Notes under the pieces: generated by a model | The model's input: only the letters and a program-made list of their open reading frames with translations | Databases searched by the model: none | Told to the model about the DNA's origin: nothing | Translations under genes and position numbers: made by a program | Assembly: GCF_000787575.1 (NCBI RefSeq) | Contig: NW_012236515.1 | Span: 541,892-605,891 of the forward strand | From: Acytostelium subglobosum LB1 | Lineage: Eukaryota > Evosea > Eumycetozoa > Acytosteliales > Acytosteliaceae | Direction of reading: 5' to 3' | Length of the DNA stretch: 64,000 nucleotides | Part shown: positions 1-64,000 of the stretch, piece after piece | Position numbering within the stretch: the stretch's first letter is position 1 | How the letters are laid out: each line of letters begins with the position of its first letter

Positions 1-1640
1 AACTACCTTGCCTGGTAGCCCGTCCTGTCGACGCTCGTCTGCTACTTGCTTGTCTTGCAACTGCTTACTGCTAGTTGCACTCAATCACTATTTGTTCAAC
101 TGTTGTTCTATAATGATATATATAATGGTTCAATAATTTAAATCACTTGTTATTCTTGATTGTTTGATTGATTGATTGATAGAATGATTGATGGTCATAG
201 ATATGTATTAGTATCCATTGATTGACTTTGATTGATTGAATGAATGAATGGTTGATTGATGGCCTGGTGAATTGTGCATTGCATCGTGAATGCCCTGACA
301 CATCCCATCCCATCCTGTCACATGTCCTTCATTCCTTTCATCCTTTCCGCTACTACTACAACTGGAATAACAACAACAACAACAATTACTGTTGTTGCTA
401 CTGCGTGTGCTAAAGATTCATACCTTCAAGTGATGTGATGCTATGCGTTGCAATGCGATGTGATGTCGTTGTGTACGATCGATGATGCCTGCCGTGCCGG
501 GCCGTGTGTGTCCGTGCTCCGTTCGTTTGATTGATTGCAATTGTTTCAACAAGTATATATCTTGTTTATGTGTATATGTATGTGTATGTGTTGAGTGAAG
601 TGAAGTGAAGTGAGGTGAATGAATAATATGATATGATGTGTAAAAGTATAAATAATAATAATAATAATAATATGTTATGTTGTTGTAAGTGGTGGCAGTT
701 GAGTGAGGTGAGTGAATGTGAATGTAATGTGACAGACTTGACTGAAAGTGTTACATTTGAGTGTGTGTGTCGGTATGAGGTGAGAGACGAATTTTAGGAA
801 TTAATGTTTGTTCGACGATTGGTGTAGGGTGAAAAGTAAGTAACAGTGAGTGAGTTAGTGTGAATGAATGTGGCTGACTTGACTGACTGATTGATTGATG
901 GGTAAAAGTGGACGAAAGGATGAATGAAGGTTCTAATATGATCTATCTATCAGTACATTACTGATTGTTTGACCTTATCATTAGGTACCTTGATTGACAA
1001 ACAAGTAGACTTGATTGATGATACAATCCGTAAAGTCAATTCAATCAATCAAACAATCCGTACTTTAACCAAAATCTAATTTTGTTATGCACAAAAAGGC
1101 AAAGAAGTTTCAAAGATACTATCTGTTTTGGACTTCATTGTTTGGCCCCAACACCTATTGATACTTTGGGAAGAGTCTTGTGTTTGTTTGTCACTAGATA
1201 AGTGATCAATCTTGGGTAATCTAACTGGTACATCTATATTCAAAAGACTTATAAGTCTAAAAATTGGGAACTATTATCAAGGAACTCCCTCAAATGATAT
1301 TATGATTACAATCAATTAAGTCAATCAATCCTTCAATCAAACCAAATATATTAATATTAATTAAAATTTAAATGAAGCAATCAAAACACATTAAAAAAAA
1401 AAATCCAAGGACCTCAATTTATTCTTTCATTCCATCACTCATTCTCACTCCACTCATTACCATCATTCATTTCATTCAACCTAAACACAATAACAACAAC
1501 AACAATAACCCTTACATTATAAAACAAACAATCAATCAAACAAACAAACAATCATTCACTCAGTAGTAGCAGCAGCATAGACAGTCACTGTCGAAGCTTA
1601 GCGTCCAACAACAAACAAACAAACAAACAAACAAGGAAGG
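1..1640. other. Intergenic, no gene seen
   Basis: AT-rich DNA with many TTGATTGA/TCAATCAA runs, GTGA-rich stretches around 590-900 and a CAAACAAA run just before the makorin start. The only open frame (1372-1566) is low-complexity and sits in the probable promoter or 5' UTR. I see no coding or RNA gene. Confidence 0.7.
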
Positions 1641-4104
1641 ATGAGCAATCATTACCACAATCATCATCACCAGCACCAACAACAGCAACAACAGACACAG
1701 GACAGACGCAACTCTGTAGTATGCAAGTTCTTCAAGAGTGGCAAATGTCTATCTGGCAAGAACTGCAAGTACTCGCACGATATGTCGAGCAGTGATGCAT
1801 CATCATCATCGTCATCATCATACGAAGGAGGCAACAACAGCAACAGCGGCAGCAACTCAACAGTGGATCACCATCATAACAACAATACACAACAAGCTGG
1901 CAATGGTGGAGGAGGAGGAGGTGCACCATTGTGTAAATACTACCTTAATGGCTTCTGCAAGAGTGGCTCCAAGTGTCCATACCTACACGACTCAAAGAAG
2001 GCTGCCGCCGCCAACAACAACAGTAACAGCAACAACACAAGTCCCAACAGCAACAATACAAGTCCCAACAATAACAACAATGCACATCAACAGCAACAAC
2101 AACATAATAACAATAACAATAACAACAATAACATTAATAACAATGCTACAACAACAACAACTACAACAACAATCAATGTATCAGACCACCCTATATTATC
2201 ATCACCAAGACCAACGATGGAGTCATTGATGGGCAACAGCATATTCAACAGCCCTGGACACCAGACATCAATACATCCAATATCCGCCCTGAACAACAAT
2301 AGTGCTTCATTCATCCCAACCATCCCCATCAACATCCACCATCATCAACATCAACAACACCACGAAGGACATGTAGGACAACCTAACAGCATCAACAATA
2401 ACAGCAACAGACAATTCATCGATGACAACCATCACCATCAACAGCAACAGACTCAGCAGCATCATTATAGCCACGCCCACCCGGTGCCCTTCCTCCCGGC
2501 GATGGGCACTCATACATCATCCTCGTTCCGCGACTCTATCTTGGGGGAGTTCTCGTCGCCCCGTCAGTCACTCTCGTCGATGATGGACCATGGCCCCACG
2601 CCCAAGTCGCCCCTGCTCACTCAGGCCATGGGCAACATTGCACTGTCTCCGTCGAGGATCACCGGCCTGTCGTTCTTCCCCAACTCGCCGCGCACACTCC
2701 TCTCCACGTCGCCCTCGTCACCGTTCAGCCCCCAGTTTGTCGCGCACAACGCCACGCTCATGTCCTCATCGCCATCGCCCTTCTATGCCACGGGCTTCAA
2801 GGAGCCATCCTCGGAGGAGGACGATGACGACGACGATGACGACGATCTCTTTGACTTTGATGATCGTGGATTGAATGTGATAGATGACAACTATGATGAC
2901 ATGGCGTTCGATCCATATGACCATCAAAGACTAATGACCAAACAGTTTGGTGAGCTCAGCATTGACAAGACTACATCAACATCAACAATCTCTTCGTCCA
3001 ACAACACTGATCAGCCACAACCAACAACATCAACAACAACGGCAGCTGCGGCAACAACAGGAGGCTTGGACACATCGGATCCCAAGAAGCCACTGTCCTA
3101 CCTCGAGGTCTTGAAGCAGAACCTGGAACTCCCGCCCAACTTCTATTTGGAAGATGACACGTCCACAACATCAACATCCAAAGATGACTCTAAGACAGAG
3201 GTAAGAATGATCGGTTGCAGAGCCCTTAGCATGTTCTACCCCGCCAGCGGGATACTTACCAATCCATCCACACACAAAGGCACTATGTCTGTTCTACTTA
3301 CAAGGTGGATGTAGGAATGGAGACGGTTGTAAATTTATACATGGCAACATGTGCGATCTGTGTGACAAGCCAATGCTTGTGCCAGGACATGCTGCCCAGA
3401 ATGATGAGCACAAGAAGCAGTGTTTGGCAAGCAGACAGAGAATGGTGCAGCGCGAGCATATTAGGAACTTGGAGTGCGGCATCTGCTTCGAGTCGGTCGT
3501 CGAGAAGAACCAGCGATTCGGTCTGCTGAGCCACTGCGACCACATCTTCTGTCTGGACTGCATCCGCGAGTGGCGCGGCTCCACCGCCAGCGGCGCACCA
3601 CAGCCACTGAGCAACAGCAACAACTCGGTGCGTCTCTGCCCTATGTGTCGCGTCAACAGCTACTTCATCATACCGAGCGACGTGTTTGTCTCGCAGGAGG
3701 AGAAGCAGGAGATCATCGACGAGTACAAGTCCAAGCTGTCGACCATCCCCTGCAAGTACTTCAACAATGGCAAGGGCAGCTGCAAGTTTGGCACCAGCTG
3801 CATGTACGCGCATCTCAACGCCGACGGCAGCATCCACCGACCGACTGTGCGCAAGGTGCAGTCGTCCACGGGCGATCTCGTCACGCTCTACTCGACACAG
3901 CTGGGCATGTTCATTGCGCCGCTCATCCAGCAGCAGAAGCAGGAGCTGGAACGAAGGCGTCGCGATCAAAAAGTGATGAGTGACACTGCGTTTGAAGAGT
4001 ACGACGAGGCTACCTTTGGCGAGGATCACAATGACGACGATCATCATCATCATCGTGCACAATGGCAACAACAAGATGATGATGATGAACACGAATTACA
4101 GTGA
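1641..4104 (+). CDS. Makorin-type CCCH/RING zinc-finger protein, probable E3 ubiquitin ligase
   Basis: Exons 1641-3200 and 3280-4104 (79-base intron, phase 0) give about 794 residues. CCCH fingers lie at about 28-46 and 98-116. A third, at about 523-541, begins two codons after the splice, which supports the intron. A makorin Cys/His segment (545-568) follows, then a C3HC4 RING (586-643, CGIC ... CPMC) and a final CCCH finger (678-698). This order, CCCH-CCCH-CCCH-Cys/His-RING-CCCH, is diagnostic of makorins, which ubiquitinate proteins and bind RNA. The roughly 400 residues between fingers 2 and 3 are Asn/His/Gln/Ser-rich with an Asp/Glu run, much longer than in animals. The first ATG follows a CAAACAAA leader. 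The family call is firm; the in vivo target is unknown. Confidence 0.92.
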
Positions 4105-4945
4105 TAACCTCACTTTGTTAAATAATAATAATAATATTAATAATAATAAACCAAATGGTAGATATAATATACATGGAGAGGAAAGGGATTACCTGGGCCA
4201 GGGCCTTCGACTGTCCCTTGGGCCTTGAAAAGTCGGTCCATGTGAGTCCACAATTAGATCCATTGGTCCAACATGGTCATGGTGTTGGTCAAAGGACCAT
4301 CTATCATTTGGCCGCATCCTGGATTGACCTTTCAATCTCCTTTACACCAGACTTTATTTTTTGTATTATAAAATAGGATATAAAGGGTCACATGGACCCA
4401 CTTGACTTAAAAAGGCAAGTCTAAGACTAAATTAAGTAATTTTATATAACAAGGTGAGTGTGTGAGTTTGTTTGTAAGAATTGTGTGTTTGTGTGTGACG
4501 AAGAAGATGAATGAAGAATAAGAATATGAGCTGGAAGAGAATGGAGGAACTAGGAATTAGAGATGTAGGAGTGAGGTTAGTAAGTAAGTGGGGGTTAGTG
4601 TTTGTAGGAAGGGTGTGTTGGGTTGTGTTGTCTTGTCTACATCCTCAAATACCCCCATTGTCAATGAATGTAAGAGACAAAGACAGATACATACACAGAT
4701 AAATAATAATTGTGAGTGTTAAATATTAAAGTTAATTAATTGCCAAACTCAAAAGTAGGTTGAAAGGAAGTGAAGTCAGGGTATTATTTTGTTTGACTAA
4801 TTCTAACAATAATAATAATATTAAAAATTAATTATTGTTGTTGGATACACTCCAACAAATATCCAGAGTGGATCAATCAAACAAACTTCCAATTAATATA
4901 GTGAAGATAGATAGATATATATATAGATATAGAGAATAGAACATA
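4105..4945. other. Intergenic, no gene seen
   Basis: The 3' flank of the makorin gene, then AT-rich DNA. Around 4190-4330 is a denser patch rich in GGTCC/GGCC with short inverted repeats (CCAACA...TGTTGG near 4265-4290). I could not assign it to a known RNA. The last 100 bases are AT-rich with GATA repeats ahead of the next start. Confidence 0.6.
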
Positions 4946-6045
4946 ATGTTATCACTAAGTGATCAACAAGGAATAATTAAGAAATGCAATTATAGATTGC
5001 TGAATTCTATAACAGGTGCACAAGCGATTCAGAATGAAGTGGATGCGATCAATTTGGATGACCCACCAAAGGGTTACGACCATCTAAGAAGAAAGATTAG
5101 TCGTCTTCAGTACTTCATCTCAGTCGAGTCGTCCGATCTAATTGACAACATCGACACACTGGACTCTTTGAGTATCGTGGACAACACAAGAAACAACAAA
5201 AGACATTCTCAACTACTTCGACAAAAGTCAGAGACACTTGTGGCGAGGGCATCTGCTGCAGCTGAGTGCCCAAACTCGTCAGGTGGAGTACACCATTGCG
5301 ACACAGCCAGCTCACATGAACATAAGGAAGATTCCAAGTCCTCCAAATCTTTGGTAAACTATCCAACATTCGACCAAACATTAGCAACATGGTCATTAAC
5401 TTACTTGGTTGAATCATAATGTAGGAGGAATTGGATGAGGGAGACCTGGACTTGAATCTCTCCGACTCTGATGACGAATCTGACTCATCGGATTCATCCG
5501 AGGATGATGATGACGAGGGCGAGGTGGTGGTCAAGGCACCTTGGAAGTTGAAGAAGTACCGCGCCGAGTTGTTGGTAAAGATCGAGCAGCTCATCAACTA
5601 CATGGACAAGATGTCTCACGAACTGTCGCGAATGAAGGAGGTGGTGCTGTCCAAGAAGCACAACTTTATCGGCCTGCCCGCCAACATCTCGCTCAAAGAC
5701 AGCTTTGACATGCAGTCGCCAGCAATCAGGTTTAAGCTGGCCTGCGAGAGAGCCCGCTCCAACGCGGGCGAGGGAGACAGCATGAGCCACGTGGCCGCAT
5801 CCGCCAACGAGCAGCCATTGACGTCGCCAGTGACCGAGCAGACACTTAGAATACATTCGCCCGTCCTAAAGTCCAAGCTACACGAGCTCAACCTGGCCTC
5901 ATGTGATGAGATCTTCCAAATCGATCACATTCACGAGAAGGATGAGGACGACTTTGACAACAGCAGCTACGACCAGCAGGCCTCCACACCAGTCCAGCAA
6001 CTGAATGACTACAGAAAGAAGAAGGGTAACATCATTGTCCAATAA
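4946..6045 (+). CDS. Unknown acidic protein, two exons
   Basis: Exons 4946-5353 and 5425-6045 (71-base intron, phase 0) give about 342 residues. I do not recognise the family. The N-terminal 110 residues look helical. The second exon opens with a dense Asp/Ser/Glu stretch, probably phosphorylated by CK2-like kinases. It then has a Lys-rich helical segment (APWKLKKYRAELL) that could form a coiled coil. There is no signal peptide or membrane segment. The ATG is preceded by A-rich sequence, as is usual in dictyostelids. The gene ends 244 bases before the next start on the same strand. Confidence 0.75.
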
Positions 6046-6289
6046 TCTTCATCAACTCCATCCATCCAGCATAGGTCAGTCAATCCAGCATAAGATTGAT
6101 GCTTGATTATAATGTAATAAAAGATGTATAAACATTTGTATAATCCTTCCTTATTGTCTATATCTCTATCTCTATCTATATCACTTGATTGAATAAACGA
6201 AAGAATGAATGAACTGAGGAAGTTTGTCATTTTGATTTGGGACCCAACAACAAACGAACGAAAGTGAGATAGAGATAAAGATAGATAGA

Positions 6290-8517
6290 ATGAAGAAATG
6301 GATGGACATGTTGGATGAATATGATGAGGATGATGATGAGTTGGAGTCATCAATCCCATCAACTCCAATCCACAAGTCAACATCAAAGTCAACCTCAACC
6401 TCAACCTCAGCCTCAGACTCAGACACAGACTCAGCCTCATCCTCAGCATCCAGCTCACCATCAACCTCAACATCAAGCTCACGATCAACATCACCAGTAC
6501 CATCTCCAAAGAAGGAACCAAAGAGAACAACAACGACGACGACAACTACTAGATACACAACAAACACATCAGAAGAGAAGAAAGAAGACAATGATGCAGT
6601 CGATGTAGGCGAGGAGGAAGATACAACAACACCGAAACAACCTCCGAAGAAGAAACAAAGAAGATATAGTATTGGTCATAAAGCAGAGGCCAAAGCTAAT
6701 AGACAGGGACAATCGAATAGAGTGAGGAAGAAGGAGAGGATATTGAGGACAGTCGATATGTACTCTGTCAATTGGATGTCGGCCGAACGTGCGTTCAATC
6801 AACTGGTGGCACAGCATCGCAATGAAGAGGCATTCGCCTTGATTGAGCCAGTGCTCAACATGCGTCCCATCCCAATGAGTTGCATGCCCGGCATCATCCG
6901 GCTGCTCACTGAGAAGGACTTGGAGCTCTACAACAAGAACATACGAACGACACTCTACACCATCCCCAGGCTGTTGAAGCTATACCGAAAGGAGGCTGTA
7001 CGTACAATCGAATGATCATTCAATCAATCGACTCGACTCGACGACTAACCATTCTCCATCCATGCTTGTTGCGCAGCCACATCAAATGCTGATACACCTC
7101 CTTGCCAGCGATGCCTATAATAACTCATTGGACAAGTGTCTGGAGATGACCGAGCGGTATGTATATCAGTCACTTGACAAGCTGGTTGACGAGCATGACT
7201 CTAACATACTTTACTAGCATGTTGGTATATGTGGATGTGGCCGACTACCCTTTGGCATCGTCTATATCAGGTCTCCTGCACTTCTTCAAATGGGAACGTA
7301 TGACCAAGGAGCGCACTCCTAAGAAGAAGAGGCACAGATTGTACATTCTTGGACCGGATGGAGGGCTCGAGTTACCAGCTCCATTACCAAATGTTCCTCC
7401 ACCATCTCCTCCAAATGTAAAGAAGGAAGGTATGGCAGCGACCAAGAACAAGGATGTCACATCACTGGTGGCAACATCATCTTCATCCTCGAAGAACAAG
7501 AACTATGGCTCATCATCATCATCGGCGACAACAACGACAACAACAACAACGACGACCACATCAAAGAAGAACAAGAACTATGGCTCATCATCATCATCAA
7601 CGATACCCGCACCAATCATTCCACGTGTTGTTGATGATGGAGCATTCGACTCAATCCCAGTCCCTGGAACATTGTGGAACAAGAACTATGGCTCATCATC
7701 ATCGACAACATCGACATCAACATCAACGACGGCCACAACATCTTCAAACAAGAACTATGGCTCATCATCAACGACAATATCGACATCAACCACTACAGCA
7801 CCAGAATCAACTCCAGCGCCACCGCCACCAAAGAACAAGAACTATGGCTCATCATCATCGACAACATCGACATCGACATCAACAACCACAGCACCAGCAT
7901 CAACTCCAGCGCCACCGCCACCTAAGAACAAGAACTATGGCTCATCATCATCATCATCATCCTCAACGAACAAGAACTTCATCTCATCGTCATTACCAAA
8001 CAACTATGAGTATACTGATATCAAAGTACTCGTTGATAATGACGAGATTGAACTACCAGCACCCCCTCCAGTACAAAAGAACAAGAACTATGGCTCATCA
8101 TCGTCATCAACATCCTCAACATCAACGACCACTACATCAGCAGGTGGTNGTCAATAAGGGTCAGGCTGCTGACAAGCCCACGGGTGCTAAAGTTGAGGCT
8201 AGGCTTGAGGAGAGAGCAAAAGTACACGAGGCAGTCATCACAGTCGAAACACTATACACCGTAGCATTGGGCCGAATGAACTCAGCACTCAAGAAGGAGC
8301 CAACACTGGACTACCTCGTCATCCCACTCACCAAGGTATGTTTGAGGTCATTCTCGCGATCGATCATGTCGCGCGCAACTCATTCACTCACTCACTCAAT
8401 CAATCAATCANNNNNNNNNNNNNNNNNNNNNNNNNNNNNNNNNNNNNNNNNNNNNNNNNNNNNNNNNNNNNNNNNNNNNNNNNNNNNNNNNNNNNNNNNN
8501 NNNNNNNNNNAAAACCC

Positions 8518-8551
<34 letters not shown>

Positions 8552-9336
8552 GACTAGATGTTGGTGTACAAGCATAGGATTGCCGAGTGCAGGGAGTTGT
8601 TGCNAAGAGTTCATGGCCATGAATCCAACGAATGCCAACGCATACTTGTTGTACGGATCATTCTTGATGGAGAGGTATCCACATGATCCATCAAAGGAAC
8701 AGGACATTAGGAATTGTTTCATGCAGTTGATCAAGCTGGATCCTCGATCAAACCATGCACTGGCAGTAATAGTGGACCTATACATCAACAAGAAATTGGA
8801 TATTACAACATTGATGGATGTATTATACAATCGATTGATATTATTACCACAAGATGGCAACACATGGAAGCTTTGCGCTGACATTCTCTTTGTTGGATCA
8901 GTTCACAAGAAGAGCAAACTATTCCACACCAGTCCAACACTCATCGACAGCTGGTCACTCTACAGCAAGAAGCGATTCCTTACACTATTCAACGCAACAT
9001 CCGATGCCCTTACATCAGTTTGTAAGTGTCCATCACTCACTCACTCAATCAATCAATCACTTACATTCCATTACTCACTCACTCAATCAATCAATCAATT
9101 ATGTAGATCCAAGACTAGCTTATAAGTTATTGATATATTATCTTATTACCAAGGGTGGACCTTATGTTCAAGAGCTCATTAATTATATGGAACCATTCAA
9201 TGTGGCATTGATGGAGACGGAGCTAACATCCAAGTTCAACATCAAGTTGTCTGATCTGGGTGTTGTCGCATCAAGTCAACTCAGCGCCACACAAAGGGAC
9301 ATCCAAGCACAAATCGGTTCTATTTACGATCCGTAA
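6290..9336 (+). CDS. Probable RNA polymerase I core-factor subunit, TAF1A/Rrn11-like (contains assembly gap)
   Basis: Exons 6290-6997, 7077-7156, 7218-8335, 8558-9021 and 9107-9336 give about 865 residues once the Ns at 8150 and 8604 are treated as extra characters. The N terminus is acidic and Ser/Thr-rich. A basic helical region starts at VRKKERILRTVDMYSVNW and is followed by TPR-like helices. These continue after a long repeat insert (7492-8130) through segments such as PTNANAYLLYGSFL. The layout and the spacing of 'ML.Y...ECRELL...NPTNANAYL' recall human TAF1A, a subunit of the Pol I selectivity factor SL1. This is a memory-based likeness, not an alignment. The 100-N gap lies inside the third intron, so the coding sequence is probably complete. 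Confidence 0.5.
7492..8130 (+). repeat. Coding minisatellite-like repeat, unit NKNYGSSSS
   Basis: Seven copies of (K)NKNYGSSSS begin near 7492, 7567, 7678, 7748, 7831, 7924 and 8077, with a degenerate NKNF copy near 7969. The spacers are Thr/Ser or Pro/Ala-rich and of variable length. The core stays in frame throughout and the DNA core, AAGAACAAGAACTATGGC, is nearly invariant. It splits the helical domain of the TAF1A-like protein and probably forms a disordered insert. Confidence 0.85.
8411..8510. other. Assembly gap of 100 Ns
   Basis: Exactly 100 Ns flanked on both sides by TCAATCAA repeats, inside an intron (8336-8557). The round size suggests a placeholder for a collapsed or unspanned tetranucleotide repeat. 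Confidence 0.95.
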
Positions 9337-9357
9337 TTCGTAAATCGTCAGTCGTTT

Positions 9358-9423
9358 GATATTTCGAAATATCTTTCCACATTTTCCCGTCATCAATCAC
9401 ACACGAGGTCCCTTTGAGACCTC
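9358..9423. other. Palindrome and hairpin between two genes
   Basis: A perfect 16-base palindrome, GATATTTCGAAATATC (9358-9373), is followed by a 6-base-pair stem, GAGGTC/GACCTC, with a 7-base loop (9405-9423). Both lie between the TAF1A-like stop (9336) and the next ATG (9505). They may be a protein-binding site or part of the 3' end signal; no function is shown. Confidence 0.4.
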
Positions 9424-9504
9424 AAGAAAGCCTAAGAAATCAATAATTCGAACGAAATCACGATCATTATTTCGGTATTCCTATCTCTTCCTCTTACTCC
9501 AACA

Positions 9505-9890
9505 ATGTATTCACTTCTTTTGTTGACTCTCTTAGCCTGCGGCTCAGTATCCTTGGCTCAAAGTGTAGGTTAGTCTTCATCTACTTTCATTCATTCCATT
9601 CATTCATTTATACATACCAACTAACTTATTCACGTCTTTAATATTAGACTGTTCCTAATATGTGGTATGCCTTTGGTAATACCCAACTGCCTATTCAATT
9701 TCAATGCATCAATCTCGCAAGTGGAGTACCTACTCAACAGGTTAATATGAATACAACAAATCAATTCGTACTTCTTGGTGTCTTGGAGAAGTCAAGAAAC
9801 GATCAATTCTTATTATTTGGAGCGGAGTCCCCTTCCTCCCCCTACTCAATATACCTCTATGATGCTCAGGTACTTCATCCTCCTTCCCCC

Positions 9891-9921
<31 letters not shown>

Positions 9922-10763
9922 TATCAATGAGCCATCACTAACTCAATATCATAGACCAACATACTCACACTCAAACAACAGAGTACTATTTCCAACTTGA
10001 CTGCTCAGGGTATCACTGTATTGGACAATGCCAATCTTGGATATGATGAGGCTAACAACATAGTTTATGGTATGGGTCATACCCTAACCATATTAGGATA
10101 CGACCTTGGCATTCTCAAGTTCAACATGGCCGAGGATACCTAGTAAGTACCAACCACATCCCCAATAGTATCCATTCAATCATTCAATCAATTTAACAAC
10201 TTTGTCCATCTAGCTCCTTCACCCATATTGATCAGATCCAGGGGTTCACTGGAAAGTACACCAACTTTTATGATCAGACAAGTAATTTGTTATATAATGC
10301 AGTGATCAATAGTAATACTTCGTTGGATATTATGTGGTATAATGTTATGACCAACTCAACAGAGGGAAGGACAAAGATACATTTTGATCAAAGTATGATG
10401 GAGTTCAACTTCCTCACCGTGCCCAACATCTATGTCTATCAATCCAAATTGTACTTCCTCACCATTCCAACAATAGTATACGATTCATTGTATATGGCAC
10501 AAGTAGACCTTGCCACACATTCAGCCACAACAATCATCCTTGCACAGAATATGACAGTTGTCCCAGTTAATCAAATGGACTACCAACCATTCGCTTTTGA
10601 TCCAGTGAATGGCTACATCTCAATTTACACCATGTTGTATCCAGAGAATAATTGGTACCTTTACATGGTTGACCTCAACACACTAGAGTACACCTCATCG
10701 ATCCAGACCTTTAGCCTCCCACTCGGATCCATCTCTGTCTTGTCTTCGTCATCGTCATCATGA
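9505..10763 (+). CDS. Orphan secreted protein
   Basis: Exons 9505-9564, 9648-9869, 9955-10142 and 10214-10763 join in phase to give about 339 residues. The first exon encodes a clean signal peptide (MYSLLLLTLLACGSVSLAQS). The mature chain has evenly spaced beta-strand-like segments with Tyr, Asn and Asp turns and several N-glycosylation sites, consistent with an extracellular beta-propeller. I recognise no family. It ends in a Ser run and shows no clear transmembrane or GPI signal. Intron 2 carries the TCAA repeat seen in many introns here. A dictyostelid-specific secreted protein is the safest description. Confidence 0.75.
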
Positions 10764-11397
10764 ATGAAACGTCGTTTCACTCACACTTAAACCCTTTCAA
10801 TCTATCATTATTCAATCAATTAATAATAAAGTATCACACTTATATTCGATTGATTATAATATCTTATAATCTATTATTAGTGTCATGAGGGCCCTGATTC
10901 AAAGGATTGGTACCATGCTGCAGACATAAACGCGGGAATCAGTGCATGTTATTTGAAAAATGTGGTCGTTTGTTATAAAAAATGGGTGTTTTGCCCACAA
11001 AATCAATCAAAAGGTCTTTAGACGTGAACCGAGTTTTAGTTAAAGGGGTCATTGGGCAATGAGGTGGTTGTTGGTTGCGGGTCATTCACCTTTGGACCTG
11101 TTAGAATGACCTTGGGCTAGTCCCCATTGTCGATCTTCATTTTATTTAAAGGACGTCATCCTTATCCACAAACACATATATAATATATAAATAACATTAA
11201 TAAGTAATTCATTACTTATTTACTTACTTACTTACTCACTTCAAACGATTACTCATTCATTCATTCATTCATATAATCACAATCACAACAAAGAAGAGAG
11301 AGAGTGAGACTAACATACTATATTGGTCGATCACAGACCTCAACCTCATACATACACAACAAACAAAGGAACATTCAATTCCATTCACATATACACC
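10764..11397. other. Intergenic, no gene seen
   Basis: The 3' flank of the secreted-protein gene and the promoter of the first receptor gene. The middle (about 10880-11130) is less AT-rich but has no open frame or RNA fold that I recognise. ACTTACTTACTT and CATTCATT repeats precede the start codon. Confidence 0.6.
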
Positions 11398-14300
11398 ATG
11401 GTGTTGTACAAATGTAAGTAATGTTAAAGTTAGTTCATGACTTCATCTTGATCCCCACTCACACTCACTCACACACACTCGATCAATCACTCAAACCGAA
11501 CGAACGACAAAACAAACAAACACAGTAATACTAGTATTGTTGATCATATTATTGGTATCTTTTGGAGGATATAACAATAATAATAATAATAATGTACATG
11601 CATTTAATATAGAATCGGCAACTATAACGCCAAAGTTTGCCAACTTGTTGGGCGCAAACATAAATATAGCAATGATAGAGGTCACCTTTGACCAGGATCT
11701 ATATCGAATCGATTCGATAAGTTGTCCAAACTTCACATGTCCGGCTCCAGCCGCCATCGATTGCTCTTGCGACTACACCAATCCACTGCGATGTGGACAC
11801 CCCGTGTCGGACGATCCATCGTGTCCGCCATGCCCCACCTTGTACAACTACACATTGGTCACACACGAGCTGCGGCCTCCCGGCATGTACCCCGTCGTGC
11901 AGCTGCCCTACTGCGGCAAAGACCTCACATGGACGACCATTGAGGCCAACCGCACCTACACTATATACGATCTGTCGCAGGAGGTCGAGTTCCGCTACAA
12001 GGCCCAGCCCTACTGCGAATCCGTCACCATACGCATACGTATGGTCGGTGGAGAGACCAACGACAATGCCGTCCTAATCAATCATCAGCTATGGGCCTAT
12101 CAAATATCAAACATTGGCGAGATCATGCGGGACATCTGCCCGGGCAATCAATCATTGCAACAGGATTATCCGTCAACAAGTGGCATCTGGACGGATGGCA
12201 CATACTTTATCAAGTTTAACGCATCACTGGGTTCGGGCCCGTATGAGCTGACAGTGCTGTCGGCGCCCATCGCGCCCATCATCAAGTCCGAGGCCAAATG
12301 CACGACGGTCGATAAATATCATCGATGTCTATACGATGGCCAACTCATACTCGGACACAACTATGACTACTACTCATTCAATGTTACGCGACCCATGACA
12401 CTGACCATGTCGTGCAAGGGCATGGGCACCACTTCACCGCGCATCTACGCCTCGGACGAGATTGTCTACCCATACCTAATGGACCACAAGTGGACGGACA
12501 GATTCGACAGTCGACTCACCATCCCCATCGAGCCATACCCCAACGGCACGGCAAAGATACTATATTACCTCATTGAATCTACAACCCATTCTTACAACTA
12601 CACCTGCTCGATAACAAGTAGCGCGCCGACATGGATGCGCCCGCTGGTGTCGGACGGCGATCAGTACATAGAGTCCGATCAGAACGACCTGCAGAACTCG
12701 GCCGACCTGAGGACGAGCAACGGGTCGATTCTGAATGGCAACGGCAACTTTAATGGCGGCTTCATCAACATCTTCCCCAGGACGTTTGGCAACCCGTTCT
12801 GGCCAGTCATGGGAAACCTCATCAATAGCATCGGCAGCCTGTTCCCAGCTGGCAACATCGACATGTTGGGCACGTTCGAGCGGGACAACGCACCCAAGAA
12901 GCGCACATTCCAGGCGGCCGTCGTCCTAAACTACACTCTGCCCGAATGGCACCTGGTCAAGCTGTTTGACGAATCCGAGCTGACCAGTCTGCAGCTGGTG
13001 TTCCGCGGCGGCCTACTCGTGTTTAGTGATGGCACGCCACTACGGGGCAATGTGTCGCTCACGCTGGGCAGCCTGCCAACCGAGTGCGACTACGACAAGT
13101 TCCAGATCACGTACGATACATTGGCCGAGTTTGACCAGGGTGTGCTCCAGTACAGCACATTGACCAAGTTGACACGGGCACGCTACATGATTGACATGTT
13201 CATGTTCCGTGACGCTTGGCTCGTGTGTCAGAACCAAGCCGATCAGATGTTCGAGCTGACCGAGGCCGATCTAGTTATAAACACAACAAGCTGCAACTAC
13301 ACGCTGCCCTACCAGACAGATCCATGTTGCAACTTCACGATCTCATTCTTCCAATGTTGCCAGCAAAGACTCGCCACCGTCCCCTCCAAGGGATTCCAAA
13401 TCGACAAAGGTATGTATATCTCCTTCCTTCGCATCATTCCAATCACTTACTCAATCAATCAATCAGCTCGAGTCCAGTCAAAGTGTTCCAGCCCACAATG
13501 TACAGAGTCATTGATATCTGATTACTTTGCCAATTGGCTAGAGGTGGACAGTGGCAAGTGTGCTATACTAAAGACAACGGCAATGGAGTATGCAGTGACA
13601 GAGTATAATCTAATGTTCCTCAAAACAATGGCCCAGTGTAAGGCTGTCTATGACAACGTGCGATGCTCTCGTGATGCCGACTGCCCAGACAGTCCATGCA
13701 ACGTTGTGACCAGGCAATGTGAGACGCCAGTGCTCACCCAGGACAAGCGATATCTTGATGTAAGTTAACTAAATGCGATGGATTGGAGCAGGGATAGTTC
13801 CATCATTCACTGACTCACTCTCGCCATTCAAACAATCAATCATTTACATAGTGCCTGACAAAGAATGTATCATTGTCAGTTGTTGACTATATCGCGCACA
13901 AGTACTTTGGACTGAATGGCACATCGCCATCACTGGTGGATAGGATGTTTGAGTTGTTGGCAAAGCAGGACTGTACCACTACAACTGGTTTGGTGTACCG
14001 CAACCACATCGAATACACTAGCTACCTTGATTTCAACTTGACTGGACATTGCCTGCCCAACAAACCAGTCTACGACATGGCCATTTCTGATCTACACAAC
14101 ATATGCTTGGAGATATTCTATTCAAACTACAAGGAAATCAATTATAACGACACCTGTGACGAGGTGCAGCTGTGTCCGTGGTCTGGCTGCAACATATTGG
14201 ACGACGATACTTGCACTAGCAGTTGCGAGACCAAGCCAGAGTTCTGCGGCTACTGTCCATCATCGACTTCTGCCTGCGTCGACTTTGCCTCGCTGACCAA

Positions 14301-16872
14301 CAAGTCCAGTTGCGACTCGCAGCCACATGTTTGTTTGTTGACCGATGGCCAATACAGACTGGTGGCGAGCGAGCAGGAGTGCCAGCAGCTGGGCCGCTGC
14401 ACAGAACCATGTGGATACCAATGCACAGGATACAAGGGATGCGTCTCGACCAGCATCCACAACGAAACAGAATGTATCGCAGTGCTCGATCACACATGGG
14501 ACAACACCTTATCACTCTGTCTCAACACAATGACCCAACAGCAGTGTGTCGGTACCGCGGACAATCAATGGGAGGACTGCTCATTACGCGAGTTTAGTGA
14601 GTGTCTGTCTCCATTAAGCGCGTCACTGTGTGTTGCCAAGCCGGTCGAATGCACTTCAGCCGATCAATGTGAGCGCGAGTCTGGAACATGCTCCGATCAA
14701 TTCTTCTTCACGCCAGAGGTCACGCAGTTCTACCCGCCACAATATGGCAAGTGTGTACATGGTCACACTATAATCATGCCATCACCCAACAAGACTATCT
14801 ATTATCCAATCTCTGGCTGCGACCCCTACGAAGACCTCGAGTCCCAGATGGGCTGTTTCAGTGCCGAAGAGGTGATCAGCAAGGAGGAATGTCTGGCGCG
14901 TCCAGGCAGCCGTTGGTGGACACCGGCCAACGCGTCGACCTGCGAGACGATCAAAGGCTGTTCCATGAAACGAGAGATGACTCTCTTCCCCAACAATATA
15001 TTGTTCAATGACATGGACGAGGAGACGTGCGGAGGATGTCCAATGTACCGCGAAGAATATAAATGGACCAACAGATTCACACTCAGGCGCGGCAAATGGA
15101 TGCCCGGCATGATGGTGCCCGCGACTTGGATGAACACCACCGACGCAATGGTTCACCCGACCGCCAATCGACAGACCCTCATCTTGCGCGAAGTGTATAA
15201 CTTCTTTCAGGACAACTATGACGAGTACACCAAGGTCGACGATGTGAAGCGTGGCACAGTGTGTAGGGCCACGCGTATTAGACAGACGCTCGAAGCGATA
15301 ACCTGTAGCTGCTCGGGTCCGGGTGGCCCGCAGTGCTTCAAGTCTTCGTCGCAGACCATTGGCTCGACCAAGGTGTGCGAGCTGACCGAGTCCCGCTACG
15401 ACTTCTCCTTTGGCTGGGTGGTGTTCTTCGAGGGCACCGTGGGCTACACGTGCCAGACCGTCGTCATGAGCCAGATCAATCGACAACTCTACAAGGCGCC
15501 GCCCCAAGAGTCGCTGACATCCAGTTTCTTCACGTACACCAAGCTGGACGACTACGCCATCCTCCGCGATCAGAAGCAGATGGGCGTAATACTCAGCGAT
15601 GGCTTTGAGCTGCAGCTCGAGTCGCTCAGCCAGTACCATCTGTGTCTGCGCATCGAGAACGATTACGACCCGGACCGCTACCCCACCCTGGACTTTGGCG
15701 AGATGTCTAGCGACAACAATATCGAGGCGCTCAATATCAATACAAGCGTCGAGGTCAAGAACAACGCAAAGTACCTGTGTGGCATGATCCCGCACAAGGG
15801 CCTTGTGCGGTCGTACTTTGCGATCGCGCGCCAGGGCCAGCGCGCCTTCCTGGACATGACCACCAACGTCATTCTCTACTTCCTGGCCGTCATGTTTGGC
15901 ATCGACGCGTTGTTTGGACTCGTGCAGCTCTACATCATTCTCTACAAGTTCAGTCTGAAGCGTCTGGAGCTGTCGCTGGTGCACTTGCTCATTCTCACCG
16001 TGACCGTGTTCGCCGCCGTGCGCTCGGTCTACTTCTTCATGGTGCCCACGGGCAAGCTGTACGCGTCGCCCGTCGCCGACTACAGCATGGTGGTGCTGCC
16101 CACGTTCATCTACTTCACGTCGTTCTCGATCATTGTCATCCTGTGGTTCGTGTTCATTCGCAATATGCGCGAGGGCACCAGTCGATCATTCTCGCGCAAC
16201 TTCATTCTTCTGATGGTTGGCATCAACTTTGTGCTCTACTGCACGTTCATCACGATCGTCCTGGTGTTCAACTACTCGTCCGAGGCCAAGCTCAGCGACT
16301 GTGCCGGACGTGTGCCCGTCAACCTCGCGCTCATGTCCCAGAAGCGGGTGGTCCTGATCATCTACGCGAGCATCCAATCGTTCCTGTCCCTGGTGATTGG
16401 CGCGGCGTTCGTGGTGTTGGGTCGCACGATCTTCCTGATGCTGCGCGAGTTCTCCAAGGACCGCACACACGCCGAGCAGATCAAGTACATCCAGCATCAG
16501 AAGAAGATCTACACAATCACTCTACTATGCTCGGTTGGCTTCATACTGCATTGTGTGTTTGTGTTGGTGCTGGTGTTCATGAGCCGTCCAAGCATCATAT
16601 TCAGTTTCATTGGATTGGTTATCACTGAGATCATTCCATCAACATGTATCCTGATCAACTACAATCAGATAGAGGTGGGTGATCTTCGCCAATCACTGGC
16701 CGAGTTCACAAAGATGATCCAAGAGTCCATTGCCAACGCCAACAATGATGCTACCACCTCCACTGGTTCCTCTGCCACGGCCACTTCCTCCTCGTCCGCT
16801 ACCACGTCATCATCCTCATCCAATGTCTCTGAAGTCGAGATGAAGAACCTAATAAGGACACGAAATGACTAG
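11398..16872 (+). CDS. Giant Cys-rich 7TM receptor-like protein, copy A (TOM1/THH1-like membrane region)
   Basis: Exons 11398-11413, 11526-13409, 13467-13759 and 13852-16872 close in phase to give about 1737 residues. The start lies in a 16-base first exon whose codons complete a signal peptide (MVLYKLILVLLIILLVSFGG). A roughly 1380-residue ectodomain has dozens of paired cysteines and many NxS/T sites. Seven hydrophobic helices follow (about 1404-1670), with a Ser/Thr-rich cytoplasmic tail. The loop GRTIFLMLREFSKDRT and the overall 7TM pattern recall the TOM1/THH1 family, a class of GPCR-like plant and protist proteins. That assignment is from memory. A role as surface receptor or adhesion GPCR is inferred. 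The next gene is a tandem paralogue. Confidence 0.85.
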
Positions 16873-17307
16873 TCCATTGTCCGGTCCAGTCCGTCCAAGC
16901 TGTCCAGACATCTCCCATACTCCCATCTTCATTGACAATGTAATGTTATAAAATTATATTATTTATTACAAAGTCGTGATCATTTACTTGGCCCCAACAG
17001 TGTTGGGTAGGTTCCATTCTTTGAACAGCTCATTTCGCGAGATTGGGGGGGTGAGTTGGACAAGCCTCATGGGGGACTCAACGAGCCTCGCTGTCTGTTT
17101 TTTGACTGGTCCTAGGAGTAAAACAGGACCTCAATCAATCAGTACATGTTCAGTTCAGAGGATATTGTCAGTACACTACAACTATTACTATAACTATTAC
17201 TACTACTATTACTATTATTACGAGGAAAGAGGCTGAGGACCCAAAGTTGTTGATGTGATTGCCTTTCATTTCATCATCAACCATTATTCAATTACACTCT
17301 ACTAGTG
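16873..17307. other. Intergenic spacer between tandem receptor genes
   Basis: The 3' flank of receptor A and promoter of receptor B. It contains a moderately GC patch (16980-17140) with G and T runs and then a TACTATTACTATT repeat. The open frame at 16976-17236 has no coding character. No RNA gene is recognised. Confidence 0.55.
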
Positions 17308-20300
17308 ATGTCATTCAACTCAAGTAAGTAGAGAGTGAACCCTCGCCCCAACCCTCGCCCTAACCCTCACCCTCGCCCACTAGTTCTACAACAACAAATA
17401 TCATTTTATACGATCATCATTATTATAGTTGGTGCGCTATGTTGTAATATTGATGTTCAAGCATATAATGTACAGTCGGCAACAGTTAGGACAAAGACTG
17501 TCAATTCATTGGGCGTAGACTTGAGCGTGGCGATGGTGGAGGTGTTGTTTGATCAAGAGTTATACACACTCGATTGGATCGGTTGTGCAAACTATACTTG
17601 TTCACCTCCACCAACTATCGACTGTACATGCGACTACACCGATCCCCTTCACTGTGGCCGTCCAGCATCCGGCCACCCCTCATGCGCGCCCTGTCCACAA
17701 TCATATAACGTCACAGTGGCACAGGTTAGCGAGATTGGCATTCAATCAAACACTGTAATACAAGTGCCTTACTGTGACTACGCGAATGAACAATGGATAA
17801 AGATCGAGGCCAATCGAACTTATGAGTTCAACAACTTGACGTCACAGTCTATAGAGTTGAGGTACAAGGCACAGACAGCCTATTGCGAAGGTCTATCACT
17901 CAAGATGATCACAGAGGGTACACGTGGCAACATCACAATCAATCATCAACCGACTATAACAGGAGTATTTGGACAAGGTACCACCAAGTTGGAGCTATGT
18001 CCTACTCATGACATGGACAACTACATGTCATCATCATCATCACACAACAATCACCAACCAGACGACTGGTTGGACGATGGCCCAGACAACCCATCAATGT
18101 CACATCCACTATACTCTGTATATTGGACCAATGGAACATATATATTCTCAATCCAAACCGATTACATACCAACAACATCAATCAAATTCATACTTTACTC
18201 TGCTCCAGTATATCCTGAGCAAGACTCCTCCTCCCCATCACCAACTTCACAATCATGTGATAACACATTGTCCAACACTACCAATCATACATGTTTGAAT
18301 GATGGACAACTGATACATGGTCATAACTTCCAATATTACACATTCACAGTTGACAGGCCGATGAATCTAACCATCGGATGTTCACATTATACCAACGTAT
18401 TCGTTTCCGATGTCGATCCAATCCCATCCTACACCGTCCACACCTGGTTATCACATTGTAAGTTATGTACTGGTACCATTCCAATCAATCACACTAACAT
18501 TCGATCAATGATAGCTGCATGGGGATACATGTCAATACCAGTTGGACCACATGAAGATGGACGACCAAAGGTGTTATATATATTAATGGATACTTTGTAT
18601 CAGAACTATACATGCGCGATCAATAGTAGATCACCTCATTGGTTGGTTCCACTGATAGACCATCAGGACACTTCAACAAAGTATGCATCGTCCAAACAAA
18701 ATGATCTATACTCCAGCGCACAGTTTATACTCAGTGGACACACCAATGATGATGAACGAGATATCCCCAACCTCATCGCACTGTTCCCAAGACAATACGC
18801 CAACCCATTGTGGCCTGTTCAATCGGACCTCTTTGACATCTCCCACACCCTCGGCCAATCATGGATGAAGGTGCACGGACTCTTTGACGAGTATGACAAT
18901 GCACCAAAGAGGAGCAGCTTCCAGGCTGTGATTGCACTCAACTATTCAATCATTCATCGCGATCCTGTCATCACCAACAACATCTCTGTGTTTGACAATG
19001 CGTCAATCTGGTTCCAACCCGGTCGCCTATACTTTGGTGATGGCCAGCCCCTGTCTGGAATGATCCCTCTCACAATGGACACCTCACCAATCACTTGCGA
19101 CTACAATCAATTCCAAGCACAATCAAAACTACTCGCAGAGATCAATGCCAAAGTGATCAAGTATAGTAGTTTCAATGAGATACTTCAGGCCAGGATGAAT
19201 GTCGACATGATAATGGCGCGAGACACATGGCTGGCGTGCCAGCACCAAGCCAACAAGATGCTCAACCTCACCGACACTGTTGCCTACATCAACACAACCA
19301 TGTATGAGTGTGATTTCGAGGGCCCAGGCTACGACCTCAATCCATGTTGTAACGTCTCGTTGCAATATATGCAATGTTGCCAGCCCCACCAGGTGACGAT
19401 CACGTCTAAGCAACACATGATTGATCGACGTGCTGTTGAGTCATCGTGCTCGAGTCCCAAGTGCACCGAGTCAGTCCTGGAGGACTACTTCACGACATGG
19501 CTAGACCTCTACAATGGCAATTGTGACACATTCACTCAGAACGATGTCCCAACATCACTGTCATACATCCAGGTGATCGATGAGTGCAAGGCCGTGTACA
19601 TCAATCCTACAAGATGCAACAACGACACACAATGTGAACGACTTGGACTAGGCCAGTGCGACCTTATCACACGGCAGTGCCTGCCATCAATAGAGTATCA
19701 GGACCGACAGTACCTCCAATGCCTGGCGAACGACATCTCACAATCAATCATCGAGTTTGTGTCGCATAAGTACTTTGGATGGTACAATGGCACTGCAAGC
19801 TTTGCCAACGCGCTCTACTCATTCATGGTGCGCCAGGACTGCAACACAGGCATTGGCACCGGCCTAGCCTACCGCACGTCATTGATCTACGACCTCCCCG
19901 ACCTCAGCCCGACGGCGCAGTGCCTTCCGCCTCAGACTGCGTACGACCCATCATTCAGATACGTACACGATGCATGTTTGGACTTTAGTTATACAAGGAG
20001 TAGCGCTCTGTCATTGAATGCTGTTACATGTTCGCTGGCGACTATCTGCCCATGGACAGGCTGCAACACATTGTATGATCCAGATTGTGCCAATGAATGT
20101 GGAGTCAAGTCCGAGTTCTGTGGATACTGCTCACAATCAAATTCAACAAAGTGCATTGACTTTGATGGCCTTGGTACACCATGCGATCAGCTTGGACATG
20201 GACAGAGACAAGTATGTTTGTTGCCCAATGGACAATATCAGCTTGTTGAAAACGAGTTGGAATGTCAACAACTTGGACAATGTACCGAGCCATGTGGATA

Positions 20301-22762
20301 TCAATGTACTGGATTCAAAGGATGCATCTCAATCAATGTCCACAACGAACCAGATTGTATCCAACTCGGTGATGGATACAAATGGGACAACATATCATCA
20401 CTCTGTCTCAATGATCAATGTACCTCATCCAGCGCAACGACTCAATTTGAAGATTGTTCATCACGCGATTACGGTGAGTGTTACTCACCACTAGGCCCAT
20501 CACTTTGTGTTGCCAAGCCAATTCAATGTAGAACGAAGGATCAATGTGAACAACACTCTGGTACATGCTCCGATCAGTTCTTCTTCACTCAAGACTATGT
20601 GCCATCGTATCCACCTCAGTTGGGCAAGTGTGTCACCAATCATTCACTGAACAAAGTTCGTCAACCTTACTATGTCCATGCATTTGGTGCGTGTGATGTG
20701 GAGTCCGAGTATGATTCACCAATGGGCTGCTTCAAGATCCAACCAGTGGCACTCAGCAAGAATGAATGCATTTCGCAACCTGGCCAAGCATGGTGGACAC
20801 CCTCAACAGCATCAACATGCGAGTCATTCTTTGGATGTAGATTCAATTTCCGTGATCGAGTTGGATATGCATTGTTCCAGAATGAGGACAAGTATACAGA
20901 GATGGATGAGAGTACCTGTGGTGGATGCTCCGAGGACACATACAGCTACAAGTGGCAACAAAAGTTCAAACTCAGACGTGGACAATGGATGAATGGTGTG
21001 ATTGTGCAACCAAGAAAGATCCAAACATCATTGAGACAGGCAGCCACAATCAGTCCAACATTGATCCTGAACGATGTCTACAACCTCCTTCTTCCAAGCA
21101 TCGAGGAGTACTTCCACGTCGACTTTCTCAAACGAAGTACAATGTGTCGCGTATCCCGTTTGATTGAAAGTTTGGACTCGATAACTTGTTCATGTTCCGG
21201 GCCACTTGATGCGCATGGACAATGCTTCAACTCATCAGCACAAACAATTGGAACGAGCAAGCCATGTGAGAATGAGGCGTCTTCATTCGCCATGTCATAT
21301 GGATGGATCAATTTCACCAAACAATCAGTGAACTATGCATGCCAAGATGTTTGTTGTTGGACAGATCAGTCGACAATTGTTCAAGGTGCCACCGATAGAG
21401 ACACTCACATCCAGCTTCTTCTCATACCAATCATTGGAGGACTTCTCAATCTACCTTGATGGCCATGTTGTTGGTGTCATACTAAGTGATGGCGTCCAAG
21501 TCGAGACACAAAGTATTAACTCATACTTGATATGTCTTCAACTGCAACAAACAGATGTGAAGTTCATCAGGCTTGACTTTGGCTTACAATCAGGTGATCA
21601 ATCAAATCAAAGAGTTGTTCCACAAGGTGTGGACGTTTCAATATTGATCAAGAGTGATGGTCAACAGTACTTGTGTGGCACGGTACACCCCAGAGAAGTA
21701 ACCAGCACCTACTTTGCATTGGCCATTACAGGTGATAGTAAGACACCTTCCATCGATCGTACCACCAACATCATCATGTATGTGTTGGCATGCCTGTTTA
21801 TGTGTGGCGCACTCTTTGGCGCGGCTCAGCTAGGTGCCATCCTGCTCAAGTTCACATTCGCACGACTCCAGCTCTCATTGGCGCATCTCCTCATTCTCAC
21901 CGTGACAGTGTTCACATCGGTGCGATCGATCTACTTCTTCCTTGTGCCCAACAGCAAGCTGATTGGCTCGCCATTGGTGGACTACAGCATGGTGGTGTTG
22001 CCAACATTCATCTACTTCACATCATTCTCGATCATTGTTGTTCTATGGTTCATGTTCATCAAGAACATGCGTGATGGCGCCACTCGATCATTCTCAAAGA
22101 CATTCATACTGTTGATGATTGGTATCAATCTGGTGTTGTACTGCATCTTTGTTGTGATCATCTTGTTGTTCAACTATTCGTCATCGATCAAACTCAGTGA
22201 TTGTGGCGGACGAGTACCAATCGATCTGTCACTCTGGTCACAAAAGAGGATTGTCTCAATCACTTATGCGAGCATTCAATCATTCCTGTCACTTGCCATT
22301 GGAACAGCATTCGTGGTGTTGGGCCGCACAATCTTCATCATGTTGCGAGAGTTCTCCAAGGACAGGACACAGGACGAGCAGGTCAAGTACATCCAGCATC
22401 AGAAGAAGATATACACAATTACAGTATTATGTTCAGTTGGATTCATATTGCATTGTGTATTTGTGTTGGTGTTGGTATTCATGAGTCGACCAAGCATTGT
22501 ATTCAGTTTCATTGGATTGTTGTTGACAGAAGTCATCCCAACAACATGTATCCTGTTCAATTACAATCAGATACAGTATGGTCAATTACATGAAGCATGG
22601 ATCACATGTCTAATGACTATCAGATCAATCTCGTCGTCATCAATGGACTCGACCACCACAGGACCATCATCGACCACGCTGTCATCGTCATCTGATATCT
22701 CATCCACGTCCACCACCTCGACCTCCTCTGACGTTGAACTACGGACCCTTCTCAAGCACTAG
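17308..22762 (+). CDS. Giant Cys-rich 7TM receptor-like protein, copy B (one apparent frameshift)
   Basis: Exons 17308-17323 and 17384-22762 give about 1797 residues if one T of the TTT at 21350-21352 is ignored. The first exon is 16 bases, as in copy A, and completes a signal peptide. The ectodomain follows copy A cysteine by cysteine (for example CNYTCSPPPTIDC-like and EPCGYQCTG segments). The 7TM part (about 1468-1735) is almost identical in its loops (YIQHQKKIYTIT). The two later introns of copy A are absent. Codon use is more AT-rich than in A. As written, the frame breaks just before the conserved GQISRQL segment and would give a soluble ectodomain. A sequencing error or a young pseudogene are both possible. 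Confidence 0.82.
21350..21352 (+). other. Apparent +1 frameshift in receptor copy B
   Basis: Reading frame changes at a TTT run. Removing one T restores a continuous protein that matches copy A on both sides (TCQ-x-VV-x-SQIN-RQL in A). No splice sites could explain the shift. Confidence 0.7.
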
Positions 22763-23304
22763 TCAATACTTCATTCAACTTTATATGTAAATAAAAGACA
22801 CTGACAATCTTAAGATGATCTGTGTGACTAGCTAGCTAAATTAAATTGGATGTCCCGTGTGTCTTATTGTGCATCATTGATTGAATGATTGAATACAAAT
22901 TGATTGGTCTTCATGAATTCTCAATATATGACTCATTTCTTATTATCTCTTATCTGTACATACTATCATTATCTCTCCTACTTTATCTCTGTTCATTATT
23001 ATTACTTCAAATTATTCATTCGTCTCTACATGTCTCTTACTGGTTCCAATTTTGATGAGCTCAGTATCTTTCGTCTGTATAGTATCAGATATATTAAGTA
23101 ATTGTGTCTGACATTACATTCTATATATATGGACGCAATGTCTTACATACACGCGAATTCCATTATAGGATCACCTGGTGACCTTGTTCGTAAGTATATA
23201 TGAGTGATATATTTGTTTCAACACTAACCATTGATGAATTCAACTGACAAAGTTCATCGACATCTCCATATAAAAAAAAAAAGAGATATTAAAAATCAAA
23301 AGGT
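22763..23304. other. Intergenic, no gene seen
   Basis: AT-rich 3' flank of receptor B and downstream flank of the reverse-strand tRNA. The poly-A run at 23271-23283 is a T run on the tRNA strand and could back up Pol III termination. Confidence 0.6.
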
Positions 23305-23377
23305 CGCTCCTGGTTGGGATCGAACCAACGACCGTTCGGTTAACAGCCGAACGCTCTGCCGACTGAGCCACAGAAGC
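23305..23377 (-). tRNA. tRNA-Asn (anticodon GTT)
   Basis: On the reverse strand a 73-base cloverleaf is visible. Acceptor GCTTCTG pairs with CAGGAGC (one G-U), discriminator G. The anticodon stem TTCGG/CCGAA encloses loop CTGTTAA with anticodon GTT (complement of 23342-23344). The T arm is GTTGG-TTCGATC-CCAAC. There is no intron and CCA is not encoded. T-rich sequence follows the 3' end, as expected for Pol III termination. Confidence 0.95.
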
Positions 23378-23469
23378 AGTTGAAAAAAACTAATTGTTGG
23401 TCATGTTTTATGCGATTATTTTTGATTTTTTTTATTGGAGATGAAACTGAATGGAGTTCATGAACACTT

Positions 23470-24453
23470 TTATTTTTTTGGAGTTGTTGTGATGGCATCC
23501 TCTTCAATTAGTACCTTGATTTTACCTGATGGGTAAATGACAGATGCGTTTAGTATCCTCCAAGTGTCATCGTTGGCATAGATCACAGCATATAGACTGG
23601 CAGTCTTGGAAGGATCTTTGCTGCCTCTGATCGGGATGGCCACTTCCGAAGTGACCTCACAGTAAGGGAAAGAAATGAAAGACTTTGGTTGTGGAACCAG
23701 TACAGGCTTTGTTTCACTATCACCACTGTTGTTGTTGTTGTTGCTATTGCCCTGATTGAGCTGAGAGAGTGGCTTGAGGAACCAACCTTGGATGTCCTTG
23801 GTGGGCTTTGGCAAGAAAATACCAACAAACACCTCGCGTGACAATTGAGTGATTGGGGATGTTGAGCCAACTGGTGGTGGTCCCATGGTCACTGGTGAGC
23901 CAAGCTCTCTGATCACATCTTGGTTGTTTACAGCCTGTGTGTAAGTGAGCTAGTGAGTAAGCTGATCGAATAGTTGCTGCTCAATCAAGTATCAGTCAAA
24001 CATTACCATCTCATAGACATGCTGAAGCACCTCGTTCCAAGAGTCGGACAAGAACTTTTCTTTGGGTTGTGATCCCTTCTTGTAGGCAATGAGAGATGTG
24101 ACTGTGTCAAAGCTGATCTTGCCAACCAGCAGCAAGGCAATCAGTCGAAGGAATATTTGTAACTTATTTTGTTGCTTCTTTGGATATTGTATCTTAACCT
24201 TTAATTGTTGATCTGATATTGAATGTTGTGAATATTGTCTATGTTGTTGTTGTTGTTGCTGTTGTGTTGATTGATTCTGAATGGTAGTAATTGAACTACT
24301 CCTCATCATCAACATCATTGATCTTTGTAATGTAGAGTATTGGAGTGCTGAACGAGTCAACAAAGTTGATGATGATGGAGTCATCATTGAATTAATCGAG
24401 TTAAACAATTGGTTTCCTCGAGGAATACCTGAATTGATCAGTTTGCTAAACAT
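23470..24453 (-). CDS. Mitochondrial COA1/TIM21-like inner-membrane protein
   Basis: Exons (reverse strand) 24453-24007 and 23934-23470, phase 0, give 303 residues. The N terminus is Ser/Arg-rich with few acidic residues, like a mitochondrial presequence, and includes a Gln run. One membrane helix (about 102-125, FLRLIALLLVGKISFDTVTS) follows. Next come an alpha segment ending in IRELGSP and a beta-rich domain with AIPIRGSKD and WRILNASVIYPSGKIKVL. This pattern fits the COA1/TIM21 superfamily, which acts in cytochrome oxidase assembly or TIM23 presequence import. I cannot decide between the two. The ORF lies on the opposite strand to the SLC35 gene, 263 bases away, so the two may share a promoter region. 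Confidence 0.7.
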
Positions 24454-24716
24454 CTTGAATGACTGTTGTATATATATATGTTATATTATGTCTTTGTAGT
24501 TTTGAAAGAATTGAAGATCAAACAAGTCGTTGACACAAGTGACTCGTCACCCACGACACTAATCTTTGCAATTTTCTTTGTTTCACTCAAATTCATTCGC
24601 TCATTCATTCAATCAATCATTGATTCTGTAACAATACTGAACATATATATACATTTATTATAAGTCATAATATATATATACGTACACCGTCATAATAGAC
24701 TAACAAAGATATAGCC

Positions 24717-26021
24717 ATGTTCGACTTTGCAATCATTCCCATCACAATGATCATGATGGGTTGTTGCGCGAATGTCGTCTCACTCGAAGCCATCATCAAG
24801 TATGTATATAATGATACATCGACTAATAACAGCAATGATCTAACAAACAAACGAACGAATGAACGAATGATATAGAGCTGATGCAACACAGAGCCAGATG
24901 GTGACATTCTCTCAGTTTGTCTTTGTAGCGTTTATGGCATTCTTGACGAATATACAATGGAGTAGAGTGAAGCCACTGCCTCTGTACGTGCCAACGGGAT
25001 TCTTAAAGCGAAAGATACCATTGCGCATTTATGGACTCATGGTGTCCATCTTCTTTGTACTGTGCATCCTGAACAATTGGGCGCTGTCGTTCAACATCTC
25101 CCTACCATTTCACATGATATTTAGATCCAGCTCACTGCTGGCTACTGTCGTAATCAGCGCTATCTTTTACAAACGAAAGTTCACATTCAAACAGATCGTC
25201 TCATTGATCATGGTCACTGTTGGTATAACAATGGCAACATTTGGTTCAACTCCTGATCATGTATGATTCCAGTCCAATCATTCAATCAAACGTTCGATCA
25301 TTCATGTCACTGACAACTCACTACCCTTCATTCAATCATTCATACATTGTAGAAGAAGGCAATTAACATTGGAGAAGATAGTGCATCTATTGTATCATTC
25401 ATCATTGGTATTACCATGCTCACTGTTGCCATGTTCCTCTCGTCCATTCTTGGTCTGATACAAGAGACATCATATGCCAACTATGGCAAGGACTGTCATA
25501 GAGAGACCATATTCTATTCAGTAAGATTATGAATTGATTGAATGATTGACCGCCAGACTAACATAACCGATCTTACAACTATATAGCACTTCTTGGCACT
25601 TCCATTCTTTGCTTTGTTCACCAAGGACTTGACAAAGAACATCTTGGCGAATAATAACTCACCGGCTATTGGAGGTGATATACCCTTCATTCAGGACATT
25701 CCATCGCTTTGGTTCTATCTGTTGGTCAACGTGGTCACGCAGTACATTTGTATTCAGGGCGTGTTCATCCTGACGGGAAAGACCAGTACGCTCACATGCA
25801 CATTGGTGATCAGTTTGCGAAAGTTCATCAGTATCATCATATCTGTGCTCTACTTCCAGAATCCTTTCACTCCAATGCTCTGGGTGGCCACCGTACTCGT
25901 GTTGGTTGGCACATTCATCTACAGCGATCCATTCAAAGCCAAGGACAAGGCACCTCCATCACCTCCACCTCCCCAAGCGATCAAAGAGAAGGAGAAAGAG
26001 AAGATTAAGAAGCAGCAGTAA
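24717..26021 (+). CDS. Nucleotide-sugar transporter, SLC35B4 type (UDP-xylose/UDP-GlcNAc)
   Basis: Exons 24717-24799, 24876-25260, 25353-25520 and 25587-26021 join in phase to give 356 residues. About ten membrane helices are visible. The family signatures match SLC35B4/Yea4 closely: GCCANVVSLE at the N terminus, NNWALSFNISLPFHMIFRS, IQETSYANYGK, and YICIQGVFILTGK-T-LT-TLVISLRKF followed by ILYFQNPFT. These proteins move UDP-GlcNAc and UDP-xylose into the ER or Golgi lumen for glycosylation. The tail is Pro- and Lys-rich and ends in KKQQ, a dilysine-like pattern that could support ER retrieval. The gene is convergent with its downstream neighbour, with only 34 bases between the stop codons. 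Confidence 0.93.
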
Positions 26022-26055
26022 AAGTAGTATTTATATACATATACAATGACTTAGT

Positions 26056-29000
26056 CTAGTCGTCTGGAACGATCATCTTGGTTAAAGCAATCTCGTAATA
26101 ATCATCATAGTCGTATTCCTTGTCCTCGTCATCAATGTCGTCCATGCCGGATTCGCTGACGATGGCGCCATACTTGTCAAAGCTACCTCCATCCACTCCC
26201 ATGTGTCGTCGTCCGTCCTTTGTACCACTACTACTAATACTGGGCGAGTCATCGCCAACTTGTCTACTCATTAGAGTTGAGAACTCATTGTCCAGGTCTT
26301 CTTGAGCCTGGGGCGAGCCATAGTGTCCGCGAGTGATGAGGAACAGTTTGTGATTGAGGAAGTCACGGATGGAGTGACGGTAATGTAGGTAGATGTTGAC
26401 GACCAGGTGAACTGAGAAGATGACCACACTGGCAATGATGATCCAGTCCTCGACGGCAGACTCGAGGTCGTTGTCCAGGTACAGACAACAGATGAACAGA
26501 AGACTGAGTGAGACAAGCTCAATACGGTTCTCCTCGCGACGTTTGTAAGGCTGGCACTGTATCTGCATGACGACATTGATCAGCGAGACGGTCACCAACA
26601 GCAGTGCACGAAGTGGGTTGGTGATATCCATGATGGACATCAACACAATGAGTAGTCTTCGCACCAACAGTATCACATCCCAATAGTAGTACTGAGTCTT
26701 GTACTTGAGAAATGAACACTCCGTACACCTTGATGGTGGACGGCTCCTTCTGGCGATGTCTGTTCATGAACAGCAGAATGAACAGCACTAGCGGCATGCC
26801 CAGCACGACCGTCAGCATCGCGTAACTGACTTTGAGTGCTACGCCGTATGCCGTGCCTGAGCACTGAACAGAGATGTTGTTCACTAACACTTCGGAGCCA
26901 ATGCCAATGAGAGTGCAGAAGAACATTGAGAAGACTGATGTCGCCACGGGCGAGTAAACAAACAGCCATATCTTGATCAGTGCGCTGGCGAATGAATGTT
27001 GCATCTTTAGCTGTCCACTCTCCATCTGTGTGATCATTGTTATGTTGTTGTAGTTGTTACTGATGCTGCTGCGTACGTAGTGCTTGTAGAATGATCGCAT
27101 CAATGTGATGATACCAAGTATCGCGATCAATATCGGTGTGATCAGTAGTGTCAGGTAGTGTCGCTTGTAGAATGATAGTGGACCGGGACAGATTGATCCG
27201 ATGACTGAGGAGCCGCCACTGTCCAGACGGAAGTTGAGCAATGCCAGTATGCTAAAGTTGACGCCATTGGACAGCACCATGATGGTTTGGAAGAAGTAGA
27301 CGACAATGTTCATCACGCCTGAAGCCGTGTCAGAGGTGTGCGTCCACAGCACAATCACAACCATGGCAATGAAGAAGATGATGGCGATTGGAACACTGAT
27401 ATGGTCGCAATGCACACAGTTGCCCATCCATTGATAATAGTTTTCGGTCTCATTGCAGCTGCTACACTGCAGACCGAAGGTATGTGATTGGCATGTGTTG
27501 TTGCCAAGGCAACGACTTGAGCTGTGGCACTTGTAGACAACGCGTGGATACTCATTCTCGTCGTACCAGTAGCCTGGTCGAGCATCGACCTGCGTTCCAC
27601 CGGCGCAATATGAGTTGTCTGGACATGGCAAGCATGTCTGGCCATTGTATCCGTATGAGCCTAGCGGGCATTGGCTGCACAGTGTCCCTGAGGCGGTAGG
27701 TTGTTGGCCCGGGAAGCAAGCCATGATGGTGGGCAAAGGCGGCCATTTCGACAGGGATGATTGAACGGTCGTTGCATAGGAAGGTGATCGAGGCGGTATT
27801 GTTTACCTTGCCAATGAGCTGCACGTTTGTGAAGTTGGCGTATCCATTGACGACGGGCATCATGCTAATGGTCACCTCGTTGAGTCGCAGGTAGACCAAC
27901 TTGTTCAAGCTGACAGAGATTGGCACGGTCTGATTGAACAGGTCAATCACCGTGACATAGCCAGTGAATGTGGTCACGTTGGAGATGATCACCAAGGGGA
28001 ACTGACTCTCATCGAATTGCAGCTTGACTGGATTCGAAGCCATAATCAAACCGTATGGTGCCGTATTGTTGGTGAATATACACTCGACAATGGTGATCAT
28101 TTGCGACACGTAGGTAGGTCCAAACACTATGATGATTGCTCCTCCATCTTCCGCTTGATTAGATTCGAATGTACTACCACGTAATGCTACAATTCCCGAT
28201 GATGTCATTGATATTACACCTCCACTATAAGCAGTATTGTCTAAGGGGTTGAAGGTTGAGGGTTAGGCGAGGGCAAGGGCGAGGGTAAGGTGGGACCATA
28301 GATGGTACATACTATAGAAGTATGAGTGATCGATGTTGACTTGACTGTAGTCTGAGAGTGTGAAGACGGCGCCACGTGATCCATAGTTGGAGATGAAGGT
28401 TGAGTTGACAACATTGCACCAGGCAGATGAATCGATCATGATGAGTTGCTCCGCTTTGTTGTCGATGATTGTACTGTTGTTGATATTCACCTGGCCGCCC
28501 TGCTCGGTGTCGATCATCGTGTTGTAGTTATTGGATATCGTTGAACCGTGAAGGAAGAGCGTCGAGTCACTACTGACCACGACGAACGTTTGTGTGTTAT
28601 TGGTGATGGTCGAGTTGATGATGTAGACATCATTGAAGCGGATGAGCATTGTGCCCCGCTGGCTTTCAAACCTAGATCCTGTGATCACACTGTTGCTCGA
28701 TGAGAGCAGGAATGTGTAGGACGGTGAGTTGAAGTTGTTGTAGAATATACTGTCGGCAAGGTAGACATATGTTTGTGAAGAATAGACCACGCTGCCGGTG
28801 GTGTCGCGCACCTCACTGTCAAGAATGGTCAGCTCGCCCAAGAATGTGGAGACGATCATCAGCATCTGAACGTTGAAGATCTGCGTGTTGTTGATGGTGA
28901 GTGTCGACTCGGATGATTGGATCAGCGAGGCGTCCAGTAGCTTGCTATTCAGGTCACTGATGATGCTGTTGCGGATGGTCACGATCGAGCTCTCGGTGAT

Positions 29001-30683
29001 GAACAGGCCGATGCCCTGGAGGTCTTGCACATTGGTGATGTTGACATTGTCTATATCTACCGTGGACGATTGTGTGATGTACATGATTCCAAACTCGCCC
29101 AGGTAGTTGGTATTGTTGTTGAACACTGAGTCTGAGATCCAGGCCTGCGAGTGAGTGATGCACAGTGCACCATTGCGATGATTCAGGAATGATGAGGTCG
29201 TGATGTAGACGTCTGTCACCGATGACAACGAGGTCACACACTCTCCATCGTTGTTGGAGCTCTGGCCGCCATCAAACAAGCTTCCAGTGATGCTCACCGA
29301 GGTGGCGCGATCCACATATAGTGCGAACTCGTTTCGCGTTAACGTGGTATCGGTGATGTGTAGTCTTGCCGGCACAGTGAGTGCATTGAAGCTGAGCACA
29401 TTGACAGCCGGGCCGAATGAAGATGTGACCGATTGTGAACAGTTGGTGATCGTGCAATCGTTGAGATATAGGTCCACGTTTCCACTGGCCGTCACAACAC
29501 CCTTGTTGGCGTAGTCTCGACTGTTGATGACCAACACATTGCTCATGACCACCGTGCTGACCGATCCCTCGAGCAGCAGAGCCGCACCACCATTGACCAT
29601 TGCGCTCGAGTAGGCATTGGTGATGGTCACGTTGGCGATGTTCACCTGAATGATGCCACCGGCCACGTGGAACGCCTGTAGTCTGTCCTGGCCATTGATG
29701 ATGGTGCCGTCGCGTGAGGTGCCAATGATCGACACGGACTTTGTGATTGAGTACCAGAATGTGAAGCCGCAGTACACACCGTCCGCGAGGAAGATGTTGT
29801 ACGTTGGCATGATACGATACAGGGCCATTGAGAGTGAGGAGAATGGCGAGTTGGCAGATCCATCGCCATTGCGGTCTGATCCCTTGACCAAGTCCACATA
29901 GATATCGGATGAAATATATGATGGGTAGTTTGGCAGGACTGTCACGCCCGACAAGAAGAAGCCTTGGAAGTCATCGTTGCCCAATGACCTGGGCGACGAG
30001 TAGTCAAAGTCGCCAAAGTCGTTGACACTTCGGGTCGAGGTGAACTTGATCTTATTGGTGGGCGAGCTGAAGTTGAGGTAGTAGGAGATGTCTATGTGGT
30101 AGTCGATGATGTTTAGCGTGTTGGAGAGCACCATGACGTTTATGTCGTTGATGCTGACGCGGAAGGAGACGGACGACGACTTGATCTGGAAGGAGTTGGA
30201 CGAGCACGAGAAGTCGAGAAACATTGACATGTTGTTGGTGAATGGACGCACGTCAAAGTCCTGCTCCAAGGTGATCGAGCCCACTGTGCTACCTTCAAAG
30301 TATGCATAGAAGAAGCCTTCCAATGGTTTATATATCTGTCCACACATATCATCATCACAATATATTACTGAACGACCATTAGTCGATGTATTTCTCCATG
30401 GTGATGGCAGTTGATTTCCAACATTATAGAATCCCCAATCTCCAATGATAGGTTGTTCTGTCTCTGTTTATATATATATATTATTATTATTTGTTTGATT
30501 GAATGAGTGTGATTGAATGAATGAGTGAATGAGTGTGCGAGTGAGTATGAATGAGTGAGCGAGCGAATGAATGAATGATGATGCAAGTAACATACCTGTA
30601 CATTGTGGTTGTGCACTTATAGTATTGATTGATATTAATACTATCAATAATAATATTAACAAAGAAGTAGTATTTACATTCAT
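26056..30683 (-). CDS. Parallel beta-helix, Cys-rich, multipass surface protein (two apparent frameshifts)
   Basis: Exons (reverse strand) 30683-30596, 30457-28313 and 28240-26056 give about 1471 residues if two single-base insertions are ignored. A signal peptide (MNVNTTSLLILLLIVLISIN) leads into a Ser/Asn-rich ectodomain. From about residue 210 this becomes a long run of 'I-x-x-S-x-I-x-x-N' strands typical of right-handed beta-helices. A TNFR/EGF-like Cys cluster follows (GTLCSQCPLGSYG, CPDNSYCAGG). About nine membrane helices come next, including the WDVILLVRRLLIV helix and the CQPYKRREENRIELVSL motif seen in large protist TRP-like surface proteins. The acidic tail is cytoplasmic. Family likeness is from memory. 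A surface sensor or channel-like role is inference. Confidence 0.8.
26714..26720 (-). other. Apparent +1 frameshift in the beta-helix protein, membrane part
   Basis: The frame ending in KVYGVF must shift by one base to reach FLKYKTQYYYWDV, the start of the last membrane helices. Removing one base at GTTCATTT restores it. The only GT-AG pair nearby would make a 27-base intron, which I consider implausible. Confidence 0.6.
27741..27745 (-). other. Apparent +1 frameshift in the beta-helix protein, before the Cys cluster
   Basis: Removing one G from the GG in AATGGCCGCC (reverse strand) turns SIIPVEM into SIIPVEMPPLPTIMACFPG, which leads directly into the Cys-rich domain. Without this change the frame stops early and the Cys cluster has no start. 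Confidence 0.65.
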
Positions 30684-31072
30684 ATTATGTATATGTATCA
30701 TACAAATACAAAACAATAAACAATTGTCGTATCTGCAACAACAACAACAACAATGTTAAGTAATACTTAAGGACCCTTCCTTCGGCTCAACAATCAATCA
30801 TACGACCCATCTTATGATCAAAGTGTGGTAGTCTACACATGGTTGGCCCAAACTAAAATCATGATATTTGGTGATTTTTGATCATACTTGGATTGTCGAG
30901 AAAAGTTTTGGTAACATGACCTTCAACATTGTTTATGGAAATTAATATTATAATATTTATTATCCTTCTATATTAATGCCCTCCGGGGAACATTAACATT
31001 TTTAATCAGGTTGGAGTAAGTAGTGTACTATTGATACATGTAGATGTTGTTGTTATTGTTCCAATATTATTT
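30684..31072. other. Intergenic, no gene seen
   Basis: The promoter side of the beta-helix gene and 3' flank of the CaaX gene. AT-rich, with a CAACAACAA run at 30737-30752. No other feature is recognised. Confidence 0.6.
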
Positions 31073-31323
31073 TTACATAATAGTACAATCCCTGGGACCT
31101 TGTTCTGGACCTGGTCCAATACTTGATGCAGTGGTACATGAACCATTGGCAACTACGGGGGCGGAAGTAGTCTTTATGGTCTCCGCTGTAACATTTGATG
31201 GATGTGACACACCCTCACCCAAACGTTTAAATGATCCTAAAATATATTATAATTATTAATATTAATATTAGTAATAATAATAATTAAAGATTAAGGATTA
31301 CGGTACTTACCAAGAATAGTCAT
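31073..31323 (-). CDS. 58-residue CaaX-box micro-protein
   Basis: Reverse-strand exons 31323-31311 (13 bases) and 31236-31073 are joined across a 74-base, very AT-rich intron with good GTAAGT and TTTTAG borders. They give a 58-residue protein that starts MTILGSFKRLGEG and ends RDCTIM. The last four residues are a CaaX box (Cys-Thr-Ile-Met; Met at X favours farnesylation), which would anchor the peptide to membranes. The MTILGS start with an intron just after the fourth codon resembles small dictyostelid hssA/sigN-type genes, as I remember them. However, the Gly-rich body of those proteins is missing here. Neither exon stands out as an ordinary ORF. Coding support is the exact frame and splice fit; expression is unproven. 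Confidence 0.62.
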
Positions 31324-31349
31324 GGTTTAGATATATGTTAAGATTGTTG

Positions 31350-31384
<35 letters not shown>

Positions 31385-33239
31385 CAAGGTTGATTAATTT
31401 GAAATGATTGGAGTTGAATCAATGACTTAAATATGTTGTGCCCTTGACTAGATGGTTGAAGGAAGGAAGTAAGGAAGGGTGCGGGTCTTTCAGTCTAGTC
31501 CGCACCAATTAGGTTGGTGGACACACATGTCCCAATCCAAACAACACACATCATCAAAGGGTACAAGGTAGGCAGATGTTGTTGTTGTTGTTAATTGATT
31601 GATTGATTGAATGAATCAGTGATTGAATGAATTGATTGATTGATTGATTGGATCAGCTGTGTGTGAGTGAGTTGATGAGTGTTAATGTGTCCAACGGATC
31701 TCTAAATATAACTCTCTACTACACATCCCACCCAATCATTCATACAATCACTCATACAATCACTCATACAATCATTTACTAATATGGACACTACCTATTA
31801 TTGCCAAAGACAGATGACATGCTTACACCATTACATCTATTAGTGTGTGAGTGTGCGTGTGTTAGGGTAAGGTGGGACAATGATTTAGCCGTCAACACCA
31901 CATCCACCTCATCATCATGGTAAAGATCAACGTGAATCAGTGTTGGTGTGAGTGAGAGTGTGAGTGATACTCACTCAGAGGGTGGATCTTCGGGATGATG
32001 GTTACTGTGACATTGACCTTATATCGAGCAAATCTGATGGTGATGTAGACGACAGTCTGTCGTCAAAGGGTAGATCCGTATCACACCACACATAGTGGCT
32101 ATTGGTATGTGAACGATCTCTCATTATCACCCCCAACCTTCAATGATAGACTGTCAATCAGTCAGTCAGTCAGTCAGTCAGTCAGTCAGTCTGATTATCA
32201 ATCAATCCATCACTACTCTATCAATCAATAATAATGATATGACCTTGACTTACTTAAAGTGGTAAAATGAATCCATTACCCTTGTATCGCTCATGATCGA
32301 TACTACTACTAGACTGACTGTCTGTGAACAACAAACACACACGTCAATGATCAATGGTTGGCGTGCCTACCAACCTACCTTCTGACTCCATCGCACACAA
32401 TGGATTCGATTCAGTGTCAATCACGCAACCAAACACTCACTCCCACCCCCCAATCGCACAATGATGGTCACCAACAATGCGAGTGTACAACATTCATTCT
32501 TGGTGACCCATGACATGTCATTGATTAGAACCCTAAATACAATTAATTGTAAGTTTCTAATTATAATACACAAACATTATTACATATTTGTTTCACTTAC
32601 ACTTACTTCATCCCATCAACCAAACAAACATTCAATATTATTATTAATCATGATGTAGAATGTAGGTGACACACAAACAACTTAAATCGATCGATCCGCC
32701 AACAACAATACTATAGTACTCGTACCAAAGGTATCGTATCATTCATTTCCAAATGAGTGTGTGAAGTGATCGATCACTTAATACCGGTATGGCGATCCAC
32801 CAAGCAAAGCCCAACCATTCAGCCACTGGATTGATTGATTGATAAGGGGATGGATTATGAGTTTATGTCTGGAATGATGTGTCTATCACTATCTCACAAT
32901 CATGTTGATATCAACATCACAACATAGTGTGATTGATTGATGGATCAAACACTCTATCTCTTCTCACCTTTAGCTAAAGAGCGTGAATTAGAATGAAATT
33001 CCAGTGACTTCTGGTAACTCTGTTGGATTCATTTTTTGAAACTGGAATTATTCTCAGTTCTGCCTGTTTTGCTGGATATGCCTGGATCGCTGGAAATTTG
33101 AAAATCGAACATGTTATAAAGCATATTCAGAAGGTGAAGTATAATGTCATCGATAAGATAAACACAAACAAATATATCTAATACCAAAACATCAATCCAA
33201 TTCAATTAATTAATTTAATCAAACAATCAATCAAAAAAA
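31324..33239. other. Long intergenic region, repeats only
   Basis: About 1.9 kb without a supported gene. It holds TGAT runs (31351-31383, 31580-31660), CATACAATCACT repeats near 31740-31775, a CAGT run, and a perfect 7-base-pair hairpin GACGACA/TGTCGTC at 32048-32064. The 31350-31600 part is probably the promoter of the CaaX gene and has a TATTTAAG element upstream. The last 60 bases are an A-rich leader to the HEAT gene. The open frame at 32461-32658 lacks coding character. Confidence 0.6.
32154..32192. repeat. CAGT tetranucleotide microsatellite
   Basis: About nine consecutive GTCA/CAGT units, interrupted once at the left end. Simple repeat in intergenic DNA. Confidence 0.9.
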
Positions 33240-33878
33240 ATGAATCAAGTTATTGTCGAATGCATTAATGAAGCCTTTATCAACTTCAATGATCAACTGG
33301 ACAATGATACTGTATCATATATGAGTGGTCTCATTCAAGAATCTGAATCAATCGATGAGCTCCGTGAGCAGATTGATATTGTCATCAAGGACTTTGCACT
33401 GGACTTTGAACAGGATCGCAAGCCAATCGAGAAGCTGATCAGTCTGCTAAAGAAGAAGGCCGCCGTCGACTACTCGCTGGTGGAGGAGCGCCCCAAGTCG
33501 CACCTGGTCTGTGAGGTCGACCCCGAGGCAGAGCCGAGTCTCGACGACCCGAACCTCACCATGGATGGCTACCTACAATTAACTAGGTCTAAGAACCCAA
33601 TTACCCGTCGCATGGTGCTGCGCACGATGTGCCCATGCAAGGTCAAGGCCGACGTCGACCTGCTCTGGGCCCGCATCATGGAGATGGCGCACGACGAGGA
33701 TCCAAAGGTGCGCTACCAGGTCATGCACAACTTATGCGATGGATCCCCGCTCTGGCGCGAGGAGTCCGTCATCCAGACTCTGGAGGGAATGCACAACGAC
33801 CAAGATCCAAAGATCCGTCGTCGTATCCACAACATTCTCACTCACTACAAGCACACTGGCAAGTGGAACATCATGTAA
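33240..33878 (+). CDS. HEAT-repeat-like protein, single exon
   Basis: One exon of 212 residues with no intron. The N-terminal 75 residues are acidic and helical. The C-terminal half has paired helices with the spacing of HEAT repeats: ITRRMVLRTMCPCKVKAD, DEDPKVRYQVMHNLCDGSP, and DQDPKIRRRIHNILTHY, ending KWNIM. Such short HEAT proteins are protein-binding scaffolds and the specific role is unknown. The ATG sits directly after a run of eight A residues, a typical dictyostelid start context. The conserved pair of cysteines in MCPCKVK and the Cys in NLCDGSP are notable for a HEAT protein. Confidence 0.8.
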   Translation: MNQVIVECINEAFINFNDQLDNDTVSYMSGLIQESESIDELREQIDIVIKDFALDFEQDRKPIEKLISLLKKKAAVDYSLVEERPKSHLVCEVDPEAEPSLDDPNLTMDGYLQLTRSKNPITRRMVLRTMCPCKVKADVDLLWARIMEMAHDEDPKVRYQVMHNLCDGSPLWREESVIQTLEGMHNDQDPKIRRRIHNILTHYKHTGKWNIM

Positions 33879-34368
33879 ATGTTCCTGTCATTGTGCACTT
33901 GAAGACTGTTACCCAGCCCGCTGTTGCTGTTGCTGCTGCTGCTGCCACGTCTTGTGGCTGTCAGTTGTCTCCTGGTCCACGTCTATGTGGACGGGTCGTG
34001 TTGTCCAAAGACACCCTCGCTCCACGAGGGCGTCCGAGGACAGCTACTTGCAAAGGTACACTGGTTGGGCAACCTCTCCAACTGCATCTAGGATGAGGAC
34101 AACGTCTACTTTGAAGAAGGCGTTCATCTGGCTTTGGAGATGGAGGTGGAAGATAAGATTGCGGAGTGTGTCTCCTGACTGAATACAACATAGTCAGCAC
34201 TACTGGGACAGGCAAGCATGGAAGTTGGACATCATGCAACCCTGTTCCTCCAATCTTATCTTTATTATATGTACATATATCAAATATATAGCCTATGCTT
34301 TATTATTATAATGTAATATTGGAATAAAGATCACCATTTGTTCAACCAATCACTGAATAAGATATAGT
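33879..34368. other. Intergenic block with GC-rich, hairpin-dense segment
   Basis: Between the HEAT stop and the CBS stop. From about 33905 to 34245 the DNA is far more GC-rich than other spacers. Stems are visible at 33975-33992 (GTCCAC/GTGGAC), 34000-34044 (GTTGTCC/GGACAGC, one G-U) enclosing 34014-34030 (CCCTCG/CGAGGG), and 34063-34074 (GGTT/AACC). A short coding-like frame (DEDNVYFEEGVHLALEMEVE) starts near 34096. It could be a structured RNA, a gene remnant, or an unusual 3' UTR. Confidence 0.4.
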
Positions 34369-34892
34369 CTATTGTTGAGGTGGAGTAGGTTCCAGTATCC
34401 TTATGAGTAGGTCTAATAAGTCACTACGTGTACATATACCAACTAGTTTACCAGAATTGTCAACAACAGGTAGACCTCCAATATCGGCCACTCTAAGTAG
34501 TTTTGCAGCGTCCACTATTGGTGCATTCTCTTCAATTGTCAATGGATTACTCTTCATCACCATCTCCACCTTATGCATTGACAACTTATGTACTCTCTCC
34601 TCATTTGACTCTGGCAAGAATGGACTATCACAAGCCAATCTCAAGTCCCTATCTGTTATCATACCCTTTAAGTTTCCTGTTTCAATCATACCAGTTAGCC
34701 AAGTTGTTGTTTTGTAATATTAATTGAATGATACATACCAGACTCGTCAACTACTGGCAGACGATGGATTGCATGAGTGTTTAATGCTTTTAATGCTGTA
34801 TCCAAGGTTGATCCTACACATACACTGTGCACCTGATCAGACATCAAATGCTTTACTAATACGTTCATACTTGTAAGTGTATTCTTTCTCAT
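34369..34892 (-). CDS. CBS-domain pair protein
   Basis: Reverse-strand exons 34892-34739 and 34676-34369 (62-base intron, phase 1) give 153 residues. They encode two CBS motifs and little else: VHSVCVGSTLDTALKALNTHAIHRLPVVDESG-x-LKGMITDRDL, then NPLTIEENAPIVDAAKLLRVADIGGLPVVD-x-GKLVGICTRSDLL. Pairs like this form a Bateman module that binds adenosine nucleotides. Stand-alone versions regulate partners or sense energy state. There is no catalytic domain, signal peptide or membrane helix. The intron falls inside the first CBS motif, and both motifs are complete only after splicing. Confidence 0.9.
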
Positions 34893-35398
34893 TGAATATT
34901 AGTTAAAATATTCTAATATTATATATAATCTTTGTTGACTTCAAAGTTGAAGAAGATGAATGCACATTGGGACTTCAAGTACTTGTATCATGTTGTGTCC
35001 ATGTTGTATCCTGTCCTGTCATGTTGTGTTGTGTTTGTTTGTTCAGCACCCCACATGTCATTCATTGTTGTGTGTTCAAGATTTCCTTATTAGGTTGAGT
35101 GGTGGTAAATGAGAGCAATCTGGAAGTTCATTTCCTATTTAGTCACATCGAACAATGATCAAGATATATATATTATACTTATGATATATATCAATAAATA
35201 TTAAGTATTGTAATGATTGTAAGAATAGTGTTTTCTCATTTATTGACAACTTCACCGAAAATTCAATTTATTTGTTGATCCACCACCAGTATCAAACAAT
35301 TAAATGATCAAAAGTTAAAGGGGGCGTTCTTCATTTTTACTTTGTACACATAAATAAGAAATAGATAGATAGATATACAGATACAGATATAGTATAAG
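34893..35398. other. Intergenic, divergent promoter region
   Basis: Between the reverse-strand CBS gene and the forward UBX gene, so probably both promoters. AT-rich with a TGTTGTGT stretch near 35000 and a GATA-rich leader before the UBX start. No gene is seen. Confidence 0.6.
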
Positions 35399-37124
35399 AT
35401 GGATAATGATGAAAAGGTCTTACTATTCTTCTCATTAACAAACTCATCAGATCCTGAAGAGGCTTTGTTATTGTTAGAGGTATGTTTGATCACCAATCAA
35501 TCAATCAATCAATCAATAATGATCTAACATAATAATAATAATATGATGAATAGCAAAATGGATGGGACCTGGATGCGAGTGTAAATCATTACTTTGCGAT
35601 ACATGATACAGGCAATGATAGTGATAACTCAACCAGTGGTCATTCGAGGAAGGATAGTGGAGGTGGCAGTGGAAGTAGTAGCAGCACTAATACAGGTGGG
35701 ATGATGGATCATGGTTATGACGAAGAGAATGTTCGAGCACCAATCCCTGCCATGCTTGACACAATGATCGACCCCTCACAGATTGCCAACTACATACCAG
35801 GCATACCCATCAACAGAGTGCGAGGTCCCAATGGAAACAATGTATTCGAAGCATTCAGAGACTTTACCTCAGAGGGCAAGATTGGACGTATGTGTGATGC
35901 AAGGCTGGCTGGCGTGCTGGGCCGATCGCAGCTCACTAACCTCCCCTCCCCTCCACCTCTAGCCCTGCCCAACACAATGAAACAGACACCTAAACAACAG
36001 GCATTGGCTAAGCTGTATGAACCACCTTATGATGTACTGTCGTTTGGTACTTTTGCGCAGGTCAAGCAACTGGCCGAACAGGCAAAGTTGTACCTACTGG
36101 TGAATATACAGGATGTGACCAACTTTGACTGTCAGATATTGAACAGAGACACATGGTCGGACAAAGGACTCAAGTCCTACATCAAGGATCACTTCATCTT
36201 CTGGCAGGTCAATCACAACAATCCCGAGGGTGATATGTACTGCACTCTGTATCCAGTCACCTCTTATCCTCACGTCTCCATCATTGACCCTACAACTGGA
36301 ATGAAGAAGGATATGCATGAAGGTTACTTCAACTCTGACGATGCTTATAAGTTCCGTAAAGTGTCATCCGTCTATCATATCGCGTCAATCTCGCGCGCGT
36401 CGACCCTAACACCTACCCTCTCTATTCTAGTGCAACACTTTATTATCTCACAACAGGGACACAGCCAACCGGAGTCGAATAAGAAGGCAAGGAAGTATAC
36501 ATCAGAGGAGGAGGAGTTGGAGATGGCCATCCAACTATCACTCGCTGGTGCAAACAATGGTTCAACATCATCAGCAACATCATCAACAACAACTGCAGGC
36601 AATCAACAACAAAAGTCAACCTCATCATCATCAAAAACAAAGACAAAGGATAATGAAGATGATGATGATGACGAAGATGATGACGACGACATTGATGAAG
36701 ATGATGAGGACGAAGATGATGAACCACTGGAAGACGACGATGATATGGCATTGGAGGCCTACGAGAAGAAGCCCGTCGAGTTGCCCAAGACCACAATCCC
36801 AGACACAATTGGAACAGTTGGCGATTGTATCATTCAGGTATGCTTGACCCTCCCAATCAATGAATCAATCAGTCAATCAATTAACACTCCTACTTACTCA
36901 TCATGTAGATCCGTCTACCTGGCGGCGACGTGCTCAAGGGCAACTTCAACGCAAGTGACAAGATACAGAACATTTACTACTTTGTCACACTGAAGAAAGG
37001 CATCAACAACTTTGTACTATTCACGCCCTTTCCAAAGAAGGAGTTGGTAGGCGACGTGCTTGGACGCACTCTACAAGAGGAGGATCTTGCGCCTCGAGCC
37101 ATACTCAACCTGCAGGAGAAATGA
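35399..37124 (+). CDS. UBX protein of the UBXN7/Ubx5 type (p97/Cdc48 adaptor)
   Basis: Exons 35399-35479, 35554-35887, 35963-36355, 36431-36837 and 36909-37124 close in phase to give 476 residues. The order is: a UBA-like N terminus (DEKVLLFFSLTNSSDPEEALLLLE), a Ser/Gly linker, a UAS thioredoxin-like domain (about 155-275, with LYLLVNIQDVTNFDCQILNRD), a UIM (about 294-307, EEELEMAIQLSLA), an acidic Asp/Glu run, and a C-terminal UBX domain (about 406-476, IRLPGGDVLKGNF). This is the UBXN7 layout. Such proteins link ubiquitylated substrates and cullin ligases to p97/Cdc48. Two 75-base introns are multiples of three without stops and so hide inside the open frame. Confidence 0.92.
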
Positions 37125-37791
37125 TAATGATGATGATGTTGCCAATCATACATTCATTATCATTAAAGCAAGTAAACTCACACATTGATTGATTGATTGA
37201 TTGCTACACACACTCTTACTTCTACTCTTAATCTAACTCTAACTCTAACTCTCTCTAACTCTCATGCTATAACGTGGTAGCATGACATACTCTCCTCACT
37301 ATGCTTTGCTATTCCTCCACCCCATCTCATCAATGGATGGGGATTAAACCAATGTCGTGTATGTATGAAGGTGTGTTGGTCACCTGCCCTTTGCGGAAGG
37401 GCCAACGGGTGCTGGGGGTGTGGGTTAGAGCCTTTGTTGGGCGTTTGATTTAGAGTATGAGCTGGAATGAACCCATTCAAATGTACCAATTTCAGACTGC
37501 ATGATGTGTGTATGTGTAGTAGGGTGGTGGGGTTGAGGGTAAGGACCCAAAGTTCTCGTGCACTCACACAATCAATCATCATTGTTCCAATGTGAGTTGA
37601 ATGACTTACACTCATGAGTGCTATTGATCATAATCAATCAAATATATATACAATATAATATATATTTCCTTTTATAAGAGAGATTGTTTTTACTTTATTT
37701 ATAACTTGTCACTCTTTACTCACTCAATCACTCTGTGATCAATAAATCAATCAATCAATCTATCAATAACACACACACAAGGGATCAACTG
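37125..37791. other. Intergenic, no gene seen
   Basis: A CTCTAACT repeat (37216-37262) follows the UBX gene. A less AT-rich block (37260-37560) contains a reverse-strand open frame without recognisable protein character. The end carries a TCAATCAA leader to the next gene. Confidence 0.55.
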
Positions 37792-39257
37792 ATGATGTCA
37801 TTCTCCCCACCAACCTCTGGGGGAGGAGCTCCTGACAATATTGAATCTCCATCAAGTGATGATGATGATACCATAAATAACAATACTAGTATCACATCTA
37901 CAACAACAACAACAACCAACATTAACAATAACATCAATAGCAACAATAACAACAATAACAACAATAATAACAAAAAGAACAAGAACGTACAACAACAACA
38001 ACAACAACAATCTATTACATCTACATCGACTACAAATACAAAGTCACCTACTTCGCGCACACCTCGCAACAATTCGCATCACCCACCACCAGAGGCATTC
38101 GAATCGTCGCCGTCTGTTGGTGAGATTGGCTGCTCAAAGAGCAAACTAAAGTGTGGCGTCTGTTCATCTGGTGCACCAAAGTGTATAGGAATCAAGTCCT
38201 CATGGTATGTTCATTCATTCATTCGTTCGTTCATAACCTTGCCCTAACCTTAACATAACCTTTAAACAGGGCAACTATATTATGGGTCGTATTCTATTCA
38301 TTGAAGGAGCAGAGGAAGAACCAAGAGTTCTTCTCATTGAAGAGAGATGTATATATATATATGAGCAATCATTGGGACTCTTTGTGTCCCTCAAGGAGTA
38401 GATCCAATCGCTGGAAGAAACAGATACAGGTAAGGGCGGAGAGAGGGAGAAGGATGGATGGAAGATGTCTGCGCGCACAAACTAACATTGATGACCGATC
38501 AATAGGATGCATTATCACACTCCAAGGTGTTCAAGTCTGGCATACAGAAGCTTGGCTGCAATGGATACTGGAAGCTAAAGGCGTACACTAATCCATGGAC
38601 AACATCTCGGCCTGACGAGTTGGATGATGTAGACACAATGGCAATGGAGGCAAGCGATGAAGCTGACTCTGACACACAACAGAAGACACAACCTCAACAA
38701 CCTCAGCAACATCACCAACAACATCAACAACACCAACATCAACAACATGACACTTCACATAGGAAACGACAGATTGTCGATAGCGACAATGAAGACGACA
38801 GTGATGAATGCATACCTGATAATTCATCGACCTCATCATTTAGTTTAAAGAAACCCAAGCATGATATAAGTAAGCTCCTCCTCCATCTCCTCCCTTTCCC
38901 CTCCCACTGACCCGATGATTCATCATCATTGTAGGAATGGCCTCCTCCCCGTTGGATGATGGTGCAAGCAGGACCACACAGATACAACACAGGCCTGTCC
39001 CTAGCATCAACAACACTGGCTCAATCAATAACAACAACAACAACATGGTTGAACTATTCAATGATGTGATACAAGCATTGACATCACGAATCGAGTCAAT
39101 GGAGCGCAGAGTTCGTGCCGAACTTACCAAACACACCGAGTCCACTCAGTTGCAGCTGGCCCAGTTGAACAAGGACATCAACTCACTGGTACCTCAGATG
39201 GTCATCTGGCAATCACAGCTACAACAGCATCAGCTTCAGCATCAGCAACTACACCAA

Positions 39258-39292
<35 letters not shown>

Positions 39293-39608
39293 ACAACAAC
39301 AGCAATCACAATCACAACCACAATCACCGATCCACCCACAAAGCAACATATTGAGTTACCTGCCAGGCCCAAGCGGGTCGTCACGGAACGCTGGCAACTT
39401 CGTCGGCGGCAGTGGTGGCGACACTAGTCCCTTTCCCCTCAGACATTTCACCAGTGGCCGCAGCAACACCAATAGCAACGTCAACGTCAACGTCAACAAC
39501 ATTGCCAGCTTCGGCATCAGTGGTAGCACCATTGGTGAAGGTGGCAACAACCCATTTATAGAACAGCGAGACCTAAAAGACCTTTTACCATCATTCCATC
39601 GTAAATAA
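37792..39608 (+). CDS. Winged-helix-like protein with Asn/Gln tracts, probable nuclear
   Basis: Exons 37792-38204, 38270-38429, 38506-38869 and 38935-39608 close in phase to give 536 residues. After an Asn/Thr/Gln-rich start there is one compact conserved-looking domain (about 120-235), beginning CSKSKLKCGVCSSGAPKC. It continues with helices (WATILWVVFYSLKEQ, FFSLKRDVYIYMSNHWDSLC), a basic helix and a beta-hairpin-like end (SGIQKLGCNGYWKLKAY). That order suggests a winged-helix DNA-binding domain; I cannot name the family. A KKPKH/HRKRQ basic patch could be a nuclear signal. The C-terminal half has a coiled-coil stretch (ALTSRIESMERRVRAELTKH) and long Gln runs. I chose the first ATG after the TCAA leader. 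Confidence 0.72.
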
Positions 39609-39864
39609 GCATGGCCTCTCTCCACTCCGTGGCGCACATGGCCAGTCAGTGGACTTCCATTTAGAATAGCACGCACGCACTTGGAGCGATGGAGAGAGAG
39701 TGACTATTATTATGACCGAGCGCATGGAACTAGAGAATAAACAGATCTGGTTACCATAATGTATGAGTGAGAGATAGAGAGGCGCGGCCATGCCCATGAA
39801 TGAGTTTATTAACCTGTGCCAGCACTAGCATCGCAGCAGGATACCATTGGATGTGTGGGTGGTG
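39609..39864. other. Convergent gene spacer
   Basis: A 256-base 3'-3' spacer between the winged-helix gene and the PHD-like gene. No further feature is seen. Confidence 0.6.
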
Positions 39865-42594
39865 TCAGAGCCCAAACGAGGAAGATGGAGAGAGCTCAAC
39901 ACCACCTGGGTTGCGGGACGATGGACTGGACATCTGCTCCGCTGATTGGCTGTGCATCGGACTGCCAGAGGGTGAGGGTGAGGCGACACTAGAGGCATTC
40001 CTCTTGCATCCACCGCACACCATGTATACCATGGGGCGCTTATGTGTCTTGCGGCCGCTGCCACTTCCACTGCTGCCACTGCTACCGCGGCTCGCACCCA
40101 ATGATCCCGGAGAATCAGCAGACTCATCTAATGATGTCGTTGATGACGATGCTGAAGCGGTAGCATACTCATTCTTTGTCTCACTATACTCGCTCTTGTC
40201 CAATATTGTGATGTCGTTGGGCAGACAGGCGAAGCAGTACGAGCATGGACAATCCTTGCACAAGAAGAAGCTACCCTCAGTATCGGATGATGTCTTCTTA
40301 CACTTTGAGCAAGTATGTCTTGGACATTTCCAACTCCGAGGTGTCTGTGCCAGTCCAGCACACAAGCGATGGTATATCATGGGGCATGACCTACAGAGCA
40401 CAATGAATCTGTTTCCCTGTGCATCGTCCTGTTGCTTGCATATGAAGCAACACTTTTCTAACTGTGATTGGAATAATTCCAGGCGGAGGAGTTAGAGATG
40501 ACGGACGGAATTCCAACCTGATTGAGTGAGACATACCAAGTTCTTCTGACGCTTGTTACTCCTTTTCTTCTTGTCACTTGATGCCAAGTCTGATGAGCTG
40601 AGGCTTGCAGAGTCGTTGATTGAGGAATGGTCGGTGGGTACACCTTGAGGGAGATGATGGGCGAGGCGTGGACTGCTGGTCTTTGGACTAGGGCTCCTCC
40701 ACATCATCTCTCCGTCATGTGCCTGGACATAAAGGGGAGCTAGAGATGGCGTGGTCTTGTGTGAGCCTGGAAGAGATGGTGAGGTCAATGGGGATGGAGA
40801 GTCTTGTGACTTCCTCACCGACATTGGCACACCACCAGTAGGTGAAGGTGATGAGGACATCTTAACGATGCAGTACTTCATCATCTCGACCATCTTATCC
40901 TTCATTGGCGTGAACTTTGGAGAGATGACTCCTGGAGCATCTTGTTGCAACCTCTGAAGTTGTTGTTGCTCATCCTGATTGTATGCCCAATTCTCTACAG
41001 TGTTCTGTCCAATCAACTTGATACATAACATCATTGATGTTGTATTGTTGTTGTTATTGTCCATTGTGGAGGCAGCAGTAGTGGATGGTGTCTGTTGTTG
41101 CCAATAATGGTCATAATGGACAACAATATCACTGTTGGAGTATTGGTGATAGGATGATGATTGATCGAAGGTGGACAGTAATATATGAGGCTTCTGAATA
41201 CCTTGCCAATGTTGTTGATAAGATTTGAACGTGGCCTCATCAGTATCCAGTACATAGGCATATGTCCTGTAAAAATATATTATGTGTTAGTACATGCTCA
41301 TCAATCAATCGATCACTGGCTCAATGGCTTACATTTGGGTACAGAACTCCTCGAGGACGGACAACATGGACGTGGATCCGGTGAGGACTACCAGACGATT
41401 GGATGGGAGCTGGTTGGATGCTTCGAGGATATCTTCAAGTGCCATTAACTTGCATGATGTGCGCTGTATCTCAGAGACTGGGACTGATCCAGAGGACACC
41501 TCGATGCCATCATCTCCCAACATCGATGTTGGATGATTGACAGTATCCATCAGTTTGAGATATAGGTCAAAGAGCAATGAGGTCTTACTCTCCTCACTCG
41601 AACATTGTGATACCTTGGGAATGTTGATTTTGAGTAGACGTACATATTGTGTCTTCTGGACACTGGTCAGAGCAAGGAATAGGGGCAGGTCCCTCTTGCG
41701 CTGTTTGAGGTGTCCTTGAAGGAGGTCGGCAATGTGGCGTACTTGGCTGCCGCGTGGGGAGGGCGAAGGCGATGGCGAGCTGGGCATCTCGATCCAAGAA
41801 GCACTGCGCTTCTTGGAGATGGGTGTGAGGGAGAGGAGAAGATCGCTATTTGGTGGAGGGGAGGAGGGAGATAGGGCGTTGTGGCTGGGCGGGGAGGAAG
41901 AGGACAACGTCTGGCTATTTATTATTAACTCGTGATAGCCTGCAGTGCTGTTGGACAAGCTGAACGGAGTCAATGGGGTGGACGGTGGCGACGACACCAT
42001 CGAGGGAGGTGAAGTGGCCGCTTGATAAGGTGAATCAATTGGTGAAGATGGAATTGAATGTTGTTGTTGTTGTTGTTGTTGTTGAGTATATTGATGGTGT
42101 TGGTGATAGTGGAGGTTGGGATGGATCAGGATATGAGCGGGGATGGGTGGTGGAGGGGGACTTAGATGTCCAACGGGTGGTACCTGGGCTGCCATGTTCA
42201 GAATTGGCATGTTCATTGGCATGGCCATCGGCATGGTCATGGGCATGGACATAGGAGAAGGGGCAGCACCAGTTGGAAACGGGAGCATGTGGTAGCCTGG
42301 GTAGCTATGGGCGGTAGTGTTTGGATATCCAACATTGTTGAGTTGGTCGTGAATAATCATTGATGGGTGATATTGTGGATGATAGTTCTGAGGATAGCCA
42401 TGTAGGTATGGTTGGCTATTATTAATATTAAATAATTGTTGTTGTGGATGTGTCGGTGTCTGTTGATATACAGTAGTAGTAGTTGTTGGTGCTGGTGTAG
42501 ATGTTGGTATTGAGACCTGGAATTGTCCGTTATTATTATTGATATTATTATTATTATTATCCAGGTTTGGTCTATTATAAATAGAGTCTCCCAT
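39865..42594 (-). CDS. Large low-complexity protein with atypical PHD-like zinc finger
   Basis: Reverse-strand exons 42594-41333, 41266-40537 and 40461-39865 close in phase to give 862 residues. The first 300 residues are Asn/Gln/Pro/Ser-rich with a Met-Pro repeat (MPMTMPMAMPMNMP). The middle region (LKQRKRDLPLFLALTSVQK... to LVVLTGSTSMLSVLEEF) looks folded but unfamiliar. The last exon opens with a Cys/His array: CCFICKQQDD, VLCRSCPMIYHRLC, WKCPRHTC, CSKC, FLCKDCPCSYCFAC. This matches the PHD-plus-extension arrangement of NSD-type chromatin readers. A distant CGGC pair follows. A chromatin-binding role is inferred. The PHD exon begins straight after a 75-base intron. Confidence 0.75.
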
Positions 42595-43849
42595 TGTGAA
42601 TGGAAGTTTGAGAACTCCCCACTCTAGCTAGGAGTGAGATGTCTTGGTATATGCTTTGGCGTCAACCAATAAATATGGCCTATATTAGTTGAGCTTGCTG
42701 GTTCTTTGATTTTTCCACTTAATATTTATATCAATCAACTTCTATGTCCAGAGGACGAAAAATGGATTAAACTGATGGGTTGACGAGGTACACTTGATAG
42801 TTGGTTGATTGATTGATTAATTGGTTGAGTTATTGATTGAGAATTATAGAATTACTGGATGGGTGATCGATTGATTAAATAAATGAATGAATGAATGAAT
42901 GAATGGATTGATTCCAACGATAGAGAATGAATAAAAAGTTTGATGTTGGTAGCGCTGAATAAAGTAAGTACTATGAGTTATAGATAGGATGTTGATGGAG
43001 GATCGTATTTGGTAAATAACTTTAGATTGGTTGTTGGATGATGGATGTTGGTTGTTGGGAAGTAAAATAAAAAATAGGTCGTATGTTGTTGATGAGGAAG
43101 AGGTGCTAACTAGCTAGCTAGCTATCTATAATCGAGGCGCACTCGAGAGCAAAGGTGAAGTTGATGGGCACGAGGCTGTTGGTGGGACTTTCCCGAGTGG
43201 TAGGATTTAAGGTTCTATTGATTGATTGATTGGTTGATAGGCTTAATTTCGAGAACAGTGGACAGTAACACCCGTGTTGGTGGTCTTGGTGGGATGGATG
43301 GGTTTGTTTGATTGATTGCGGGTGAGGATGTTGGGTTCAAGTACGTGATGTGTGTGTGTTTGTATAAATGGGCGTCTTGTGGGTCGAGGTTTGTGATGTC
43401 CTTTGGCAATAAAACAGTCAAATAAGGTGTAAAAGATAGAGTGTAGATAGGTGGAGGTAGTGTAATTGTTGTTGTTGGTGGATGGATGGATGAATGGGGA
43501 AGAGTCGCTTCTAATTATATTATTCTTATTATTATTATTATTATTTATATCTGTGTGTGATGTTGTAAACAATGTTATTGCAGTATCGATTGATTGTTTG
43601 ATTGTTTGATTATTGTTGATGTTCTTGTTCCCTGTTTAACGAATTATAACGAGTGATTCGAGATAATAGATAAGAATAGTGAACTAACTTTATCAAGGTC
43701 GGTCACCATGGATTAATCTATATATCATAACTCAATATCAATCACCTCCACTCTCATAGACACTCACCCAAACACACACATTTGGTTAGACTCGCGTCCG
43801 CAATGATGATCAATTGACACCTACAAGTCGCCTGTCTGGCATTGTTGAC

Positions 43850-44120
43850 CACTAATTGAGCCAAGAAAGGGGGGGTCGAAGAACGTGACTTCGTAGGCCG
43901 GCAAGGAGGAGGCGCAACGGGGGGTCAGGGCTACCCCCTCGCCTCTAATTGTTGCGGGCGAAGCGTTGGTAATGCTTGGGGACGAACCTTTGGCAGGGGG
44001 GCGGGCACGCTCGGATGGACTCAGGTTTTTGATTGAAGCGAAGGCGCGCCACAACTCAGAACTGGAAGCCTCTATCAAATGCAACAGGGATTCGGCCCCA
44101 AAACAAAAGAGATAGGCCTT
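43850..44120. other. Compositionally foreign GC-rich patch
   Basis: A sharp rise in G+C with G7 and G6 runs and a GCGCGCC-type site inside AT-rich spacer. A 100-codon reverse-strand open frame (44123-43821) spans it but resembles nothing I know. Possible explanations are an inserted organellar or foreign fragment, or a non-coding RNA. Confidence 0.4.
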
Positions 44121-44249
44121 CACATTGTTTTGTTTTTTTGTTTTGCCTAGCTGGACCTTGTTTCAAAGTTGGGCGTGACGACCATCACCTCTCCGGATGA
44201 CATTGTAACCCAGGACCCAACATCACTGATGTATCTTTGATTTACATAC

Positions 44250-44359
44250 GATCGCGAATATCAAAAGCAACCGATCAGATGATCATCCTGGCAGCCCGGA
44301 ATGAAGACACACGATGGACTGTCTCAAAGTGTGTGATTGGTGATTGGATATTCGCGATC
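44250..44359. repeat. Inverted repeat, 13-base perfect arms
   Basis: GATCGCGAATATC (44250-44262) is repeated inverted as GATATTCGCGATC (44347-44359). Outward, ATAC/GTAT-like bases extend the match imperfectly, and inside there is a weaker ACACAC/GTGTGT pairing. The 84-base spacer would form a long stem-loop or could be a small mobile-element remnant. Confidence 0.55.
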
Positions 44360-44834
44360 ATACGGTTCCCAGCCCGTTTCGTCTACGTGTAGCTAGACTA
44401 TCTATGCAATCTTCAACATATCGGACATTCTTTGAGTCCGAAGAGTAATACCAATAACATTCCAAGGATATATGTTTGCTATATTCGTGTTGACATGACT
44501 ATTGGGGAGGGTTAATATCATTTCGTTTCATTTCGTTTCGTCTCGAGCGTGACAATGATCATGATGTTGTCAACCCTTGTACGATTTGACAAGTCATGAC
44601 ATACTTCGACATCATGTCAACATTGTTGTAAACAATTAATGTTGTTGACCACGGTTGACCCTTGTCTGAACTTCTGGTCCACTAACTTGCTTGGTTATTC
44701 TCTATTTGTTTGATTCGAACAACTTTTGTAAAGTGAACGAACGAATGAATTCAAGACAAGGTCTTGTTAGTGCCCATCCCCACACATCTTACAAGAAACA
44801 ACTTACAAGAAATTGAGATAGAGATAGAGATAAC

Positions 44835-46840
44835 ATGGTCGAACATATACCTCTATTCTACACTGATACAACAAATGAGTTGTTGACTGCGCCTCATCAA
44901 CAACCTGAACATCAACCACAAAAAGACACCAACAACAACAACAATAATAACAATAATGTATTCGATGATGAATACTTTCAGATACAGACAAGCATTGATA
45001 CAATTGCAAAGTTTGGCTTCAAACGTGTTGCTCTACAACTACCGGATAGTTTGTTGTGGGCTGGCCGCACTATCACTGCCAAACTAGTAACAGCCGCACC
45101 ACAATGCAAAGTGTTCATACTTGGAGACACATCATATGGCAACTGTTGTGTTGATGAAGTTACAGCTTCACATCTAAAGGCTGACTTTATTATTCATTAT
45201 GGTCATTCATGTCTATCACCGTATGTTTGTTCATTCATTCATTCATGTCTCACTCACTAATCCATCAATCGAACGAACAGGGCAACTAAACTACCAGTAC
45301 AATACGTGTTTGGACGCAAGCAATTCGATGTGGATACATTCGTCACATGCTTTAGAAACAAGTTCTCATCAAGTGATAAGGTGATCATCTTTTATGATCT
45401 GCCCTATCACTTCATCGTACCAATGCTACGTGAACAACTGCCTGCAAGTGATGTACATCTGATAACAGACATTGACAGTTTTAACAATATATACTACAGT
45501 CAATCATTCATCAATAACAAACCGACCTCCACTGCCAACTGCGACAACAACAACAACACTGGATGTTGTAACAATAGCAACAACAACAAGGATGATACTG
45601 ATCAAGGTTGTTGTGGTGGTAACAACAATGGAAGTAGTGATTGCTGCTCAACTTCACCATCATCATCATTTGACACTAAATTGGAAACAGAGACAAAGAG
45701 TGATGACTTGATCTTTGGCAGGAAGCTATCAATCGATCACAAAGACATTGAACAGTACACAATATTATGGATTGGAGAGGAATGCGTTACATTGACCAAC
45801 CTCCTAATGAACTTTAACAAGAACACTGTATGTCATCTCATGTCCATGTCATATCCTTGGACAGGAATGAAATGAACTGGATTGGACTGGACTGGACTGA
45901 CTTATACTCAATCAATCAATCAATCAATCAATCAAATGTAGTTTTATAGTTACACTGACAACAAGATACAACAGGTCACATTAACCAAGTCACAATCATT
46001 GATGAAGCGTTACTACATATCCAACAAATGCAAGGATGCCAACATTATTGGTATTGTCGTGGCCACACTCACTGTCCGTATGTATCTTGCGTCAGGATGT
46101 GCCTTGGGCGCGACCATGCAATCAATCAAACATGACACCTGACCTCAACCAACCAACCAACCGCCAATGTAGAGAAATACTCAGAGACTATTGAGAGACT
46201 GAGGAAGCTGATATTGGAAGCTGGAAAGAAGCCTTATGTGTTTGTGGTTGGACGTTTGAATGTACCAAAGTTGGCCAACTTCTCAGAGATTGATATATTT
46301 GTGGCTGTTGCATGCCCAGAGAACACTATAATCGACTCCAAAGAGTACTTCAAACCAATTGCCACACCATTTGAACTCAACCTGGCGCTGAGAGGACAGG
46401 AATGGACTGGCCAGTACATCACAGACTTTGGCCGATTGTTCCCTCACCTGGTACAGCCACTCAATGATGGCAATCAATCGACAACAAGATCTGATGTTGA
46501 GCGTGATGAGGATGACGTCAGTGATGAAGAGGGCAACAGGTATCACTTCTCATTGAGCTCTGGAAAGATTGTAAAGTTCTACAATGCATCGGCAGCAGCT
46601 TCAACAACAACATCCAATACTAGTGGTGGCGAGATGGTATCAGTCGATGACAAGCTCAAACAATTGAGTACGGCGACCAATGCCAGCGAGTACTTTGTAG
46701 GAAGGACATATCGTGGACTCGAGACCAGGATTGGCGAGACCGAGGTGACCAAGGCCATCACGGGCATGTCCGGTATCCCGATGGGTTACAACACAGACAA
46801 AGAGTCAACGACGACCAATCAGAGTGAGGACGCAAAGTAA
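44835..46840 (+). CDS. dph2: Diphthamide biosynthesis protein 2 (DPH2)
   Basis: Exons 44835-45220, 45281-45827, 45942-46077 and 46173-46840 close in phase to give 578 residues. Hallmarks are [47 protein letters not shown] and, in the last exon, [23 protein letters not shown] and [16 protein letters not shown]. The cysteines in NCCVDE, HSCLS and ACPE are where the Dph1-Dph2 iron-sulfur clusters are bound. Dph2 works with Dph1 in the first, radical step of making diphthamide on translation elongation factor 2. The unusual part is an Asn/Cys-rich insert in exon 2 (GCCNNSNNN ... [14 protein letters not shown]) that splits the middle domain. Confidence 0.95.
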
Positions 46841-47125
46841 TCGATTAATTGACAATACAGTAACGCACTGCGCTGCTTTCAGGTCCTGACGTGGCTTGAT
46901 TGTCCTGGACATTTGGGCTTTCCCTTCTCCCTCACGTTCGAGCTTCGACTTTTTTGTTTTGTTGTTGTCTGTTTTGCAAGATTCTTCACTCTCAATCCCG
47001 TGTTGCATTTCACAAGATTGAATTGTCTTCATACTTATCTCTTTTCAAACTTACAAACAGATAATATCATATATATATATATTAAACATAGTAGTGTAGA
47101 GTAGTGTAGTTAGTTAGTAAAGATA
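46841..47125. other. Short intergenic spacer
   Basis: The 3' flank of dph2 and promoter of the four-TM gene, pyrimidine-rich then AT-rich. No gene is seen. Confidence 0.6.
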
Positions 47126-47812
47126 ATGGCTGGTAGACTATTCTCAATGTCAACGGGTATGACGATCATACACTTTGCCCTATCAATCATACTGTTTGCA
47201 GAGGCCATCGTATTATTTATAGCAAAGGATCTAGTTGCCTTCAATGGCCTACTTATATTGTATGTCATCATCATCATCATTCTCTCTTGACTCACTTACT
47301 CATTCATTCAAACATTGATACAACAACAACAGGTTGTTTAGCGTCTGGATGGTAGCGACTGCATTGCACGGTTGGAAGTACTATCAACAGTACTACTTCA
47401 TGTATACATATGGTGGAAGAGGTGTATTCTATTTAGTGTAGGTGACAGAATGAATGATGGATGATGACGCAACACGATAATGATGACTTACTCAATGACA
47501 TACTCACTTGGATTGATACTACATAGTGTTGGACTACTGGTATGGGGCAGCAATGATAGCAACTACTTCTCTGGTGTGGTCAGCATCCTATTCATTCTGT
47601 TTGGCATTGCTGGCATTGGCTTGGGCGGATTCTCTGTTTACGAACCACCTCGTCCTATCATTGGACCAGAGGACTTTATCCCATTAGGTGAGAAGAAGGT
47701 GTCACTCTCCTCACAGCAAGACTCACTCGAGGATGGTCTTGGATCCTCCTCCTCCTCAATATCATCGATGCCTCCAACAATCACAAGTCAACAACCAACC
47801 TTTTCACTATAA
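47126..47812 (+). CDS. Small four-transmembrane protein, unknown
   Basis: Exons 47126-47259, 47333-47437 and 47527-47812 close in phase to give 174 residues. The first exon encodes a helix (IHFALSIILFAEAIVLFIA). The second completes helix 2 (FNGLLILLFSVWMVATALHGW), and helices 3 (VFYLVVGLLVWG) and 4 (VVSILFILFGIAGIGLGGF) follow. The tail after YEPPRPIIGPEDFIPLGEKK is Ser-rich and cytoplasmic. The second intron is the least certain. The GT at 47436 is an alternative donor and part of the intron stays open in another frame. I do not recognise the family. It could be a tetraspan membrane protein of the secretory route. Confidence 0.65.
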
Positions 47813-48321
47813 CTTCATTCATTCATTCATTGAGTTGGACTAGTCACCTCTCTGCGATTCGATGCGATGCGATTGAGTGTTCCAATCACTCAACTGCGAC
47901 AACAAACACACTTCACCATGTGCTTGCATGGTTAGATCTCGATCAGACAAAGACCCTGTCCATCCATGCAATCCTCCTCTTCCTTCCTCCTCCTCTTCCT
48001 CTCTTCCTCCTCTTCCATCCTTGCATCTCCATGCATTCTAAGTGCATGCTGTATCTATCTATATATCTTATCCACAGCTATTGACGTTCAACACTTGTAC
48101 GTCCACTCGACCAAGCATCATTCAATCAATCAATCAATCAATATACCATGTTCGACCGCCGTTATAATGGTGTGCATCGTCATCATCAACTTCATCATCA
48201 TATGAGTGAGGGGCACTTGACAATGTACAAGACGACACTCTGAGTGTCTGATCGTTTCGTGTTTATGGTCTTCTACTTCTTGTGACTAACTGAACTGAAC
48301 TGAATGACTGAACTGACTGGA
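47813..48321. other. Convergent spacer, no gene seen
   Basis: The 3'-3' region between the four-TM gene and NSE3. A CTCCTCTTCCT pyrimidine block (47970-48030) and a TCAATCAA run are present. Nothing coding is recognised. Confidence 0.55.
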
Positions 48322-49523
48322 CTATCTACGTGGAGCAGGCTTCATTGGTCGCGACTGAGATAGATTATTTTGTGAGGCAGCTGGTGGAGCTACCCTTTGT
48401 GACGCCTGTGATGATGTTGATCGAGTGGTGACCAATGGAGCAATCTCCTCTTCCTTCTCCTCTTCGTCGTCGTCTTGCTCCTCCAGCTCGATTGACTTGA
48501 GCAGCATTGGGTCGAGCGGTCCCTCCACACCATAGACATCAGAGATCACCTGAAGTATCAACCTCTTTGAGCACTCTGCCATCGATCTCGGACCGAACCT
48601 GTACACGAATATGGACGATGTGTCCTTGATGGCCTTCTTCTTGACCAGGTAGCCCTCCTTGACGTAGCGATCGATGTTCTTCTCCCATTCGCCAAACGTG
48701 GGATGCAGACGGCCGGGCTCAAAGCCCAGACGCAGCAGCTTCTCGTTGAGCATGTCTGACTCGACCATGTGGTTGTCCAGAAGTATGATGCCGAGTATGA
48801 TCGATAGCAATCCCTTTTGTTGGGCATTGAGCAGCGTCTCTTTGTTCTCGACCGCGGCCACCTTGGCAATCTCGTTCATCAGCTCGAGCGGCAACATGTT
48901 CTTGATCATAAAGATTGTGGACGTGTCGGCCTTCTTGCCATCCTTGAACACGTCGATCAGCTCCAGACCAAAGATGTCTTTCAGTCTCTGTCGACCCGAG
49001 TCAAACACGGCCGTGATGACCTTCTTATCCTTGTAGTTGGTCAACACTTTTGACACAATGTCTGCACGCGTCAAAGGCAGCTTCTTGCGATCGGCAAACA
49101 CAACATATCTAACAAACTCATCGATCAACTTCCTTATTTCCTGTGTGAACATGTCGCCGCGTCGAGTGAGTGTTAGTCATCATCATCATCATCACGGCAG
49201 TCGAGTTGAACATGCTTGCTTACATCTGGCGAGACATCTGCTGCTGAACGTGATGAGGCTGGTGCGGTGGGACGACCGCGACCTCCGCGCCCACCACGAC
49301 CACCTCGTGCACCTCGAGCTGACTTTCTTGGTGTGCCCTCCTCCTCGCTGTCATAGTCTTCAGAGTCATCACCGCTCTCTTCTGATCCTTCATCGACCAC
49401 GACATCATCATCCTCCTCAGACGAGTCCTCCTCCTCTTCTCTTACTACTCTCTTTCCTGTTGCTCTTGTAGGTGTAGCTGGTGGTCTACCACCTCTAACT
49501 CCTCCTCTGCCTCTTTGTGACAT
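48322..49523 (-). CDS. nse3: NSE3/MAGE-domain subunit of the SMC5/6 complex
   Basis: Reverse-strand exons 49523-49224 and 49140-48322 (83-base intron, phase 0) give 372 residues. Exon 1 is an Arg/Gly-rich then Glu/Asp/Ser-rich tail with RGG-type repeats. Exon 2 is a complete MAGE homology domain: IRKLIDEFVRYVVFADRKKL, LTRADIVSKVL, GRQRLKDIFGLELIDV, GLLSIILGIILLDNHMV, DMLNEKLLRLGF, and DRYVKEGYLVKKK with YRFGPRSMAE. Nse3 bridges the SMC5/6 kleisin Nse4 and the E3 subunit Nse1 for recombination repair. A single MAGE gene is normal outside mammals. The ATG at 49152 in the exon 2 frame is intronic. Confidence 0.92.
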
Positions 49524-50239
49524 ATTACTATTATTATTTCAAGTTATAAGTATGAATGATTGAATATCTATTCGTTACAACGTATGACTATCGTTTGTTT
49601 GAAACAAACAAACTCATAAATTTTTGAAGTCTGGGCGCGCCAATCTGGATTGAGTCTCGCATCGACTATGCTAACTTCTGGAGAGTCACGATCTTGGCAA
49701 TAGTGCAAACTAATGGACCTCTGGAAACAATGATTAATTGGTCAACAATACCAATAGTTATATAAACTTAATATCGTTGCCCTACCAGACTCCAACTCAA
49801 GAGTGTGATGAACACTTTAAATAATAAAGACAAATGAACCATCAATCAATGAATCATTATAATCATTATCACTAATATGATAAATTATCTGTAATTGTCC
49901 ATAAATATAAAGATCTTGGAGAATATATCTTTCTCCTAAGAAACATCTTATGATGATGCTAAATTTCAATGCCTTTCCTATTTTGGTACTAACGTGCATC
50001 ATCCCCGATTTTTTCAATTTGAATGTATTAGTGATCATGATGTAGTGTGTGTTTATGTGTGTTTCTCTCAACCCCCTTCTCACCATCAACATGAATAACG
50101 TCAACCTTTGATTCATACACCTCATTCCATTCACCTCATTTCATTTATTCACTTCATTCCATTACAACATACAGAATATATAATTATTATTATTATTATA
50201 TTACTTTAACAAACAAACAAACAAACCAATATATATACA
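49524..50239. other. Divergent intergenic region
   Basis: Both promoters of NSE3 (reverse) and the SCP2 gene (forward). AT-rich, with a small GC patch (49620-49700). The SCP2 leader has CAAACAAACAAAC followed by ATATATAC, a typical strong dictyostelid promoter layout. Confidence 0.55.
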
Positions 50240-51172
50240 ATGTCTGCAGCATCGATCTTCACTACTTTGGAAGCCGTCCTCAAGAAGGAGGGAGAGTCCG
50301 TCGTCAAGTCTGTCAACGGAATCTACCAATTCGATATCAACACTGCTGCTGGTCTGAAGTCATGGGCTGTTGACCTGTAAGTCTTGTATTAGTATCTCTT
50401 AAATACTACGACTTGAGTAGTACTAACTAATATCCCCTTGATCGAATTAAACAGGAAGAATGGATCAGGTTCAATCAAGACTGAGAAGCACCCAAAGCCA
50501 GAGTGCACAATCACAATGCTCGAGGCTGACTTTATTGACTTGATGAGCGGAAAGCTCAATGGACAGACTGTATGTTGTAACAGATAATCAAGAATGATTG
50601 ATTGATCGATCAATCAGCTGATCGACATGAATGCTAACTCATTCATTGATGTGATTATACAGGCCTTCATGCAAAAGAAGTTGAAGATCCAAGGAAACAT
50701 GGCTTTGGCTATGAAGTTGAACAACATTGTCAAGAAGCTCAAGGACTCCCCATCTGGAACTGCTGCTGCCGCCGCTGCTGCACCAGCTGCCCCAGCTGCC
50801 CCAGCCGCTGCTGGAAGCCTCGATGATGGCACCCCAGTCGGCAAGATGTTTGCCGATCTGGCCAAGACTGTCGCTGGCAAGCCAGAGCTTGTCAAGCAGA
50901 TCAACGGTGTCTACCAATTCAACATCACTGGCGCCGCCGAGAAGACCTACACTGTCGACCTGAAGAACGCCCCAGGCGTCGTCAAGGCTGGTCCACCAAC
51001 CAAGGCTGACTGCACCATCACCATCAAGGACGAGGACTTCCTCAACCTCATGTCAGGCAAGGTCAACGGACAGGCTCTGTTTGGTCAGCGCAAGCTGAAG
51101 ATCGGTGGCAACATGGGTCTGGCCATGAAGCTTGGTCAAATCACCAAGGCCAAGCCAGCTGCCAAGTTGTAA
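50240..51172 (+). CDS. Tandem SCP2 (sterol carrier protein 2) domain protein
   Basis: Exons 50240-50376, 50455-50569 and 50663-51172 close in phase to give 253 residues. Two SCP2 modules are present. The first (1-110) includes GIYQFDINTAAGLKSWAVDLK, ECTITMLEADFIDLMSGKLNGQ and KKLKIQGNMALAMKL. An Ala/Pro hinge (about 119-137) follows. The second (about 140-250) has matching GVYQFNI, DCTITIKDEDFLNLMSGKVNGQALF and KLKIGGNMGLAMKL. SCP2 domains bind lipids and acyl-CoA. The C-terminal AAKL is close to a PTS1 peroxisomal signal but not canonical. Only the first module is split by introns. Intron 1 contains a perfect TACTAAC branch site. Codons are strongly C-ending, which suggests high expression. 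Confidence 0.93.
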
Positions 51173-51364
51173 ACCTCTTTAACAATCAATCACCAATACA
51201 TCAACCTTTTTAACCTCTATCTCTATCTCCTCAACTCAGTTGTACACAACTCGGATAAAAGACCTAGCTTTAATTAATTAATTATCGAAGACAGAGTTGG
51301 ATTGATTGAATGGATTGGATATAATTGGATATTGATAGACCGGAATGGATTGGAATGGAATGGA

Positions 51365-54090
51365 TTAGAAGTTGTCTAGGGTTTGGATCTTTCCACCCAT
51401 GTACACTGGAATGGTGTCTGTTTGGGTTGTGTTGTTGGCGACTGGTGCCCTCTTTCTTCTCTTCATGATCATTACTCCTGCCACCAACAAAAGGGCGAGT
51501 GCTGGAATGCCAACACCAAGTCCAACACCCAGTCCAACTGCCAGTCCACGACCAGATGCACCTGGCGTGAATATTGTTTGAGCGATGGGATTGGGAATGA
51601 TGCCACCAGCCGCAGAACAGTTTGATGGTCTGTTGATTATGACACTCGACAAGTGGACACATCCATGCGAGTCTGTGATGTTGACCGTGTACTCTCCATT
51701 GGGCCAGTAGGATACATTGAGGTATGGACTGGTGATTGCAGAGTTGTTGGCTGCGAATATGAGGTAGGCACCTTGTGAATTTGGAACACCTCCTGTGATT
51801 GATACCAACAAGTTCTCGGTGGTGGAGCATGGCGAGAATGTAGTCGGACTGGCTTGGATTGGTTCAGGTACGGTGATATTGATCTTCATCCTGTTGTGTC
51901 TACAGAATGAAGTGTCGTTTGATAATACAATTGCGTCCAAGGTGTAGACACCGGCTGGCAAGTTCCTAAATCTAGTGTCATTGTTGGTCATGGCCAATGA
52001 CTTTTGGCTATTACCCAAACTATCAACTAGATTGTACTCCACACCAACCATTGCATCGACTTGAATGGATGACTTGTCTCCAAAGCAAAGACTTGGCTCG
52101 ACAACATTATATGATGGAAAGTTGAATACTGGTACACCAGGGATGGTGATGGCAACTTGTAGTGAACATTGTGGTGATGATACAGTGACATTGTCTCTAT
52201 CTTGAACTGTGAGAGAGTACTCCTTCAGACCAGATAGTTTGGTGAAAGTACCATTTTGGATGTCAACTGGTGATGGAGGGTCCAGAATATAGGTGTACTT
52301 TGATGGATTATAGTTTGTGATTGTAATACTTCCATCCGAAGTCGAGGTACATGTTGCCTTGTCAGCCTTGAATGCTGGGCTTGGTGTGGCTATTATTGTA
52401 GAGACTACGGTTAATATTTTGAACCAAGGTTTGAACAAAGACCAACTACTTACGCTCTTCAATGATGCTGACCTTGGAAGTATATTCACAAATGAATCCA
52501 TACTTGTCAGTGGATGTGACATCGACAACATAGGTACCTGGTGGCATGCTATCAAACTTTCCACTCTTTGATATCTTGTTGACATCTCCTGATTGAACTG
52601 TGTAAACGAATGTTGTTGGAGATGATGTCTCATTTGGAAGTATAAAGTTCATTCTTCCGCTCTCTGATCCCTGGCATGTATGGGTAATGGCAACCTTGGT
52701 AGGGTCTATAAAACATTAACAAGTAGTTAGTATATGTCTACTTTATGAATGAATGAATGAATGGTGATTGATACACATACCTTGTGGTTGTCTAACAACA
52801 ATGGTAACATGGCTTGAGATGTTTACAGTTTGTGACTCGACATGGACGACATAACGGCCTGGTGCAAGACTGTTTCTTGATCTCTCATGACCGTTGGTGT
52901 CCAACCATGTGAAGTTATAAAGATTGGATGTATCCCTGAGCAGAATCTGGCCATTAGAAGCATTGACACATGGATCATTGACCTGGACTTCGAATCCTGG
53001 AATGATCTTTTCAAACATATTTCCACCAACAACTGGAATGAACAACTTTAGATTTGATGGAAGATGAGTTAGTCCTGGTACCAAGACTCTGTCAATGATC
53101 ATTCGAATGTATAGTACTTACTAGTTCAACACCATTCTGAGTGAATGGTCCACAGAAGTTACCAGTTGAGCTGAAGACTGGATATTCGGTGTATTGTTTG
53201 GACTGGACATCGTAGACTCTGAAGCCATCTGCATAGCCAACACCAACATACCCAGTTGTACCATAAGGTGACATGGAACATGCATCACCAACATTGATAA
53301 CAGCACTCTGGAACATTGAATCAACACTAGTTGGATAAGAAAATTGTGTAACTTTCTTCGACTCCCTATCAAAAGTAATCAAAGATCTATCAGGTTGAGT
53401 GGCAGGATCAGCATATAATACCTCTGGCTCAGTATTGAATGGCTTGCCCTTGTCCGAGAGTCCGTCTACATTGTGATAATCATGTTAGTGAGTGTTTGAG
53501 AGGGAATGAATCAACGCGACTTACATCCACTACAATCCTTCTCGTGAATTAGTGCATCTAGGAATCCATCTGATGTAACCCAGATGAATCTATCGTCAAC
53601 GGCAATGTTGGTACACTTGGTGGCCTTGTACATGTTGAGTTTGTAGAACTCCTCGGTGTCGATGTTGTAGGAGGCCAGGTCACAGGCATCCATTCCACCA
53701 TCAATGACATTGGAGTACATAACAATACAATTTCCATAAGCTGATGCACCAGAGATATTGAATGAGAACTCTGTCAATTTATCACCACTGAGTGTGCAGT
53801 AACCATCTTGACATCTCCTCGTGGAGTTCAAGTCTTGATGGAAACTCAGCACATAAGGCATTGCCACGCCTTGTGATCTTGTATTGACAATTGCCTGAAC
53901 TGGGAAATCAGTATAAATAAGTTGTCCTGTAATTATGGAAATCATTGATTGGTTAATACTTGATCGATTGATTCATTTCGAATCCATTCCATTCCATTCC
54001 ATTCCAACTGTTAATGATCAACATACCATTAATTATATTAAATGATATATTAAAAATAATAAATAAATAAATAAATAATAATTTCAACAT
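51365..54090 (-). CDS. Type I membrane protein with SprB-like beta repeats (one apparent frameshift)
   Basis: Reverse-strand exons 54090-54027, 53926-53525, 53465-52781, 52705-52454 and 52389-51365 give about 808 residues after removing one base near 53102. A signal peptide (MLKLLFIYLFIIFNISFN) is followed by about 300 residues of beta-propeller-like sequence. Repeated beta modules come next, ending in patterns such as GTYVVDVTS-x-D-x-YGFIC and GEYTVNITDSHGCVHLSSV. The latter closely resemble SprB repeats of bacterial surface adhesins. A Gly/Leu/Val-rich membrane helix (GVGLGVGIPALALLLVAGVM), a KRRKR stop-transfer and a short tail finish the protein. Receptor or adhesin function is inferred. 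Confidence 0.8.
53100..53105 (-). other. Apparent +1 frameshift in the SprB-like protein
   Basis: The frames NGVELVSTIHS and MIIDRVLVPGLTHLPSN abut and join into one sensible chain if a single A is removed from TCGAATG. The alternative, a 31-base GT-AG intron, is much shorter than any other intron here. Confidence 0.6.
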
Positions 54091-54921
54091 TGTTTTAAAA
54101 TGTTGTTTATAATTATTATTAATAAATAATTATTTGTATATGAAGAATCTAGATACTATATTTGTAGTTGGTGATTGACTGATTGTAGAGTGAACAAACA
54201 AACATTTAGAATACAATGAGTGAATGATATGATGTCAAACAGGCAGTTAGTAGTGGAGGAGTGCATGTTCATTGCAATGAACTGACCAACATCATAGGCG
54301 ACATCATTAATTCCATGTATGTCTCCCTCCAAAATAGTCGAAGTAGGCTCCTTCTCCTTAATTGTTGATGTGTGTGTGTATGATTGATTATAATCAAATG
54401 TATCTATCTGTTGTGGATATAATAGGTAATGTTTGTGTGTGTATGTGTGTGATAGTGAAGGGGGTTGTTTAACGATTCAACAACAATGCTGTGGCCAACA
54501 CACAACACACCTTGGTAAATGCAATGACAATGAGAATGAGAATGGGAATGGGAAGTGGCAATGACGATGGGGCAATAAGTCAGTCATTCAGTCAGTCATT
54601 GTTGACGGATATGGAGGAGAAGTGGTGGAACAGGTCATGTTGGTCTGTCGATATAGTGAGGAGTATATTAGCATTAATCATTCATTCAAACAATCGATCA
54701 TCAGCATTCGCTGAATCAACATCTGTCCAACTATCAATCAATCAAATCCATCTATCAATCAATCAATCAATTAATGATTGATGGCGCTCAACAACAAACC
54801 ACAATGTAGTAGTAGTAGTAGTAGCAAGTCGGGTCAGGTTAGGTCAACAGTGCAGAAGGTGTGTATGATGTTGATGGGGACTGACTGACGCTTCAGTCAG
54901 CAGAGATAGAGAGAAGGGATG
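54091..54921. other. Intergenic, no gene seen
   Basis: Promoter of the SprB-like gene and 3' flank of NAA50. AT-rich and GTGT-rich, with TCAATCAA near 54735-54775 and a TAG trinucleotide run at 54806-54824. The open frame at 54491-54781 is low-complexity. Confidence 0.6.
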
Positions 54922-55542
54922 TTATTTCTTCTTTGGTGTGAGCTTGGTCATGAGATGGCAATCGGCCGGTTGAATTCTGTTGTAATAGTTTGGTATGGTC
55001 GAGGTGATTGTGTATCCGTGCTTGGTGTAGAACTCGATGGCTTCCGAGTTGACCTGTACGTGCAGCGTGATCTTTGAGTAGTTGTGCTGCTGGCATTGCT
55101 CCTCGACAAAGTCGAGCAGTCTCTTGCCGATGCCCAACTTCCTATACTTGGCCAACACGCCAAATGTCATGATATACAAGCATGGTGACTCGCCCTTTGG
55201 TGTATCTATCCTGCATGACACTGCTCCAACAACTATATCATTGAAGTATGCTGTTATCAATTGATTGATTGAGTAAGTGATGGTGTCTTCTCGTGGTCAT
55301 GTTGCGGTCGTAGACATACCAAGCTTTGTGATAGTGTTTGGTAGTAACAGGTTGCTGTAGAACTTGTCGTCGTAGGTCAGTGGAAATGTGGAGGTGTTCA
55401 GCAGACGCAGTTGACCCATGTTCTTCTCGGTCAAGTCGCCCAATGCTATATAACTACTGAATGGTGATGTTGAAGTAGTCTGTGATGATGATGTTGTTGT
55501 CGTAGTTGACGTTGGTGTTGTATTGTTATCTGCTGCTGTCAT
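54922..55542 (-). CDS. naa50: N-alpha-acetyltransferase 50 (NAA50), GNAT family
   Basis: Reverse-strand exons 55542-55320 and 55250-54922 (69-base intron, phase 1) give 183 residues. After a Ser/Thr-rich leader of about 32 residues the sequence follows NAA50: LNTSTFPLTYDDKFYSNLL (substrate and Met-1 binding loop), AYFNDIVVGAVSCRIDTPKG, LYIMTFGVLAKYRKLGIGKR (acetyl-CoA loop RKLGIG), ITLHVQVNSEAIEFYTKHGY and NYYNRIQPADCHLM. NAA50 acetylates N-terminal Met and associates with the NatA complex in co-translational acetylation. The low-complexity leader is extra compared with animal proteins. Residues in both substrate and cofactor loops look intact. Confidence 0.94.
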
Positions 55543-55910
55543 CTTTGTTTGTTTATATCTCTATCTTATTCTTTGTATGAATGAATGTATGTAGATATAT
55601 GATCAACTTGATCAAACTGATCATTCAATTACACACAAACACGTGAGTGGGAATGATTGATCAGATTCAAGTTTGAACGATACTATGCAATCAAAAATTG
55701 GAGGGAGTCCAACACAAGACAAGACATGTTATATGTATATAATACAAGTATTTATTACTTCGCTACATCTCTTGAGGTAGGTTCGCGTGGATCATTCATT
55801 CCAAACATGTTCCTGTCGCCACGCCACTCCTCGCCACGACATGCCACGCCACTACCCGCCAAACATCTGGCGTCGCGCGCACCAAGTCGCTCGCTCGCAG
55901 GAGAACGCGT
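55543..55910. other. Spacer upstream of NAA50, 3' of EF-hand gene
   Basis: AT-rich promoter, then a GCCACGCC repeat-like GC patch (55810-55900) with three near copies of GCCACGCC/TCGCCACG next to the EF-hand stop. No gene is seen. Confidence 0.5.
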
Positions 55911-57607
55911 TTAATATCCATAGGATGGAACGTGTGTGACGTACCACTCGCAGAACTCTCTCTCATCGATGCTGCCAGAGCAGTTGGAATCGATTTGGTA
56001 GAACAACATCTTGACCTGTCCCTTGTACATGTGGTAACCTAGATGCTTGAGGACGTGCTTGAACTCCTTCTTGTTCAAACGTCCATTGCAGTTGGAGTCG
56101 TGGATACGGAAGGCAGCGGAAGCCTGCATGAACTTGGCGTGCAGGTTGGAGGGCAGGCCGACCGGCAGAATGAAGGCGGCAGTTCTAGAGTATGGTGTGG
56201 AGTATGAGTACGTTGGGCGAACGTAGACGGCCGACTGAGCAGCGCCGTAGCCGCCGGCAGCGGGGTAACCGCCTGGATAGCCTCCGACGGCGGGTGGGTA
56301 GCCACCTGCTGCTGGATAGCCAGCACCTGGTGGGTATGCGCCTGGGGCACCTGCTGGGTAAGCTCCTGGTGGGTAAGCACCTGGGGCACCTGCTGGATAA
56401 GCACCTGGAGCACCTGCTGGGTAAGCTCCTGGAGCACCGGCTGGGTAAGCGCCTGGAGCACCTGCTGGGTATGCACCTGGGGCACCTGCTGGGTAAGCAC
56501 CTGGAGCACCTGGTGGGTAAGCACCTGGAGCGCCTGCTGGGTAGGCACCTGGAGCACCGGCTGGGTATGCGCCTGGAGCACCTGGAGCACCGGCTGGGTA
56601 GGCACCTGGGGCACCTGGTGGGTAAGCACCTGGAGCTCCAGTTGGTGGGTATGCGCCTGCTGGTGGCTTAGCTCCAGCTGGATAGGCACCGGCTGGGTAT
56701 GCTCCTGGCTGACCTGGAGGATATGCTCCTGGCTGTCCTGGAGGGTATGCGCCGGGCTGACCTGGATAAGCTCCTGGCTGGCCTGGCTGACCTGGTGGGT
56801 AAGCTCCTGGCTGACCTGGCTGACCAGGAGGGTATGCTCCTGGCTGGCCTGGCTGACCTGGAGGGTAAGCTCCTGGCTGACCTGGCTGCTGTGGATAGGC
56901 GCCTGGCTGGCCTGGCTGACCTGGTGGGTAAGCTCCTGGCTGACCTGGCTGACCGGGTGGGTATGCACCGGGCTGACCTGGAGCAGGTGGGTACGCTCCT
57001 GGTGGCTTAGCAGCGCCAGGTGTTGGATAGGCTCTTGTGGGTAGGCGCCTGGCTGACCTGGCTGTTGTGGAGGATAAGCTCCTGGTTGACCTGGCTGTTG
57101 TGGTGGATAAGCACCTGGCTGACCTGGCTGTTGTGGTGGATAAGCGCCTGGCTGGCCTGGCTGCTGTGGTGGGTATGCGCCTGGCTGACCTGGCTGTTGT
57201 GGAGGGTAGGCGCCTGGCTGACCTGGCTGCTGTGGTGGATAGGCTCCTGGCTGACCTGGAGCGGGTGGTGGAGGGTATGCGCCTTGCTGACCTGGAGGTG
57301 GTGGTGGGTATGCACCTGGCTGACCTTGAGCTGGTGGTGGTGGGTATGCGCCCTGTTGACCTGCTTGGTAGTAACCTGGCTGGTAAGCACCTGGTTGTTG
57401 TTGTCCGGGAGCGGGATAGCCTCCAGCGGCAGGAGGATAGCCTCCGGCGGCGGGGGGTTGATACAAACCTTGTTGGCCTGGCGCTGGGGGTGGTGGGTAA
57501 GCGCCAGGAGTTGCTGATGATGTCTGTCCTGGGATCACCTTGACTGGCATCTGCGAGAATGCATCAGAGGCTGAACCGGCTGGAGGAGGTGGTGGTGGGT
57601 TTTGCAT
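55911..57607 (-). CDS. PGAYPP-repeat EF-hand calcium-binding protein (one apparent frameshift)
   Basis: A single reverse-strand exon, about 565 residues if one base is added near 57033. The N-terminal roughly 440 residues are Pro/Gly/Tyr/Gln repeats ([11 protein letters not shown] and PAGAYP units). Such tails are known in annexin VII, ALG-2-type penta-EF-hand proteins and grancalcin. The C terminus has two canonical EF-hand loops, [12 protein letters not shown] and [12 protein letters not shown], separated by 24 residues of helix, preceded by [20 protein letters not shown]. It ends [10 protein letters not shown]. The Tyr/Gln-rich tail probably phase-separates or binds membranes or PPxY partners. 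The frameshift sits within the repeats, where assemblers often fail. Confidence 0.78.
56330..57340 (-). repeat. Coding repeat array (PGAYPP family)
   Basis: Two zones are visible. The 57030-57250 zone has near-identical 33-base units encoding [11 protein letters not shown]. The 56330-56700 zone has 27-36-base units encoding GAPGAYPAG-like repeats. Between them lie [13 protein letters not shown] units. Synonymous differences mark separate copies, but many are identical, so copy number in the assembly is uncertain. Confidence 0.85.
57025..57040 (-). other. Apparent -1 frameshift in the PGAYPP repeat
   Basis: Upstream the frame reads [10 protein letters not shown]. One base added near CAAGAGCC restores [16 protein letters not shown] and runs in frame to the EF-hands. 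All later repeats share the restored frame. Confidence 0.65.
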
Positions 57608-58223
57608 TTGTTATATAAGTATGTATATATCTAAGTATAAATGAATGAATGGATGTATGAATGAATGAATAAGTGTGTGAGAGGATACTTGTGTGTGTGA
57701 AGGATGGACCTTTGATTAAAAAGTTGATGAAGTGGGTGGTGCTGGGAAGGTCCTTGAAGTTTGATGAAGGTCCACACAAACATTTGTTTTGAATTATGTT
57801 TTGGGGTCTTACAGCTCATCAGATGTGACAATATCAAAAGTTGGTGTGATGCTTCAACGAATCACCCATCTCGTTTATCCGTTGATGGATTGACTGATTG
57901 ATCAATGATCACCAAAATCTGTTCTGTGTGATGTCGTGTCATGGGATAGTTTGGACCATGACAACACGACCGACCTCGACACGACGATGTAAATAAGTTC
58001 GTCTTTCATTCCCAGGTCTATAATTAGTAGTAGTAATACACGAATGCACCCAGGGATAGATATGTTTTGACAAACATCTGATCGGTGGAACTATTCCAAC
58101 GACTTGTCGTCAACAATAACTCGACAAACAAATAATTGATTACTCGCGACCATCAATAGTATTTCCATGTTTGTTGTTTCGCTCGATTCGCTTGTAGGGA
58201 CATACATTTATTGCTATTCACGC
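57608..58223. other. Intergenic, no gene seen
   Basis: Promoter of the EF-hand gene and 3' flank of RPL23. Contains GAATGAAT repeats and a GACAACACGACCGACC patch near 57960. No gene is recognised. Confidence 0.6.
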
Positions 58224-58970
58224 TTAAACGATGGTTCCTGTTGATTGATTGATATGATTGATGTCCAAATTGAATGATTGATTGATGATCGATTCCAAAT
58301 GGATAGTATAAGTGAGTGAATATGTTTGTTAGTGAGTGCCATGTCATCATCAGATCGAATGAATGATTGAGATACATACCAGCGTTGGTGGCAACCTTTG
58401 GCCACAAATCAGAGCACTCCTTGGCAACTGGTCCGAGGATGTTACCCTTGACCTCACCCTTTGGGTTGCAGGTGACACCAGCGTTATCCTCAAAGTAGAG
58501 GACGGTGCCGTCCTTGCGTCTCCATTGCTTTCTCTGACGGACGACCAGACCAGTGCAGACCTTCTTTCTGAGCTCGGGCTTTCCCTTCTTGACGGTGGCC
58601 ATGACCATGTCTCCAACGCCAGCAGCTGGCAATCTGTTGAGACGACCCTTGATACCCTTGACGGCAATGACGTACAAGTTCTTGGCACCAGAGTTATCAG
58701 CACTGTTCATGACAGCACCGACTGGGAGACCGAGTGCGACTCTGTAGTTGGATCCGATTGCTTGGGCTAAAGTATTTCGTTATGGTTTATCTGTATTAGA
58801 ATCATCATTGTCATCATCCCATCGTAGACCTGTATCTTCATCGCTCAATCAATCAATCAATGTATCGCAATATCGCCTTTGATTGATTCGAGGATTGATT
58901 GATCGTCGACTGAGGTATCCACGACTGATGAATGATACTGCTGTAATCTAGAAGACATACGCTTGCTCAT
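58224..58970 (-). CDS. rpl23: 60S ribosomal protein L23 (uL14)
   Basis: Reverse-strand exons 58970-58961 (10 bases), 58766-58380 and 58237-58224 (14 bases) give 136 residues: [20 protein letters not shown], then [64 protein letters not shown] and [22 protein letters not shown]. It matches eukaryotic L23 throughout. The protein sits at the subunit interface and contacts 18S and 25S/28S rRNA. Both the first and last exons are tiny. The last supplies only part of a Gly codon and TIV. The long frame at 58153-58710 that continues past the second exon is intron read-through. Confidence 0.97.
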
Positions 58971-59298
58971 CTTTGTAAATGTCCCTGTAACAAGTAGAGT
59001 TGTGTGTAGTGGAGTGAGACCGATATCTGATCCAAGCTCAAGATGAAGCGAGAGCCAGGACACAGGGTATCCTCAGAGCGAGTGTGTGATTGGTGAGTTG
59101 AAAAAATTAAATAAAATTAATGTCATTCAAAGTTGTTGAGTAAACGAGTAACGTTATACAAGAGGGCTGATCACTTCTCGATTTGGGTCTGGCTCCAACA
59201 ACTTACTTCACGTACTTCTACTTCTCTATCTATCTTTATTATATATACATAATCATTGTAGTTGTGATATTAATATCAAACAATTATACACATATACA
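58971..59298. promoter_or_regulatory. Head-to-head promoter of rpl23 and mrpl46
   Basis: A 328-base spacer between two divergent start codons, one for cytosolic uL14 and one for a mitochondrial ribosomal protein. It contains AAAAAATTAAATAAAATTAAT (59101-59121) and T-rich stretches. A shared bidirectional promoter is plausible from spacing alone; no factor site is recognised. Confidence 0.5.
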
Positions 59299-60607
59299 AT
59301 GAACTCACTTGGTATGTTTCGATGAATGAGTGAATGAATGAGCGAGGTGTCGCGACAGGTTAACTCAAGCAACAGGGACATGACAATCAATCAATGACTC
59401 ATATGACGATCATAGTGCTAACTATCATTCATTCATTCATTATAATGATCATCATTCATTCGATCAATCAATCAATCAATCATTCAAATCACTTGGACGA
59501 ACAAACAAACAAACAATATAGTCAGCAGCAGCTGCTTCAGGAACTATCGCAATGTAGCGAATGCAATGACAAGAATAATGGCATGTGGACAACAACAACA
59601 GTTGATGACATTGCATCAGAGACGATCATATGCAAAGAAGCCAGAGGAGGATACACGTTCGACAACAGAGAAGTTGACGGAGAAGTTTGATATACCAAGA
59701 ATCATCGATCTCTCGGACGAGCAGTACAAGGTGACCAAGTACCTCAAGAAGGCACAAAAGGCCATCAAGGAGCGCGAGCTCGCGGAGCCACCCCGCCCCG
59801 ACAGCAAATACAAGGGCACGTTCAAGATGATATCAAGCGTGATCATCGAGCGCTTCCCCTCGCTCGAGCCACTGCCCACCGAGTATGAGCAGCTGCACAT
59901 GGACCAGGTCGACCGTCTCAACGAGATCGTCAACCGTGAGCCAATCTCAATGGCCGCCATCCTCGAGGACCTGCCCGAGTTCAGGCCCAAGTCGTCGGCG
60001 CTGCAGGACGACGCTGCCAAGAAGGAGGAGGACGCCGTCGAGGAGGACTTTGACAAGTTCGTGCCCGAGTCGCGTCAGACTGAGGACGACCACAACAACA
60101 ACCGCAAATCGTTAAACCGTGCGCTGGACAAGTCGCTCTACCTCATCATCAAGCGTCGCGATGGTGAATGGCAGTTCCCATCCACCGCCTGGATCAGTGG
60201 CGAGTCGATGAAGAACGCCGCCGAACGTGCTCTGCGCGATACCACAGGTACCAAGTGGACCTATTGGATTCCATCACAGGCTCCATGTGGCGTGCACAAG
60301 GAGTATCTGGAGAAAGAGGATCAAGATATATTGAAGTCAGAGGGTGTCAAGGTATGTTATATCCATTCATTCATTCAATCATGTGATGTCCAATCCAATC
60401 CAATCATTATTAACATATCACTGGCCACAATATTAGACATTCTTCTACCGATCACATTACTTTGGAGGCGATTTGACATTCAATGAGAAGTTTGCAAAGG
60501 ACCATCTATGGGTAACAAAGGCAGAGATGAGCGAGTATTTCACAGAGGAATATATGAATCAATCATTCAGGCTCATTTGGGACGATTGCTACTATAACTA
60601 CATCTAA
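59299..60607 (+). CDS. mrpl46: Mitochondrial ribosomal protein L46 (mL46)
   Basis: Exons 59299-59311 (13 bases), 59522-60351 and 60437-60607 close in phase to give 337 residues. After a presequence-like start come KGTFKMISSVIIERFPSLEP (family N-terminal motif), a Glu/Asp-rich segment, and the Nudix-like fold: SLYLIIKRRDGEWQFPSTAW, ESMKNAAERALRDTTGTKWT and, in the last exon, FFYRSHYFGGDLTFNEKFAKDHLWVTKAEM. This is the MRPL46 pattern, a Nudix fold without a catalytic Nudix box, part of the mitochondrial large subunit. The first exon holds only the start and four codons. Confidence 0.9.
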
Positions 60608-61078
60608 ATATAACATTGACCTCAATCGATAATCATTCATAATCCACCATTCATCATTCATTATTCATCTTTATTTAATTAATTTATAATTCATGGAGGG
60701 AGGTCATGGACCAATTAATTAATTAATTGCCATTTATTAATAATAGTTTGGCAAGAATTATTAAATGATGATCATCACAAATTTGAACTTCCCCAGCGGC
60801 CTTTCACTTCATTAGCCTCAAAGCCAACTGTTGCCACACTTCTGACCACATCGCCACACTCACTCACACCTACACACACACACATACACTCACTCAATTA
60901 CATTCATCCACACATGATAGAGTCAGACCACCAAGGTGGTGAAATGGGGAATACCTTGTTCACTTGTTCACTCACTCATTCACTCTCTTACACACAAGAC
61001 ATTACCATTAGCTCAATTGGAGTTGGATAGAGATAGAGATAGAGATAGAGACTCAGACACAGACTCAAAGAAACAGAC
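60608..61078. other. Intergenic, no gene seen
   Basis: The 3' flank of mrpl46 (AT-rich, TTAATTAATTAA at 60714-60730) and promoter of the antiporter, with CACACACA and CACTCACT repeats and a GATAGAGATAGAGA leader. No gene is seen. Confidence 0.6.
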
Positions 61079-63964
61079 ATGGTGCAGGGCCCGCTCCACT
61101 CAGCCCTCGCACTCTTTTTGGTGCAATGCATGTTCATCATCCTGTTGTCGAGATGTATTGGATGGCTGTTTGGCAAGATACAACAGCCGTCGGTCATTGC
61201 AGAGATCATTTCTGGTATAATATTGGGACCGACTGCAATGGGTCAGATACCAAACTTCTCAGCGACACTCTTTCCCAAAGAGTCGGTGGACATACTCAGC
61301 GTGTTTGCACAGGTCGGTCTCATATTCTTCATGTTCATCATTGGACTTGAGCTTGATCCCACCTTGTTCCGATCACAGATCAAAAAGTCATCGATCATTG
61401 CCATGGTCAGCATCATCTTCCCCTTTGGCCTTGGTCTAGCTGCATCAGTCTATCTTGCACACATTCAATCAACACGGTGGACATACTCCCTTGGTATCTT
61501 TATTGGTGTGGCACTATGTATCACAGCATTCCCGGTCCTCGCAAGGATACTCACGGCCAAGAAGTTACTATCTACGCCAGTATGTACATCAGTATCCGCG
61601 GTCTCGCACTTGTACTCACTCTCTTGCTCATTCAATAAAACAACACAGATTGGTATATTGACGATAGCTTGTGCTGCGATCAATGATATATGTGGATGGA
61701 TACTATTGGGTCTGTCAGTTAGTTTGGCGGGCAGCTCAAACTCGTTGGGAACAGTGTGGACTTTGTTGGCAGCTGCTGGATTCGTTGCAGTAATGTTGGT
61801 GATCATACGTCCAGTCTTAAACAAGGTACTTGGTCTGTTCTGGCATGTCGATCCGAATGCATCGACAGGATCACATCCACCATCACCATCACATCTGGTC
61901 ATGAATGGTGTAGTATTCTTACTATTCGCTGCATCATGGTCTACTGAAGTCATTGGCATTCATGCAATGTTTGGTGCATTTACACTTGGATCAATCACAC
62001 CAAAGACTGGTGGATTCAATCAAGCCATCACGGAGAAGATTGAAGACCTTATCTTGGTCTTCTTGTTGCCGCTGTACTTTGTAGTGTCTGGTCTTCGAAC
62101 GGACTTGACTACACTCAATACTGGAGATGCATGGATAGGCGTCCTGTTGATCATCTCATGTGCATGTGTTGGAAAGATTGTTGGCTCGGGAGTGACTGCG
62201 TTCCTCTTGGGAAGTACTAAACGCGATGCACTATCCATTGGTATCCTCATGAATACTCGTGGACTGGTCGAGCTCATTGTACTCAATCTTGGATTGGACT
62301 TTGGCATCATCAGTACCAAGGTCTTTGGCATCATGGTCCTCATGGCAGTGTTCACTACACTCCTCACAAGCCCACTCATATCATTGGTGATGAAGAAGGA
62401 GCGTCCAAAGGATGGCACAGAGGACTTCACCGTGGTTCTTTGCACACCATCATTGAAGATCGGTCCATCATTGGTGGATCTTGGTTACACGATTGGCAAC
62501 AAGACAGTTAGAACGGTCAGGCGAAAGAAGATGAAGAAGGTTTATTTGTTGTCGGTATCCGAGGTCAACGATCGTCCTTCCGACTTTATTGGTCAGATCA
62601 GGAGGGATTTCTCCCGATCATCATATTCACATCTCATTCATCAGGGTGCCGCTATGAAGCTTAAGGTATCCTATCACTCAATCGTATCGGACAATGATCA
62701 TTTATCCAAAGAGATAATTAGCTTCTCCAACAACAAAAAGGCTGATCTACTCATTGTTGGAAGGGACACTGGCAACATGATACAAGGTCGTGGTGGTATG
62801 ATCAATCAAGGTGTACAATGGTCAATCTTCAAGAATGCCGTCACTCACATCGGTGTGTTCACTGATCGTTCTGGATTCAAGAATGCACCTCATCGATTCC
62901 GTCGAATATTATTGTCATACATGGGTGGAAGCAATCCAAATGATGCCGAGGCTTTGGACCTGGCCATCAGGATGTCCGAGACTGATGGAGTACACGTCAC
63001 TATAGTGGTGTTTGACAGCAGACTCTATGCACGATACAGGAAGCAACAATCAGAGAAGCAACTTATGGCCGCAGTAGTTGATCCCAATAGCAACAACAAC
63101 ATTCAATCAAATCCTTTGAACAGTTCAATGTCGCCTGATGGAGGTGGACCGACCACCGATAACATCAACAACACAGACAACATCAACTCCACCAACACCA
63201 GCACCAACACCAACAATGTATTGGCGACATCAAGACCACAAGTCAACTTTAACGAACCGAATACTCTTGCTGGTACAACTGAAAGCTTGTCAAGAACAAC
63301 AGAACTCTTGGCACTGGATCCTATGTATAAGGATGAACATCTGGAACGAGTGATGGATGGAAAGAGTGTGGACAAGGTGGCTGCGATATACAAGCCAAAA
63401 CGACACAGACTTAGGGTAATCATGGACATGTGTGTACATTACGATCTGTTGGTAGTGCCTCACGAGGAGCGAAAGAAGAAGTCAACAACGACGTCACCAT
63501 TCCCTGGTATCGACAGGATGCGACGATCATTTGGTTTGAGACGTGTAAATGAGACGAACGATCAACAACAGCATTTGGATCAACAATATGATGAGGAACC
63601 TATCACGATTGAGCTACCATCTGCCATCCATGTTGGAGAGCCAACTTCAATCCATTACTCACCACCATTGCAATCTGACCACGACCATGATATTAATATA
63701 CCTCTTGAGGAGAGAACGATGCCAACGACGGATGACTCGCCACCATCAGATTTGACGCCGCCCCCTCTGCCGTCTTCCAATGACTATGATGGCCAGGACT
63801 TCTGGAGCAACTGTCCAATATCAACATTGATCATTTATCGCAAGCCGACGACGGCGACGACAGCAGCTGCTCAAGACAACACACCATACAGCGATCTCCA
63901 AGAGGTCAGCATCCCACCACCGAGCAGCAGTGGCAACGAGACGACAAACCAAGGCCAACCATGA
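61079..63964 (+). CDS. CPA2 cation/proton antiporter, KHA1/CHX type
   Basis: Exons 61079-61579 and 61649-63964 give 938 residues. The 69-base intron is a multiple of three and stop-free, so it hides inside the open frame. Skipping it joins AKKLLSTP to IGILTIACAAINDICGW, as in the family. About 12 membrane helices (20-440) carry CPA2 signatures: QQPSVIAEIISGIILGP, GLIFFMFIIGLELD, AAINDICGWILLGLSVS (with the Asn-Asp pair), GIHAMFGAFTLG and NTRGLVELIVLNLGL. Fungal KHA1 and plant CHX proteins exchange K+/H+ on endomembranes. The roughly 500-residue C terminus has universal-stress-like alpha/beta blocks, then Asn/Thr/Pro-rich disorder. It ends 36 bases before the window edge. Confidence 0.93.
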   Translation: MVQGPLHSALALFLVQCMFIILLSRCIGWLFGKIQQPSVIAEIISGIILGPTAMGQIPNFSATLFPKESVDILSVFAQVGLIFFMFIIGLELDPTLFRSQIKKSSIIAMVSIIFPFGLGLAASVYLAHIQSTRWTYSLGIFIGVALCITAFPVLARILTAKKLLSTPVCTSVSAVSHLYSLSCSFNKTTQIGILTIACAAINDICGWILLGLSVSLAGSSNSLGTVWTLLAAAGFVAVMLVIIRPVLNKVLGLFWHVDPNASTGSHPPSPSHLVMNGVVFLLFAASWSTEVIGIHAMFGAFTLGSITPKTGGFNQAITEKIEDLILVFLLPLYFVVSGLRTDLTTLNTGDAWIGVLLIISCACVGKIVGSGVTAFLLGSTKRDALSIGILMNTRGLVELIVLNLGLDFGIISTKVFGIMVLMAVFTTLLTSPLISLVMKKERPKDGTEDFTVVLCTPSLKIGPSLVDLGYTIGNKTVRTVRRKKMKKVYLLSVSEVNDRPSDFIGQIRRDFSRSSYSHLIHQGAAMKLKVSYHSIVSDNDHLSKEIISFSNNKKADLLIVGRDTGNMIQGRGGMINQGVQWSIFKNAVTHIGVFTDRSGFKNAPHRFRRILLSYMGGSNPNDAEALDLAIRMSETDGVHVTIVVFDSRLYARYRKQQSEKQLMAAVVDPNSNNNIQSNPLNSSMSPDGGGPTTDNINNTDNINSTNTSTNTNNVLATSRPQVNFNEPNTLAGTTESLSRTTELLALDPMYKDEHLERVMDGKSVDKVAAIYKPKRHRLRVIMDMCVHYDLLVVPHEERKKKSTTTSPFPGIDRMRRSFGLRRVNETNDQQQHLDQQYDEEPITIELPSAIHVGEPTSIHYSPPLQSDHDHDINIPLEERTMPTTDDSPPSDLTPPPLPSSNDYDGQDFWSNCPISTLIIYRKPTTATTAAAQDNTPYSDLQEVSIPPPSSSGNETTNQGQP

Positions 63965-64000
63965 GGTTGCCCTCTATGGATATTATGGCAATACATAAAA

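Follow-up and report, generated by a model that had tools for sequence, protein, structure and literature searches.

The 64,000-nt window of Acytostelium subglobosum LB1 analysed here carries two neighbouring giant genes, which raise the question of what kind of protein results when a long Cys-rich ectodomain is joined to a seven-helix (7TM) C terminus. TOM1/THH1-type proteins, with which a preliminary description of this DNA had linked the helices, are usually short and lack a large ectodomain. The reading that we prefer, with a probability of about one in two, is that the giants would act as cell-surface sensors, the ectodomain binding a cue and the 7TM relaying this event to a cytosolic partner. 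The odds given to this reading and to its rivals are not exclusive, and their sum is slightly over one.

Architecture of the two tandem genes

The limits previously given for the pair (11398-16872 for gene 1, 17308-22762 for gene 2) were exact. Exon structures were set by hand on the basis of sequence and alignment alone, and resulted in the following features.

11398..16872, + strand: gene 1, whole; 4 exons, 1737 aa plus stop, from open reading frames, GT-AG sites and alignment to gene 2 and the paralogues
11398-11413, 11526-13409, 13467-13759 and 13852-16872, + strand: exons of gene 1, set by hand
11398..11602, + strand: signal peptide region of gene 1; 16-nt micro-exon, intron 11414-11525 and start of exon 2
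11603..15846, + strand: ectodomain of gene 1, residues 32-1396, with introns 13410-13466 and 13760-13851 within it
15856..16662, + strand: seven-helix region of gene 1; THH1/TOM1/TOM3 domain PF06454, about residues 1400-1668, from PF06454 score and hydropathy
16663..16872, + strand: Ser/Thr-rich C-terminal tail of gene 1 and stop, from the translation
17308..22762, + strand: gene 2, tandem paralogue; exon 1 17308-17323, intron 17324-17383, exon 2 17384-22762
17464..21760, + strand: ectodomain of gene 2, aligned to gene 1, with a frame change near 21345 inside it
21761..22558, + strand: seven-helix region of gene 2; PF06454 at 27.7 bits, 75% identity to gene 1 residues 1396-1670

The three introns of gene 1 (112, 57 and 92 nt) are each bounded by GT-AG. 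Residues 1-19 of the predicted protein, corresponding to the signal peptide, showed a mean hydropathy of 2.68, and they are followed by an ectodomain of 1365 residues containing 73 Cys (5.3%). The entire protein has 26 N-glycosylation sequons, and its hydropathy profile revealed seven hydrophobic segments once overlapping windows were merged. The design first proposed for gene 1, with a signal peptide, a Cys-rich ectodomain and a seven-helix C terminus, was thus borne out by its sequence.

The predicted exon 1 of gene 2 is also a micro-exon, equal in length to that of gene 1 (16 nt), and is followed by a 60-nt intron. The same architecture was recognised in this gene, as had been claimed, but not in one open frame: a first frame is open to ~21345 (1326 residues), and a second one runs from ~21345 to the stop at 22762 (472 residues). 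An intron at the break was ruled out, as the two frames meet there with no gap between their matches to gene 1; a 16-nt GT-AG stretch at this point codes for residues common to the paralogues and would be implausibly short as an intron. Since the frame changes with no space for an intron, the sequence indicates that gene 2 is either disrupted or misassembled.

Assignment and topology of the seven-helix region

The TOM1/THH1 link had been proposed in the preliminary description, to be checked by a profile search of the 7TM against TOM1/THH1 and the GPCR families. Both genes matched PF06454 over its cut-off of 25 bits (28.2 bits for gene 1 and 27.7 bits for gene 2), and their matches covered positions 16-256/257 of the 273 in the profile. 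The 7TM of gene 1 alone reached 32.3 bits, and the reversed 7TM sequences of both genes gave no match to PF06454. Of 11 paralogue 7TMs, 8 matched this profile at E <= 5, and no other GPCR-type Pfam family, Dicty_CAR included, matched any of the 11 up to E 5. No Pfam match to 7tm_2, 7tm_3 or Frizzled helices was obtained in either gene or in the members scanned. At E <= 1e-3 the profile detected 11 of the 17 family loci and missed 6, with 10 over the cut-off, two of them only with neighbours in frame. PF06454 scores exceed the cut-off by a few bits only.

Profile-profile comparison with hhalign aligned the family to the two short TOM1-like genes of the same genome with a probability of 91.6 and an E-value of 8.2e-7, vs a probability of 0.2 and an E-value of 0.28 for a cAMP receptor exon; as a single one-exon sequence, this control makes a poorer template than two aligned TOM1 rows. 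The match to the short genes was colinear across TM4-TM7. A TM7 motif, (T/S)E-hydrophobic-hydrophobic-P, was found in 16 of 17 family rows, the remaining one ending before TM7, and the short genes carry SEIIP and CEILP at this site. The resemblance of the giants to THH1/TOM1/TOM3 proteins therefore comprises a near-full profile match over the cut-off and the TM6 and TM7 motifs. On the other hand, the giants differ from the short TOM1-like genes in having an ectodomain, in their position on a separate side of the tree, and in the (R/K)xPP sequence that follows TM7 in both short genes. This sequence was present in none of the 17 giant rows, one of which stops short of TM7 and several of which end a few residues past it; YNQ stands where RK would be. 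No rival receptor family scored better than PF06454, and these data indicate, at the level of sequence, that the 7TM is of the TOM1/THH1 type. The earlier notion of a different 7TM fold holds as a different 7TM sequence family, and not beyond that level.

Two other groups of seven-helix proteins were compared with the giants. RSF (Remi-sans-famille) receptors, reported in amoebozoans too, are described in PMC12716839 as linked weakly to TOM1 by structure, as having no extra domains, and as carrying NxLQxxMNxL between TM6 and TM7. They would share with the giants their occurrence in amoebozoans and possibly a TOM1/THH1-type link, whereas the giants add a large ectodomain, and the RSF motif was found in 0 of their 17 rows, some of them incomplete. 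The dictyostelid cAMP receptors have seven helices and are encoded in the same genome, but neither the hhalign comparison nor the Pfam search linked them to the giants by sequence.

Mean profiles were computed for gene 1 and 11 other members, leaving out gene 2, C35c, C35e, C49c and a 7TM fragment. They showed seven hydrophobic peaks, with touching peaks merged, and net charges of +2.3, +1.3 and +4.8 in the inner loops; outer loop 2 was likewise positive (+2.3). From the signal peptide and the positive inner loops we infer an N-out topology. AlphaFold models based on a two-row alignment of the window sequences reached a mean pLDDT of 34.5 for the N-terminal ectodomain and of 39.7 for the juxtamembrane part plus 7TM, in which seven long helices follow strands; neither was used for conclusions, since these values are too low. 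A Foldseek search of the PDB with the latter model yielded 261 matches at E <= 10 and none at E <= 0.001, and its top row, the adhesion GPCR CD97, was disregarded (E 0.031, TM-score 0.15).

In an alternative that we regard as unlikely, the giants would be true GPCRs: their TOM1-type 7TM would have heterotrimeric G proteins as its partners, like the dictyostelid cAMP receptors, and the ectodomain would serve as a ligand trap. This possibility is compatible with a role as surface sensor and differs from our preferred reading in the partner. An N-out layout with a positive inner loop 3 is in line with it, and a rice survey places PF06454 proteins within the GPCR superfamily (PMC11195488). However, E/DRY, NPxxY and CWxP were found in none of the 17 rows, some of them incomplete, and plant TOM1 was the sole one of eight candidates that did not bind the G-alpha subunit GPA1, as reported in PMC2530877. 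Because plant TOM1 also interacts with ARL8 (PMC3234234), an ARF-like GTPase would be favoured over a G protein as the partner of the putative sensors.

Ectodomain, family and conservation

An ectodomain of ~1360 residues preceded by a signal peptide is a feature of the giant family and not of the short TOM1-like genes. In gene 1, 61 of its 73 Cys are kept in at least 80% of the aligned paralogues (at least 8 aligned). Apart from PF06454, Pfam scans of gene 1 (exons 2 and 4, E <= 5), of both gene 2 frames (E <= 5) and of 12 long family exons (E <= 0.5) gave no family that exceeded its cut-off; the best weak match of the ectodomain was Kelch_3, with 14.4 bits vs a cut-off of 22. GAIN, GPS, Venus flytrap and Fz domains were thus not matched in these sequences, and a GPS-like H-(LIVMF)-(ST) is absent from residues 1251-1420 of gene 1. 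Comparison of the ectodomain with solved structures gave nothing convincing, the best match being TMH4C4, which we take to be a designed transmembrane bundle (E 7e-4, a quarter of the profile covered), and self-BLAST at E <= 1 detected no internal repeats. The giants share with adhesion GPCRs (family 2) a layout in which a secretion signal precedes a long extracellular part, and the seven helices are followed by a short tail, but they show no match to 7tm_2, GAIN or GPS, belong to another 7TM family and have an ectodomain in which no domain was recognised. The term adhesion-GPCR-like is consequently apt for the layout and not for these domains.

The preliminary description had considered a pair of genes. 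The two are indeed tandem paralogues, although they are not the whole set: searches with the 7TM detected 17 loci in the genome, and searches with the ectodomain the same loci minus a 7TM fragment, that is, 16 loci with ectodomain and 7TM, some of them not intact. The locus at C49:737 kb has a stop inside the 7TM, and two loci on contig C35 have gaps or unread bases in it. Since the plan recurs at 14 loci besides genes 1 and 2, the architecture of the pair is not due to chance. Moreover, in gene 1 and nine paralogues the junction between ectodomain and 7TM lies within one open frame, 942-1578 aa long. Because of these ten continuous frames we rejected, as having a negligible probability, the explanation that a faulty gene model had merged a TOM1-like gene with an independent Cys-rich one; the ectodomain searches of the genome, whose counts are lower bounds, also gave no locus lacking a 7TM.

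In a phylogenetic tree, 13 giants and 8 short TOM1-like genes were placed on opposite sides of a branch with support 100/99; C49frag, C49c, C35c and C35e, and L051 and L052 among the short loci, were left out. The joining of the giants to TOMa/TOMb was weak (71/57), and treekit warned that long branches meet in this tree, including TOMa/TOMb-giants and at C51. Searches for relatives with two short peptide patterns resulted in 90 matches in bacterial and archaeal genomes and 333 in viral contigs, none of which was confirmed.

The previous observation that the helices are more conserved than the ectodomain was confirmed in the pair and extended to the family. The 7TMs of genes 1 and 2 are 75% identical, with a dN/dS of ~0.17 (0.177/1.065), whereas identity falls to 32-50% across the bins of the ectodomain, to 33% for the tail and to 27% for the signal. 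Among 13 paralogous loci, each counted in a bin if more than half aligned, mean identity reached 42% in the 7TM (12 loci), and the nine bins of the ectodomain, covered by 8 to 13 loci, had means of 26-38%; gene 2 and L041, a near-copy of L038, were left out. Synonymous sites of genes 1 and 2 were also more alike in the 7TM than in the ectodomain, both for codons of shared residues (117 of 199 vs 251 of 535 identical; Fisher p 0.005) and for four-fold sites (41 of 84 vs 72 of 218 identical; p 0.012), and for this reason gene conversion may explain part of the extra likeness of the two 7TMs. It was discarded as the whole cause, as unlinked paralogues are also best conserved in the 7TM.

This conservation argues against the possibility, in our view quite unlikely, that the giants are adhesion or recognition molecules in which the 7TM does no signalling itself and only anchors the protein or serves as a platform for assembly. 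A large, divergent and Cys-rich ectodomain would be suitable for such molecules, as would the presence of tandem copies and the clustering of five family loci on contig C35, but a 7TM that only anchored the protein should have drifted, and the 7TM is the best-conserved part. The divergence of the ectodomain bears in turn on a location on inner membranes. GPR137 is probably related to PF06454 proteins. If the 7TM resided in endolysosomal or phagosomal membranes like GPR137 or TOM1, the Cys-rich part would be luminal, with a protective role or one in sensing digested bacteria. GPR137 is described as lysosomal in PMC12716839, and a glycosylatable, Cys-rich ectodomain would suit the lysosomal lumen; nevertheless, 16 loci with a fast-changing ectodomain would fit variable outside partners better, and we consider this location, too, to be unlikely.

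Proposed function and significance

In the cell-surface sensor that we favour, the secretion signal would place the Cys-rich, glycosylatable ectodomain of ~1360 residues outside the cell (or in a lumen), where its fast-changing sequence might bind a macromolecular cue such as the surface of another cell, bacteria or matrix. The better-conserved 7TM would pass the binding to a cytosolic partner shared by the family, contacting it through inner loop 3, which is positively charged, and through the short Ser/Thr-rich tail. The analogy with plant TOM1 would favour an ARL8-type member of the ARF-like small GTPases as this partner over a heterotrimeric G protein.

We found no description of a TOM1/THH1 7TM joined to a large ectodomain in the titles and abstract starts of the open-licence papers searched, which weakly suggests that this receptor-like design is undescribed there. 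A more far-reaching proposal, tentative and on the doubtful side, is that the giants constitute an undescribed receptor class, derived from one joining of a Cys-rich ectodomain to a TOM1-type 7TM and expanded to 16 loci in a social amoeba. In such a class, variable outside sensors would signal through a conserved 7TM via an ARF-like small GTPase instead of a heterotrimeric G protein, as a convergent counterpart of adhesion GPCRs for kin or bacteria discrimination or for aggregation.

In their survey of dictyostelid GPCRs, Hall et al. 2023 (PMC10445921) covered eight amoebozoans and assigned their receptors to families 1, 2, 3, 5 and 6. The main text of that survey does not mention TOM1, THH1, GPR137 or Acytostelium, which therefore lies outside it, and a TOM1-type family would fit nowhere in its scheme. 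According to PMC5055082, cAMP as aggregation attractant is unique to group 4 dictyostelids. Should the 16 loci code for signalling receptors, a dictyostelid of group 2 would gain a set of candidate receptors, and the adhesion-GPCR layout would have arisen twice, the second time on another 7TM family. With the giants one could also ask whether TOM1-type 7TMs, known from plant work as host factors of viruses, are receptors at all.

Architecture of the tandem gene pair

The preliminary description had proposed a tandem pair of giant receptor-like genes. Gene 1 was recovered as one complete model, whereas gene 2 changes frame near position 21345, the sole correction required. The window (44.5% GC) contained the following features:

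Features of the window
1641-3311 (+) and 3349-4101 (+): neighbouring CCCH zinc-finger and RING/CCCH proteins
11398-16872 (+): gene 1, four exons (11398-11413, 11526-13409, 13467-13759 and 13852-16872)
17308-22762 (+): gene 2, predicted 16-nt micro-exon, 60-nt intron, then a long exon
23302-23378 (-): tRNA-Asn (GTT) gene, directly downstream of gene 2
28263-30344 (-): right-handed beta-helix region protein (PF13229, 68.1 bits)
35701-36990 (+): thioredoxin-like protein (PF13899, 48.8 bits), with a ubiquitin-interacting motif below cut-off
61079-63961 (+): sodium/hydrogen exchanger (PF00999, 171.5 bits)

The introns of gene 1 (112, 57 and 92 nt) are all GT-AG, and its product has 1737 residues and 26 sequons. 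Strong hydrophobicity at residues 1-19 (signal peptide), 73 Cys over the 1365 residues of the ectodomain and seven hydrophobic segments at approximately residues 1400-1668 (overlapping hydropathy windows merged) confirmed the proposed order of signal peptide, Cys-rich ectodomain and seven C-terminal helices (7TM). Seven segments were likewise observed in the mean hydropathy of 12 family members.

The predicted first exon of gene 2 is equal in length (16 nt) to the gene 1 micro-exon. In the long exon of gene 2, an open frame extends as far as ~21345 and a second one continues from that point to 22762; the change lies within 21340-21350, between two long conserved frames. Since sequence matching gene 1 abuts on either side of the break, no space is left for an intron, which was thus ruled out, and gene 2 would be either a broken gene or affected by an assembly error.

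A diverged THH1/TOM1-type membrane domain

The relationship of the 7TM to TOM1/THH1 proteins, as previously suggested, was borne out by profile searches. Both genes exceeded the 25-bit cut-off of PF06454 (THH1/TOM1/TOM3), gene 1 with 28.2 bits and gene 2 with 27.7 bits, the matches spanning profile positions 16 to 256/257 of 273. The 7TMs of 8/11 members matched this family at E <= 5, and those of the 11 members matched no other GPCR-type family; reversed 7TM sequences of gene 1 and gene 2 gave zero matches up to E 10. Search of the whole genome with PF06454 produced 27 matches. Among these were two short TOM1-like genes (TOM1-type 7TM genes of this genome lacking the large ectodomain) at 147 bits, and 11/17 giant-family loci were reached at E <= 1e-3, of which 10 exceeded the cut-off. 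A putative ARF-family GTPase-like frame, recognized by eye, is located at ~3067-3500 of locus L001, downstream of a short TOM1-like gene at a distance of ~850 bases.

An 11-member 7TM profile aligned with the two short genes colinearly over TM4-TM7 (probability 91.6, E 8.2e-7), as against probability 0.2 and E 0.28 for a control consisting of a single cAMP receptor exon of this genome. The TM7 motif (T/S)E-h-h-P was present in 16 of the 17 aligned 7TM rows, the remaining row stopping short of TM7, and the short genes carry SEIIP and CEILP at that position. The (R/K)xPP motif after TM7, present in both short genes, was found in 0/17 rows, although several rows extend no more than a few residues past TM7. 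Two structure predictions were too poor for use. Altogether, the PF06454 scores, profile alignment, controls and TM7 motif indicate, at the sequence level, that the 7TM of the giants is a diverged THH1/TOM1-type domain.

Extent and conservation of the giant family

We searched an assembly of 30.73 Mb in 56 contigs; for Acytostelium subglobosum, a different assembly has been described as 30.9 Mb in 106 supercontigs, with 55.0% A+T vs 66-78% for the remaining dictyostelids that have a tabulated value (PMC4334915). Dicty_CAR exons at three loci (305-373 bits) mark the genome as that of a dictyostelid. Six-frame searches, whose locus counts are lower bounds, revealed 17 loci (19 matches) with the gene 1 7TM as query. 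The ectodomain, used in two parts, identified 16 loci (48 matches from one part; 15/16 loci from the other), all within the 17 7TM loci, and no ectodomain without a 7TM was found in this genome within those bounds. The 17th locus, at 728 kb of contig C49, is a 7TM fragment with stops. Ectodomain and 7TM homology was collinear (tblastn), and a false fusion of gene models was excluded because gene 1 and nine paralogues each have a single open frame (942-1578 aa) that continues from the Cys-rich ectodomain into the 7TM. Not every locus is intact: a stop interrupts the 7TM at 737 kb of C49, and two loci on contig C35 show gaps or unread bases in this domain.

Five family loci (L035, L036, L038, L039 and L041) are clustered at ~193-228 kb of C35. 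Members C35c and C35d share 99.9% identity over 4.7 kb, dropping to 84% thereafter, and C35d is identical to C35e along 275 nt and 80% alike in another stretch; such patches side by side point to gene conversion or assembly collapse. In a midpoint-rooted tree of 13 giant and 8 short 7TMs, for which the program warned of long branches meeting, the giants all fell on one side of a branch (support 100/99) and the gene pair grouped as sisters (100/99). The simplest reading would be a single joining event followed by expansion.

As previously proposed, the helices are more conserved than the ectodomain. Gene 1 and gene 2 were 75% identical in the 7TM; the values for the other parts were 32-50% (ectodomain, by bin), 27% (signal) and 33% (tail). 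Between gene 1 and its paralogues, identity was 42% in the 7TM (12 loci) vs 26-38% across the ectodomain (nine bins, each with 8 to 13 loci). With a minimum of 8 aligned paralogues, 61 of the 73 ectodomain Cys were conserved in >=80% of them. The 7TM of the gene pair is under purifying selection (dN/dS ~0.17); in the ectodomain, synonymous substitution is close to saturation or saturated. Identical codons amounted to 117/199 in the 7TM (15856-16662 vs 21761-22558) and 251/535 in the ectodomain, and synonymous sites were also closer in the 7TM, which hints at gene conversion there.

Relation to known receptors and proposed mode of action

Pfam scans of the gene pair and family members gave no match to GAIN, GPS or 7tm_2, features of adhesion GPCRs, so the suggested adhesion-GPCR-like design holds for the layout only. 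Class C, frizzled and Dicty_CAR were likewise unmatched in the members scanned, and the RSF receptor motif taken from PMC12716839 was absent from all 17 rows, some incomplete. The survey of Hall et al. 2023 deals with receptor families 1, 2, 3, 5 and 6 only, and its main text has 0 occurrences of TOM1, THH1, GPR137, PF06454 or Acytostelium (PMC10445921); A. subglobosum lies outside its species set, and therefore the giants could not be listed there. Among the open-licence papers searched, judged mostly by titles and abstract openings, none was found to describe a TOM1-type 7TM joined to a large ectodomain, and existing database annotation may already carry the PF06454 label on giant genes.

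As regards location, ligand and signalling, we infer the following for the giants. An external N terminus would be consistent with the signal peptide and with the positive charge of inner loops 1-3 (mean +2.3, +1.3 and +4.8), notwithstanding the positive outer loop 2 (+2.3). By analogy, a small-GTPase partner may be favoured for the 7TM, with modest confidence, because plant TOM1 did not bind GPA1, whereas the other candidates tested (7/8) did (PMC2530877), and interacts with ARL8, a small GTPase (PMC3234234), and because E/DRY, NPxxY and CWxP were found in 0/17 rows, some incomplete. A variable ectodomain combined with a constant membrane domain suggests that the former would take many cues and the latter would give one output.
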